In this document: in pieces, positions 1 through 46,178 of the stretch | How positions within the stretch are numbered: position 1 is the first letter of the stretch | How the letters are laid out: every line of letters begins with the position of its first letter | Translations under genes and position numbers: made by a program | IMG/VR virus record: IMGVR_UViG_3300022200_000085 | Span: 1-46,178 of that record | Direction: 5' to 3' (one strand) | Source: a virus | DNA: 46,178 nucleotides | The notes under the pieces: generated by a model | What the model was told of the DNA's origin: nothing | The model's input: the letters and a program-made list of their open reading frames with translations, nothing else | Databases searched by the model: none

Positions 1-7
1 TTTACAA

Positions 8-946
8 ATGTCTGACCCTTCAAAATTCTTTGCTGATGAAGAAATTATGGCAAGCGAGCCGATGGAGGATGCTTGGGGAGACATTCTCAAGCGTGAAACA
101 GAACGCACAATAGCAAGCCGAAGAAAACAAGAAGCACGCCAAATGTTTCGCCCTTCAACGGGTCAATTCAATCGCCCACCGGGTGGTATGTCACCCGAAG
201 GTGCAACAATGAGGCGATTTAAATCCCATATGCGAGGAATCAAAGGTGGGAAGAAAACTGGTTTAATGCTTCCACACTTGGCTGTTGAAATGAGCCACAG
301 GGGTATTGCTACAAAGCAACCAATGAGTAAAGACCCACAACGCTACCGACAATATCAAGCACAATCCGAAGCACGCAAAATTTTGGGTAATGTACGAACC
401 ACATTTTCACCGCACGCTCGTTATGCGGCACGCTCTAATGTTGCTGGCCCAACTGGGGCTGGCCGTCTTAGTGGCCTCCTTCCTTCTCAGCGTGGAATGA
501 TGCGCCAACCATCTCTACATCCTGTTCGTATTAGTCGCCCTCGTATGCCACGCATGTTTCCACCAACACCACCAACACCACCGATGATGCCTCAAATGCA
601 ATCAAGTGTACCAAGTGTTCCAGCAATGCCCGATTCTTCATCAATTATGATGAGTGAAGAACGATACCAAAGTGAAATTCTAAAAGCACGCAATGACCTC
701 CGCCGTATTGAGTTACTTAATCTCATGCGACGACTTATTCAAGCAAAAGAGCGAGAAGCACGACTCAAAAAGGCTGGTTCACCATCAGCCTTTGAAGAAG
801 GTGCTGTTCCTGCTCATCCAGCAGGTGTTAAACCAAGCGATGATGAAGAACCCGATGGCCCAACAGAAAATACTGAAACAGATGCCAAAACATTCGGTCT
901 TGACCCTGCTGGTGCATTAATTTCACGCAGGGGGCATATGGGATGA
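8..946 (+). CDS. Pro/Met-rich protein of unknown function, upstream of terminase
   Basis: I do not recognise this 312-residue protein. The N-terminal third is basic, with many Arg, Lys and Gln residues. A Pro/Met-rich low-complexity stretch at about residues 178-205 contains PPTPPTPPMMPQM, and a charged helical segment follows at about 215-255. The C-terminus is acidic and then ends in a short basic tail. The stop overlaps the next start (ATGA), so translation is probably coupled to that gene. The frame is open upstream to the window edge, so the true start could lie outside; the ATG at 8 is the first visible one. Low-complexity linkers and the position next to the packaging genes fit a minor virion or assembly protein, but that is inference only. 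Confidence 0.7.
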   Translation: MSDPSKFFADEEIMASEPMEDAWGDILKRETERTIASRRKQEARQMFRPSTGQFNRPPGGMSPEGATMRRFKSHMRGIKGGKKTGLMLPHLAVEMSHRGIATKQPMSKDPQRYRQYQAQSEARKILGNVRTTFSPHARYAARSNVAGPTGAGRLSGLLPSQRGMMRQPSLHPVRISRPRMPRMFPPTPPTPPMMPQMQSSVPSVPAMPDSSSIMMSEERYQSEILKARNDLRRIELLNLMRRLIQAKEREARLKKAGSPSAFEEGAVPAHPAGVKPSDDEEPDGPTENTETDAKTFGLDPAGALISRRGHMG

Positions 947-2910
947 TTCGTATAGGTCGCCCTATCATTAAGGCATGGAGTCTTGTGGGGTATGGGCCTG
1001 CTGGCGCACAAGTATTTCGTAATCCCCCACCACAAGTTTTTCGCCCCGAACATGAACATGATATTCCTGCTTTCGCTCATGATGGAGTAGGAAATGTTCT
1101 TCCGGGTCAATGGGGTATAGGAGAACATGGTGATATGGTGTGGAATACAAATTATGGCGAATTCCGTCATGGTATTGATGCTGTAGCCAAACATCTTGGT
1201 GATTTTCTTCGTGCAAGAGGAATTAATGTTCCAGCAAAAGATGTAATTAATGAGGCTATAAATGAATTTAATGATACACATACAAATGGTGATGAACATG
1301 CTTTAACTCCATTTGAATCTCGTGAATGGCGTAAAATTCGTGGTAATGCATTACCACCGGGCGATGCTACACGAGATACTACAACTCGCCCATCTCGTAC
1401 TCAAGGTGGTACAAAAATTACAATGCTTACAAATAAAAATCATGAAGAAACCCCAATGGGCCGTTTTCTTGAATCATATTATATTCCATTCAATAAACAA
1501 CTTATGCATCAATTAACAGACATGGGAATACCGGAATCTGAAATTAAGCAGGCTCTTCCTTTTACGAAATATCCTTACATGTATGCTCATCTTACTGCCC
1601 CGCAAGGTTACATACGCTCTCATGCAAAACAACATGGAAGTGAAGTGGATGCAGGTATGATGGGTCAAGCACCCGAAGGATATTTTGGTGATACAGAAGC
1701 AGTTCACACATGGGAAGTAACACATCATCTTCCCGATATTTTCTTCTATCCTAATGTAAAAGAAAATTTACAAAAGAAAGGAAAAGCCGCTACTGGATTA
1801 GAAAAGTCTGCACATGCTATGATTGAACAGGCTTTACAACAAGGACTTGAACATATACCAAATATTGAGGCTACAGTAAATACTGGAACGCTTGCCTCTC
1901 CACAAATGATTACTCGGCCACTTCATGAAATTCTTCAAACTCCCGATTTGCGTAATGCGTTGATTAAAGATATGTCTAATGTACCCGCTATGATGTTTTT
2001 ATTTGGTCGTAGCGGTCAAGGAGATTTCAAAAGATTATATGACCATATGATGACAAAATATGGTGCTGATGCTGAAATGCTTTCACCCGAAGAGCAAGCA
2101 AAATATCTCACGGCTGGTGAAAAAGGCGGCAAAGGAATGCATGAATCAGCCAAGCGTCTTTTTGCTCTTGCTCGTGCTTCAGGTGAAGGTAAAGAAGAAG
2201 GTCGTAGCCGATTTGGTGAACATCCAATTAGTGCTGATGAATTAAATGCAATAGGTATGCATCATAGTGACCAACTTATGAATCAAGTGGGTCGTTTTAG
2301 AGGAATTATTGAAGCATTGGCCGACCATCAAGCAAGTGCAAGAGGAAATGAAGTAAAACGAGGGCTTGGTGATGTTCCAACTACGGCTCGCCCTGCAATG
2401 ACTATTGGTGGTTATCCACAAATGGATGCTGTAACAGGTCAATACAGCACTACACCACTTGACCCGCATATGGATGCATATATCCATGATATTCATGATT
2501 TTGCCCCAACACAGGCATTTGACCCTACACAAACATTGTCGCCCGTACAGCAGGTTTCTTCTCCTTCACCTGTTGCATCTCCGGCTGGTGGTTTGGCTAC
2601 TTCCTTACCTCCAACACCAGCACCACCTGTACGGGCGACACCCACTTCTTATCCACATTCTCCGATACAACAGTTTCAACAAATACGACCACAAATTGGT
2701 CAATTTTCACCATCGGAATTTAGACAAATGCTTGAAATGGCTGGTCGGCGCAGACCTCAACCTATTACTGATGCACCCCTAACAGAAGTTGAACAACGAG
2801 CGCAACAATCTTTTGCAGACCCACGACAAACTATTCTTCCTCAATTTATCAAGTCAAAAAATTCAGTTATGGATGATGTCATGCGAATTATTAGAGGTGG
2901 CCGTCAATGA
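943..2910 (+). CDS. Large protein of unknown function with Pro-rich C-terminal linker
   Basis: This is a 655-residue protein of no family I can name. The N-terminal part is His/Asp-rich, with an EHEHD motif near residue 37 and a GEHGD motif near residue 60. The middle (about 160-480) looks like a folded mixed alpha/beta or helical region. Residues about 520-590 are a Pro/Ser/Thr/Ala-rich linker, and a short Gln/Arg-rich region closes the protein. The start overlaps the preceding stop and the stop overlaps the next start (ATGA), so three consecutive genes are tightly coupled. Together with its two neighbours it may form a minor structural or injected protein set. No enzymatic motif is visible. 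Confidence 0.75.
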   Translation: MIRIGRPIIKAWSLVGYGPAGAQVFRNPPPQVFRPEHEHDIPAFAHDGVGNVLPGQWGIGEHGDMVWNTNYGEFRHGIDAVAKHLGDFLRARGINVPAKDVINEAINEFNDTHTNGDEHALTPFESREWRKIRGNALPPGDATRDTTTRPSRTQGGTKITMLTNKNHEETPMGRFLESYYIPFNKQLMHQLTDMGIPESEIKQALPFTKYPYMYAHLTAPQGYIRSHAKQHGSEVDAGMMGQAPEGYFGDTEAVHTWEVTHHLPDIFFYPNVKENLQKKGKAATGLEKSAHAMIEQALQQGLEHIPNIEATVNTGTLASPQMITRPLHEILQTPDLRNALIKDMSNVPAMMFLFGRSGQGDFKRLYDHMMTKYGADAEMLSPEEQAKYLTAGEKGGKGMHESAKRLFALARASGEGKEEGRSRFGEHPISADELNAIGMHHSDQLMNQVGRFRGIIEALADHQASARGNEVKRGLGDVPTTARPAMTIGGYPQMDAVTGQYSTTPLDPHMDAYIHDIHDFAPTQAFDPTQTLSPVQQVSSPSPVASPAGGLATSLPPTPAPPVRATPTSYPHSPIQQFQQIRPQIGQFSPSEFRQMLEMAGRRRPQPITDAPLTEVEQRAQQSFADPRQTILPQFIKSKNSVMDDVMRIIRGGRQ

Positions 2911-3875
2911 GTAAGAAAATATTAGTCAAAGCAGATGGTGGACTATTAGGTACATACAATGTACAGCAACAACGACCATCTTTTTTGCAGTTAGGTCGTA
3001 GAGCCTTCAAAGACCCCGATGCTACAACTCCACAACGACTTGGTGCGCTCGCTGGAATGGCAGGTAAAATAGGTGCGGCTGGTGTAGCGGGATTTCAAAC
3101 AGCACATGGATTACAAGGAGGGAATCTTGCCGCACCATTACAAGGATTTCAAACATATGCGGGTCTTGACCCCACATTAGGACAACCAGTAGCAGTTACA
3201 CCACAAGAACAATTGCAACAAATGACTGAACAACGCAGAAAACAAAGAATTCAAGAGGCAAATGAGGACTATTTACGCCAACAAGAAGCGGCAATGAACC
3301 GTGAGCGTAGTTTAAGAGCAAGACAAAATCAGCCACCGGGAGTACCTCTTCCAACTCAAGAACAGCAAGAGAGTATGAGAACATCAAGACCAGTTGAAGA
3401 CCCTTCCCTTCCACCCGGAGTACAACCTTTACAAGCACCTATACAAGTAACTGGTATTCGGCCTATGCCTCAACCAACACAACCAACACAACCAACAGAT
3501 ACGGTTCAGCAAACCGCTCAAGTAGTTAGTGGATTACCAACTTTAGGGGAACAACCTATTCCTGCCTTAACACAACCTACACAACAACCTGCTCAATCCC
3601 AACAACCTGTTAATAGCACAAGCACACAAACCAGTCTTAAAGATTTTACAGGGCAACAACCTACTCAACAATACGATATAGTAAATAATCCATATAAGGG
3701 AATTCAATGGGGTTCTCAACAAGCAATGGAGGATGCAATGCGAAGAGATGGTTTAATCAAATCTTTTGCTATTCAAGTGCTTGACGAGTTTGGTGATATA
3801 CTTTACAAAGCCGACCCACACATTGCTGGAATAGTCGCTATGCAAGTGTATATTGATAAAGTTATGAAGGAGTGA
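2907..3875 (+). CDS. Gln/Pro-rich protein of unknown function preceding terminase
   Basis: This is a 322-residue protein. Residues about 25-60 are Ala/Gly-rich (GALAGMAGKIGAAGVAG) and could be a small hydrophobic helix pair. Residues about 85-150 are a Gln/Arg/Glu-rich probable coiled coil. Residues about 150-255 are a long Pro/Gln/Thr low-complexity linker, including a PTQPTQPT run. A compact C-terminal domain of about 65 residues ends the protein (YKGIQWGSQQAMEDAM at its start). It overlaps the preceding gene by 4 bases and ends 4 bases before the terminase. The order of hydrophobic patch, coiled coil, linker and small C-domain would fit a virion-internal or packaging accessory protein, but no homology is recognised. 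Confidence 0.75.
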   Translation: MSKKILVKADGGLLGTYNVQQQRPSFLQLGRRAFKDPDATTPQRLGALAGMAGKIGAAGVAGFQTAHGLQGGNLAAPLQGFQTYAGLDPTLGQPVAVTPQEQLQQMTEQRRKQRIQEANEDYLRQQEAAMNRERSLRARQNQPPGVPLPTQEQQESMRTSRPVEDPSLPPGVQPLQAPIQVTGIRPMPQPTQPTQPTDTVQQTAQVVSGLPTLGEQPIPALTQPTQQPAQSQQPVNSTSTQTSLKDFTGQQPTQQYDIVNNPYKGIQWGSQQAMEDAMRRDGLIKSFAIQVLDEFGDILYKADPHIAGIVAMQVYIDKVMKE

Positions 3876-3879
3876 TTTC

Positions 3880-5370
3880 ATGACTGATATGGAAGAATTC
3901 ATCCATGACATGGACAGAAAAATGTCTGCCAAGTCATTTGAATACTTCTTTAAAGAAATTCTTGGATTTGATTATTCTAATCACCATAAATCATGGGATG
4001 AAGGATTAGCCAACAATCGTTATTATTGTGTTAAGGCTTCTCGTGACCACGGCAAATCTGTTTTCTTTATGTCCTATGCCTTATGGATTGCGGCTTTTCA
4101 ACCAAATACTCACATCATGATTTTTTCACATTCTCTTGAACAGACGCTTGAACACATGCGTTTTATTCGTGGTAATATAGAGAACACTCCATCTATACGG
4201 TATCTTATTCCCGAAGGAAGGCCGTGGAGAAAAACTTACTTTGAATTCAGCAATGGAAGCCGTATCATGGCAAAATCTGTTGGTGGTGGTACTCGTGGTT
4301 TCCACCCAAATGTTGTATTATGTGACGACATTTTGTGGGGTACAACTGGTACAGAATTACAGCGTGCCGCAGATTGGTTTTACGGTGTTTTGCTTCCTGT
4401 TCTTCACCACAGTGGTCGTATGATGATGGTAGGTACACCATTTAGTTACAATGACCTTTACTCTAAATTAGAACAAACTGAAACTTTTACTGTTGAAACA
4501 TATCCAGCCATTGACAAAGAAGGAAATGCACTTTGGCCCGAAAGATGGAATGTAGAAGCATTAAATGAGCGGCGAATGACTATGCCTGCTATTCAGTTTT
4601 CTCGTGAGTATTTGTGTGAACCTATTCACGATGTAGCAAGTATGTTTCCACATACTATCTTGGAAAAGGCTCGCAATCCCGAACTTGTTTTACTTGACAG
4701 GGCAGAAATGGAGTATGATGATGAGGGAGAATCAATTGGTGTATTTGGGCAACACTTTATTGGTTGGGATACGGCTATTGCATCGGACAAAAACGCCGAC
4801 TTCACAGCCATGACTGTTATGCGTATGTTACCAAATGAAAACATCAAACAAGTTGTTGGTATAGTACACGAAAAAGGTATGAGTGGTTTGGCTCAAAAGA
4901 ATCAAATTATGATGCTTAACAATCGTTTTCAACCCGATTTAATTGAACTTGAAGGTAACAACTTTCAGCGTATGTTTGAGGCTGAACTTATAGAAATGCG
5001 TCAAGACATTCCAATCAAAACTTTCATGACGACTCGCACTCGTAAAGAGAGTTTATTCATGTCACTTCTCATGGCATTTGAACAGGGATTAATTCAAACT
5101 CCATATGGGGATAAGCGAAGTCAAGAATTTACTCATAAATTAGAAACTGAATTAAATCGGTTTGGGATGCAAAAGAATGGAAGATTAGAAAGCGTAGGTA
5201 CGCACGATGACTTGGCTATGTCACTTGCTTTAGCAAATTGGGCTACAAAAGAATTCAAAGGTTCAGTTGTATTACTTGATGATGTTTTGCCCGGATTTGA
5301 TGAATATCTTCGTGGTAAGCCTCATCGTAATCATGAAGATAGTTTTGCCGATGGTTGGATGATACCATGA
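3880..5370 (+). CDS. terL: Terminase large subunit (ATPase and nuclease)
   Basis: The 496-residue packaging motor pumps DNA through the portal into the prohead and cuts the concatemer. A Walker A-like ASRDHGKS lies at residues 53-60. The Walker B strand ends in CDD (Asp149, Asp150), after a GGGTRGFHPN segment. The C-terminal RNase H-like nuclease domain shows GWDTAIASDKNADFT with its acidic residue at about Asp297, then a LIELEGNN strand (Glu) and a late HDDLAMSLALA motif, matching the usual three acidic positions. Length is typical of the family. The RDHGKS form of Walker A is common in terminases of archaeal and some environmental viruses. It begins 4 bases after the previous stop; no small terminase subunit is recognisable beside it. 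Confidence 0.96.
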   Translation: MTDMEEFIHDMDRKMSAKSFEYFFKEILGFDYSNHHKSWDEGLANNRYYCVKASRDHGKSVFFMSYALWIAAFQPNTHIMIFSHSLEQTLEHMRFIRGNIENTPSIRYLIPEGRPWRKTYFEFSNGSRIMAKSVGGGTRGFHPNVVLCDDILWGTTGTELQRAADWFYGVLLPVLHHSGRMMMVGTPFSYNDLYSKLEQTETFTVETYPAIDKEGNALWPERWNVEALNERRMTMPAIQFSREYLCEPIHDVASMFPHTILEKARNPELVLLDRAEMEYDDEGESIGVFGQHFIGWDTAIASDKNADFTAMTVMRMLPNENIKQVVGIVHEKGMSGLAQKNQIMMLNNRFQPDLIELEGNNFQRMFEAELIEMRQDIPIKTFMTTRTRKESLFMSLLMAFEQGLIQTPYGDKRSQEFTHKLETELNRFGMQKNGRLESVGTHDDLAMSLALANWATKEFKGSVVLLDDVLPGFDEYLRGKPHRNHEDSFADGWMIP

Positions 5371-5401
5371 TTTTTCCTTTTGATGATTGGGGGTTTTGAA
5401 A

Positions 5402-5581
5402 ATGTCTTGTGAGTGCGGTCATTGCTTTGGGATGAGTAATGCTTGGGATGCACTTGAAAAGAAACTATGCCCCGAAGGAAAAGCCGCCGCTAAAAAGAAA
5501 TTCAAAGTTTATCCATCAGCCTATGCAAATGGTTGGGCAGTTCAATACTGTCAAGGGAAATTTAGGGGGAAAAAGAAATGA
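5402..5581 (+). CDS. Small Cys-containing basic protein with KFKVYPSAYANGWA motif
   Basis: This is a 59-residue protein. The N-terminus has a cluster of three cysteines (CECGHC), and the C-terminal half carries KKFKVYPSAYANGWAVQYC followed by a Lys/Gly/Arg-rich tail. Small proteins with a KFKVYPSAYAN segment recur in marine phages and large DNA viruses, but their function is unknown to me. The ATG at 5402 is chosen over an in-frame TTG at 5387 because a G-rich Shine-Dalgarno (GGGGG, 5389-5393) sits at a suitable distance from it. The stop overlaps the next start (ATGA). It heads a run of three tiny Cys-rich genes directly after the terminase. Confidence 0.8.
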   Translation: MSCECGHCFGMSNAWDALEKKLCPEGKAAAKKKFKVYPSAYANGWAVQYCQGKFRGKKK

Positions 5582-5784
5582 TTGATTTTGATTATGTCAT
5601 GGCATTTCTTAAATCCAAGCGTGATGCCCCTAATTATCGTGAGGCTACACCACAAGAAATGAAATCAAAAAAGAATTGTGGTACATGTAAAGCATGGGAT
5701 GAAAAAACAGGTTATTGTAAATGGTATGATTTTACTTGCAAAGCAGACCACATATGTGATGCGTGGGTGAGGAAAAATGAGTGA
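5578..5784 (+). CDS. Small four-or-more-Cys protein, probable metal-binding
   Basis: This is a 68-residue protein. Its C-terminal half has a regular Cys pattern (CGTC, then GYCKWYDFTCKADHICDAWV), giving five cysteines plus a histidine. Comparable small proteins with a CGxCKxxD...CxWYDF...CDxW layout occur in many tailed phages; the pattern suggests a zinc or iron-sulfur site but this is untested. The N-terminus (MIDFDYVMAFLKSKR) could form an amphipathic helix. It overlaps its upstream neighbour by 4 bases and its downstream neighbour by 8 bases, so the three small genes are translated as a unit. Confidence 0.78.
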   Translation: MIDFDYVMAFLKSKRDAPNYREATPQEMKSKKNCGTCKAWDEKTGYCKWYDFTCKADHICDAWVRKNE

Positions 5785-6280
5785 CCGTTGCACCTGTCAT
5801 GATACTCTCGTCGTCAAAGATTTGCGACGATGGTTCAAAGAAAAGTGGGTGGATGTAAGCCGTACCAAAGATGGTAAGCATCCTCCGTGTGGTAGGTCAA
5901 AAGCCAATACATCAAGTAAAGGTTATCCAAAATGTCGGCCAAGTGTCCGTGTAAGTAGTAAAACTCCAAAGACCAGTGGAGAAATGTCCAGTGGTCAAAA
6001 GAAAGCCGCTACTCAACGCAAGCGAGCCAAAAAGCAAGGTGTGGGTGGCAAACCTACGGTGGTGAAAGCAATGAAAGATGAAAAAGAAATGAAAGGCAAA
6101 AAAGGCATGGTAATGGTGATAGCAATTACAGCCAAACCAAAAGGTAAGGATAAAGTTGGTGTTAAAAAAGCAGATGATACATACAAAATGGGTCGTTTAG
6201 AACAGTGTAATACCTGTGGCAAACTGTTTCCGAATTGGAACATGTTAAGCCAGCACCAAGAACAATTAGGCCATAATTGA
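5777..6280 (+). CDS. Basic DUF5872-like protein with C-terminal C2H2 zinc finger
   Basis: This is a 167-residue, strongly basic protein. Residues 22-55 read EKWVDVSRTKDGKHPPCGRS and then KGYPKCRP. The KWVD...PCGRS...YPKC signature is that of small uncharacterised proteins (DUF5872-like; the exact family name is from memory) found in phages and giant viruses. Residues about 65-135 are Lys-rich and low in complexity, probably disordered. The C-terminus (residues 144-166) is a textbook C2H2 finger: C144-x2-C147-x12-H160-x5-H166. The pairing of a basic linker and a zinc finger suggests nucleic-acid binding. It sits between the terminase and the LAGLIDADG-type gene, so a role in packaging or host gene control is possible. 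Confidence 0.82.
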   Translation: MSDRCTCHDTLVVKDLRRWFKEKWVDVSRTKDGKHPPCGRSKANTSSKGYPKCRPSVRVSSKTPKTSGEMSSGQKKAATQRKRAKKQGVGGKPTVVKAMKDEKEMKGKKGMVMVIAITAKPKGKDKVGVKKADDTYKMGRLEQCNTCGKLFPNWNMLSQHQEQLGHN

Positions 6281-6296
6281 GAAAAAGATTAAATGA

Positions 6297-7613
6297 GTGG
6301 TCAATAGAGTGGTCATTATGTGGGGGAGTATGTTCATTGGCGACGAGTATGATATACCGTTGAGTGTCGCTGATGAATTTTCTAATGATGTGTTGAAAAG
6401 TTTAGCCCAACATCCATATTTTCAACCACAACAAGTACCTCTCAATACTTTAAATATAGTCAAAAGTGACAAAGACGCAGTATCACGATTTGCAAAAAAC
6501 GGTGATGGGTGGTTTGAAACTCAATATGGTACAGATGCAAATACAATTATTCGCATGTGTAGAAAAATGAGAAGGCACGATAAATTATTCAAATCCGAAT
6601 ATGATTCTATCATTAATGATATTCTTAAAGTAAAAGCGGCAGAAGTTGATGCTACGATTAAATCACTATCTTGGTCGGAAGGATTGGATGATGTTATACG
6701 CAATATTGGTTTGGATGACCGCTCTTTGAAATCTCTTCGTAAATTTGGTGAGGCTCGTAGTACGAGTTTGCAAAAAGCGTGTCACCAATATCTAAAAGCC
6801 ATAACTGTTTTACAACATTTAAATGAAAAACTTGATTGGGATGTTGATGACCAAAAGAATTGGGTAGATGCAAACGAAATGAAAAAGGATGCTCAAAAGA
6901 TGTGGAAAAATACACTACATCAAATTGATAGTCTTAACAAAACTGATGTAGCCGCTCTTGAATTTGCATCAAATATATTAAAATCCGAAGGTGCGTTAAG
7001 TAGTCGTGAAATTGTTCGTAGAGGATATGGTACACTTAATAATTCAATGACCGCCCAAAAAATGGGTGCTTTGCTTAAGATGTATGGTGAAGAAGTAGAT
7101 GTATTCAAAGGAAGTCAGCGAGGTACATTTGTTAAACAAGGGCCAAACGGATTAATCATTAAAGATATTTGGGCATATACGGCAGGCTTTGTAGATGCTG
7201 ATGGTAGTATATTTATTTCCGAGCGTGGCGACCCTCGTGTTACTATTGTAGCAAGTGGAGATAACGGAAAAGAACATTGTGAAGAACTTCAAAAGATGAT
7301 TGGATGTGGGCGATTGGTGTCCGACCAAAAATTGGCGAAAAATACCATCAAACCAGTTCATCGGCTTATTTTCTCATCAAAAGATGATATTCGTGATATA
7401 CTCAAAGGTATTATTCCACATTTAAAACTAAAATCACTACAGGCAAAGGCTGTTTTACATTACATAGATGAAAAAGATTCAATGCGTAAAAACGAACTAT
7501 ATCAATTGGTAACTTTCAATAATTGGAAAGACCATAAAAACAAAGCCACCTCTCTCTTGGACAAGTGGGGCGTTGATGTTGATACAGTAGGCGGATATGC
7601 GGAGGGATTGTGA
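6297..7613 (+). CDS. LAGLIDADG-type endonuclease-like protein with winged-helix-like region
   Basis: This 438-residue protein (from GTG 6297) carries one LAGLIDADG-type motif, AGFVDADGSI, at about residues 296-305, followed by the alternating beta/alpha pattern of one LAGLIDADG half-domain to about residue 395. Single-motif members normally act as homodimers. Residues about 215-285 look like a winged helix (LSSREIVRRGYGT...FKGSQRGTFVKQG), and the first 210 residues are helical and unrecognised. No intein splice residues flank the motif and the terminase and portal are both intact, so it is free-standing. The start is uncertain: GTG 6297, GTG 6309, ATG 6318 and ATG 6330 are all in frame and none has a convincing Shine-Dalgarno. 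Its place between terminase and portal suggests a packaging nuclease or small-terminase role rather than a homing gene (inference). Confidence 0.8.
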   Translation: MVNRVVIMWGSMFIGDEYDIPLSVADEFSNDVLKSLAQHPYFQPQQVPLNTLNIVKSDKDAVSRFAKNGDGWFETQYGTDANTIIRMCRKMRRHDKLFKSEYDSIINDILKVKAAEVDATIKSLSWSEGLDDVIRNIGLDDRSLKSLRKFGEARSTSLQKACHQYLKAITVLQHLNEKLDWDVDDQKNWVDANEMKKDAQKMWKNTLHQIDSLNKTDVAALEFASNILKSEGALSSREIVRRGYGTLNNSMTAQKMGALLKMYGEEVDVFKGSQRGTFVKQGPNGLIIKDIWAYTAGFVDADGSIFISERGDPRVTIVASGDNGKEHCEELQKMIGCGRLVSDQKLAKNTIKPVHRLIFSSKDDIRDILKGIIPHLKLKSLQAKAVLHYIDEKDSMRKNELYQLVTFNNWKDHKNKATSLLDKWGVDVDTVGGYAEGL

Positions 7614-9373
7614 TGGCAGAAGAACAAGGAAGAATTACACGCTTTTTATCCGCATTAGGAAGTCCATTTCGCCGTAAGGAAACACCTACACCCACTATGC
7701 CATTATGGACAAGTGGTATTCAAGAACCTGTGATGGCTCAAGGAATTACTATTCCTGCATTGTACGCTGTGAGTAATGAATCACTTATCCTTCGTACAGT
7801 TCTTGCAAAACTCCGACAAGAAATGTTTCGTCGTGGTTATTACTGGGAAAAAAGATTCATTCGCAAGTGTACTGTTTGTGATGAAGAATTTCAATCCGAA
7901 GTAGATACATGTGACGAATGCGGTGGCACAACACGCAAACCCGATATTGATGAATTAACTTACGCTAAGTGGTTATTAAAACAAGAAAACAGTATGGAAC
8001 AATCGTTTGTTCATGTACTTAATGAAATTGAAGGCGACCTAAATATTGTTGATGATGCGTTCCTTATACTGATAAAAGAATATTTTATTGACCCAAATTC
8101 AAAAGAAATTGCCTTTTATCGTGTAAAAGAAATAATGAGAGGCGACCCAATTTTTATGCGTATAGTAGCAGATAAGCGTGGAGTGCGTGGTGGTCGTTAC
8201 AAAATATGTTTGATACATCGTGATGAAGCAAAAACTCACGCAGAAGATGATACTTGTGAAACTTGCGGTGCTGAATTGCAAGAAGTTCATTATATCAACA
8301 TGGCAGGAAGTGGTAAGACACAATATTTTGTTGAAGGCGAAGTTCTTCATGTAAGCAAATATACACCATCAAAATTGTATGGCCGAAGTCCAGTCAATAC
8401 TATGTGGCGACAAGCCATGACGCTCACTGCAATGGATAATTATATCTATACTGCATATCAAAAGCGACGAATGCCAAAGGGTATTGTATCAGTGACAACT
8501 GATAACTTAGAGTCTATGAAGTCATTTTGGAAGGCTGTAGATGAAAAGATGGAGCGTGACCCTCACTATGTTCCAAAGGTAGGAATTGAATCCGCTACAG
8601 GGCGAGGTGGCGTTAATTGGGTTAAGTTCATGGACACTCTTGAAGAAATGCAATATATCGCAGTTCGTGATGAAATTCGTAACCGAATTGCGGCATTTTA
8701 TGGTGTTTCATCTGTCTTTATGGTAGATAGTGGAAAATCGGGTGGTCTTAATAATGAAGGTATGCAAATTCTTGTGACCAATCGTGCTGTAGAATACGGA
8801 CAAAAAGTGTACACCGAAGTATTGTTTCCTCGTTTGCTTAAACAACTTAACATAAGTGATTGGAAATTAACACTATATCCAAATGAAGAAGAAGATGAAA
8901 TTACTCGCCTACGCCGTGATGAACAAGAACTTAATGTTGCTCAACGCATGGCTCAACTTGGTTTTATGCCGGAACTTATAGAAGAATCTGCTAACCGTGA
9001 TATTCGTTTTACCTACAAACGGCCAGCACCACAACCACAGCAAGGTGGCGCACCTCCACCCGGAGGTATGCCACCCGGAGGTATGCCACCCGGAGGTATG
9101 CCACCCGGAGGTATGCCACCCGGAGGTATGCCGCCAATGATGGGTGCTGGCCCTCAATTACCACCACAATTGGCGCAACAAATTATGCCACCCCCACAAC
9201 CCGGTGGTCAAGGGGTAGGACTACGAAATCGTGGGCCAGCCGCACCCGAAAGGCGTACTACAATGGGAAGCGGTTCGCCTTTTTCTAATGTTCAACAAAG
9301 AGGGCCAGCCCCTACTCCACAGCAAACAGTTTCTAATGCGTTATTAGATGCGAGGCGACCTCGTGGACAGTAA
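7613..9373 (+). CDS. Portal protein with embedded zinc-binding insertions
   Basis: This 586-residue protein is the dodecameric ring at one capsid vertex through which DNA passes. The central and C-terminal core has portal-like features: GEVLHVSKYTPSKLYGRSPV, then a long helix region (TAMDNYIYTAYQKRRMPKG), and IAAFYGVSSVFMVDSGKSGG near residues 360-385. Two probable zinc sites are inserted: C86-x2-C89-x10-C100-x2-C103, and C199-x2-H202 with C215-x2-C218. The C-terminal ~110 residues are Pro/Gly/Gln-rich and include five GGMPP repeats. ATG 7613 is preferred over GTG 7610 because GGAGGG at 7601-7606 is ideally spaced from it; it overlaps the previous stop by one base. Identification rests on context with the terminase and capsid genes plus the core motifs. 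Confidence 0.9.
   Translation: MAEEQGRITRFLSALGSPFRRKETPTPTMPLWTSGIQEPVMAQGITIPALYAVSNESLILRTVLAKLRQEMFRRGYYWEKRFIRKCTVCDEEFQSEVDTCDECGGTTRKPDIDELTYAKWLLKQENSMEQSFVHVLNEIEGDLNIVDDAFLILIKEYFIDPNSKEIAFYRVKEIMRGDPIFMRIVADKRGVRGGRYKICLIHRDEAKTHAEDDTCETCGAELQEVHYINMAGSGKTQYFVEGEVLHVSKYTPSKLYGRSPVNTMWRQAMTLTAMDNYIYTAYQKRRMPKGIVSVTTDNLESMKSFWKAVDEKMERDPHYVPKVGIESATGRGGVNWVKFMDTLEEMQYIAVRDEIRNRIAAFYGVSSVFMVDSGKSGGLNNEGMQILVTNRAVEYGQKVYTEVLFPRLLKQLNISDWKLTLYPNEEEDEITRLRRDEQELNVAQRMAQLGFMPELIEESANRDIRFTYKRPAPQPQQGGAPPPGGMPPGGMPPGGMPPGGMPPGGMPPMMGAGPQLPPQLAQQIMPPPQPGGQGVGLRNRGPAAPERRTTMGSGSPFSNVQQRGPAPTPQQTVSNALLDARRPRGQ
9061..9135 (+). repeat. Five tandem 15-bp units encoding GGMPP in the portal tail
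   Basis: Five consecutive 15-bp units (CGGAGGTATGCCACC, the last with G for A) are in frame within the portal C-terminal region. The near-perfect DNA identity suggests recent expansion by slippage, so copy number may vary between close relatives. Each unit encodes a Gly-Gly-Met-Pro-Pro flexible linker. Confidence 0.95.
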
Positions 9374-9378
9374 CGCTC

Positions 9379-9386
9379 TTAAATAT
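9379..9386 (+). promoter_or_regulatory. Possible archaeal TATA box (TTAAATAT) in the portal/head gap
   Basis: The 45-base gap after the portal gene holds TTAAATAT about 33 bases before the next ATG (9419). If the host is archaeal, initiation would be expected some 25 bases downstream, just ahead of that ATG. The match is moderate and the region is AT-rich in general, so this is a weak call. Confidence 0.35.
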
Positions 9387-9418
9387 GAATGATATAGCAA
9401 AGCATAGCAGGGATTAAC

Positions 9419-9766
9419 ATGGACTTGTTGAAAATGCACCCAATGGCACGAAAAATGGAACAGGCTAACAAAGCATTTCTTAGTGCTTTAGAGAGCGGCG
9501 ATGGACAAATGGCTAAACAACACTTGTCCGAAGTACAGAAACTCAGTGATTTCCTTGCTGATGATTTACAAACTGAAATTACCAAGAGCGATGTTGGTTC
9601 ACCAGTAGGCCCACGAGATATTTATGCTGGTGGAGTACCAGTTGTTAAGATGCAAACACCAGTTGATGCAAAAGTAGGAGAAGGACAACGATTGGGTTTT
9701 ATGTCATCAAGTCAATTCGTATCTAACTACAAGCGAAGTGCTGGTTCATACGGGCGCAAAGTTTGA
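9419..9766 (+). CDS. Small head-module protein of unknown function
   Basis: This is a 115-residue protein. The N-terminal ~60 residues are probably two helices (MARKMEQANKAFLSALESG then AKQHLSEVQKLSDFLADDL). The C-terminal half is Gly/Val/Pro-containing and ends with a basic SNYKRSAGSYGRKV tail. No family is recognised. It follows the portal after a 45-base gap that may hold a promoter, and its stop codon is part of the Shine-Dalgarno of the next gene (TGAGGTGA). A minor capsid or portal-associated role is suggested by position only. Confidence 0.75.
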   Translation: MDLLKMHPMARKMEQANKAFLSALESGDGQMAKQHLSEVQKLSDFLADDLQTEITKSDVGSPVGPRDIYAGGVPVVKMQTPVDAKVGEGQRLGFMSSSQFVSNYKRSAGSYGRKV

Positions 9767-9775
9767 GGTGATTGA

Positions 9776-10117
9776 ATGACAGAAATTTCAAATGCCGAAC
9801 ATTTAGTTGGTATTTTGATTAACAAAATGGAATCAATGGATAATAATCTTCTCCTTCTTAAAGCAGAAAATGATGCTTTAAAACAACTTATTAACAATCC
9901 ACAACGCCTTCTTCGTAAAATGGGTCTTGTACCAGTTTCAACACCTTTGGTAGATGATTTGAGTCTTGACCCATTTCGTGCTGATTTAGAAATGGGAGGC
10001 TCTTCACTTTTGAAAGCACAAAATAATCTTAATTCAATGTCTAATGAGGATATTCACAGCATGACATGGGAAGAAATTCACGAAATGGCAAATCAAGCAA
10101 AAGGTGATTCACAATGA
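9776..10117 (+). CDS. Coiled-coil protein sharing a C-terminal motif with the protease-scaffold
   Basis: This is a 113-residue protein. Residues 5-45 form a likely coiled coil (VGILINKMESMDNNLLLLKAEN). The middle is Pro/Leu/Asp-containing. Residues 89-106 (SNEDIHSMTWEEIHEMAN) align without gaps to the end of the protease-scaffold at 16468-17823 (STQDLANMGWDEVHALAH), with Ser, Asp, Met, Trp, Glu, His and Ala conserved in place. It starts after a GAGGTGATTGA leader and its stop overlaps the next start. The shared peptide and the coiled coil suggest a scaffold-like or portal-assembly protein that binds the same partner as the scaffold (inference). Confidence 0.82.
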   Translation: MTEISNAEHLVGILINKMESMDNNLLLLKAENDALKQLINNPQRLLRKMGLVPVSTPLVDDLSLDPFRADLEMGGSSLLKAQNNLNSMSNEDIHSMTWEEIHEMANQAKGDSQ

Positions 10118-10683
10118 AACCACGACCAGTTGAGAATGGATATTTAGCAAAGGCAATTGAACTTGAACAACGACTTGATGCTCTTGAAAAAGCCAAGTGT
10201 GATTGTGGCAAAGCACCCTGTGAATGTAAGTCATGTCCTAAGTGTGGTTCTAAAATGAACAAGATGGGATGCATGAAAATGGGTTGCGGTGGTAAAATGG
10301 AAAAAGCCGAACCCGGTTTTACACCCGAAAAAACAAGTAACACAAATCCTCACTTCTTGGCTGAATCGGGTGGACAAACTCGTAACGCATATTTTACTAC
10401 TAATGGTAAAACCATTGAGGCTGAGGATGTACCAAATAAGAAAACCACAAAAGAAGCAATTAATATGGACAAACTCTCATCTCGTTTGAATCCTCATATG
10501 GGAAGTGGAGTTGAGCGTGAAGATACTGCTGGTGGCTCTTCGGTAAAGAAGGCTAATCCACGAGCCGCTATGAGAGAAGGTGGCGGTACAATGTGTGGTA
10601 CATGTGGCGGTACTGAGCGTACAGGTTGCCTCCTTCACAATGGAATGGACATTCACGCTTGCGAAAGTTTTCAACCGCTATGA
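10114..10683 (+). CDS. Twelve-cysteine metal-binding-like protein of unknown function
   Basis: This is a 189-residue protein. After an N-terminal helix (residues 11-27) come eight cysteines in 30 residues (29, 31, 36, 38, 41, 44, 53, 58), arranged as CDC, CEC, CPKC and two later Cys with Met/Lys/Gly between them. The C-terminus has four more (161, 164, 172, 183) plus two His in CGTCGGTERTGC and HACE contexts. This suggests two separate zinc sites or a metallothionein-like cluster. The middle is polar and probably flexible. It overlaps the coiled-coil gene by 4 bases (ATGA) and precedes the 1909-residue gene by 15 bases, so it belongs to the head block. No family is recognised. Confidence 0.75.
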   Translation: MKPRPVENGYLAKAIELEQRLDALEKAKCDCGKAPCECKSCPKCGSKMNKMGCMKMGCGGKMEKAEPGFTPEKTSNTNPHFLAESGGQTRNAYFTTNGKTIEAEDVPNKKTTKEAINMDKLSSRLNPHMGSGVEREDTAGGSSVKKANPRAAMREGGGTMCGTCGGTERTGCLLHNGMDIHACESFQPL

Positions 10684-10698
10684 TAAGGCGGTGATTTA

Positions 10699-13600
10699 GT
10701 GAACGACCACTTCTATGTGTGTAGTAATGAACTACTCAAATCATTAGATGATGGTTTAGACCTTCGTACTGCGGCGGCTGAATATATTCTTGCATTTGAA
10801 AATCTTGAAGTTACACCAACTGAACCTATTTACAAGTCGTTAAAGGCGACAGCCGAATTAATCATTAAAGAAGAAGATGATGCTACACGATATGAAAGTG
10901 ATTATCATTTACCCGAAGGTATGGGATATTTATTTGCATTACAACACACTCATGGTGAACCTACTAACCATGTTTGGAAAGATGGATTACAATCTCCTGT
11001 AGGTGGAAGAGCCATAAATCCATTTACTGGTGAAAAAGAAAAAGTGAATACTCGTCATGCTGTTTGGCCGTATTACCAACCAAGCAGTGGCGCACATCCA
11101 TATCAAAGTCATCATTTTCCTTTTCATGAAGTAAATCATCCACTTCGCAGAATCAACAAAGTAACAAAGATGCCTCAATATGTTGAAATGTTGAAGAATC
11201 ATGTACTTGGTGGACATTCTTTAGAAGAAAAAGAAATGGAAAAGAAATTTTTTGATACGCTTGGAAAGAAGCATCCTTTGATAAATGGATTTTTACATGA
11301 TGGTAAAAAGATTCCAATTCTTGGTGATACAAGGCCATTTGGTACATTATTACATCATCAACACGATTTGTATGACCGTGATTATCGTCGTTGGAAAAAA
11401 GAAAATCCAAATCGTATTGAAGAATTATTAGCCGAAGGATTGTCAAACGAAGAAGCAAATCGTATAATGCGTGAAGAGCATTTTAATGACCGAGCAAATG
11501 ATTGGGAAGCCCCCGAAGATAATGCATATGCTTTTGGTGAAAATACTATGTCAAACCATGCAAAAAGGCTTGGTCATCTTGGTTACATGCTTGGTCTTGA
11601 ATGGTTTTCACCCGAAGAGCGTACTGCTATCATGAATCATATTGATGAAAAAGGACTTGATGGAGAAGAAAACATCATACTTCCAAATGGTGAACGCATT
11701 CCACCTGCTCGTTTGAAGTACAACGCATTGATGCGTATGACTCCCGAAATGAATTGGGCTATACGACCAATGACAATGGGTGGAAGAAATACTCATTATA
11801 ATTTAGAAGATAACGATAAAGATTATCAAATCGGTGAATCCGATATGTTTCATCAAAGGTCATTAGGTCGTCTTTCACATGAACCATTAGCAGAATTTGA
11901 TGACCAAAGTTTAGCATCAGTTATACTTGGTAAATTAAAAGATGTATATGGTGAAAGTAAAAAATTATCTGCATTACCAAGACTTAATATCCATAAAAAC
12001 CCGATGGATGAATTAGATTATGAACAATTAAGAGATGCATCTAAATTACACAACAAAAGTAAAGCCAAAGGTATTGACCGATTTCGTATGACAAAGGATG
12101 ACCTTATGTATTTAGCAGGGTATAATCCAAAAACTGGCGAATTAATGAGTGAACACCCACTGTACGGTAAGTTAGAAGAGCCAGTTATTTCTTCGGATAT
12201 GATAGATTATATTGAAAACATTGCTAAATTACAAGGTTCTCTTCACAGTCAAGCAAAAGATATTCGTAATCACCGAGCATTCTTTTCATCAGCATTTGGC
12301 CCACATCCCGAAGAAATAAATTTTCCTTACTGGAAAATAAGCAAAGAAGGAAACTACAGTTATGGGCCGGGTAAATTTTGGAGTACACCATTTCAAGGCA
12401 CAGGTGGTGCTGGTATCTCTTTGCCTACATACCATGAAATTCTTCATGCTACTCATGCGAATGATGAAGGAGTTTCACCATTCACTACATTACACAATGA
12501 AAATGAAAATTACATTCAACCAAGTGAGGATAACAAATCATTAGCCAATCATTTTATGCCATTGAAATCTCAAGAAATCGGTGAATTAAAAACACTTGAG
12601 GGAGGCTACAAACAATTTTCTCATCATAATAATGCCGCACTTTTACAAAATCTTCTTTCACCTGTTGGAACATCTAAGCCATATAAAACAAAAAAGGGTA
12701 CAGTAATTGAGGCTACAACCGATAAGAACAATTACACTGAACATAAATCTTCTTTATCACCTCAATATGAATATAAAATTAGGCATATGAGTGCAGGAGA
12801 CAGAAAAGAAAAATTCGGCTCTAATTTACAACCATTTTCATTTCCTCATACAGTCAATCCAACTTTAAACATAGGTGGTAAAACATCCTATGGTGCATCA
12901 CCATCCGATACGAATATGCACAAAAATGCACAAATGGCTCATTTTGTTGAAACTCTTGGTGGTCGTATGAACCATCTTAATACACCTGCTGAAAAATCCA
13001 TGATGAAAATTAATGATTTTCTAAGAGGTGATGAGGCATTTAGTGGTGGTCAAACCAAAGATGACTTTGTTGATTTTATGCGATGGGCTGACACTGGTTT
13101 AAGTTTCAATGCACTTAAGGGTCAAGTTTTGGATAATAAAAATTTGAATCACGCAGTAGCCGCTATTACTCAAGCATCAAAGATACTTGGTACGAAGAAT
13201 CCACAAGCGATATTAGATTACCTCTACCAAGAAGAAGATAAAGATGATTTAAATCAAAGACTTAAGGCTCGTGAACTTGGAAATTTAAATCACGATAAAT
13301 TAACCGAAGGTATCAATATTGTAATGGGTGATTTGAATGACCAAATCAAAGCAAGTAAAACAAAGCAAAAGACAAAAACTTCTACAGTAGCAGGGGAAAA
13401 AGATGCTGTATCACAAATCTTACAATTTGGAGGAAATATTCTTGCATCACAAGATGAAATTCAACTCTTAAATGAATTAGAAGAACTAAACCAAGAATTT
13501 GCTTTTGCAAAACCCGAAGAAAGAGAACAACTTATGGGTGAGATTCAACAAAAAGAAAATGAGTTAGGCAAAATCCAACAATCAATTGGAAGCAAATCAA

Positions 13601-16428
13601 AGAGTTCTAATTGGAAAATTGATGCAAGCCGTACAGAACAGTTATTCGGCGGTCATCGTAATACTGTTGCTGAGGTAGCAAGAGATATTATTTTGCCTAA
13701 ATATCTTGAACATGACCCCGATGCTTTCAATCCTAATGACCCACAAAAGTTCATTGATAACAACGCACAATTATTCCGTGATGCACAACGATATATTCTT
13801 TCAGTACCTCATTCAGTACACGGTATTAAATCAATTAACTATGGTACTCAAACAACTCTTAAGCCCACACAAGAGGCTGTAGCAAATCCATTTCATGCTA
13901 CGATTGCTCAACATTTAAGCAAAGATGGTAAAGTAATTGATGGAAACATGAGTGTAGATGAAGCACTCAAGATTTTAAACATAGAAAAAACTCCTGTAGC
14001 AAAAGAAAAAGCACGAGAATTGATTGAACTTTCACAAGAAATGAATACTCCATTGTTTGCATCTACTGTAAAAGACATTCTACAAAGTGGAAAAATTCCT
14101 AATATTGATGCTATTAATCTTAATCAATTTACTGAGGATTTATCTTCAAAACCCGAAGATGAACTTACAGAAGAAGATAAGTTCTATCGTGATGTACAAG
14201 ATGTAGGCTATCATGAAGCAATAAAAAATGCTCAATATACTACAGACGATAAAGCATGGGCATCGCACCATTCACATGCTATCCCTCGTTATTTCAATAT
14301 GAAACTAAATCCTCAACAATTTCAAAATTCAATGTTAAGTGCTGGTATTGGTATGGTTGATGGTGATATACATAATGCAAAAGGGTTTAGCAGTAAATCA
14401 AAAGCACGAAAAACAAACATGACAAAAAATTATCTTGATTCAATAGTTCATTTTGACCCAAGAGCATTAGAAGATGAATACGGAATTATGACTCCGGGTG
14501 AAGATATTGCTGAGTCTGCTGGTATGATGCAAACACCTGTTGGCTCACCTAATCCAAATAATGGAATGATTTTAGACAATTTTGATTCGGGTGCATGGCA
14601 TCATGGGTATGAAGCAACACCTACGCTTGGTGCTGAATTTGATAGTGAAGGAAATATTCTTGTTGGAAGCAATGAAGATACTGGGCTTTATCATAGTGTA
14701 CCGCTTGAATTATCAAGTATCGTGCATGGCAATGATACTGTGAATCAAGTTTGGAGTAACGCACCACCACCAACTTATCCCGACAATCCACATCAAAGTA
14801 TGAATTATGAAACGGCTGAAACGGCCAGTGAAGTACCCTATACTGTAGCGGCCAGCGAAATGACGATGCTTATTTCATCACTAATTGACCCCGATGTTTT
14901 ACTTGTAAAGAGTGATGATGCTAAATGGAGTCCTCCAATTCGCCCTATGCACCGTATCTTTGACATGAAAGACCTTGAACATCTGCGTGGGTTTAGTGGG
15001 TCATGGGTTGTAAGTAAATGGTATGATGGTCAAAGAATTGTTATTGTACGAAGCGATGATGAAATAATTGCGTATGATGAGAATGGGCGAAAGAAAGGAT
15101 TACGCAAGGCCACAAAAGAGGCTCTTGAAAAGATGAATGATAAGAACTACACACTTGATGCTATTCTCGGTGAGGATGAAGTGAATATCATTGACATTAT
15201 CAATTATGATGATAACAATGTAGGTGAAATGCAACTTTTTGAGCGATTGAAAATTCTTCGCTCGCAATTTGACAGCCAAGAACATGTTATTGTACCCGGC
15301 CCTCACGATACACGAATGACTGATGACGATGGACTTTTGGAAGCCGTTGAAAATTTGAAGAAAGAACATGATAATATCTTATTGAGAGATAATAAATCAA
15401 CTTACATGCGTGGTGAGCGCAGACATCCTAAGTGGATTTTGTATCGTGATAGCCGTGATTTCAATTTCATCATTCTTGACCGAAGAGGCAGTGGCCCATT
15501 TACATATCAACTTGGGGCTGGCCCTATACTTGATATTGAAGGGCTTGGAAATCGTGCAGTAAAATACGATGGTGAACACTACATGGATGTAGGTACTGCG
15601 TATAATCAACAAAAGGCATTCAAAGTTGGTGACATTGTTCGTGCATCTATTACGGGTATTTCAAAGAAAAATCGTAAAAATCGCCCAGTGTATAATGTAC
15701 AAGTCAAAGAAATTGAAAGTCAAGGTGAAGGTGAAGGTGCGGCCAGCACAGAATCTCTTGACCTCATGACAAAATCTTTCAGCCCTATTTTAATTCCACA
15801 TGATATTGAAATTCAAAATAATCAACTTCAAATTGTTTTGAAAGATGTTGATGTAGTAAAATACGAAATTGAAGATATGGAGGGTGTATGGTGCATTCAT
15901 TCTCCAAAGAGTACAATGGGAGATATGCTCAAATCGGACTATCCAGTAATACTGGCTGAAAGTCTTATGCCATTTTGGTCGGCTGTAGCACCCTTAATGA
16001 TGAAAGGATATGTTTCAAAAGAATCGGAACTTGATATGCCAAAGAAACCCACAAAAGAGCAAATGGAAGAAGAAAGTGCAGGTATTCTTGAAGAAGATGA
16101 TGAAGAGCGAATTCTCAAACCGAATCAAACAAAGAAAGCACTGCAACTTATTGAGCGTGCATTAGACAAAATTAGTAAAGAAAAATTGACATGGACAGGG
16201 CCAAAAGGTCTTGGAATTGATGTAGGAACACCTCAAGAATCACCACACGGCCCTACTAAATTAACTGATGAGGCTAACCTTCCCGATTACGATGGAGATA
16301 AAGTAAATACTGGTAAAAGAAAAGAAGAAGAAAAAGAGCGACTGAATCACATTAAGGTCACAACAGACGAGGGTGAAAATTACTCTATAGACTATGACAA
16401 TGACCAGCCAATCGCTTCTCGTCAATGA
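10699..16428 (+). CDS. 1909-residue virion-block protein with degenerate ATP-ligase/OB-fold domain
   Basis: This very large protein is encoded between portal and protease. Residues 1-1400 are not recognised: His/Asn/Glu-rich with many GG and PxxEE turns, and a Gln/Glu-rich coiled coil near 920-960. Residues about 1411-1674 follow the order of an ATP-dependent DNA ligase core: a PMHRIF lead-in, motif I region KWYDGQR (K1440), motif III region GEDEV (1491-1495) with a following IDII strand, motif IV region ILLRDN (1560-1565), motif V region KWILY (1578-1582), then an OB-fold-like FKVGDIVRASITGIS. The residue two before DG is Trp1441 rather than the nucleophilic Lys, motif IV Lys is Arg and the motif V second Lys is Tyr, so catalysis is doubtful. 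The last 200 residues are acidic and flexible. GTG start after GGCGGTGA (10687-10694). Role unknown; perhaps DNA handling inside the head. Confidence 0.85.
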   Translation: MNDHFYVCSNELLKSLDDGLDLRTAAAEYILAFENLEVTPTEPIYKSLKATAELIIKEEDDATRYESDYHLPEGMGYLFALQHTHGEPTNHVWKDGLQSPVGGRAINPFTGEKEKVNTRHAVWPYYQPSSGAHPYQSHHFPFHEVNHPLRRINKVTKMPQYVEMLKNHVLGGHSLEEKEMEKKFFDTLGKKHPLINGFLHDGKKIPILGDTRPFGTLLHHQHDLYDRDYRRWKKENPNRIEELLAEGLSNEEANRIMREEHFNDRANDWEAPEDNAYAFGENTMSNHAKRLGHLGYMLGLEWFSPEERTAIMNHIDEKGLDGEENIILPNGERIPPARLKYNALMRMTPEMNWAIRPMTMGGRNTHYNLEDNDKDYQIGESDMFHQRSLGRLSHEPLAEFDDQSLASVILGKLKDVYGESKKLSALPRLNIHKNPMDELDYEQLRDASKLHNKSKAKGIDRFRMTKDDLMYLAGYNPKTGELMSEHPLYGKLEEPVISSDMIDYIENIAKLQGSLHSQAKDIRNHRAFFSSAFGPHPEEINFPYWKISKEGNYSYGPGKFWSTPFQGTGGAGISLPTYHEILHATHANDEGVSPFTTLHNENENYIQPSEDNKSLANHFMPLKSQEIGELKTLEGGYKQFSHHNNAALLQNLLSPVGTSKPYKTKKGTVIEATTDKNNYTEHKSSLSPQYEYKIRHMSAGDRKEKFGSNLQPFSFPHTVNPTLNIGGKTSYGASPSDTNMHKNAQMAHFVETLGGRMNHLNTPAEKSMMKINDFLRGDEAFSGGQTKDDFVDFMRWADTGLSFNALKGQVLDNKNLNHAVAAITQASKILGTKNPQAILDYLYQEEDKDDLNQRLKARELGNLNHDKLTEGINIVMGDLNDQIKASKTKQKTKTSTVAGEKDAVSQILQFGGNILASQDEIQLLNELEELNQEFAFAKPEEREQLMGEIQQKENELGKIQQSIGSKSKSSNWKIDASRTEQLFGGHRNTVAEVARDIILPKYLEHDPDAFNPNDPQKFIDNNAQLFRDAQRYILSVPHSVHGIKSINYGTQTTLKPTQEAVANPFHATIAQHLSKDGKVIDGNMSVDEALKILNIEKTPVAKEKARELIELSQEMNTPLFASTVKDILQSGKIPNIDAINLNQFTEDLSSKPEDELTEEDKFYRDVQDVGYHEAIKNAQYTTDDKAWASHHSHAIPRYFNMKLNPQQFQNSMLSAGIGMVDGDIHNAKGFSSKSKARKTNMTKNYLDSIVHFDPRALEDEYGIMTPGEDIAESAGMMQTPVGSPNPNNGMILDNFDSGAWHHGYEATPTLGAEFDSEGNILVGSNEDTGLYHSVPLELSSIVHGNDTVNQVWSNAPPPTYPDNPHQSMNYETAETASEVPYTVAASEMTMLISSLIDPDVLLVKSDDAKWSPPIRPMHRIFDMKDLEHLRGFSGSWVVSKWYDGQRIVIVRSDDEIIAYDENGRKKGLRKATKEALEKMNDKNYTLDAILGEDEVNIIDIINYDDNNVGEMQLFERLKILRSQFDSQEHVIVPGPHDTRMTDDDGLLEAVENLKKEHDNILLRDNKSTYMRGERRHPKWILYRDSRDFNFIILDRRGSGPFTYQLGAGPILDIEGLGNRAVKYDGEHYMDVGTAYNQQKAFKVGDIVRASITGISKKNRKNRPVYNVQVKEIESQGEGEGAASTESLDLMTKSFSPILIPHDIEIQNNQLQIVLKDVDVVKYEIEDMEGVWCIHSPKSTMGDMLKSDYPVILAESLMPFWSAVAPLMMKGYVSKESELDMPKKPTKEQMEEESAGILEEDDEERILKPNQTKKALQLIERALDKISKEKLTWTGPKGLGIDVGTPQESPHGPTKLTDEANLPDYDGDKVNTGKRKEEEKERLNHIKVTTDEGENYSIDYDNDQPIASRQ
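14929..15720 (+). other. Ligase-like nucleotidyltransferase + OB-fold region (degenerate)
   Basis: This is the sub-domain of the 1909-residue protein that matches the motif order I, III, IIIa, IV, V and then an OB fold of ATP-dependent DNA ligases. The surrounding hydrophobic pattern is well kept (for example PKWILYRDSRDFNFIILDRR), while the key lysines are replaced or displaced. Confidence 0.65.
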
Positions 16429-16435
16429 CGATGCC

Positions 16436-16443
16436 TATAAATA
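16436..16443 (+). promoter_or_regulatory. Probable archaeal TATA box (TATAAATA) ahead of protease/capsid block
   Basis: TATAAATA lies in the 39-base gap between the 1909-residue gene and the protease, with the next ATG 24 bases after its end. Archaeal initiation about 25 bases downstream would fall at or a few bases before the ATG, giving a leaderless or very short leader. A purine-rich GGAGA (16459-16463) could act as a Shine-Dalgarno for transcripts that read through from upstream. It would place the protease, capsid and decoration genes under their own promoter. Confidence 0.5.
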
Positions 16444-16467
16444 CTATTACAGTAAGTCGGAGAATTA

Positions 16468-17823
16468 ATGCTCACAGTGCAACGACCCAATGACGGTATT
16501 ACTCTTCTCAAGAGTAGTAACGACTTGGTTGTTGCTGGTTACGCATCGGTTGAACTTGTGGATAAGCAAGGCGACCTAATTACTCGTGGTGCTTTGCGAG
16601 ATGCCTTTGACGGCTTTATGAAGAGTGAGAAGTACCGAAATGTGCAACTGGCACACTCCAACATTCAAGTTGGTGAAGTGATTGACAGTTACATTGATAC
16701 AAATGGGCGAATGTGGAAATCCGAAGTGGATGACACCGGAATGTTCGTCGTAGTAAAACTCCGCAATGATATTGAGAAGGCTCGTGAAGTAGCCGCTGAA
16801 ATCCGCAAGGGCAACCTTCGTGGATTCTCCATTGGAGGCCAAGCATTCAAGAGAGTGCGAAAGTCCGATGTGGAAAAAGGCGACTACCAAGAGATTTCAA
16901 AAATGGAATTGCATGAGGTGACGATTTGTGAGAAGGGTATCAACCCCGAAGCACAATTTCGCATACTTAAGGAGGACACAAACATGACAGAAGAAAACAG
17001 TTTGAACGAGATTATGTCACGCCTTGAAGCACGATTGGATGCAATGGAGAAGGGGGAAATGCCTCCTGCTCTTAAAGAAGCCATGAAAGAAGAGCCAAAG
17101 GGTGCAGACAAAGAAGAAAAGAAAACCGAAAAAGGTGATGAAATGGAAATGGAAAAGAGCGAAGAGTACAGCGATGTCATCTCAGCAGAATACTTGAACT
17201 GGATGGAAAACACCCTCAAGTCTGCTGGTGTTGATATGGATGCCGCACGAAACCACTTTGATAACTTGGAAAAGGCTCAACTTGGTGGATTTGACAACCC
17301 CGACGCAGTGGATGGCGCAGATTACTTCGCCGGACAAGTTCGTGGTCGTGGACAAGAAATGGGTTCACCTTCAACTGGTGCAATCAACGCAGTGACCTCA
17401 AGCGGTGGTAAGACACCTGCTGGCGCACTCGGAGAAGCAAAGTTGTCCAAAGGCTACCTTAACGCAGAAAGTGTGAGCGACGCTGATATTGAAGCCGCTT
17501 ACGAAGTGTACAAAGCCGCCGCTTTGGAACAATCTTTCCGAACTGACCTTGAAACACAATTCGCAAACCGTTTTAACGGTGAAATGGAAGTTGCAAAGGC
17601 TGAGGCTGAGAAAGCCGCCTTTGACGCACGAGCACCTTTGTCGGAAATCGTGAAGTCCATTGAAGCACTATCCGAGCGAATTGACAATCTTGGAAGTGGC
17701 ATTGAATCTGCTACCATCCAAAAGTCATTCAGTAACATTGATGTTCCCTCTACGCAAGACTTGGCAAACATGGGTTGGGATGAAGTCCACGCCCTTGCCC
17801 ACCGAACATTGCGAGGGGAATAA
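16468..17823 (+). CDS. Prohead maturation protease (HK97 U35/S78 type) fused to scaffold-like domain
   Basis: This is a 451-residue protein. Residues 1-170 are the HK97-type assembly protease: a beta-rich start (VVAGYASVELVDKQGDLI), catalytic His63 in LAHSN, Ser121 in LRGFSIGG, and an acidic residue at Glu150 in LHEVTICEKGINPEA. Residues 170-451 are charged and helical, with an Asp/Glu/Lys-rich stretch and an Ala-rich coiled coil near 340-420, as expected for a scaffolding domain that guides capsid assembly and is then degraded. The last 24 residues carry the motif shared with the 113-residue protein (MGWDEVHALAH). Start at ATG 16468 follows GGAGA. Codons are visibly richer in C at third positions than in neighbouring genes upstream. 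The major capsid gene follows 24 bases later. Confidence 0.95.
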   Translation: MLTVQRPNDGITLLKSSNDLVVAGYASVELVDKQGDLITRGALRDAFDGFMKSEKYRNVQLAHSNIQVGEVIDSYIDTNGRMWKSEVDDTGMFVVVKLRNDIEKAREVAAEIRKGNLRGFSIGGQAFKRVRKSDVEKGDYQEISKMELHEVTICEKGINPEAQFRILKEDTNMTEENSLNEIMSRLEARLDAMEKGEMPPALKEAMKEEPKGADKEEKKTEKGDEMEMEKSEEYSDVISAEYLNWMENTLKSAGVDMDAARNHFDNLEKAQLGGFDNPDAVDGADYFAGQVRGRGQEMGSPSTGAINAVTSSGGKTPAGALGEAKLSKGYLNAESVSDADIEAAYEVYKAAALEQSFRTDLETQFANRFNGEMEVAKAEAEKAAFDARAPLSEIVKSIEALSERIDNLGSGIESATIQKSFSNIDVPSTQDLANMGWDEVHALAHRTLRGE

Positions 17824-17834
17824 ATAAAATTATA

Positions 17835-17847
17835 GAGGTGAAAAAAG
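17835..17847 (+). promoter_or_regulatory. Strong Shine-Dalgarno leader of the major capsid gene
   Basis: GAGGTGAAAAAAG stands directly before the capsid ATG. Almost the same leader (GAGGTGAAAAAAT) precedes the genes at 18979 and 19738, marking three highly translated head genes with a common ribosome-binding element. Confidence 0.8.
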
Positions 17848-18948
17848 ATGGCACGAGATTATATCCGAAATATTACAGACATGGAACGGTACTACTATGG
17901 CGCAGGTAACGCTATGGGCTACTCCTACTCCGGTAGCGAGTTGCTCAAGGCTGACGCACCAATGTTGTCCACAACTGCTGGTACATACCAAGCAATCTAT
18001 GGGCGCAAAGTTTGGTCACAATTGAACCAAGAGTTCAACGCATTCAGCATCCTACCAAAGCGACCGTGGGAACGCAGTGGATGGCGAGTTATTACTGCAC
18101 GCCCTTCCTTTACTGTTGGTGGCGGTGTTGCTGAGAACGCAACCCTTCCCGACACAACCAAACCAACCTTCCAACACATTGCCGCAAAACCAAAGACTGT
18201 TGTTCACACCTTTGACATGAGCGAAACCGCAATGTTCCTTTCCGACAAAGATGACGGACTTGGCGACATTCGTGCAGTGTTGAAAGAAGAAATGGGTAAG
18301 CACCACGCAGAACACATCAACAAGATGCTTACTACTGACAAAGCAACTGCGGCTGGTAACAACTTTGAATCCATTGACCGTGTAACTGTTGGTGCATCTG
18401 CTGGTACAGACGAGGACATTTACTCCATTGACCGAAGTGCAAACTCATGGTCACTTGCAGAACACAACCAAAACTCCGGTACAGACCGAAACCTTTCACT
18501 TGACCAACTTGACGACTTGTTCCAAAAGACATGGACTCGTGGTGGAAATCCAAAGGTTATCCTTACTGGTTACGACACTTTGATGCGCTTGCAACAACTC
18601 CTTCAAAGCCAACAGCGATTCATGGAAGAGAAGCGTGTTACGCCAACCTACAACGGTGTGAAGGGTGTTCCCGGTGTTGAGGCTGGATTTATCGTTGCTA
18701 CATACAACGGTGTTCCAATCATCCCATCAAAGGATGTTCAAACCGACACTTTGAGCCGTATGTATTTCCTTGACACTGACTACATGTACTTTAGCACAGC
18801 AATTCCAACCCAATACTTTGAGAGTGGTATTGAAACAGGCGACCCATTTGCAATCAACCGACTTGGACAAGAAGGTATGTACCGCACTATGGGTGAACTT
18901 TGGACTACTTTCTTTGGTGGACACGGTTCAATCCGTGACCTAAAGTGA
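17848..18948 (+). CDS. Major capsid protein, HK97 fold
   Basis: This 366-residue protein sits immediately after the protease, in the canonical HK97 order. The N-terminal region contains SGSELLKADAPMLSTTAGTY and then VWSQLNQEFNAFSILPKRPW, which resembles the N-arm and P-domain entry of archaeal and environmental HK97 capsid proteins. Later segments KVILTGYDTLMRLQQLL and GFIVATYNGVPIIPSKDV followed by SRMYFLDTDYMYF are typical of the A-domain, where the capsid subunit resembles phage P2/HK97-like proteins with short loops. Codon use shifts towards C-ending codons, consistent with high expression. The leader GAGGTGAAAAAAG is the strongest in the window. No long N-terminal delta domain is evident; the scaffold function is supplied by the protease fusion. 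Confidence 0.94.
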   Translation: MARDYIRNITDMERYYYGAGNAMGYSYSGSELLKADAPMLSTTAGTYQAIYGRKVWSQLNQEFNAFSILPKRPWERSGWRVITARPSFTVGGGVAENATLPDTTKPTFQHIAAKPKTVVHTFDMSETAMFLSDKDDGLGDIRAVLKEEMGKHHAEHINKMLTTDKATAAGNNFESIDRVTVGASAGTDEDIYSIDRSANSWSLAEHNQNSGTDRNLSLDQLDDLFQKTWTRGGNPKVILTGYDTLMRLQQLLQSQQRFMEEKRVTPTYNGVKGVPGVEAGFIVATYNGVPIIPSKDVQTDTLSRMYFLDTDYMYFSTAIPTQYFESGIETGDPFAINRLGQEGMYRTMGELWTTFFGGHGSIRDLK

Positions 18949-18978
18949 GGTTGAAAAAAAACATAGAGGTGAAAAAAT

Positions 18979-19392
18979 ATGGCAAAAGAACTTGTATTAA
19001 CTGGAACTGCGACTACGGCACTTGTTGGTGCTTGGGAACTCCGAGCGGGTTCACAAGACACTACTGAATGGCTTGACGGTGCGGCTGATGTTACCTATCC
19101 CGGTGGTGGGCCGGGTACTTTCAACGCATCCAACGCTGATGGTGCAAACGGCTACGATGCCGCACCAAAGATGGCTTTGATTACCATCACCGATGCGGCT
19201 GATGCTGAAACCATCATCTTGACTGAGGGTGTTACGGATGCACGAGATGCAACCATTCTCTCAGCAGTAGTAACAAGCGGTGTTGCAAATGCGGCTCAAA
19301 CACTCGGATTGAACTTTAGCGGTAAGACAATTACCCTTGAATCATCCGGTACGCACACAGGAACAAGCCAATTGATGGTTCTATACCACTGA
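18979..19392 (+). CDS. Probable capsid decoration or cement protein
   Basis: This 137-residue protein is rich in Thr, Ala and Gly with alternating beta-strand pattern (MALITITDAADAETIILTEG). It has no Cys and few Lys. It follows the major capsid gene, shares its leader type (GAGGTGAAAAAAT) and its C-rich codon use, which suggests an abundant head protein. By position and composition it is a likely decoration protein, but no specific family is recognised. Its stop TGA begins the Shine-Dalgarno of the next gene (TGAGGTG). Confidence 0.8.
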   Translation: MAKELVLTGTATTALVGAWELRAGSQDTTEWLDGAADVTYPGGGPGTFNASNADGANGYDAAPKMALITITDAADAETIILTEGVTDARDATILSAVVTSGVANAAQTLGLNFSGKTITLESSGTHTGTSQLMVLYH

Positions 19393-19402
19393 GGTGTGTT
19401 AA

Positions 19403-19726
19403 ATGCCTTCGGTAACTTTCACTGGCCCTTTCTACGAAAGGCGTAGGCGTGATATTTCCGCCTCGTGGATTCGTGGTGAGGAAGTAGAAGTTACACAAGA
19501 GTGGCTAAATGAGTGGCGACACTCATTACCAGCAAAGCACTTTCTCATTGTTGGGGATGAAGGAGTCACCGTAGATGGTGGCAATGACGGCATCCCCGAC
19601 AATGGGTGGTCACGAAAGGACATCCTTAAATGGCTTGATGATAACGGTGTAGATAGGGGCAGTGGTTACTTAACAAAAACCGCCGCTCTCGCTCTTGTAG
19701 AGGAACATTTAACACAAACAGAATGA
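19403..19726 (+). CDS. Small head protein with C-terminal HeH/SAP-like helical domain
   Basis: This is a 107-residue protein. Residues 1-60 are a short beta-rich segment (PSVTFTGPFYERRRRDIS...KHFLIVGDE). Residues about 69-103 (WSRKDILKWLDDNGVDRGSG then YLTKTAALALVEEHL) match the helix-extended-helix/SAP/LEM-like pattern often present in small proteins near phage capsid genes. Such domains bind nucleic acid or act as short protein-docking modules. Its stop TGA is built into the Shine-Dalgarno of the next gene. A head-completion or head-fibre role is possible. Confidence 0.78.
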   Translation: MPSVTFTGPFYERRRRDISASWIRGEEVEVTQEWLNEWRHSLPAKHFLIVGDEGVTVDGGNDGIPDNGWSRKDILKWLDDNGVDRGSGYLTKTAALALVEEHLTQTE

Positions 19727-19737
19727 GGTGAAAAAAT

Positions 19738-20082
19738 ATGGCAGGCGAAGTTTCAACAGGCGTAACAATTGACAGCAGACCAACAGTATTTGGTGACAGA
19801 ATGATTATCACAGGCACTTATGATGCCGGAGATAACTACATTGATTTGAGTAGTTTCCTTTCGGAAATTGACTTTGCTGGTGTAAATGCAAGTGGTGCAT
19901 TGGCGGCAGAAGTTATCACAGACACAGGTGCAACACCACCAACTCAAGAGGTAATGGTTAATCCACAAGTGCGTATTGATGGCACTGCTCTTCGTATTGC
20001 AGGCGGATTGGCTAATGCTACCCTTGCAGATAGTGCAGTGACTCAAGCAGGTACATTCATTGCTATTGGTCGTCGTGCTTGA
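19738..20082 (+). CDS. Small beta-rich head-associated protein
   Basis: This is a 114-residue protein with repeated short beta strands and Gly/Ala/Thr content (RPTVFGDRMIITGTYDAGDN then GATPPTQEVMVNPQVRIDG). It uses the same leader (GAGGTGAAAAAAT) as the capsid gene and the 137-residue gene. No family is recognised. By position and expression signals it may be a second decoration protein. Confidence 0.75.
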   Translation: MAGEVSTGVTIDSRPTVFGDRMIITGTYDAGDNYIDLSSFLSEIDFAGVNASGALAAEVITDTGATPPTQEVMVNPQVRIDGTALRIAGGLANATLADSAVTQAGTFIAIGRRA

Positions 20083-20093
20083 GGTGATTCCTC

Positions 20094-20276
20094 TTGGCAG
20101 TGAGTCCTACAGTGACAGTGCTTGGCCCTTATTCGCCTAAGGAGTTCAGTGATATTGGCGCATTAGGCACACTTATTACTACTGAATCTGCGGGTTTAGT
20201 TGGTACTACATTAGTTTCAGCAGAACCAGTCACGGTGCTTGGAAACATCTTTATTGTCTATACCACCGTTCCTTGA
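20094..20276 (+). CDS. Very small beta-rich protein of unknown function
   Basis: This is a 60-residue protein starting with TTG, which lies 7 bases after GAGGTGA (20081-20087); an in-frame GTG at 20100 is too far from that site. The sequence is hydrophobic and Val/Thr/Gly-rich (TVTVLGPYSPKEFSDIGALG). Its stop is part of the next gene's Shine-Dalgarno (TTGAGGTGG), as is the case on its own upstream side. Tight packing between head genes makes it a real gene, but nothing else can be said about it. Confidence 0.65.
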   Translation: MAVSPTVTVLGPYSPKEFSDIGALGTLITTESAGLVGTTLVSAEPVTVLGNIFIVYTTVP

Positions 20277-20285
20277 GGTGGTTAA

Positions 20286-20585
20286 GTGGGCTTTGATGTT
20301 AGAAACATTGACCTAAGTGACATCACAAGAGCGAGTAAGCAAGGTCGTAAGGCTGACTATGAATATGGTGGCGATGTCGTCACAAATACTGATAGGCCAC
20401 TGGCAGGGATTACACAATCACAGCGTAACCGTAATCAAGATATAGGTGATATACTTAACATTGGTGCAGGAACACGGTGCGTACACTGTGGCTTCCTTCA
20501 TTTCTTATGGAGAGCCACCTGTGGCGCATGTGAAAAACCTATGGAATATAACTTAGGACATCGTGACGAAAAGAAAAGGTTGTGA
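20286..20585 (+). CDS. Small zinc-ribbon protein
   Basis: This is a 99-residue protein with a GTG start after GAGGTG (20275-20280). The N-terminal 55 residues are polar and basic. A zinc ribbon follows: CVHCGFLHFLWRATCGACEK, that is C-x2-C-x11-C-x2-C at about residues 61-79. It lies between the head decoration genes and the connector. It may be a head-associated metal protein or an accessory that regulates assembly; no family is recognised. Confidence 0.75.
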   Translation: MGFDVRNIDLSDITRASKQGRKADYEYGGDVVTNTDRPLAGITQSQRNRNQDIGDILNIGAGTRCVHCGFLHFLWRATCGACEKPMEYNLGHRDEKKRL

Positions 20586-20591
20586 ATTATT

Positions 20592-21212
20592 ATGGGTAAA
20601 ATTTTAATTAAACAATTACGGCCACATCGTCAAAAGGTTTTGACAGAAGATGGTGAAGAAATGCGTTTGCAACAATGGGCAAACAAAAAAGCCGCTTCTG
20701 TTATACGACAGGCTGGTGGGGATGCTACAGGTGAGCAGTTCACACAGGCTCGTGACGCTCTCATGCGTGAGGCTGTAGCCAACCCCGAAGAGCATGGCCT
20801 CAAGTTCATGGGCGAGCGTATGCCATTTGAGGGGCAAGAATTAGAAGAGCCGCTGAGTGAGCCGGATATGGAGGCTGAAAAACCTCAGTTGCCGGAGTCT
20901 ATTGAACAGTTGCGAGGTGGAAACCTCTTTGACGAGCAGGGCAGACTTCGCCAAACACTCCCACCACAAGAGGATGAGGATGAAGAGTTTAATCCCGATG
21001 CTGAGGCTGAACACCTCCGCCGCATCATGACCTCTCGTGATGTTGCTATGCGTGATGCTTGGAGTTTGTTGAAAAGAGATTTTTTTAACCCACCAAAAGT
21101 TCCATGCGCTAAGTGTGGAAGGCCAACCGAACCAATGATGTATTATGGTTCTAATGAAATGGGGCCACAAGATAACACTCTTTGTGAGCAATGCGAAGAT
21201 GAAATGCAGTGA
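20592..21212 (+). CDS. Acidic protein with C-terminal zinc ribbon
   Basis: This is a 206-residue protein. The N-terminal 65 residues are basic and helical (ILIKQLRPHRQKVLTEDGEE). A long Glu/Pro/Gln-rich acidic stretch covers about residues 70-140. The segment MRDAWSLLKRDFF is near residue 155, and C-terminal zinc ligands are CAKC and CEQC separated by about 25 residues. Its AWSLLKRD segment resembles the start of the 106-residue protein at 45734 (DAWMLLKESKRD). Gene order places it just before the head-tail connector. Function is unknown; an assembly factor or DNA-binding head protein is possible. Confidence 0.75.
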   Translation: MGKILIKQLRPHRQKVLTEDGEEMRLQQWANKKAASVIRQAGGDATGEQFTQARDALMREAVANPEEHGLKFMGERMPFEGQELEEPLSEPDMEAEKPQLPESIEQLRGGNLFDEQGRLRQTLPPQEDEDEEFNPDAEAEHLRRIMTSRDVAMRDAWSLLKRDFFNPPKVPCAKCGRPTEPMMYYGSNEMGPQDNTLCEQCEDEMQ

Positions 21213-21225
21213 GGGGGTTTGATGT

Positions 21226-22797
21226 ATGCCAGTAGTGTTCAGTCCCGGTGAGCCGGAAACTCGGCCTCTTGACCCTACTGCTGTTGTGTACTGCACCGCC
21301 CAACAAGTCGCTGACCTGTTGGACATTGGCCCACAAGATGCTATCCTTATGAGTGCTGATGCTGATAGTGATGCTGTGTATATTACAGGCAATGAATTTC
21401 GTCAAGTAGGTTTTAGCGTAGGCGACAAAATCCGTATTTACAGCGATGCTGACCCCTTCGGCCAAGAAGATTTAGCGATTACAGCCATTGGAAGAGGGGC
21501 TGGTAGTAAAACAGGTCATGTAAAACTTACCGTTGATGGTACAATTACAACTACAGATTTTGAAATAGCAGATAATGGATATGTGCAAAATCAAGCATCC
21601 TTTACTAATGGGCGAACTCGTGGTATGACAAAGGCTAAGGTTGAACATATCATCCTCAAGATGCAAGACCGCATTGATAATTTGACACGCAATGCTTGGC
21701 GACCATATTTGGTGGCCGCAGAATTCATCAATTTTGATACATACAAGCCTTACCGACGACGATATTATACTGATTATGTTGGTACGACACCACTCTTATT
21801 CCGTAACATACAACAAATGCTTCGTATTGAATTATGGCAAGGTGATGATTATCGTGAGATTGCCGCCGCAGAAGCACGCATCAAATTTGATGATGTAACT
21901 TCATTAAGTGGTAAAAGTGTGTATCTTTCACCGGGTAATGGAAGTGTTGCCACTCTTACCGCAGGTAGTGGAACAGGACAATGGCGAGCCGATTTTGATT
22001 CAACAACTGTTGCTCAAAATTTTACTGACCTCATTAACAAGGAGGACAGGGTGAATAAAGTCGCTGTAGAATTTTCACCAGCATTTACTTTAGAAGGCTC
22101 TACATCAAATGTGGGTGTTCATAATGAATTCCTTGCATCTTGTAACGCTGATTATGGTACTGGAATCGTGAAGGTTACTTCTATGCGTGCTGTTAAAGCA
22201 GGAGAGGTTTGTAGCATTGTCGCTGATAGCACTGACATTGAAATTTCACAAACTCAATTAGCCTCAACTACCGCATCGGCTGAGGTCGGTGGTACAATTA
22301 CTGTGGCTGATACAACTGATTTCGTAAATGCTGGTGTTGCTACTGATGGCACAAATGTATTCCGCTACACCGCAAAAACTGCTACAACATTTACTGGATG
22401 TGTAGTAGTTACGGGTAGCCTACCATCCAGTGGAACAATTACTCAGCATTCTTTCCTTGTTGATTTACAAGGAGGTTCAAGCAGTGGTGATAATGGTCGC
22501 CTTCGTGATTGGTGGCTTGACCATGAGATGGGTATTATTTACTTCAACAACTCTTATCCGTTCTTTGAATGGAATGCTGTTAAGGTGGCATACATTTATG
22601 GTGAGCGATATGTGGAAAAAGCCATTGAAGATATTTGTACAAAGATGGTTGCCATAGAGTTACTGATGGCTGATGACCGCAGTGTACTCATTCCCGAAGG
22701 AACTCAAAATATTGACCTCGCCAGCAAGGTACAATTGTACCAAGCCGAGATTGAGCGAACCCTACCAAAATATGTTGAATTGGTGGTGTTTGAGTGA
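21226..22797 (+). CDS. Head-tail connector/adaptor with inserted beta-domains
   Basis: This 523-residue protein would join the portal ring to the tail. The N-terminal YCTAQQVADLLDI is the usual opening of helical head-tail adaptors. The helical core continues with MTKAKVEHIILKMQDRIDNLTRNAW near residue 150 and finishes with YVEKAIEDICTKMVAIELLM and a final helix near the C-terminus. Between these lie long insertions of beta type (about residues 40-120 and 215-430), including SGTGQWRADFDS and NVFRYTAKTATTFTGC. Classical adaptors are about 100-200 residues, so this one is enlarged by surface-exposed domains. ATG 21226 follows GAGGGGG (21211-21217). It overlaps the next gene by 4 bases. Confidence 0.8.
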   Translation: MPVVFSPGEPETRPLDPTAVVYCTAQQVADLLDIGPQDAILMSADADSDAVYITGNEFRQVGFSVGDKIRIYSDADPFGQEDLAITAIGRGAGSKTGHVKLTVDGTITTTDFEIADNGYVQNQASFTNGRTRGMTKAKVEHIILKMQDRIDNLTRNAWRPYLVAAEFINFDTYKPYRRRYYTDYVGTTPLLFRNIQQMLRIELWQGDDYREIAAAEARIKFDDVTSLSGKSVYLSPGNGSVATLTAGSGTGQWRADFDSTTVAQNFTDLINKEDRVNKVAVEFSPAFTLEGSTSNVGVHNEFLASCNADYGTGIVKVTSMRAVKAGEVCSIVADSTDIEISQTQLASTTASAEVGGTITVADTTDFVNAGVATDGTNVFRYTAKTATTFTGCVVVTGSLPSSGTITQHSFLVDLQGGSSSGDNGRLRDWWLDHEMGIIYFNNSYPFFEWNAVKVAYIYGERYVEKAIEDICTKMVAIELLMADDRSVLIPEGTQNIDLASKVQLYQAEIERTLPKYVELVVFE

Positions 22798-23162
22798 ATC
22801 AGCGTGACTTCATGCGTGAAGGTGAAGGTATTCATCAACGAGTTATTGATGAACTTTTCAAGAAGGATAAAATGATGCAACAGCAATTTCATGAGCAATT
22901 TACGACTCAACCAGCCTCGTTTCGTGAGCAAATGGAACGCATTGAGGCGGGTGCTAAGGGATTTACCATTCAAGACGGTTATCCAATCAACAATTCAACA
23001 GGACAACCTGCTACAGAAATTGAACTTAAATTGATTCAAGATGCTACGGATAAAGCCATGTTACGGCAAAATCCCGACCTTGAGCGATTTAATTTACGAT
23101 ATGACAACGGTTTTTTCATCCCTATTGACTTTAAGAAAATCATTGAAAAGGAGGGAATCTAA
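22794..23162 (+). CDS. Small neck protein, function uncertain
   Basis: This is a 122-residue protein starting with GTG that overlaps the preceding stop. The first half is helical and charged (RDFMREGEGIHQRVIDELFK). The second half contains short strands and ends in FFIPIDFKKIIEKEGI. Its location between adaptor and tail terminator is where head-closure proteins are normally encoded, so a head-closure or neck role is the most likely, but no motif confirms it. It overlaps the next gene by one base. Confidence 0.7.
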   Translation: MNQRDFMREGEGIHQRVIDELFKKDKMMQQQFHEQFTTQPASFREQMERIEAGAKGFTIQDGYPINNSTGQPATEIELKLIQDATDKAMLRQNPDLERFNLRYDNGFFIPIDFKKIIEKEGI

Positions 23163-23611
23163 TGACAGCAACTTGGACAGAAGCCCTTGATGTTGTTATT
23201 GGACTTTTTCAAAACGACTGGAATAGAGCGAATACCAGTAATTATCGCCCTGTAGTGATTGATATTGCTGATACTACAGCCGAGCATGGAAAGCGTCTTG
23301 ACCTTGAAAAACATGATTATGTCATGGTATATGAAACCGCTCACAATGAAGAAGCACCCGAATTGTTTTACGACTTCGTAACGACACGCATAAATATCAC
23401 GGTTGATGTGAGAACAGTTAAGGGGCGTAAGCATTTACAGGCTCTTGAGAACGAAGTGCGGAGGGTGATACATACAAAGAGGAAAGGTGATGGCTCAAAT
23501 TTTGACCGTCTTGTATTCAAAACTCGTACTGATTTGAGTGACCGAAGTAAATTTCTTTTTCGTATGACATTCCAAATTGAAGTCGTAATTTTAGCAGAAC
23601 TAATACCGTAG
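23162..23611 (+). CDS. Tail terminator-like protein
   Basis: This is a 149-residue alpha/beta protein with an N-terminal helix (WTEALDVVIGLFQNDW), a strand pattern VMVYETA, then INITVDVRTVKGRKHLQALENEVRRVIHTK and a final strand pair ending FQIEVVILAEL. This beta-alpha-beta arrangement and size match tail terminator or tail completion proteins that cap the tail tube and set its end. The placement immediately upstream of the tail tube gene supports it. The stop TAA shares a base with neither neighbour downstream; the tube gene follows after an AGGTGA leader. Confidence 0.75.
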   Translation: MTATWTEALDVVIGLFQNDWNRANTSNYRPVVIDIADTTAEHGKRLDLEKHDYVMVYETAHNEEAPELFYDFVTTRINITVDVRTVKGRKHLQALENEVRRVIHTKRKGDGSNFDRLVFKTRTDLSDRSKFLFRMTFQIEVVILAELIP

Positions 23612-23621
23612 GTGAAATAAA

Positions 23622-25523
23622 ATGCCAGCAACAGTGTACAAGGGTGATTTAGCAGAAGTGTCATTTGCACCGGAGGTGGGATTGTCAATTAGTGCAAATG
23701 CCGACTCTAATTTTACAATTAGTCACGGCGACGACCATTCAATCATTGTATTTGCTGGTGTAAGTGGCCCTGCAAACGGCAATACAACTATTTTTGAAAC
23801 TGTATCGGGTTCACCCGACACATATGAACTAAAATATCCTCGTGGTATGTTAGTTGGCTCTCAAGTTAAATTTTCACAAACAGGAAGCGACCTTAATGCT
23901 AATGATACGGCTGGTGTTTTTACTATCGTGTATCAACAAGGTAACACAATTAAAATTTCACCTAAGATGCTTTCAACTGCTACTACATACAATCAATCGG
24001 GAATTAACCTACATATTCTTCCTTACAGAACACCCCCTTTTGATAATGCAATGACTCAAGGTTCGGGAACTGAATCAGTGCTTACAGACCAATTTTTAGG
24101 TATTGCAAACGCACTTACTGTACCCGAAACAAAAGTAGATTTGAAGCGTTTCCATGTTGTCGGTCTTGGCCGAGATACCAGTGTTCAAGTGCCGGGTAAA
24201 TTCATTACCGAAGGTGGCTCATTTGAGGTAGCCATGCATTCTGCTCGTTGGCTCAAATATTGTCTTGGTGGAGAAGTTGTAGCCGCAACTACCGCACCCG
24301 ATGCAGGTTATCAAACCGCTATTACCAGTGGTAATGCCGCAGAAGCAGGTCAATCCTTTTTAATCTTAGATGATGCATCCAATGTTGCTAACAATAAGGA
24401 TATGTATTTGGTTATTGTAGATACAAATGAAGTTCCAGTTACAACAACTCATGAGGCTGATGGAGGCTCATGGGCTGGTACTTTTGCCAGTATTGCCTTT
24501 GATAATGCTGATAAAACAGAAGTACGAAGAATTATTGGTAAAGATGGCACAAGTAAATTGTATCTTGATGAGCCACTTCTTTATTCTCATGCCGCTGGTA
24601 CTACTGTGTATCTTTACGATTGGGCAGTATCGGGTACAAATCCACCAGCAGTATCTTCATCTGCTGTGATTAGTAATGCTGTAACACACTTGCTGTACAC
24701 AAACACATATCAACCTTCATTCAGTCTTGAAGTTTCACAACGCCGTTTAAATGTAGATTCGGGAGAAGGTGCAACTGATGGTAGTGCTACAGACTCAAAA
24801 GAGTTATCTCGTGTATTTCGTGGATGTAAAGTCACTGATTTCACCCTTACAACTGACAATGATGCCGCTCTTCGCTTGGCTGTGAATTTTAATTCAGCAT
24901 TATGTTATACTGATACAGGCCGTTTAGAAGGAACACCAATTACCCGATACGCCGCTCATCGTATGTTTGATGACACAGCAAATACAGACACAAAACGATT
25001 TGTTTCCGGTATCGCGCCATGCACTCAAAAACCATTTATGTTCTATAACGGTACAATCAACATGGCTGGTGTTCAAGTTGCTCAAGTGTTGAACTTTACT
25101 TTAACTGGACAAATGGGTATGCAATCATTCCATGTCATAAAAGGACAAAACAGCGTTAGTAGTGCAACAGAACAAGTACCATTTGGTGGCTCACGAAACA
25201 CTTCACTCATGGTTGAAGGTCAAACAACTTACGACATGAGTATGGAAATTATTGTTGATGACCCAATTTTCTTCCACGAAATGCGTTCAGCACAAATGTA
25301 CAGCACTAACGCTGATGCTTCAACTGCTAATCAAATTCGCATTGACTTTGAGAAAACAACTACCACAGGCCAAACTGAGCGTATGCTGTTGATTATTGAT
25401 GATTATGTGATTACAGAAGCACCATTACAAATTCCCGAAGATAAAGGTGCAATGAAGTCACAACTCAAAATCATGCCAAAAACCATCAAGGTTATTGCAC
25501 GAGATACTATTCCAAAATACTGA
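23622..25523 (+). CDS. Major tail tube protein, enlarged
   Basis: This is a 633-residue, almost wholly beta-type protein with many Thr/Ser/Gly residues. It lies between the tail terminator and the chaperones, which is the standard place of the tail tube gene. A C-terminal region (YDMSMEIIVDDPIFFHEMRS, then IRIDFEKTTTTGQTERMLLI) resembles tube proteins, in which strands pair between rings. The usual tube protein is 150-300 residues; the extra length, including regions near residues 20-120 and 210-330, may be surface Ig-like domains. It starts after AGGTGAAATAAA. Its stop is embedded in the next gene's Shine-Dalgarno (TGAGGTG). Confidence 0.75.
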   Translation: MPATVYKGDLAEVSFAPEVGLSISANADSNFTISHGDDHSIIVFAGVSGPANGNTTIFETVSGSPDTYELKYPRGMLVGSQVKFSQTGSDLNANDTAGVFTIVYQQGNTIKISPKMLSTATTYNQSGINLHILPYRTPPFDNAMTQGSGTESVLTDQFLGIANALTVPETKVDLKRFHVVGLGRDTSVQVPGKFITEGGSFEVAMHSARWLKYCLGGEVVAATTAPDAGYQTAITSGNAAEAGQSFLILDDASNVANNKDMYLVIVDTNEVPVTTTHEADGGSWAGTFASIAFDNADKTEVRRIIGKDGTSKLYLDEPLLYSHAAGTTVYLYDWAVSGTNPPAVSSSAVISNAVTHLLYTNTYQPSFSLEVSQRRLNVDSGEGATDGSATDSKELSRVFRGCKVTDFTLTTDNDAALRLAVNFNSALCYTDTGRLEGTPITRYAAHRMFDDTANTDTKRFVSGIAPCTQKPFMFYNGTINMAGVQVAQVLNFTLTGQMGMQSFHVIKGQNSVSSATEQVPFGGSRNTSLMVEGQTTYDMSMEIIVDDPIFFHEMRSAQMYSTNADASTANQIRIDFEKTTTTGQTERMLLIIDDYVITEAPLQIPEDKGAMKSQLKIMPKTIKVIARDTIPKY

Positions 25524-25532
25524 GGTGTTATC

Positions 25533-26021
25533 ATGAAAACTTCACTAAACAAGTACCGAAGGCTTGGCGCACAAGGATATGCTCAGTGGGTATGTACTGT
25601 AAATGGAGTGGAGTATAGTGATGATATGGCTGAGTTAAACAACCATGCCATACATGCATATGTCAAATCATTGATGGACACCGCCCCTGCTGAAAAACCA
25701 GTACAGTTAATTGAAGAAGAAGTAGTAAATCCATTCCCTGCTGATATACAGCAATATGATGCACTTACTGTTGCAGAATTGCGTGACTTATGCAAAGAGC
25801 GTGGACTACCAGTATATGGTACGAAGGCTGAAATTATTTTACGATTAAAACAAAATGATGAAGGTATCATTCCCGAAGAAGCACCGGAAAGCCCTACCGA
25901 AGAGGTAGCCCTTGAAGGTGATTCGGAAGCCCCTACCGAAGAGGTAGCCGCATCCATTGGAGAGGAAATAAATGACGAAAACAATAGTGACGAACAAGAG
26001 CCTGTTATTGACGAACAATGA
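25533..26021 (+). CDS. SAP-domain protein with acidic repeated tail
   Basis: This is a 162-residue protein. Residues 1-55 form a small domain (YRRLGAQGYAQWVCTVNGVE). Residues about 76-108 are a SAP motif (LTVAELRDLCKERGLPVYGT then KAEIILRLK), usually a DNA-binding helix pair. The C-terminal 50 residues are very acidic, with a duplicated PTEEVA segment. The last 50 bases overlap the next gene in another frame, which is unusually long for this window. Similar SAP modules occur next to tail tube genes in tailed viruses, but their role is unclear. Confidence 0.78.
   Translation: MKTSLNKYRRLGAQGYAQWVCTVNGVEYSDDMAELNNHAIHAYVKSLMDTAPAEKPVQLIEEEVVNPFPADIQQYDALTVAELRDLCKERGLPVYGTKAEIILRLKQNDEGIIPEEAPESPTEEVALEGDSEAPTEEVAASIGEEINDENNSDEQEPVIDEQ
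25892..25949 (+). repeat. Two direct 19-bp repeats with internal hairpin
   Basis: CCCTACCGAAGAGGTAGCC occurs at 25892-25910 and 25931-25949, 39 bases apart. Each copy has a small inverted repeat (CTACC/GGTAG around GAAGA). They lie inside the SAP gene and end 22 bases before the tail chaperone start. They probably reflect duplication of an acidic linker; an effect on translation is possible but unsupported. Confidence 0.85.
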
Positions 26022-26343
26022 AACGACCAAGCACGAAATTAGGATTGACCCTAATGACGATACACAGGTCATAGAGGTATGGGTACGAGACATATCCTTC
26101 CTTGACATTCAAGCCGCCGCACAACAAATGCTTCGTGTGGAAAAAGGTGATGTAACACTTGATTTGGCAGGCTATTGGCAATTCGCTTTCTCCAATTGGA
26201 TTACAAAAACAAATCCCGATTTATCAGTAAAAGAATTATTATCCCTTAAGGGGTACATCGGTGAACAAGTGTGTAAGATTCTCCCACAGCCACAAGAAAT
26301 GGCGGAGGCTTTGCAGGGGGGTTTTACCAAGCCCACCGAGTGA
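25972..26343 (+). CDS. Tail assembly chaperone, first frame (gpG-like)
   Basis: This is a 123-residue protein encoded between tail tube and tape measure, the position of lambda gpG-type chaperones. It includes a beta-rich start (HEIRIDPNDDTQVIEVWVRD) and a helical end (LSVKELLSLKGYIGEQVCKI). It starts at ATG 25972 after GGAGAGG (25959-25965) and so overlaps the SAP gene by 50 bases. Near its end the codons CAG GGG GGT TTT contain stacked slippery heptamers that would send ribosomes into the -1 frame, giving a 214-residue fusion with the next frame. Both the short and fused forms are normally needed to load tube subunits on the tape measure. Identity rests on position and the frameshift, not on sequence recognition. 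Confidence 0.8.
   Translation: MTKTIVTNKSLLLTNNETTKHEIRIDPNDDTQVIEVWVRDISFLDIQAAAQQMLRVEKGDVTLDLAGYWQFAFSNWITKTNPDLSVKELLSLKGYIGEQVCKILPQPQEMAEALQGGFTKPTE
26316..26325 (+). promoter_or_regulatory. Probable programmed -1 frameshift site
   Basis: GGGGGGTTTT holds two heptamers in the correct phase: G GGG GGT (26316-26322) and G GGT TTT (26319-26325). In both, slipping back one base keeps the first two codon-anticodon pairs. The -1 frame is open through to 26615, so slipping joins the two chaperone frames. Confidence 0.8.
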
Positions 26344-26615
26344 GAGTTGAAAAATTTCTAAAGAAAGAAAAGTACGATAGTGTGGAGGATTTTGAAAGTC
26401 AAATTGAACTTTGGGCTTACATTATCGCTAAACATTTCAGTATATCGCTCTTAGAAGTTTATTCAATGCCACCTCACTTATTCAAGCAATCACTCGTGTG
26501 GGCAATTGTTTCAACCGAAGAGAACAATAAGGAGATTGAGCGTAAGAAACAACAGGCGAAGAGTGGGGATAGGGAAGTCGTAGGATTAGATTATTCATTT
26601 TTAGATTGGGAGTGA
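26340..26615 (+). CDS. Tail assembly chaperone, second frame (gpT-like extension)
   Basis: This 91-residue frame (from GTG 26340) is helical and ends in DREVVGLDYSFLDWE. It lies in the -1 frame relative to the preceding chaperone frame. Its GTG has no Shine-Dalgarno just upstream (AAGCCCACCGA), so it is most probably made only as the C-terminal part of the frameshift fusion; in that case the coding part begins at about 26325. The segment LEVYSMPPHLFKQSLVWAI resembles the helical T-domain that contacts the tape measure in lambda-like systems. The tape measure follows 4 bases after the stop. Confidence 0.78.
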   Translation: MRVEKFLKKEKYDSVEDFESQIELWAYIIAKHFSISLLEVYSMPPHLFKQSLVWAIVSTEENNKEIERKKQQAKSGDREVVGLDYSFLDWE

Positions 26616-26619
26616 GAAA

Positions 26620-27846
26620 ATGTCATTGATTTCCATGCTGTCATCCATGTCCAGCATGGTATCACAGATAGGGCCGGGTTTCAAAGCCGCAGGCCAAATG
26701 GCGATTGATGCGTTGAAAAATTTAGGAAAGTGGTTTTACGATACAGTTATTCAACCAATGAGTGATGCTATTAATAATCTTTCTTGGGAGAATATCAAAA
26801 ATGGTTTTGATACAGTTTTAACCGCAATCGGTGAAACTACAATAGCATTTTTCAGTGGCTTTTTTGATATGTTACCCGATATGCCTGCGGTATTAACAAT
26901 AGATTGGTGGGCTGAATTATTTAGTGGTATAGGTATTACAATTGATGAATGGGCAACAGCCTTATGGGATATGTTACCCGATACGCCCGAAATTTTGACT
27001 AAGGCATATTGGACTGATTTATTTGATTTCAGTATGCCCGATTGGGATAGCGTATTTAGTTTCACGATGCCCGAAATGTTCACTACGGCTTACTGGACTG
27101 ATTTATTTACTTTTGATTTACCAAATTGGGAAAATGTCTTTTCTTTTACATTACCCGATTGGCTAACGGAGATTGTTAATTTCTTTGTCGGAGAAGGTGC
27201 ATTTGCAGGATTTAGTATCGGTGATAGAATTGATTTTGTGATTGGTACTTTACCTCAACCATTCAAATTTATTCTTGATATACTCAATGGTTTAGTTGGT
27301 ATATCTATTGGTGATATAATTGATTTTGGGATTGACCTTGTTGGTTTTGGATGGGATTTGCTTACCGACCCAGTGGGTACATTAGCAAATGTTGCAACTT
27401 CTTTAACTGGATTTTTTACTGACTTAGGAAATGGTTTAGCGGGTGTTTTAAAATTCCCAATTAATGGACTTGTTTCGTTAATAAATGATTTTTTCGCTTC
27501 ATTTAGTTTCTCTAAGACCATTGATTTGCCCGGTCTTGACCCATTTGATATTGGGTTTGATTTATCGGATTGGAGTATTCCAGCACTGGCTAAGGGTGGT
27601 ATTGTAAATGGCCCTACACTTGCTCTTTTGGGTGACAACGCTTCGGGTAGAGAAGCAGTAGTGCCGCTTGAAAAAGCAGGCGAAATGGGCTTTGGTGGTA
27701 AAGGGAGTACATTCAACATTAATGTTAATGCATCGGGTATTACAGACCGTACAGATAAGCGTGCGCTCGCTCGTGAGATTGGCAACATGATACAACAAGA
27801 GATGGCACGAAACATTGGTGGTTCAACAATGAGGGGGCGATACTGA
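26620..27846 (+). CDS. Short tape measure protein
   Basis: This 408-residue protein is the tail length ruler. It has amphipathic and hydrophobic helices at the start, Trp/Phe/Asp-rich repeats in the centre (two copies of AYWTDLF...VFSFT(M/L)P spaced 28 residues apart near residues 129 and 157), hydrophobic segments at about 200-290, and a C-terminal domain with LLGDNASGREAVVPLEKAG and ITDRTDKRALAREIGNMIQ ending in MRGRY. This C-terminus is the kind seen in tape measures of many tailed viruses, including archaeal ones. At about 0.15 nm per residue the tail would be near 60 nm, which is short. The start follows GGGAGTGAGAAA. The stop overlaps the next gene. Confidence 0.85.
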   Translation: MSLISMLSSMSSMVSQIGPGFKAAGQMAIDALKNLGKWFYDTVIQPMSDAINNLSWENIKNGFDTVLTAIGETTIAFFSGFFDMLPDMPAVLTIDWWAELFSGIGITIDEWATALWDMLPDTPEILTKAYWTDLFDFSMPDWDSVFSFTMPEMFTTAYWTDLFTFDLPNWENVFSFTLPDWLTEIVNFFVGEGAFAGFSIGDRIDFVIGTLPQPFKFILDILNGLVGISIGDIIDFGIDLVGFGWDLLTDPVGTLANVATSLTGFFTDLGNGLAGVLKFPINGLVSLINDFFASFSFSKTIDLPGLDPFDIGFDLSDWSIPALAKGGIVNGPTLALLGDNASGREAVVPLEKAGEMGFGGKGSTFNINVNASGITDRTDKRALAREIGNMIQQEMARNIGGSTMRGRY

Positions 27847-29027
27847 TGGGTACACCAATTCGTCTTGTACGCAATGATGGCGGGATTATTGAACTAATGG
27901 CTACTACGCTTACAATGAATGTAGATAGAGGCGTTACACCTCATACTATGCCTTTTACTGGTGGTTCACGATTTGCATTTGACCTTAATCTTCCTAAATC
28001 CCTCATTACGATTGAAGGTGTAATGACTGATGATGATTTAATAAATTTAGATACCCAACAGGAAGCAAGCGCACTTATTGATTTTTCAAGAGGTCAAGGT
28101 GAAACTGTTGATTCAACAGTTCGTTGGAATGCATATGCTCACAATTTAGTAAGTGGAATGACTACAGATGTAATAAGTGAAGCGGATTATGCAATTAAAA
28201 TCAATAATACATATGAGGTTTGGATAGCAAAATCTACATCTAATTATGGTTTAAGTGGTGGAAGATATTATTTTGCTGTACATGATGGTACATCATTACT
28301 TACCGCTAATCAAATGGCAACTAATTTTGCCGCATTGATTAACAATTATGCTGGAACATTTAACATGAATGCAGAAGTCATTAATTCACCAATTGACGGT
28401 GAAACAAATGTTTCTGTTACCCTTACTCAAGTTCTGTTAGGTAAAAGTGGAAATATACCACATCCTTCATTTAGCACATGGCCTAAAGGTGAAGGAGTGT
28501 ATAAACCACTGTACACCCTGTTTTCGGGTGGTGCAGATTCACCTAATATACGAAATAAAAGTGCAGGTGATAAAGTGGCTGAGTTGTTTGCTGTTTTAAA
28601 TAACAGTAACAATGGTGGTGGTGGTGCTGTGGGAATAGGTGCATTAGGGGCTGGTGCTTTTGGGGCTGGTTTAATTGCTTCGGGAGGAACTGCTGGACTT
28701 TTATTAGCAGGAGGTGCTGGTGGAATATTAACTACTATGGTTGTTGCTGATGCTAAATATGGCGATTATATTATTGGTATTCAAATTCCTTTTACTTCTA
28801 AAACAAATTCAAATGAATCTATTTATTACATGCCCACTGGTGGTTTAATGACTACAGTAGATAAAACGGCTGATAATGCTCTTCCTACTGGTACATCATT
28901 TAAACCATATGATTCCGAATATACTGGTATTAAAGGCACTGTAGTTAATGCTACATTTGTTCAACTTGGCGGTGAGCCTATTTATTCATACACGATTAAC
29001 TTTGCACCTATTGATTGGATATTTTGA
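27846..29027 (+). CDS. Tail tip/distal tail protein with Gly-rich hydrophobic segment
   Basis: This 393-residue protein follows the tape measure, as distal tail and baseplate hub proteins do. The N-terminus (IRLVRNDGGIIELMATTLTM then LPKSLITIEGVMTDDD) resembles the beta-barrel start of small baseplate proteins that bind the tube. Residues about 256-302 form a Gly/Ala-rich, wholly uncharged stretch (AVGIGALGAGAFGAGLIASG), long enough to span a membrane, flanked by beta-rich parts. It starts with ATG overlapping the tape measure stop by one base, with GAGGGGG at 27832-27838 upstream. It could be a distal tail protein that also enters the host membrane (inference). Confidence 0.7.
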   Translation: MGTPIRLVRNDGGIIELMATTLTMNVDRGVTPHTMPFTGGSRFAFDLNLPKSLITIEGVMTDDDLINLDTQQEASALIDFSRGQGETVDSTVRWNAYAHNLVSGMTTDVISEADYAIKINNTYEVWIAKSTSNYGLSGGRYYFAVHDGTSLLTANQMATNFAALINNYAGTFNMNAEVINSPIDGETNVSVTLTQVLLGKSGNIPHPSFSTWPKGEGVYKPLYTLFSGGADSPNIRNKSAGDKVAELFAVLNNSNNGGGGAVGIGALGAGAFGAGLIASGGTAGLLLAGGAGGILTTMVVADAKYGDYIIGIQIPFTSKTNSNESIYYMPTGGLMTTVDKTADNALPTGTSFKPYDSEYTGIKGTVVNATFVQLGGEPIYSYTINFAPIDWIF

Positions 29028-29036
29028 TGTGATAAT

Positions 29037-32000
29037 ATGGTTGCAATTGGTCGTAGTAGTCACGCTTTCTTCTTTGATGGCGTAAGCGATTCGGTCATTA
29101 TACCTCAAGGTCGCTTTACGAAAACAGGTGTTGCTGATTCTAATGGTACAAAAGTAATGACTCAAACCCTTCAAGGGCAAGGCGATATTGTTTCAATTAA
29201 TAGTAAAACAATTACAGATTTTGTAATTGAAACATGGGTCGTACCCGATTGTGGTGGTATAATTGCTCACCGTGAAGGGCAATTTACTCTTGAGATAGGC
29301 ACAGTAGATACACCCGGCCCTGCTGTATTTACAGTTTATGTTGAATCTAATGCTGGCCCATCAGTGTTCCGTTTAGCATCGGCATATGACACTGGTACAC
29401 GATGGGATGGGATTGTTTATCCTCAACAAAATTACGGGGGTATTCATGATTCATATAACCGATACGACACAGGTAATTATGGTGATGCTACAAATTTGAA
29501 TTTTAAGAATCGGCCACTATATCATGTTGTGGCTGGAATTACAAAGAGTCGTGTTTTCTTAGCCATCAATGGAGAAATCGTATCACAACAAGATATACCA
29601 CCCGAAACTCGTCTTGCACGCTCTACAGACCAAGTATATCTTGGTGGTAAAGGTGGACAATTTCGTGGGGCTGTAGAGGCTATTCACTTTTCAAATGAAT
29701 TTGATGAGAATATGCTTGTTCCATCTATGGCTGTAAAAGGTAAAACAACATCGGCTTTATTCCGTTTTGAAGAACCTATTGATGTTATTGAAGAAACATA
29801 CGAGTTCACTGCCTACGGCTCAAGTGGTGGTACAACAATCACAATTCCAACCACTGATGCTCAAGCATTAATTGCACGATTAACGGGTAAAGCCTACGAT
29901 TCAAGTAATCCAACAACTGATTTTACTGCTTCACCATACAGCATGGGTAACTACAAGGTTGTTGATTACTATACAAATCAAGGTACTCCAACAACTATTG
30001 CTGTAGCGCACACTCCGTATAATCTTCTTATCAATCCCGGTGCGATTAATCGTAACACACAGAAGCCTAATCAATCCCCACCCGAAAGGGTGCGACTTCA
30101 TAGCATCAATGGAAGCACTGGTGTCATGACTGTATCAAGTATTCATATTGACTTCATTAATGGTACAGGTGGCCTTCGTGGAGTGCTTCATTCACGAACT
30201 ACTGATGTAGATAATTACTTTGTAGTGGTCGGTGCTGACTTACTTATTGATAACGGTACAGGAAAACCATACCAACCACCTCATTATGGTACACAAATTT
30301 TTGACAAAACAGGACAGATGGTGCTTGATGAAAGCGACATAAATAATCATGGTTTCGTATATTCAAGCCGTATGGCAACTACTACAGACGACCCTAACAA
30401 TCCATTTGCTGTAGTTTGGCCTTCAAGCCTTGACACACTCTTCCAAGTTGGTCACAGTGGGCGACATACTTATTCCCATATCATCGGGCATGAGTATATG
30501 CGCCGCTATCCAAAACCTACTGAAATTACAATTGACCAGCAGGCTGATGGTTCAGCCGATATTGTACAGATGGCATACGATTCTAATACCCGTAACATTG
30601 ATGAAATGTTCACTATGAATTCATTAGTTGATTTTTACACTGAAACTTTGGAAGCACCGATTGCTCGGATTGAAAACTCATCCAGCGTTACAGCAGTGGT
30701 AGATAATGGGCTACCAGCCAGTGTCAAGGAAATGATTGCTATTGGTGGTACAAATTTCAAATATGCACCATTTATGCTTAAAGGGCCAGTACCCGAAGTT
30801 GGTGATATTAATGAGAATAACCGACTGTATCATCTTATTCCCGAAACAGAAAGCCGTATTGCACTGCTTCATGTACCCGACCTTAAGACTTCACATAACC
30901 TTGCGCCATTTGTTGAAATTCATTACAACGCTATTGATATGACTGGTGCAAGTATGGGTGTCGCAACACCAATGTTGATGGTAGAAAAGACTGTACCAGC
31001 AGGCTCGTTTGACTTAGGAAGCGGTACACGAGTGCTTGATGTTATCAATGCTGATATTGCTAATTGTACGCTGTATTCGCCCGGTGGTGTGATTTACCTT
31101 ACAAATGCAATTAGTGGCTACGGCTCGCTCATGCAAGAGTCGCACACACTCATTGGTGATAATACTGGTGGGCAAGAAAGTGAAACTGAGTTAGATTATA
31201 GCCGTACACCAGCCCTTTACACTCCTGTAGCCGATGTAAATGCCGAACCAGCCTCGCCACCTACCGCTATAGCCCGTTCACATAATTCGGGCGTTCATGA
31301 TTCTGTATATCACCGAGTTGTTATTGAATCGCTATCATCCAGCCAGTCCGATACAATACTTGACGAAGGTGCAGGCAAATCAACCCGCCAGCCTACAACT
31401 AATAAGAGTGCTACAGGTGAATTTGATATTGGGCCAACTACACATTCTTCTCGTGTTTTTGAAACATTTAACATCATTGACAATGTAATTATTACAGATG
31501 AAGCAGGCATTTTGGGCAAGATTTTCATTCAGCCTTCAAATAAATTAAGGAGTAATCAATTATCTTTGCTACGATATACCGAAGCAGGAGATATACCAAA
31601 TATTGCCAGCGTATTGTATTTGATGAGTCGTACTCGTATTCGTGGTATATCAAAGGATGAAAGCCCCGAAAGCAACATGAGTACAGTCATTATTACGGCT
31701 ACGGGCATCGCAGATTCCTTCGTGAATGAGAATGTATCAGTTATTGGTAGTGGTTCGCCCGACTCACACATAGTCAAAGAAATAGAGCCTAACTCACCTG
31801 TTGTTACAGTAACACTGGGAGGGGCTGGTCAAGGTGCTGTAAATACTAAACCAACATTTGACCCAAGCCCGTTAATGCGCCTTCCGGGTTCAACTCGCCG
31901 TAGTTGTGCTGTACAAGCAAGAAATGTTCACACGGCAACTACAGGTGCGTTACCCTACAGCATGAGTGTAAGCCCATTAAACAATGGCTCGCCCGATATG

Positions 32001-35000
32001 AAATCATGGGGTACAATCTGTTTTCCAAAGAAAGGGCGAATATATCTTGGTGATGGCGCAAGTGCTGAGTATGATGAAAAGACAGGTGCAGGATTTTATT
32101 TCTCACAAACAGCCACAGGTGTAGCAATTCAAACACGGAAATATTTAGACAGTGCAGGTACAGCCTACGATACATTCCATGAGTGGTGTAATGCTACTGG
32201 TATTATCAATCAATCATCAACTGGTACATATCTTACTTCTATTTACATTTACAATGATGGAGATTTTGATAATGATTCGTTAGCACAAGATGGAAGTACG
32301 CTCAATGACCGTTTGTTCCAATCTCTTGATACTGTAACACACGATTATCAACTTGGCACTCAATTTGCAAGCACTCGTGCAATGGTGGAAATCCCTGTAT
32401 TCCCTCAGCAGTTTTTTGACCATACTGAACTTGGTATTTTTCCCGGCCCGGATAACAGTATGAAACTGCATATTGATGCAACATATACAGCACATACATG
32501 GAATCCAACACCAGTAGGTCGTCGTGCTGATGATATTGATGCGGCTGATAAGTCTAAAAATTCAGCCTATACCTATACAATTAACAACAAAGAACATGTA
32601 AGTTCAGCAACAATTACCAAGTTTGATGTTGTTGGTAATTTTTTCCATGTTTATGTTTCACATCCAAAAATGTTCCCCGATGCTACTACAACAGGTACAT
32701 TTGGTGGTATTGAAGATATACGCCGTGTACGCCGTGTATTTGTCAATACTGATGATTGGGCATTTTACATCAACAATCCAGCAGTAGATGGATATTTGAA
32801 TATTCCACACAATAGTACGGGCGGGTTTCACGAAGGTATATCGGATAAATTTGCTTTTAGCGCAGTAGTTGGCTCTAAGATATATCTTATAGATTCATTT
32901 AGAAATGAAACCCTTCTTCCTCTTTCTTCGGATAGTGAACTTCCATCTTCGGATTACGAAGGCCGTTCACCGTATTATTATGACATTGGAAGCATGATGA
33001 CACAAGGTGGTAATCTTGACTACGGATTGCGTCAATATGTTTCAGCCGTTGAGTTCAAGGCTGGCCCATTGGCTAATCCTCATGCCCCTCGCACTATTAC
33101 AAAGCGTGCAAAATCAAAGATTGTACAAGCAGATGATATTAGTGGTGGTTTAGTTAATCTTATTTTAGAAGATTCAACGCTATTTCCCGATGCGCCATTT
33201 ACACGAGATACAAGTAATTCACCAGTAAATGAACAAGGAGATGTGATGATTATTGGTGAAATATTACTTGATACACCAATTGAAGTTCATTACTATGGAA
33301 AGTTAGATTCAAACGGTGGAAAAAATTCAATTCAAATTCAAATACCAAGTAATATAACATACAATGTAGATGAATTCCTTAACACTGATTTTATTTTAAA
33401 GCGTGCAGGGCATGTTCTAAATGGACTTGATAATCCCGAAGATATGACAACTCAAGAACTTCAAACGGCTGTTTTCTTTGCTACAGGAAACGAAGAATGG
33501 ACATATGTTAATACTGATAGCGCAGGCACAACTACTACAATTGAAATTACGAATGCTAACAAACGGTTTGCACACGCAAATACAATAGGATTGAATATTC
33601 GTAAAGGTGACAAATTATTTCGTGATGATGGAACTGGAACTGATATTGAATATATTGGTGAGGTGTTAAAGGTTGAATCAAATGAAATTACGGGTGGAAA
33701 TACAGAAGTAACACTTACCGCAAATAATCTTGTGGCTATTAGTGCTTCGGATAAAGTAGGTATTGGGAGTGCAAGTATTGTACAAGATGACCATGATGCT
33801 GTATTAAATCGTAGTTGGCTTTACCCATATGCACAAGGTGGTTTGCGAAACGGTGACACCGTATGGATGAATATGACAATGAATAATCCACATGCTATTG
33901 AAGGGTTATTCGCAAAAAGTCGTGGAGTGTTTAATGACGCATTAGTATGGAAAGGATTCAATGGTGGTCAAGGCCAATTAGCCGAGCGACCAAGAGATTC
34001 AATTCCACTTGAAAATTTCTTGATTGGAAATTCATGTCTTGAAACAGCACAAAATTTTGCACAACATGTCAATAAAACCATTGAAATGAATTACGAATCA
34101 ATGGGTCTTGATGCAACGCAAGCACCTACAATAGCGTACATTGACCCGTATCTTTCAACAGATGGTCACGCTCGTGTCTTGTTATATGATGTAGCACATG
34201 ACCGTGAATTTATTGCATTCCATGATTTACACATGCAAGTTCAATCCAGTGCGGCAACACCTTCAATTGGTTACACACGCAACATTCCATATGACGGTGG
34301 CGACCTTAAACTTGACAAATACCTTATCAGTACAAACGGTGGTGCGCCACATTACTTTACTACACAAATAGATGTAGCAAATGGTTTCCCAACAGAAAAT
34401 CGTTACATGCGCTCAACTCAACAATCTAAATTTATTGAAAGTGCGTATGCACATAATATTCCAAATAATATTTCTCAAGATTTACTTGGTAGCACACTTA
34501 TTGATACACAAATAAAATACACACTTGAAAATCCATTCACTCTTGGTAATAATCCTACAAGGCGTGGTGCTGGTCACGGACACTTTGTACACACTGGTTT
34601 GTATCATGAAGGCACATCTAACACACATACCGTTGGTGACAACACCCTTCCACGAGTTCAACAAGCCGTATCATCAGTATATTACGCCAACCAAGCACAT
34701 AATTTAATTCGTAAAGAAAAAGAGGGCGACAATTTAATTTCAGCATTAAAGAAATACAGGGCAGACCAAGACCCTAATTTGTACAGTTTGAAAGATTCAA
34801 GCACGCTTTTTGATACACCCGATGGTACTCGTGTCATTTCAGCATATCTTTGTTTAAAGGGTAAAAGAAATATCACTCTTGACTTAGCCGACCATGAAGA
34901 AAGCCGACTTCAACATTTGAAACATTGGAGTGAAATGGATTTCGTGCGTCGTATGTCTATTGACTTAGGTGAAGTTGGTGTTAAGGAAGGAGTAACAGAT

Positions 35001-38000
35001 ATTGAAGCGGCGGCACGAGAAATTGTCCGACTTATCAATCAAGGTGGCGCACCAAATGGTCGTACACATGCTCGCAGACCATCACAGCAATATCCGGGTG
35101 AAAGTGAAAGACTTGACCTTACACGAATTGGTGTACGCCAAGATATTGTTAATGAAAACAAAGACCCTACATCAGCACATATCAATGCTGATTTTGCCGC
35201 TACAGGTTCAACTTATGACCCTGCACCGTTTTGGTATGGTGACATTGCATTTGATTCTCATGATAGAGGCTCACATATGGGATATGTACGAGCGCATATT
35301 GGGCGAGTTGTTGAGGACATTAATGGAAATGAAGGGTTCTCAATCATTATCCATTCAACAATACCCGGTGCTTCGGGTCGTAATTTCTGCGTTTGGCTTG
35401 ATAATAGTAAAGGTCAATCTTCATATCAACCTCAATTTTTAATTGGTCATGGTGGCCGATTCCGAAACTTTTGGGCGCAACCCGATGAAATCATGGGTGA
35501 AAATATGCACCCTGCACCAATGCCGCTTAACAAAGATGGGCGACCATTTGCACCCGTTACCACTTTACGAGAATACATCGTACAAGAAGAAACAAGTGAA
35601 CAATTTACCAGTAATCATGATATTGCACCAAGAACTGATGATACAACAAATCCAATTGGGCGAAACATTTCAGCCCATCTTGGCGGTATTTCACATAACA
35701 GTGTCAATGAAGAATCGTTTGAAACTCAAAGTCCTTCTACTGCTCTTGTTAAGGGATTAAGAGCAGGTAAGGAGGCTGTAGCACGAATTAATTTTGGTGG
35801 GCTTGTTGAAGCAGGTGTACCCGGTTTTTCACCAATTGCTGGAAAATATGGGCTTGGTCGTATTGGTGATATAGAATTTAACAAGCGATATGGTGAAACT
35901 ACTCTATACGGTGCTACTTCACCTACAGCCAATAATTCATATTCAACTCATATTAATCCTACTGAATTAGCACAAGATAAAATTGGTGATGCGACATTAT
36001 ACGGATTGCGTTTCACCGACCATCGTGGTACAGGGTATGGAATACGCTACATATATCGTGAAATGGATGCACCGTATGCAAATGAATTGACAACTATTCC
36101 ATCTACAATTGATGAAGAAATTTGTATTTATTTTGATGACCGTGATGCAGGACAAGGTGGATTTACGATTGGGGCGCACATGATTGGTGCTGGTGATGCT
36201 ACAGGTCGTCTTACACCTCAAACTGATATGACTGAGGCATTGTGGCGTGGTAATCAATGGAGAGGGATGTATGCACCAAGTATAGGAGTTGATTCTCAAA
36301 TTAAATGGGATAGTTCAAATGATACGATTACAGTACAACTTGAAAATCCATTCCATACAGCCACCACATCTTTTGATAATGTTGCTGATATACTTGGTTA
36401 TCTTGGTTTTCCAAAAGAAAACGGTGTTATACAAATTACCGACCCTCTTTATGATGCAGGTTTAACAGTAAAAGGTTCACTTGGAAATACTGTATCTTAT
36501 GAAAGCCGAACACAAAATAGTGCAACTGGTACACATGTATTTTATGGAGTGAGAGGTGCATCATTTGCTATTTCCCATTATCTTAGCAGTTTTGGGGCGG
36601 CGGCTACGGCGGCTACTTCTCAAACATTACCTGCAACATCTAACAATATAATTCGTGGATTAATTTCACCACGCCTTAACATGACGACTTTAATTACTGA
36701 TGAATTATTAGCCACTGTTACTGCCGCCGCTATCAATTTAGATAATCCAAATGTGATTGAAGGTGTATCGTTTAATTGTCGTGATATGTATGCGCCCGAT
36801 GGCCGAAAATATTCGGAATGGGGTATATCGGAAGATGCAATTAAAATCCGAGCGCATAATCCTCAGCGTGGCGCACGACCACTTTCAAAGATGTTTAGTG
36901 CTAAGGTATATCGTGATTTAGGTATCGCCGCACCCCATTTAGAATATGGTGAATATCAAAAATTGAGTAAGTCTGCCAGTGGAAATTGGACAGTATCAAA
37001 CGGAGGCGTGACTGTAAATAAACCGTATAGTGATGAGGATATTGATGATAATCACAAGCATCTTGGATGTGGATATATCCCAAATACTGTTTTACAAATT
37101 CGTACAAAGGCTCGTGGTTATCACGCAAATACTCCAACTCCAATACTTGTTGATTCATACAATGACCCAGTACCAACAAAACGCTGGCGAAATAATTTGA
37201 AGGGTATTCGTTTTACAGGAAAGAGTGGCGACCACATTACACCAGCCCTTGATAATACGGCTGTAATCTATAATAAATGGGATGGTTCAAACAGTATTTT
37301 TGAATTAGCCAATTCTGTTGCGGCACTATTAATCCCCGCTGGTGTAGAAAGTGCTACTTTATCAGTAAGTGGTACAAATAGAGATAGGTTACTTTCTTTT
37401 GGAGATAAAAAGACTATATTTCACGGTACACTCAAACAAGCATTAGGCACACCAAAGCAAAATCCAGCAGTAGCATTAAAACGATTACAAATTTTTATTC
37501 AAGAAGCAAATGAGGCTTGGCGTGGTGAATATCAAGCAGGTTCAACATTAACCAATAATGGATTATTAATGATTCATAATGATGGTCATTTTAGCGGTAT
37601 TCGTTTGTACGGTAGTATTGAAAGCGAGCCAATTACTTATTTCAAGGGTGGACATGACAGTAATGACCATAGCGTACCGTTATACTTTGGTGGTGGATTT
37701 AGTGGTGTCGTACTGGATGTAAATGATGGGTCAAAGAATGATTACTCTTCATTTTACACGCATCCGTATTCAACAGGCCCAACTGGTACGGCTGGTATTC
37801 AAAATGCAAATGAAATCAGCACAGCATATGCTATGGTAGATTGTAATGCATTACTTGCTTTCTTCCCCGCCACACCATTCCTTAACCAACATCGGGGTAC
37901 AATTAATTCACCAGCATTTAATCAAGACAGCCTGTTGTCGCCCGATTTAGATTTAAACACACTTGTTGATTACTCAAGTAATCCAGCACATGTATCAGCA

Positions 38001-41000
38001 CGATATACGGCTGGTATTGTACGACAACGACCAATTCCACTTGTTATGCGTATGCCGCATCAAACTGCACGCTACACTGACCATAAAACAAGTACACCTT
38101 ACTTTACAACTTATTTGATATACGGGCCGGGTCAATCATTCCCATTCAATGAAACGGCTACTGGAACGCTTGGTGAAACTGAACCCCATCCCGGTTATGT
38201 TGTAACAACAGGAAATAGTTGGAGTAAAGTTCCATCGGGTGAATTTTTACCAAATGAAATTAAAAATCCCGATGGAGAATACGGCCCTCCAAGCACTACA
38301 TATCAATCTCGTACTCAACGCTTCCATTGGCGAACAACATTGAATTGGTCGCCACCTCAAGGTATTCCAAACATCGGTGACGATTCGGGTACAACATACG
38401 GTATGGCACAACGCCCCGAACATGGTTATCATTACGGCGACCATTTTGGAACAATCCTTACGATTAACACAAACAATGAAGGTGAATTTGCTAAAGCACA
38501 TCCATATCGTCATTGTGCTGTATCATATTACGGTATAGCATCAAGTGCTGATATGATGTTTCACATGGATGGAGGTTATCTTCCCGGTGGTAACTGGCTT
38601 GATAATCAAATAGCATTCAATCCCAAAATGGAAAAAAGCAACTATGTAGTTGTTAAGCATAACAATGATGTTCAGCCTACTGCTTTCCGTGTTTCCGGCC
38701 CTCTTGCTACATCTATCTTAGATGGTTTGTTAGGTGAAACAGCCGATGACTTTGACCGTGAAATCATCGCAATTGATGCTACACGGTGTCAAAACGGTGA
38801 AGAGTTAGCGACTATCATCGGCCAAGCCATTAATGAAAATCCCGGTAAAGGCGCACTCAAGGCAATGGGTGGTACATTCATGCCAAGTATGGGTAATGCA
38901 ATGCGTCAAGACCGATATGGATGGGTTGAATTAACATTCAGTTCATATTTCTACGGTGGTACACTTTCAAATTTAGCAACTTCACCTACATCACCTGCAT
39001 TTGTTGAAGCCATACTTGGAAGCGGTAACAAGCAAACTCAGTTAGAACAATTACCTGCGAGTGGTTGGATTCGTACCGATAATGGCCGTACACCAAGCGG
39101 TAGTGGTGGTGCATTTGCACCATATCATTCTCGTGAAGTGTATGAAAGTGGAGGTACATGGTATGTGCGATTTTGGCTTGCACCAAATAAAATTAGTGGA
39201 ATGCCTGTAGTTGAAGATGCACAAACATGGGCTGACAAATGTGGTGGTTCTACTCTTACAGGGCCATCACTTTCACCCGGCGCAACTAAAGTATTTGTTT
39301 GGAGTAAGGCTGGTGTACACTATTACAACAACTACAATGATTCAACACGCAACCATATGACTCATGTACACTTTAGTGGTGTCGTTGATGCAATTGACCG
39401 TACACGCCCTGTAGGTGCTGTAGGATGGGCTGGTGAGCGTTATTCATATCTTAACTCACTCAAAGTAGGTAGTGAAGGATATGGTGCTGGACTTGGTGCT
39501 TGGCATCCAATGTTGGGCTTTTCGCCATATGGTTCAGCCTCAAGTTTCATGAGTACATTTAGTCATTTACCTCATTTTACTCCAATGAAAAACAGCCCCG
39601 AATCCATGTCACCATTGACTGGTCGTTCTAATTCCGATACTATATTGACAACTCCGTACACTTGGACTTACGATACATACACAGCCGCCGCTTATGAAAC
39701 AGCAGAAGATTCCGATTACCAAAGAGTTCCATTACACCTATCGGATGCTGATGCAGTACCACGCTCTCTTCATCATCCTCAAGGCGTATTCGCTCGTGGA
39801 TTCCTTGTTATTTCATACGAGAGTGAAATGCCATTAGTAGCAAAGCGTGACCGTGATGGAATTACAGCAATGGGAGATTGGTTGGCTGTCGTATCAAAGA
39901 CTGGTGATGCAGTAGCCGCAAGCACAGCAATTACATTTGCTGGTACAGCACAATGGGATGAGCGCATACACAGTGTAGATAGATTTGTTGCACCTGCTCA
40001 TGGTGGGCCAAACATTGAGGCTTTGATTGCTTCACTTGATTTACCAACAGGTGATATTCCATCAGCCGCTTTTAATTTCCACGCACCAATCATTGCTGAT
40101 TCTTTATTGTTTAATGCAGAACCATGTTTTGCCAAAACTGGTGATTTATTCTTTGACTTAGATGAAAGTCCGGGCAGTTTCTTTTTAGAAGATACAACTG
40201 ATATTGAGCGGAATTTAATTACTGATTATGTAACTACAAGTACGGATGCTGAATTAGACCGTTATGGTGACGATGCAACATATTGGCTTGGTGATACTAA
40301 CGCTTTCAAATTGCGACAAAATTCACCAGCAAAGAATTTCTCAGTTGAGCATATTGTTTGGAAGCGTATGGATGGTGGTAATCTTTCACTCCCTGCTGTA
40401 AATGCTCGTGGTCTTGGTGCTGTACCTTTTATTACACGAGTAAGCGGTGGAACAGCATATACGATGGGAGAAAAATTGTACGGTATCAACCGATTTTCAT
40501 TTGAAACAACCAACAGTGCTATGTTCCCAATTATACAAGCACAAGAATTAGCACACCCACAAATTGCGGCTCGCCATCCCGATGAACTACGAAATGTATT
40601 AGAAATTCCAAATGAAGAAATGCAGTTTGAAGAAATGCAAGTGCAAGATGATACAGGCCAAATTCATATCATTGAGGGTGGCTCACCATTCGGCACAATC
40701 ATTCGCACTTTCAATTCGGTATCGGACAGAAGTGCCGAAGGATTAGCACCAGCCATCGCTGGTAGTGGTGTAGAGCCTAACCTCAAAGTACGCTTACCCG
40801 ACCCCGATACTATTCCCGGCAATCTCATTATTCGTAGCGGATTTGACCGATTACAAGCCTACCAAAATGAAACAATGGGAACAGGCGGTATGATGCGACC
40901 AATTTCAAGTAACAGCATCAGCCATTTATTTACTGATGAAACAAAAGGGCCACGCCTTAATGGAACATTTAGCGACCACAATTGGGAACACATTAGTCAA

Positions 41001-44000
41001 AATGCTACAGGCGAAGCATTCCCCGATTCAACTTACAAGGGTTGGAAGTCTGCTACTGGTAACGCACCATTAGAAACATCTTACGAGTTACATGACCGTA
41101 CTCTTTTCTTCCACATCACCAAGAATGGGAATACGCACAGTCACCGATACCCTACATATTACACTCATGCTAACGGTATTACAAACAATGACCTCACGGC
41201 TGTATCATATAGTGGTACAACATTGACCGTGAGCGGTACAGTTGATGCATCGTTATACAACGAATCTATCCGTGATGGGCGTAAGTTCTTGCGTTTGTAT
41301 AACCCAACAACGGACAGGGGTGGTGTAGCCTCATTTACTGGTATTAGTGGTTCAACATTTACTGGTTGTGTAGGAGATACCGACTTCGCTGATTTAATTA
41401 CTGGTGATATTTCATCATTCAAAGTTGTACCATCATACTACATCCCTGCTGGTAGTACACGATTCTTTGCCGCACGCAGATTGCGTGACCATGCCGAAGT
41501 AAGTGGAAACAGCCCCGATATGGCTCATACAATGTATTTCACCAATTTAGTATTAGCAGATACACTTGGACATGACATATACTCAATTCCTAAAATGAGT
41601 CCACTTGCTTTGCCTCGTATGGGTCATCATTTCGTCAATCCAACAATGGCTATGATGCCCGGTCATTTTGCTCATCCAGCATATCAAGGAATATACAACA
41701 AGCATCGTGCAATCCGCTCGGCCACTGTAAAGGCGCATGAAACCTCACTCATGGAAAGCCAAAACTTGGATGACCTCATGAGTGATATTTCAACTACATT
41801 AACTGATGAATTGTTTGGATATGATACAATTCACACATTTGGTGCATTAACCGCTACACCAAGTGGCCCAAGTGATATACACGGTGGCGCATTCTCCCTT
41901 ATGTTTGAATCAAAGATTCGCAGTGATGGTTATGGTGTACTTGCATCGGAAGGTGAGGCTGGTGTTATCAATGCCGCAGGTGGACATACGATTGTTCTTG
42001 AAGCCGCCGCAAATTATACGCTACGACATCACTTCCCCGACCCTGCCGAAGTTGGTGCATATCAAATCATCATTCAACCAAATATTCACAAATCGCAATT
42101 GATAGGTTTCCATCAAAACGGTGGAGATGAATTAACCAGCCAACAAGTTGCATTGGTCGTAGGTATTCGTGAGGCTGATTCAGCAACAGGTGGTCTTGGG
42201 CTTGTATTAGCAGAAGCAACATCGGCTGATGTGCGTGGCTGTGAAGTGTTTATCAATGAACTCATCCTTGACCATGACCCCGATTTCGGTAGTCAATTTA
42301 CTAACATTCCACCACTTCTATTGTATAACGCATTAGGTGTACAGGGTACAGAAAGTCCAGCCTTTACACGACGCTCATTACCATATCATCCACAAATGTT
42401 TGCGCTTGCTTCACCCGGCATGACTACGAATATACCATATTGGAGTATCGTACATAAGACAGGGCCGGATGATTCAAACGCTGTAGGATTCCGCCATCTT
42501 AATCATCATCGTCTTGATAATTACTACGAGTTCTTGCGAGCCAGTGCTGGAAGTATCGCTTGCCAAATTACACTCGCAGGCTACCCAAGCCTGTACCCCG
42601 ACCTGTATCATGAGGTGCTTGAGAACATCAGCCTCAACCCGGTTTGTACAGTTGTAAGTTGGACTTCAACCACTGTTACTGTTGATGATGCTCGTGGATT
42701 CCCACAAGTTCCTTACTATGGAAACAAATTAGAATACACAGATAGTGATGGAGTACGACGCACGCATACCTACACCGAGCGTAGTGGATATGATGCTACA
42801 AACATGAATCAGCCAAAACAGTTCACTTTTGTTGCCAATGCAAACTTTACTGGTAATTTAACTGCTGGAACGAAATTGCGCCTTACCCGCCCATACGACT
42901 TCCGCCCTGCTGGTGATATTTTCAAAGATTCTTTGACGAGTATTGTAACCCGCACTTTGCCGCAGACTTTGCAAGGTAGCCGTGATACGAATAGTTTGCA
43001 TATGGCTGATGCATTCCTTTGTCTATGGCATCCAAATCTTGGTCGCCCTTACACTTACTATTCCGATTCTTCCCGTACATGGCTCAGTCCAGCCATTGAC
43101 CAAAAACCACTCAACAGTATGCCCGAACACTTTGAAACTATACATTATCATGATGCAACATATTATGCAAGTCTTGGGCCATTTGCATTCCATCGTAAAA
43201 CACCTGCGCCACCATATAAATTCAAAAATGTTTCAAGTTCGGATGATAGGAAGGTATTAGCCGTTAATACAGGAACAAAGCAAATTACCACAACAGCACC
43301 AAGTGCAAGTTTAGGAAGTGGCATCAAAATAATAATTGAAGGTATAGCATATACAGTAAATACTGATTTATCTTCAATTATTACAGTTAATGAAGATATT
43401 ACTGCTACGATTCCAATTGGTGCTACAGTATGGACTCATGGTACAGGTAGTATGGGAACTGCTAACGCATTAGAATCTCATGGAAATCCATATGTCCTTA
43501 CTAATTTTGAATCTCAAGGAGGTCAATGGGATGCGGCTGATGCAACTACGAAATCAATGCTCAACCACTTTTGGCCTTCGGGTTCTCGTGGAGGGCCATT
43601 AGTGAGCCGTCTTGATGGGTATGGGTATGTTTCAGCCGCATGGGATTATCCACGAGAATACACTTTTGATGGCCCTGTATGGATTGACCAAGATGATGAT
43701 GGCTCATATGTAGTTTCAAGCGGTATTACAAAAACCTCCTACGATGCTATTAGCAACCCGACCCGCACTCGGCCATTTGGTTATCGTATTGGATTACGCC
43801 AACCTTACAATAAACCACAATGGGCTTTGTATGGAATGCGTGCATACCGTGAATCTGCTATTGTTGGTTCAAATACATCTGTTGGTTATCCACACGGCCC
43901 ACTTGTACAAGATGAAACTCAAACATGGACTTACGCTGGTGGTAATGGGTTAAGTAATGCTACATATCCAAACACCCAAATTGGTATCATGGAACGCCAA

Positions 44001-45737
44001 ACAAACTTTAGCGGTATGCTTGGTATGGATAAACCCGAATGGCAAGTCCGATACAGCGATGGAATGCGTGTTGCTCGCCCATTCGGTTGTCCTGTTCGTA
44101 CTTTACGCAATAAAAATACGGTACTACGAGATTGGTGGGGCGATAGTGAAGGTAAGAGTATCGCAAAGATTGACGAGGCTGTAGGATATTACTTGGTTGA
44201 TTGGTGGGGCAATACTCGTGGTGAGGATGTGCGTCGTCACCCTGTTCGTGGATTCGGTATTCGCCCTGCGTGGGATGCGGCTGATGTATATGAATATCTC
44301 AACACACCATACGAGCGCATATACAACGGCGGTACACCAATTGTAAATATGAAAGGTTTAGTTGATGCATCGGGCAATCTAAGTGTGAGTGCTGGAATTA
44401 CTGTACCACGCTTTGGTGGCCGCTCAAACAGCATCAATAACAACAACGCTAACATCTTGGTTGATGTATATTTCCCAACCAATGCTCATCGTGTAGGTGA
44501 TGATGGTCATGGTCGTGGATTGCGCTATCCAACGGCTTTCAATGAAGATGTACTTACCGCACTTGATGAGCCATATCATACAACAGGTGTCGTGCTATCA
44601 CATCATACGGCTGAACCTGTATTGAACGATGGATATATCCGAGCAAGAAATGATGTATTACAGCCCGATGAAGTGCCTCGTGGTATTAGCGCACGCCTTA
44701 ATATTGCTGAGAATGGATTGCTCAAGCCCGAAGCAGTTGTAAGTGACCGTGTTGAAACAGTTGTAGGAGATTCACCACACAAGGATGCAGTAAGTCGCAG
44801 TAGTCCTCGTATTGGTCTTGATACTGAAAACATAGAGGGTGTTGATGAAAACCTCATTGCAATTAACACAGAAGCGCACAGCCTACACACAGACAGAAAT
44901 GTAGGACAGCGTGTAATTTTACAAGGCGGATATACAGCAGGTTCGCAAACACTTGGTAATTATGACCTCACCAGTTTGTCCTTTGCTGGACAACCTCAAG
45001 GTGGTGCAATGAAGTTATCCCATACTTCAAACTTCAATCCTCTTGGTGGTACATATCTTGCTGAAACTCGCAACTTTGTTTCACCATTAAATGATTATAC
45101 ATGGGGTGGTTTTGGAAGCGGTGTAATTACATCAAACCCATACGAAACAAATGTATTTGATGCATCAGCCCAACAAACTAACCTTACTGACAAGCGTATT
45201 ACTTACATGATGCGACCAGTCCGTTTGTTGGACAAAAATCACATTGAGATTTTTAGGCCAAACAATGAACTTCATTCATCATCACCACAGTATGGTAGCA
45301 ATTATTTCTCCGCTACTGGTGGTGGAAAATACGGTATGTACTTGTATGAAGTAAGCAATGGGCGTGCAGGTGATGGATATTATATTCGTAGCACCAATCC
45401 CGATACTAATCCACCATACGCCCCGTTGTATGTCATGGATATTTCAACCAGTGATAGCGCACCCGAAAGTACAGGGCCAAAAATTATCGGTACAGAAACA
45501 ACTACATTTGATTCATCATTATTAGACAATGAAGTTACTCGTGTAGTTATGAGTGAAAATACACTTGAACATTACAGGTCGGATGCACCAAGAAGGCGTA
45601 CTCATCAAGAAGGTGAAAACAAACAAGAGCGCATGGATTTCAATGTACAGCCCCGCTTTTCGCAATCTCTCCATCCAAAAGGCCATAAAGGAGATGTAAC
45701 CTACAATTCAAATGACCATAGTGGTGATGCCTCGTGA
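29037..45737 (+). CDS. Giant 5566-residue tail tip/host-contact protein
   Basis: A single uninterrupted frame of 16.7 kb encodes one of the largest viral proteins I would expect to meet. Residues about 55-249 form a LamG/concanavalin-like beta sandwich (FVIETWVVP early, RPLYHVVAGIT and VFLAINGEIV in the middle, GAVEAIHFSN near the end), a fold that binds carbohydrate or protein. The remainder is beta-rich with few Cys and dense in Asn, Thr, Gly, Tyr and His. A TFTGC module lies near residue 4110, and a compact beta region with IIIQPNIHKSQLIGF near 4345. The C-terminal ~900 residues hold many Arg/Gly/Tyr-rich turns. No coiled-coil fibre or enzymatic motif is evident. Position after tape measure and distal tail supports a tail-tip or receptor-binding role (inference). 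It overlaps the next gene by 4 bases. Confidence 0.85.
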   Translation: MVAIGRSSHAFFFDGVSDSVIIPQGRFTKTGVADSNGTKVMTQTLQGQGDIVSINSKTITDFVIETWVVPDCGGIIAHREGQFTLEIGTVDTPGPAVFTVYVESNAGPSVFRLASAYDTGTRWDGIVYPQQNYGGIHDSYNRYDTGNYGDATNLNFKNRPLYHVVAGITKSRVFLAINGEIVSQQDIPPETRLARSTDQVYLGGKGGQFRGAVEAIHFSNEFDENMLVPSMAVKGKTTSALFRFEEPIDVIEETYEFTAYGSSGGTTITIPTTDAQALIARLTGKAYDSSNPTTDFTASPYSMGNYKVVDYYTNQGTPTTIAVAHTPYNLLINPGAINRNTQKPNQSPPERVRLHSINGSTGVMTVSSIHIDFINGTGGLRGVLHSRTTDVDNYFVVVGADLLIDNGTGKPYQPPHYGTQIFDKTGQMVLDESDINNHGFVYSSRMATTTDDPNNPFAVVWPSSLDTLFQVGHSGRHTYSHIIGHEYMRRYPKPTEITIDQQADGSADIVQMAYDSNTRNIDEMFTMNSLVDFYTETLEAPIARIENSSSVTAVVDNGLPASVKEMIAIGGTNFKYAPFMLKGPVPEVGDINENNRLYHLIPETESRIALLHVPDLKTSHNLAPFVEIHYNAIDMTGASMGVATPMLMVEKTVPAGSFDLGSGTRVLDVINADIANCTLYSPGGVIYLTNAISGYGSLMQESHTLIGDNTGGQESETELDYSRTPALYTPVADVNAEPASPPTAIARSHNSGVHDSVYHRVVIESLSSSQSDTILDEGAGKSTRQPTTNKSATGEFDIGPTTHSSRVFETFNIIDNVIITDEAGILGKIFIQPSNKLRSNQLSLLRYTEAGDIPNIASVLYLMSRTRIRGISKDESPESNMSTVIITATGIADSFVNENVSVIGSGSPDSHIVKEIEPNSPVVTVTLGGAGQGAVNTKPTFDPSPLMRLPGSTRRSCAVQARNVHTATTGALPYSMSVSPLNNGSPDMKSWGTICFPKKGRIYLGDGASAEYDEKTGAGFYFSQTATGVAIQTRKYLDSAGTAYDTFHEWCNATGIINQSSTGTYLTSIYIYNDGDFDNDSLAQDGSTLNDRLFQSLDTVTHDYQLGTQFASTRAMVEIPVFPQQFFDHTELGIFPGPDNSMKLHIDATYTAHTWNPTPVGRRADDIDAADKSKNSAYTYTINNKEHVSSATITKFDVVGNFFHVYVSHPKMFPDATTTGTFGGIEDIRRVRRVFVNTDDWAFYINNPAVDGYLNIPHNSTGGFHEGISDKFAFSAVVGSKIYLIDSFRNETLLPLSSDSELPSSDYEGRSPYYYDIGSMMTQGGNLDYGLRQYVSAVEFKAGPLANPHAPRTITKRAKSKIVQADDISGGLVNLILEDSTLFPDAPFTRDTSNSPVNEQGDVMIIGEILLDTPIEVHYYGKLDSNGGKNSIQIQIPSNITYNVDEFLNTDFILKRAGHVLNGLDNPEDMTTQELQTAVFFATGNEEWTYVNTDSAGTTTTIEITNANKRFAHANTIGLNIRKGDKLFRDDGTGTDIEYIGEVLKVESNEITGGNTEVTLTANNLVAISASDKVGIGSASIVQDDHDAVLNRSWLYPYAQGGLRNGDTVWMNMTMNNPHAIEGLFAKSRGVFNDALVWKGFNGGQGQLAERPRDSIPLENFLIGNSCLETAQNFAQHVNKTIEMNYESMGLDATQAPTIAYIDPYLSTDGHARVLLYDVAHDREFIAFHDLHMQVQSSAATPSIGYTRNIPYDGGDLKLDKYLISTNGGAPHYFTTQIDVANGFPTENRYMRSTQQSKFIESAYAHNIPNNISQDLLGSTLIDTQIKYTLENPFTLGNNPTRRGAGHGHFVHTGLYHEGTSNTHTVGDNTLPRVQQAVSSVYYANQAHNLIRKEKEGDNLISALKKYRADQDPNLYSLKDSSTLFDTPDGTRVISAYLCLKGKRNITLDLADHEESRLQHLKHWSEMDFVRRMSIDLGEVGVKEGVTDIEAAAREIVRLINQGGAPNGRTHARRPSQQYPGESERLDLTRIGVRQDIVNENKDPTSAHINADFAATGSTYDPAPFWYGDIAFDSHDRGSHMGYVRAHIGRVVEDINGNEGFSIIIHSTIPGASGRNFCVWLDNSKGQSSYQPQFLIGHGGRFRNFWAQPDEIMGENMHPAPMPLNKDGRPFAPVTTLREYIVQEETSEQFTSNHDIAPRTDDTTNPIGRNISAHLGGISHNSVNEESFETQSPSTALVKGLRAGKEAVARINFGGLVEAGVPGFSPIAGKYGLGRIGDIEFNKRYGETTLYGATSPTANNSYSTHINPTELAQDKIGDATLYGLRFTDHRGTGYGIRYIYREMDAPYANELTTIPSTIDEEICIYFDDRDAGQGGFTIGAHMIGAGDATGRLTPQTDMTEALWRGNQWRGMYAPSIGVDSQIKWDSSNDTITVQLENPFHTATTSFDNVADILGYLGFPKENGVIQITDPLYDAGLTVKGSLGNTVSYESRTQNSATGTHVFYGVRGASFAISHYLSSFGAAATAATSQTLPATSNNIIRGLISPRLNMTTLITDELLATVTAAAINLDNPNVIEGVSFNCRDMYAPDGRKYSEWGISEDAIKIRAHNPQRGARPLSKMFSAKVYRDLGIAAPHLEYGEYQKLSKSASGNWTVSNGGVTVNKPYSDEDIDDNHKHLGCGYIPNTVLQIRTKARGYHANTPTPILVDSYNDPVPTKRWRNNLKGIRFTGKSGDHITPALDNTAVIYNKWDGSNSIFELANSVAALLIPAGVESATLSVSGTNRDRLLSFGDKKTIFHGTLKQALGTPKQNPAVALKRLQIFIQEANEAWRGEYQAGSTLTNNGLLMIHNDGHFSGIRLYGSIESEPITYFKGGHDSNDHSVPLYFGGGFSGVVLDVNDGSKNDYSSFYTHPYSTGPTGTAGIQNANEISTAYAMVDCNALLAFFPATPFLNQHRGTINSPAFNQDSLLSPDLDLNTLVDYSSNPAHVSARYTAGIVRQRPIPLVMRMPHQTARYTDHKTSTPYFTTYLIYGPGQSFPFNETATGTLGETEPHPGYVVTTGNSWSKVPSGEFLPNEIKNPDGEYGPPSTTYQSRTQRFHWRTTLNWSPPQGIPNIGDDSGTTYGMAQRPEHGYHYGDHFGTILTINTNNEGEFAKAHPYRHCAVSYYGIASSADMMFHMDGGYLPGGNWLDNQIAFNPKMEKSNYVVVKHNNDVQPTAFRVSGPLATSILDGLLGETADDFDREIIAIDATRCQNGEELATIIGQAINENPGKGALKAMGGTFMPSMGNAMRQDRYGWVELTFSSYFYGGTLSNLATSPTSPAFVEAILGSGNKQTQLEQLPASGWIRTDNGRTPSGSGGAFAPYHSREVYESGGTWYVRFWLAPNKISGMPVVEDAQTWADKCGGSTLTGPSLSPGATKVFVWSKAGVHYYNNYNDSTRNHMTHVHFSGVVDAIDRTRPVGAVGWAGERYSYLNSLKVGSEGYGAGLGAWHPMLGFSPYGSASSFMSTFSHLPHFTPMKNSPESMSPLTGRSNSDTILTTPYTWTYDTYTAAAYETAEDSDYQRVPLHLSDADAVPRSLHHPQGVFARGFLVISYESEMPLVAKRDRDGITAMGDWLAVVSKTGDAVAASTAITFAGTAQWDERIHSVDRFVAPAHGGPNIEALIASLDLPTGDIPSAAFNFHAPIIADSLLFNAEPCFAKTGDLFFDLDESPGSFFLEDTTDIERNLITDYVTTSTDAELDRYGDDATYWLGDTNAFKLRQNSPAKNFSVEHIVWKRMDGGNLSLPAVNARGLGAVPFITRVSGGTAYTMGEKLYGINRFSFETTNSAMFPIIQAQELAHPQIAARHPDELRNVLEIPNEEMQFEEMQVQDDTGQIHIIEGGSPFGTIIRTFNSVSDRSAEGLAPAIAGSGVEPNLKVRLPDPDTIPGNLIIRSGFDRLQAYQNETMGTGGMMRPISSNSISHLFTDETKGPRLNGTFSDHNWEHISQNATGEAFPDSTYKGWKSATGNAPLETSYELHDRTLFFHITKNGNTHSHRYPTYYTHANGITNNDLTAVSYSGTTLTVSGTVDASLYNESIRDGRKFLRLYNPTTDRGGVASFTGISGSTFTGCVGDTDFADLITGDISSFKVVPSYYIPAGSTRFFAARRLRDHAEVSGNSPDMAHTMYFTNLVLADTLGHDIYSIPKMSPLALPRMGHHFVNPTMAMMPGHFAHPAYQGIYNKHRAIRSATVKAHETSLMESQNLDDLMSDISTTLTDELFGYDTIHTFGALTATPSGPSDIHGGAFSLMFESKIRSDGYGVLASEGEAGVINAAGGHTIVLEAAANYTLRHHFPDPAEVGAYQIIIQPNIHKSQLIGFHQNGGDELTSQQVALVVGIREADSATGGLGLVLAEATSADVRGCEVFINELILDHDPDFGSQFTNIPPLLLYNALGVQGTESPAFTRRSLPYHPQMFALASPGMTTNIPYWSIVHKTGPDDSNAVGFRHLNHHRLDNYYEFLRASAGSIACQITLAGYPSLYPDLYHEVLENISLNPVCTVVSWTSTTVTVDDARGFPQVPYYGNKLEYTDSDGVRRTHTYTERSGYDATNMNQPKQFTFVANANFTGNLTAGTKLRLTRPYDFRPAGDIFKDSLTSIVTRTLPQTLQGSRDTNSLHMADAFLCLWHPNLGRPYTYYSDSSRTWLSPAIDQKPLNSMPEHFETIHYHDATYYASLGPFAFHRKTPAPPYKFKNVSSSDDRKVLAVNTGTKQITTTAPSASLGSGIKIIIEGIAYTVNTDLSSIITVNEDITATIPIGATVWTHGTGSMGTANALESHGNPYVLTNFESQGGQWDAADATTKSMLNHFWPSGSRGGPLVSRLDGYGYVSAAWDYPREYTFDGPVWIDQDDDGSYVVSSGITKTSYDAISNPTRTRPFGYRIGLRQPYNKPQWALYGMRAYRESAIVGSNTSVGYPHGPLVQDETQTWTYAGGNGLSNATYPNTQIGIMERQTNFSGMLGMDKPEWQVRYSDGMRVARPFGCPVRTLRNKNTVLRDWWGDSEGKSIAKIDEAVGYYLVDWWGNTRGEDVRRHPVRGFGIRPAWDAADVYEYLNTPYERIYNGGTPIVNMKGLVDASGNLSVSAGITVPRFGGRSNSINNNNANILVDVYFPTNAHRVGDDGHGRGLRYPTAFNEDVLTALDEPYHTTGVVLSHHTAEPVLNDGYIRARNDVLQPDEVPRGISARLNIAENGLLKPEAVVSDRVETVVGDSPHKDAVSRSSPRIGLDTENIEGVDENLIAINTEAHSLHTDRNVGQRVILQGGYTAGSQTLGNYDLTSLSFAGQPQGGAMKLSHTSNFNPLGGTYLAETRNFVSPLNDYTWGGFGSGVITSNPYETNVFDASAQQTNLTDKRITYMMRPVRLLDKNHIEIFRPNNELHSSSPQYGSNYFSATGGGKYGMYLYEVSNGRAGDGYYIRSTNPDTNPPYAPLYVMDISTSDSAPESTGPKIIGTETTTFDSSLLDNEVTRVVMSENTLEHYRSDAPRRRTHQEGENKQERMDFNVQPRFSQSLHPKGHKGDVTYNSNDHSGDAS

Positions 45738-46054
45738 ATCCAATGAATGACGCATGGATGCTTCTCAAAGAAAGTAAGCGTGACCCACGCCTTGCTCGTG
45801 CTGGCGTAAGCGGTTTTAACAAGCCCAAGCGCACCCCCAACCATCCTAAAAAGTCACATGTAGTTGTGGCTAAAGAAGGAAATCAAGTCAAAACAATTAG
45901 ATTTGGACAACAGGGTGTAAGCGGTTCACCAAAGAAGCAAGGTGAATCATCATCATACCGTAAGCGACGAGAATCTTTCAAGGCTCGCCACGCCAAAAAT
46001 ATCAATCGTGGTAAAATGAGTGCCGCATATTGGGCTGATAAAGTAAAGTGGTGA
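45734..46054 (+). CDS. Small basic protein with RFGQQGV...AYWADKVKW signature
   Basis: This is a 106-residue basic protein starting with GTG and overlapping the giant gene's stop. Residues about 40-106 contain KSHVVVAKEGNQVKTIRFGQ, then a Lys/Arg-rich helix and KNINRGKMSAAYWADKVKW. Small proteins with this signature recur in marine phages and other DNA viruses; no biochemical role is known to me. The N-terminus (DAWMLLKESKRD) resembles a segment of the 206-residue zinc-ribbon protein. Basic charge suggests nucleic-acid binding. Confidence 0.82.
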   Translation: MNPMNDAWMLLKESKRDPRLARAGVSGFNKPKRTPNHPKKSHVVVAKEGNQVKTIRFGQQGVSGSPKKQGESSSYRKRRESFKARHAKNINRGKMSAAYWADKVKW

Positions 46055-46060
46055 GGTCAT

Positions 46061-46178
46061 GTGCCATTCGTGAGTCAAGCCCAAAGGCGTTTCATGTATG
46101 CGAAACACCCAAAGTTGGCTCGTGAATTTGAGGAAAAGACCCCAAAGGACAAAAAATTACCCATGAAAAAAGCATGGG
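46061..46178 (+). CDS. Small basic protein (QRRFMYAKHPKLA type), truncated by window edge
   Basis: This frame begins at GTG 46061 after a GAGGTCAT leader and runs off the right edge after 39 codons. It reads MPFVSQAQRRFMYAKHPKLA, then REFEEKTPKDKKLP and a basic end. Short proteins with SQAQRRxMxAKHPxxA are common in tailed phages and environmental virus contigs; function is unknown. The preceding stop is part of its Shine-Dalgarno (TGAGGT). Confidence 0.75.
   Translation, partial: MPFVSQAQRRFMYAKHPKLAREFEEKTPKDKKLPMKKAW

Follow-up and report, generated by a model that had tools for sequence, protein, structure and literature searches.

Why two genes of one virus should encode proteins that end in nearly the same short peptide, with no likeness elsewhere, is the question raised by a 46,178-base virus record, analysed here over its whole length (the window) and representing a fragment of a tailed archaeal virus. 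The two genes are 6.3 kb apart in a block encoding, in order, the portal (7610-9373, + strand; phrog_18178, 4.7e-64), a 115-aa protein, a 113-aa protein (9776-10117, +), a 189-aa protein (10114-10683), a 1909-aa protein (10699-16428), a 451-aa protein in which a prohead serine protease (S78) is fused to a scaffold (16468-17823, +), and the major capsid protein (MCP; 17848-18948, +; PF17236 5.6e-13, phrog_24667). The 451-aa product is assigned to the S78 protease-scaffold class by its matches to PF04586 (3e-10) and to the PHROG head maturation protease family, and by the MCP gene being the next one along. The 113-aa protein, which has no Pfam or PHROG family, is encoded one gene beyond the portal, with the 115-aa gene between.

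Other members of the block have features of their own. The 189-aa protein contains a dense cysteine cluster (CDCGKAPCECKSCPKCGSKMNKMGCMKMGCGGKM) that looks like a zinc-binding one, and the 1909-aa protein has a weak, sub-threshold match to an ATP-dependent DNA-ligase domain near its C-terminus; a ligase-like gene occupies the same position, after the small core proteins and ahead of the protease, in the related loci L144, L209 and L306. L144 and L206 are loci on one contig of a distant virus. There the ligase frame (L144, 10655-12376) appears to contain an intein-like insert, and the MCP frame (L206, 7709-8422) stops early with an HNH-like protein after it, so that an intein and an intron are possible. 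The right third of the window is filled by a single ORF of 5566 aa (29037-45737).

The nearest named phages for the MCP and the portal are the haloviruses HVTV-1 and HCTV-5. Searching genome contigs with the MCP returned a single host-linked relative, a member of lineage 2 (see below) in a Poseidoniales single-cell genome, and magroviruses sit in that same MCP clade (PMC8651126). Kinship of the MCP and portal, together with the Poseidoniales-linked relative and the placement of magroviruses, thus suggests that the window virus is magrovirus-like.

A sequence-only reading had noted the peptide and proposed that it is a docking tag and cargo signal, and rechecking of the ORFs and peptide positions confirmed where both copies lie. 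The first, SNEDIHSMTWEEIHEMAN, occupies residues 89-106 of the 113-aa protein (10040-10093, +) with its tryptophan at W98; the second, STQDLANMGWDEVHALAH, occupies residues 428-445 of the protease-scaffold (17749-17802, +) with W437. Both are C-terminal as that reading had it, ending 7 and 6 residues respectively before the stop codons. The likeness is also as reported: the two 18-mers have 7/18 identities and an ungapped BLOSUM62 score of 51, and unrelated 18-mers in all ORFs of the window score no higher than 24 against the peptide of the 113-aa protein and 21 against that of the protease. The core common to both tails is M-x-W-x-x-[IV]-H-x-[LMI]-[AV]. Comparing the small protein with the scaffold by hhalign gives a probability of 92.7 when the tails are included and 0.4 when they are removed, and full homology of the two proteins is rejected on the latter value.

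We gathered 80 related contigs through the MCP. In lineage 1, to which the window belongs, the motif ends all 63 of the small proteins (63/63) and all 80 of the protease-scaffolds (80/80), and its M, W, H and A never or hardly ever vary. Those loci that have no small-protein gene also do not have its upstream neighbours, and their contigs therefore stop short of it. An HMM built from the tail of the 113-aa protein alone finds the protease tails (best E 1.3e-7, median 6e-5 over 8504 ORFs), and the best other ORF in the 81 loci has E = 34. We also scanned the whole viral collection at the DNA level with the pattern M-x-W-[DE]-[DE]-[IVM]-H-x-x-A, obtaining at least 85 matches. Among the 85 listed, 84 are C-termini of the two families as recognised by motif-free HMMs (58 protease, 26 small protein), and the 85th belongs to L144, a distant virus, where it lies in the small protein.

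Loss of the motif from homologues and commonness by chance had both been named as observations that would speak against the sequence-only reading; both were looked for and neither refuted it, since the lineage 1 homologues keep the motif throughout and the scan matches and the tail HMM leave no room for a common chance pattern. An explanation by chance likeness, or by a generic helix-cap sequence, gains something from lineage 2, the one group where the likeness is marginal. It is refuted for lineages 1 and 3 and for L144, as nothing outside these C-termini scores and the tails of lineage 3 have diverged in coordination (see below), and we regard it as having practically no chance of being right.

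The motif is present on both proteins in two further lineages, with MCPs approximately 37-43% identical, and more weakly in a fourth. One example is L144, with a portal 30% and an MCP 42-43% identical; its small protein, encoded behind the portal, ends in SNEELLKMSWEEVHKLAQLAKEESEE, and the protease (L144/L206), encoded elsewhere on the contig directly before the MCP gene, ends in TTPWIEVHKIAKNFRPY. A second is lineage 3 (MCP 37% and portal 45% identical to those of the window), reached through a second pattern scan with W-x-E-[IVM]-H-K. Both copies are present here, with 59 viruses having both genes in reach; the small protein, mostly 74-93 residues long, ends in MDWSDIHKMV or near it, and the protease-scaffold in MDW[NS]DIHKM[AV]. 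Lineage 2 was found through the Poseidoniales single-cell contig, and keeps the tryptophan in both tails with a glutamate at W+4 in both (80/81 and 60/60), although neither tail's HMM convincingly retrieves the other. No third tail-bearing protein was found in lineages 1, 2 or 3.

An informative arrangement is seen in L313, whose MCP is 45% identical to that of L206. The protease gene is further upstream, and a separate 256-aa protein encoded immediately before the MCP ends in LTMQELSKMTWREVEDYVAKMRGE, with the related tail MTWREVE; a homologue of the 113-aa protein was not seen in this locus. The stand-alone scaffold is thus still tailed, and the tail therefore goes with the scaffold and not with the protease.

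The haloviruses HVTV-1, HCTV-1 and HCTV-5 do not have the motif, which we count against the docking reading, and no other protein has a strong peptide in common with the protease tails of HVTV-1, HCTV-1, vir519 and vir335. The C-terminus of vir519 (FEKAGKMTTEEIERQFGGE) is reminiscent of the motif, with T in place of W. We note that the MCPs of HVTV-1 and HCTV-1 (L082, L083) have about 75 extra N-terminal residues relative to the window MCP, and that the docking tail is absent from these viruses; a swap between MCP-fused and separate scaffold contacts is possible.

The tail core (positions -2 to +7 around W) was compared between the two proteins and across lineages. Within lineage 3 the small-protein and protease tails have an identity of 0.75, whereas a tail of lineage 1 and its orthologue in lineage 3 have an identity of only 0.40 (protease) or 0.52 (small protein). 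When columns are permuted with W fixed, the observed likeness is reached in 0/400 permutations in lineage 1 and 0/400 in lineage 3. The corresponding figure in lineage 2 is 18/400, a pairing weakly above chance that we count against the reading, and for the same reason a tight covariation in that lineage (H to E at W+4 in both tails) was rejected. Covariation of the tails within lineages is slight, with phylogeny left in, and only column -1 stands out, which is also counted against; the H-type viruses show a small same-virus excess, again with phylogeny left in. Gene conversion between the tails found no support: agreement of third codon positions at the shared residues within a virus (0.58, 0.41) does not exceed that between viruses (0.53, 0.42), which points to selection on the protein, and not to DNA copying, as what keeps the tails alike. 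From these sequence comparisons, the shared tail is genuine, conserved, under selection and confined to two families, and its two copies diverge in coordination across lineages.

The form of the small protein bears on what the tag might do. AF2 predicts a helix at residues 3-40 (pLDDT 89-97; coiled coil), a flexible linker at about 70-88 (pLDDT <50), and tail helices at 90-94 and 98-110; PDB matches to the N-terminal part are chiefly coiled coils. Across 62 homologues from the lineages no column is invariant except G50 and W98, and the tail ranks 5 of 103 sequence windows for conservation. That the tail is the best-conserved part of each protein fails for the protease, where the enzyme domain is equally conserved. 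The gene is close behind the portal in all lineages, an arrangement like that of T4 gp67/gp68. Cargo signal is thus not the best term, since the 113-aa protein has the look of another core or scaffold component and not of a passive cargo. A docking tag on two head-assembly proteins is well supported, because both copies have the same C-terminal place, the same predicted hook and coordinated divergence, and the proteins have no similarity elsewhere.

The hook is seen in the AF2 models of both tails, with helices at W-8 to W-4 and W to W+12, at moderate to low confidence, and the two tails are predicted to form the same two-helix structure. We think it fairly likely that this hook, carried by two unrelated prohead-core proteins, engages a single site on a common partner, for which the inner face of the MCP is the best candidate. 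The MCP is favoured by analogy, and because the tailed stand-alone scaffold of L313 adjoins the MCP gene; on these grounds it is probably the docking partner. A tethered AF2 model of the protease tail and the MCP, in which the stops between the in-frame genes were read through, gave a pLDDT of 38 with the MCP unfolded, and was uninformative on docking.

Two other partners are to be weighed against the MCP. The scaffold and the small protein might both dock at one site on the portal ring and so be recruited to nucleate the prohead, which would accord with the position of the small-protein gene behind the portal and with P22, where scaffold hooks are also found between portal and coat (PMC12005531). 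However, the scaffold gene adjoins the MCP gene in every lineage, including where the scaffold stands alone in L313, the known C-terminal scaffold hooks of P22 and the herpesviruses bind capsid protein, and scaffold copies in known systems outnumber the 12 portal subunits; we consider the portal an unlikely partner. The contact could instead be internal to the core, homo- or heterotypic, with the tail binding the scaffold/protease and the small protein entering by way of the scaffold. One scaffold site could take two copies of one motif, and in T4 proteins reach the core through capsid-targeting sequences by a mechanism that is not known (PMC9958956). Yet the scaffold belongs to the more variable regions (mean column entropy 0.80, versus 0.52 for the tail) while the tail is fixed, and scaffold C-terminal tails classically touch the shell, making this reading similarly improbable.

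A further tailed product is likely in lineages 1 and 3, judging from start-site sequences. An internal ATG at position 16984, at the boundary between protease and scaffold, is conserved and would begin a probable nested scaffold-only gene (16984-17823, +; from Met173, 279 aa) with the same tail. In lineage 1 a GGAGG-type (Shine-Dalgarno) site precedes this ATG in 29 of 31 unique sequences, and the glutamate codon is GAG in 23/26, compared with 25% elsewhere. In lineage 3 there are AGGTGA-type sites in 46/47, with the valine codon being GTG in 21/22 against a background of 10%. The same test in lineage 2 gave only 4/34.

Both window tails are preceded by a tetrapeptide of the form Phi-x-K-[SAG], a candidate prohead-protease cleavage consensus. 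These putative sites are LLKA (10007-10018, +; 39/40 homologues) in the small protein and IQKS (17716-17727, +; 40/40) in the protease-scaffold, each with its lysine 18 residues before the tail tryptophan. The pattern precedes the tail in 65/65 of the P1 and 68/70 of the P3 proteases, in 45/50 of the S1 small proteins and in 7/51 of S3 (the lineage 3 small proteins). It is also concentrated in the 113-, 115- and 189-aa proteins, the scaffold and the MCP (residues 32-35), and is nearly absent from tail-side genes. The equal spacing, and the presence of the site in the MCP and other core proteins with little in the tail genes, raise the idea that the shared tail is mainly a recognition site marking two substrates for the protease. 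We find this very hard to sustain, as the shared motif does not include the site, S3 rarely has it, the MCP carries it but is tailless, and the background in the lysine-rich scaffold is 40-47%.

Returning to docking on the MCP, a plausible sequence of events would be as follows. The second hook helix would begin at the invariant tryptophan, with the histidine at W+4, and the scaffold would be tied to the shell through the hook during assembly, leading the shell around the core. The small protein, oligomerising through its coiled coil, would sit in the same core layer and act as a second scaffold or a portal-to-shell linker, and the protease-free scaffold from the conserved internal start would bring the same hook. 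Release of the hook by proteolysis at the Phi-x-K-[SAG] site may be added, although this site is not universal. We tentatively extend this to a modular tag on at least three products competing for one capsid site, in which initiation, core layering or shell size would depend on the ratio of small protein to scaffold, with selection through the shared partner keeping the copies alike, a scheme that is possible but on balance doubtful.

The motif is unreported in the open-access literature searched, and a survey of magroviruses (PMC10160649) does not mention scaffolds. There is little experimental knowledge of head building in these uncultured and very abundant archaeal viruses of the ocean. The conserved ten-residue plug would provide a testable docking rule of one peptide and one binding site, suggest what a family of small unannotated proteins is likely to do, and open a possible route for loading foreign proteins into such capsids. 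It would also be a clean case of unrelated proteins held alike by a presumed common partner.

Comparisons with known systems place this tail among scaffold docking tails. In T4 the genes for gp67 and gp68 are between the portal and the protease, and these proteins are not known to have a tail in common with gp22. The small core protein described here is likewise encoded between portal and protease, and PHROG and Pfam searches detected no homology of it to gp67/gp68. Both T4 proteins belong to the prohead core (PMC9958956). The T4 proteins IPI, IPII and IPIII enter the prohead by a common short capsid-targeting peptide (PMC9958956, PMC9026906), and the resemblance is that several core proteins have one short peptide in common. 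The T4 peptide, of about 10 aa, stands at the N-terminus, is removed by cleavage and does not occur on other core proteins (PMC9958956). In contrast, the peptide here is C-terminal and is on the scaffold itself.

Phage P22 lacks a protease and has a single scaffold gene. The scaffold, gp8, has a C-terminal helix-turn-helix hook that binds coat (PMC12005531), to which the two-helix hook predicted here would correspond. The P22 hook is described as presenting Arg/Lys to acidic coat residues, whereas the residues conserved here, in acidic surroundings, are Met, Trp, Ile/Val, His and Ala, with a conserved K at W+5 only in the tails of lineage 3 and L144.

The closest parallel is herpesvirus UL26/UL26.5, where a protease-scaffold and a scaffold have a common C-terminal tail that binds the MCP (PMC12474303); here the MCP is presumed to be the partner by analogy. 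In both systems, which belong to the realm Duplodnaviria, the protease is N-terminal to the scaffold and the last ~25 residues are common to more than one core protein, and a nested scaffold-only start is probable here; if it is real, three products would have one tail, in the manner of UL26 and UL26.5. The herpesvirus genes are nested and in frame, however, and here a second, non-nested and unrelated gene has its own copy. The tail is thus a variation on the scaffold docking tails already known, and stands out in being carried and kept alike by two unrelated, non-nested genes, and provides a prokaryotic-virus parallel to the shared tail of UL26/UL26.5, but in separate genes.
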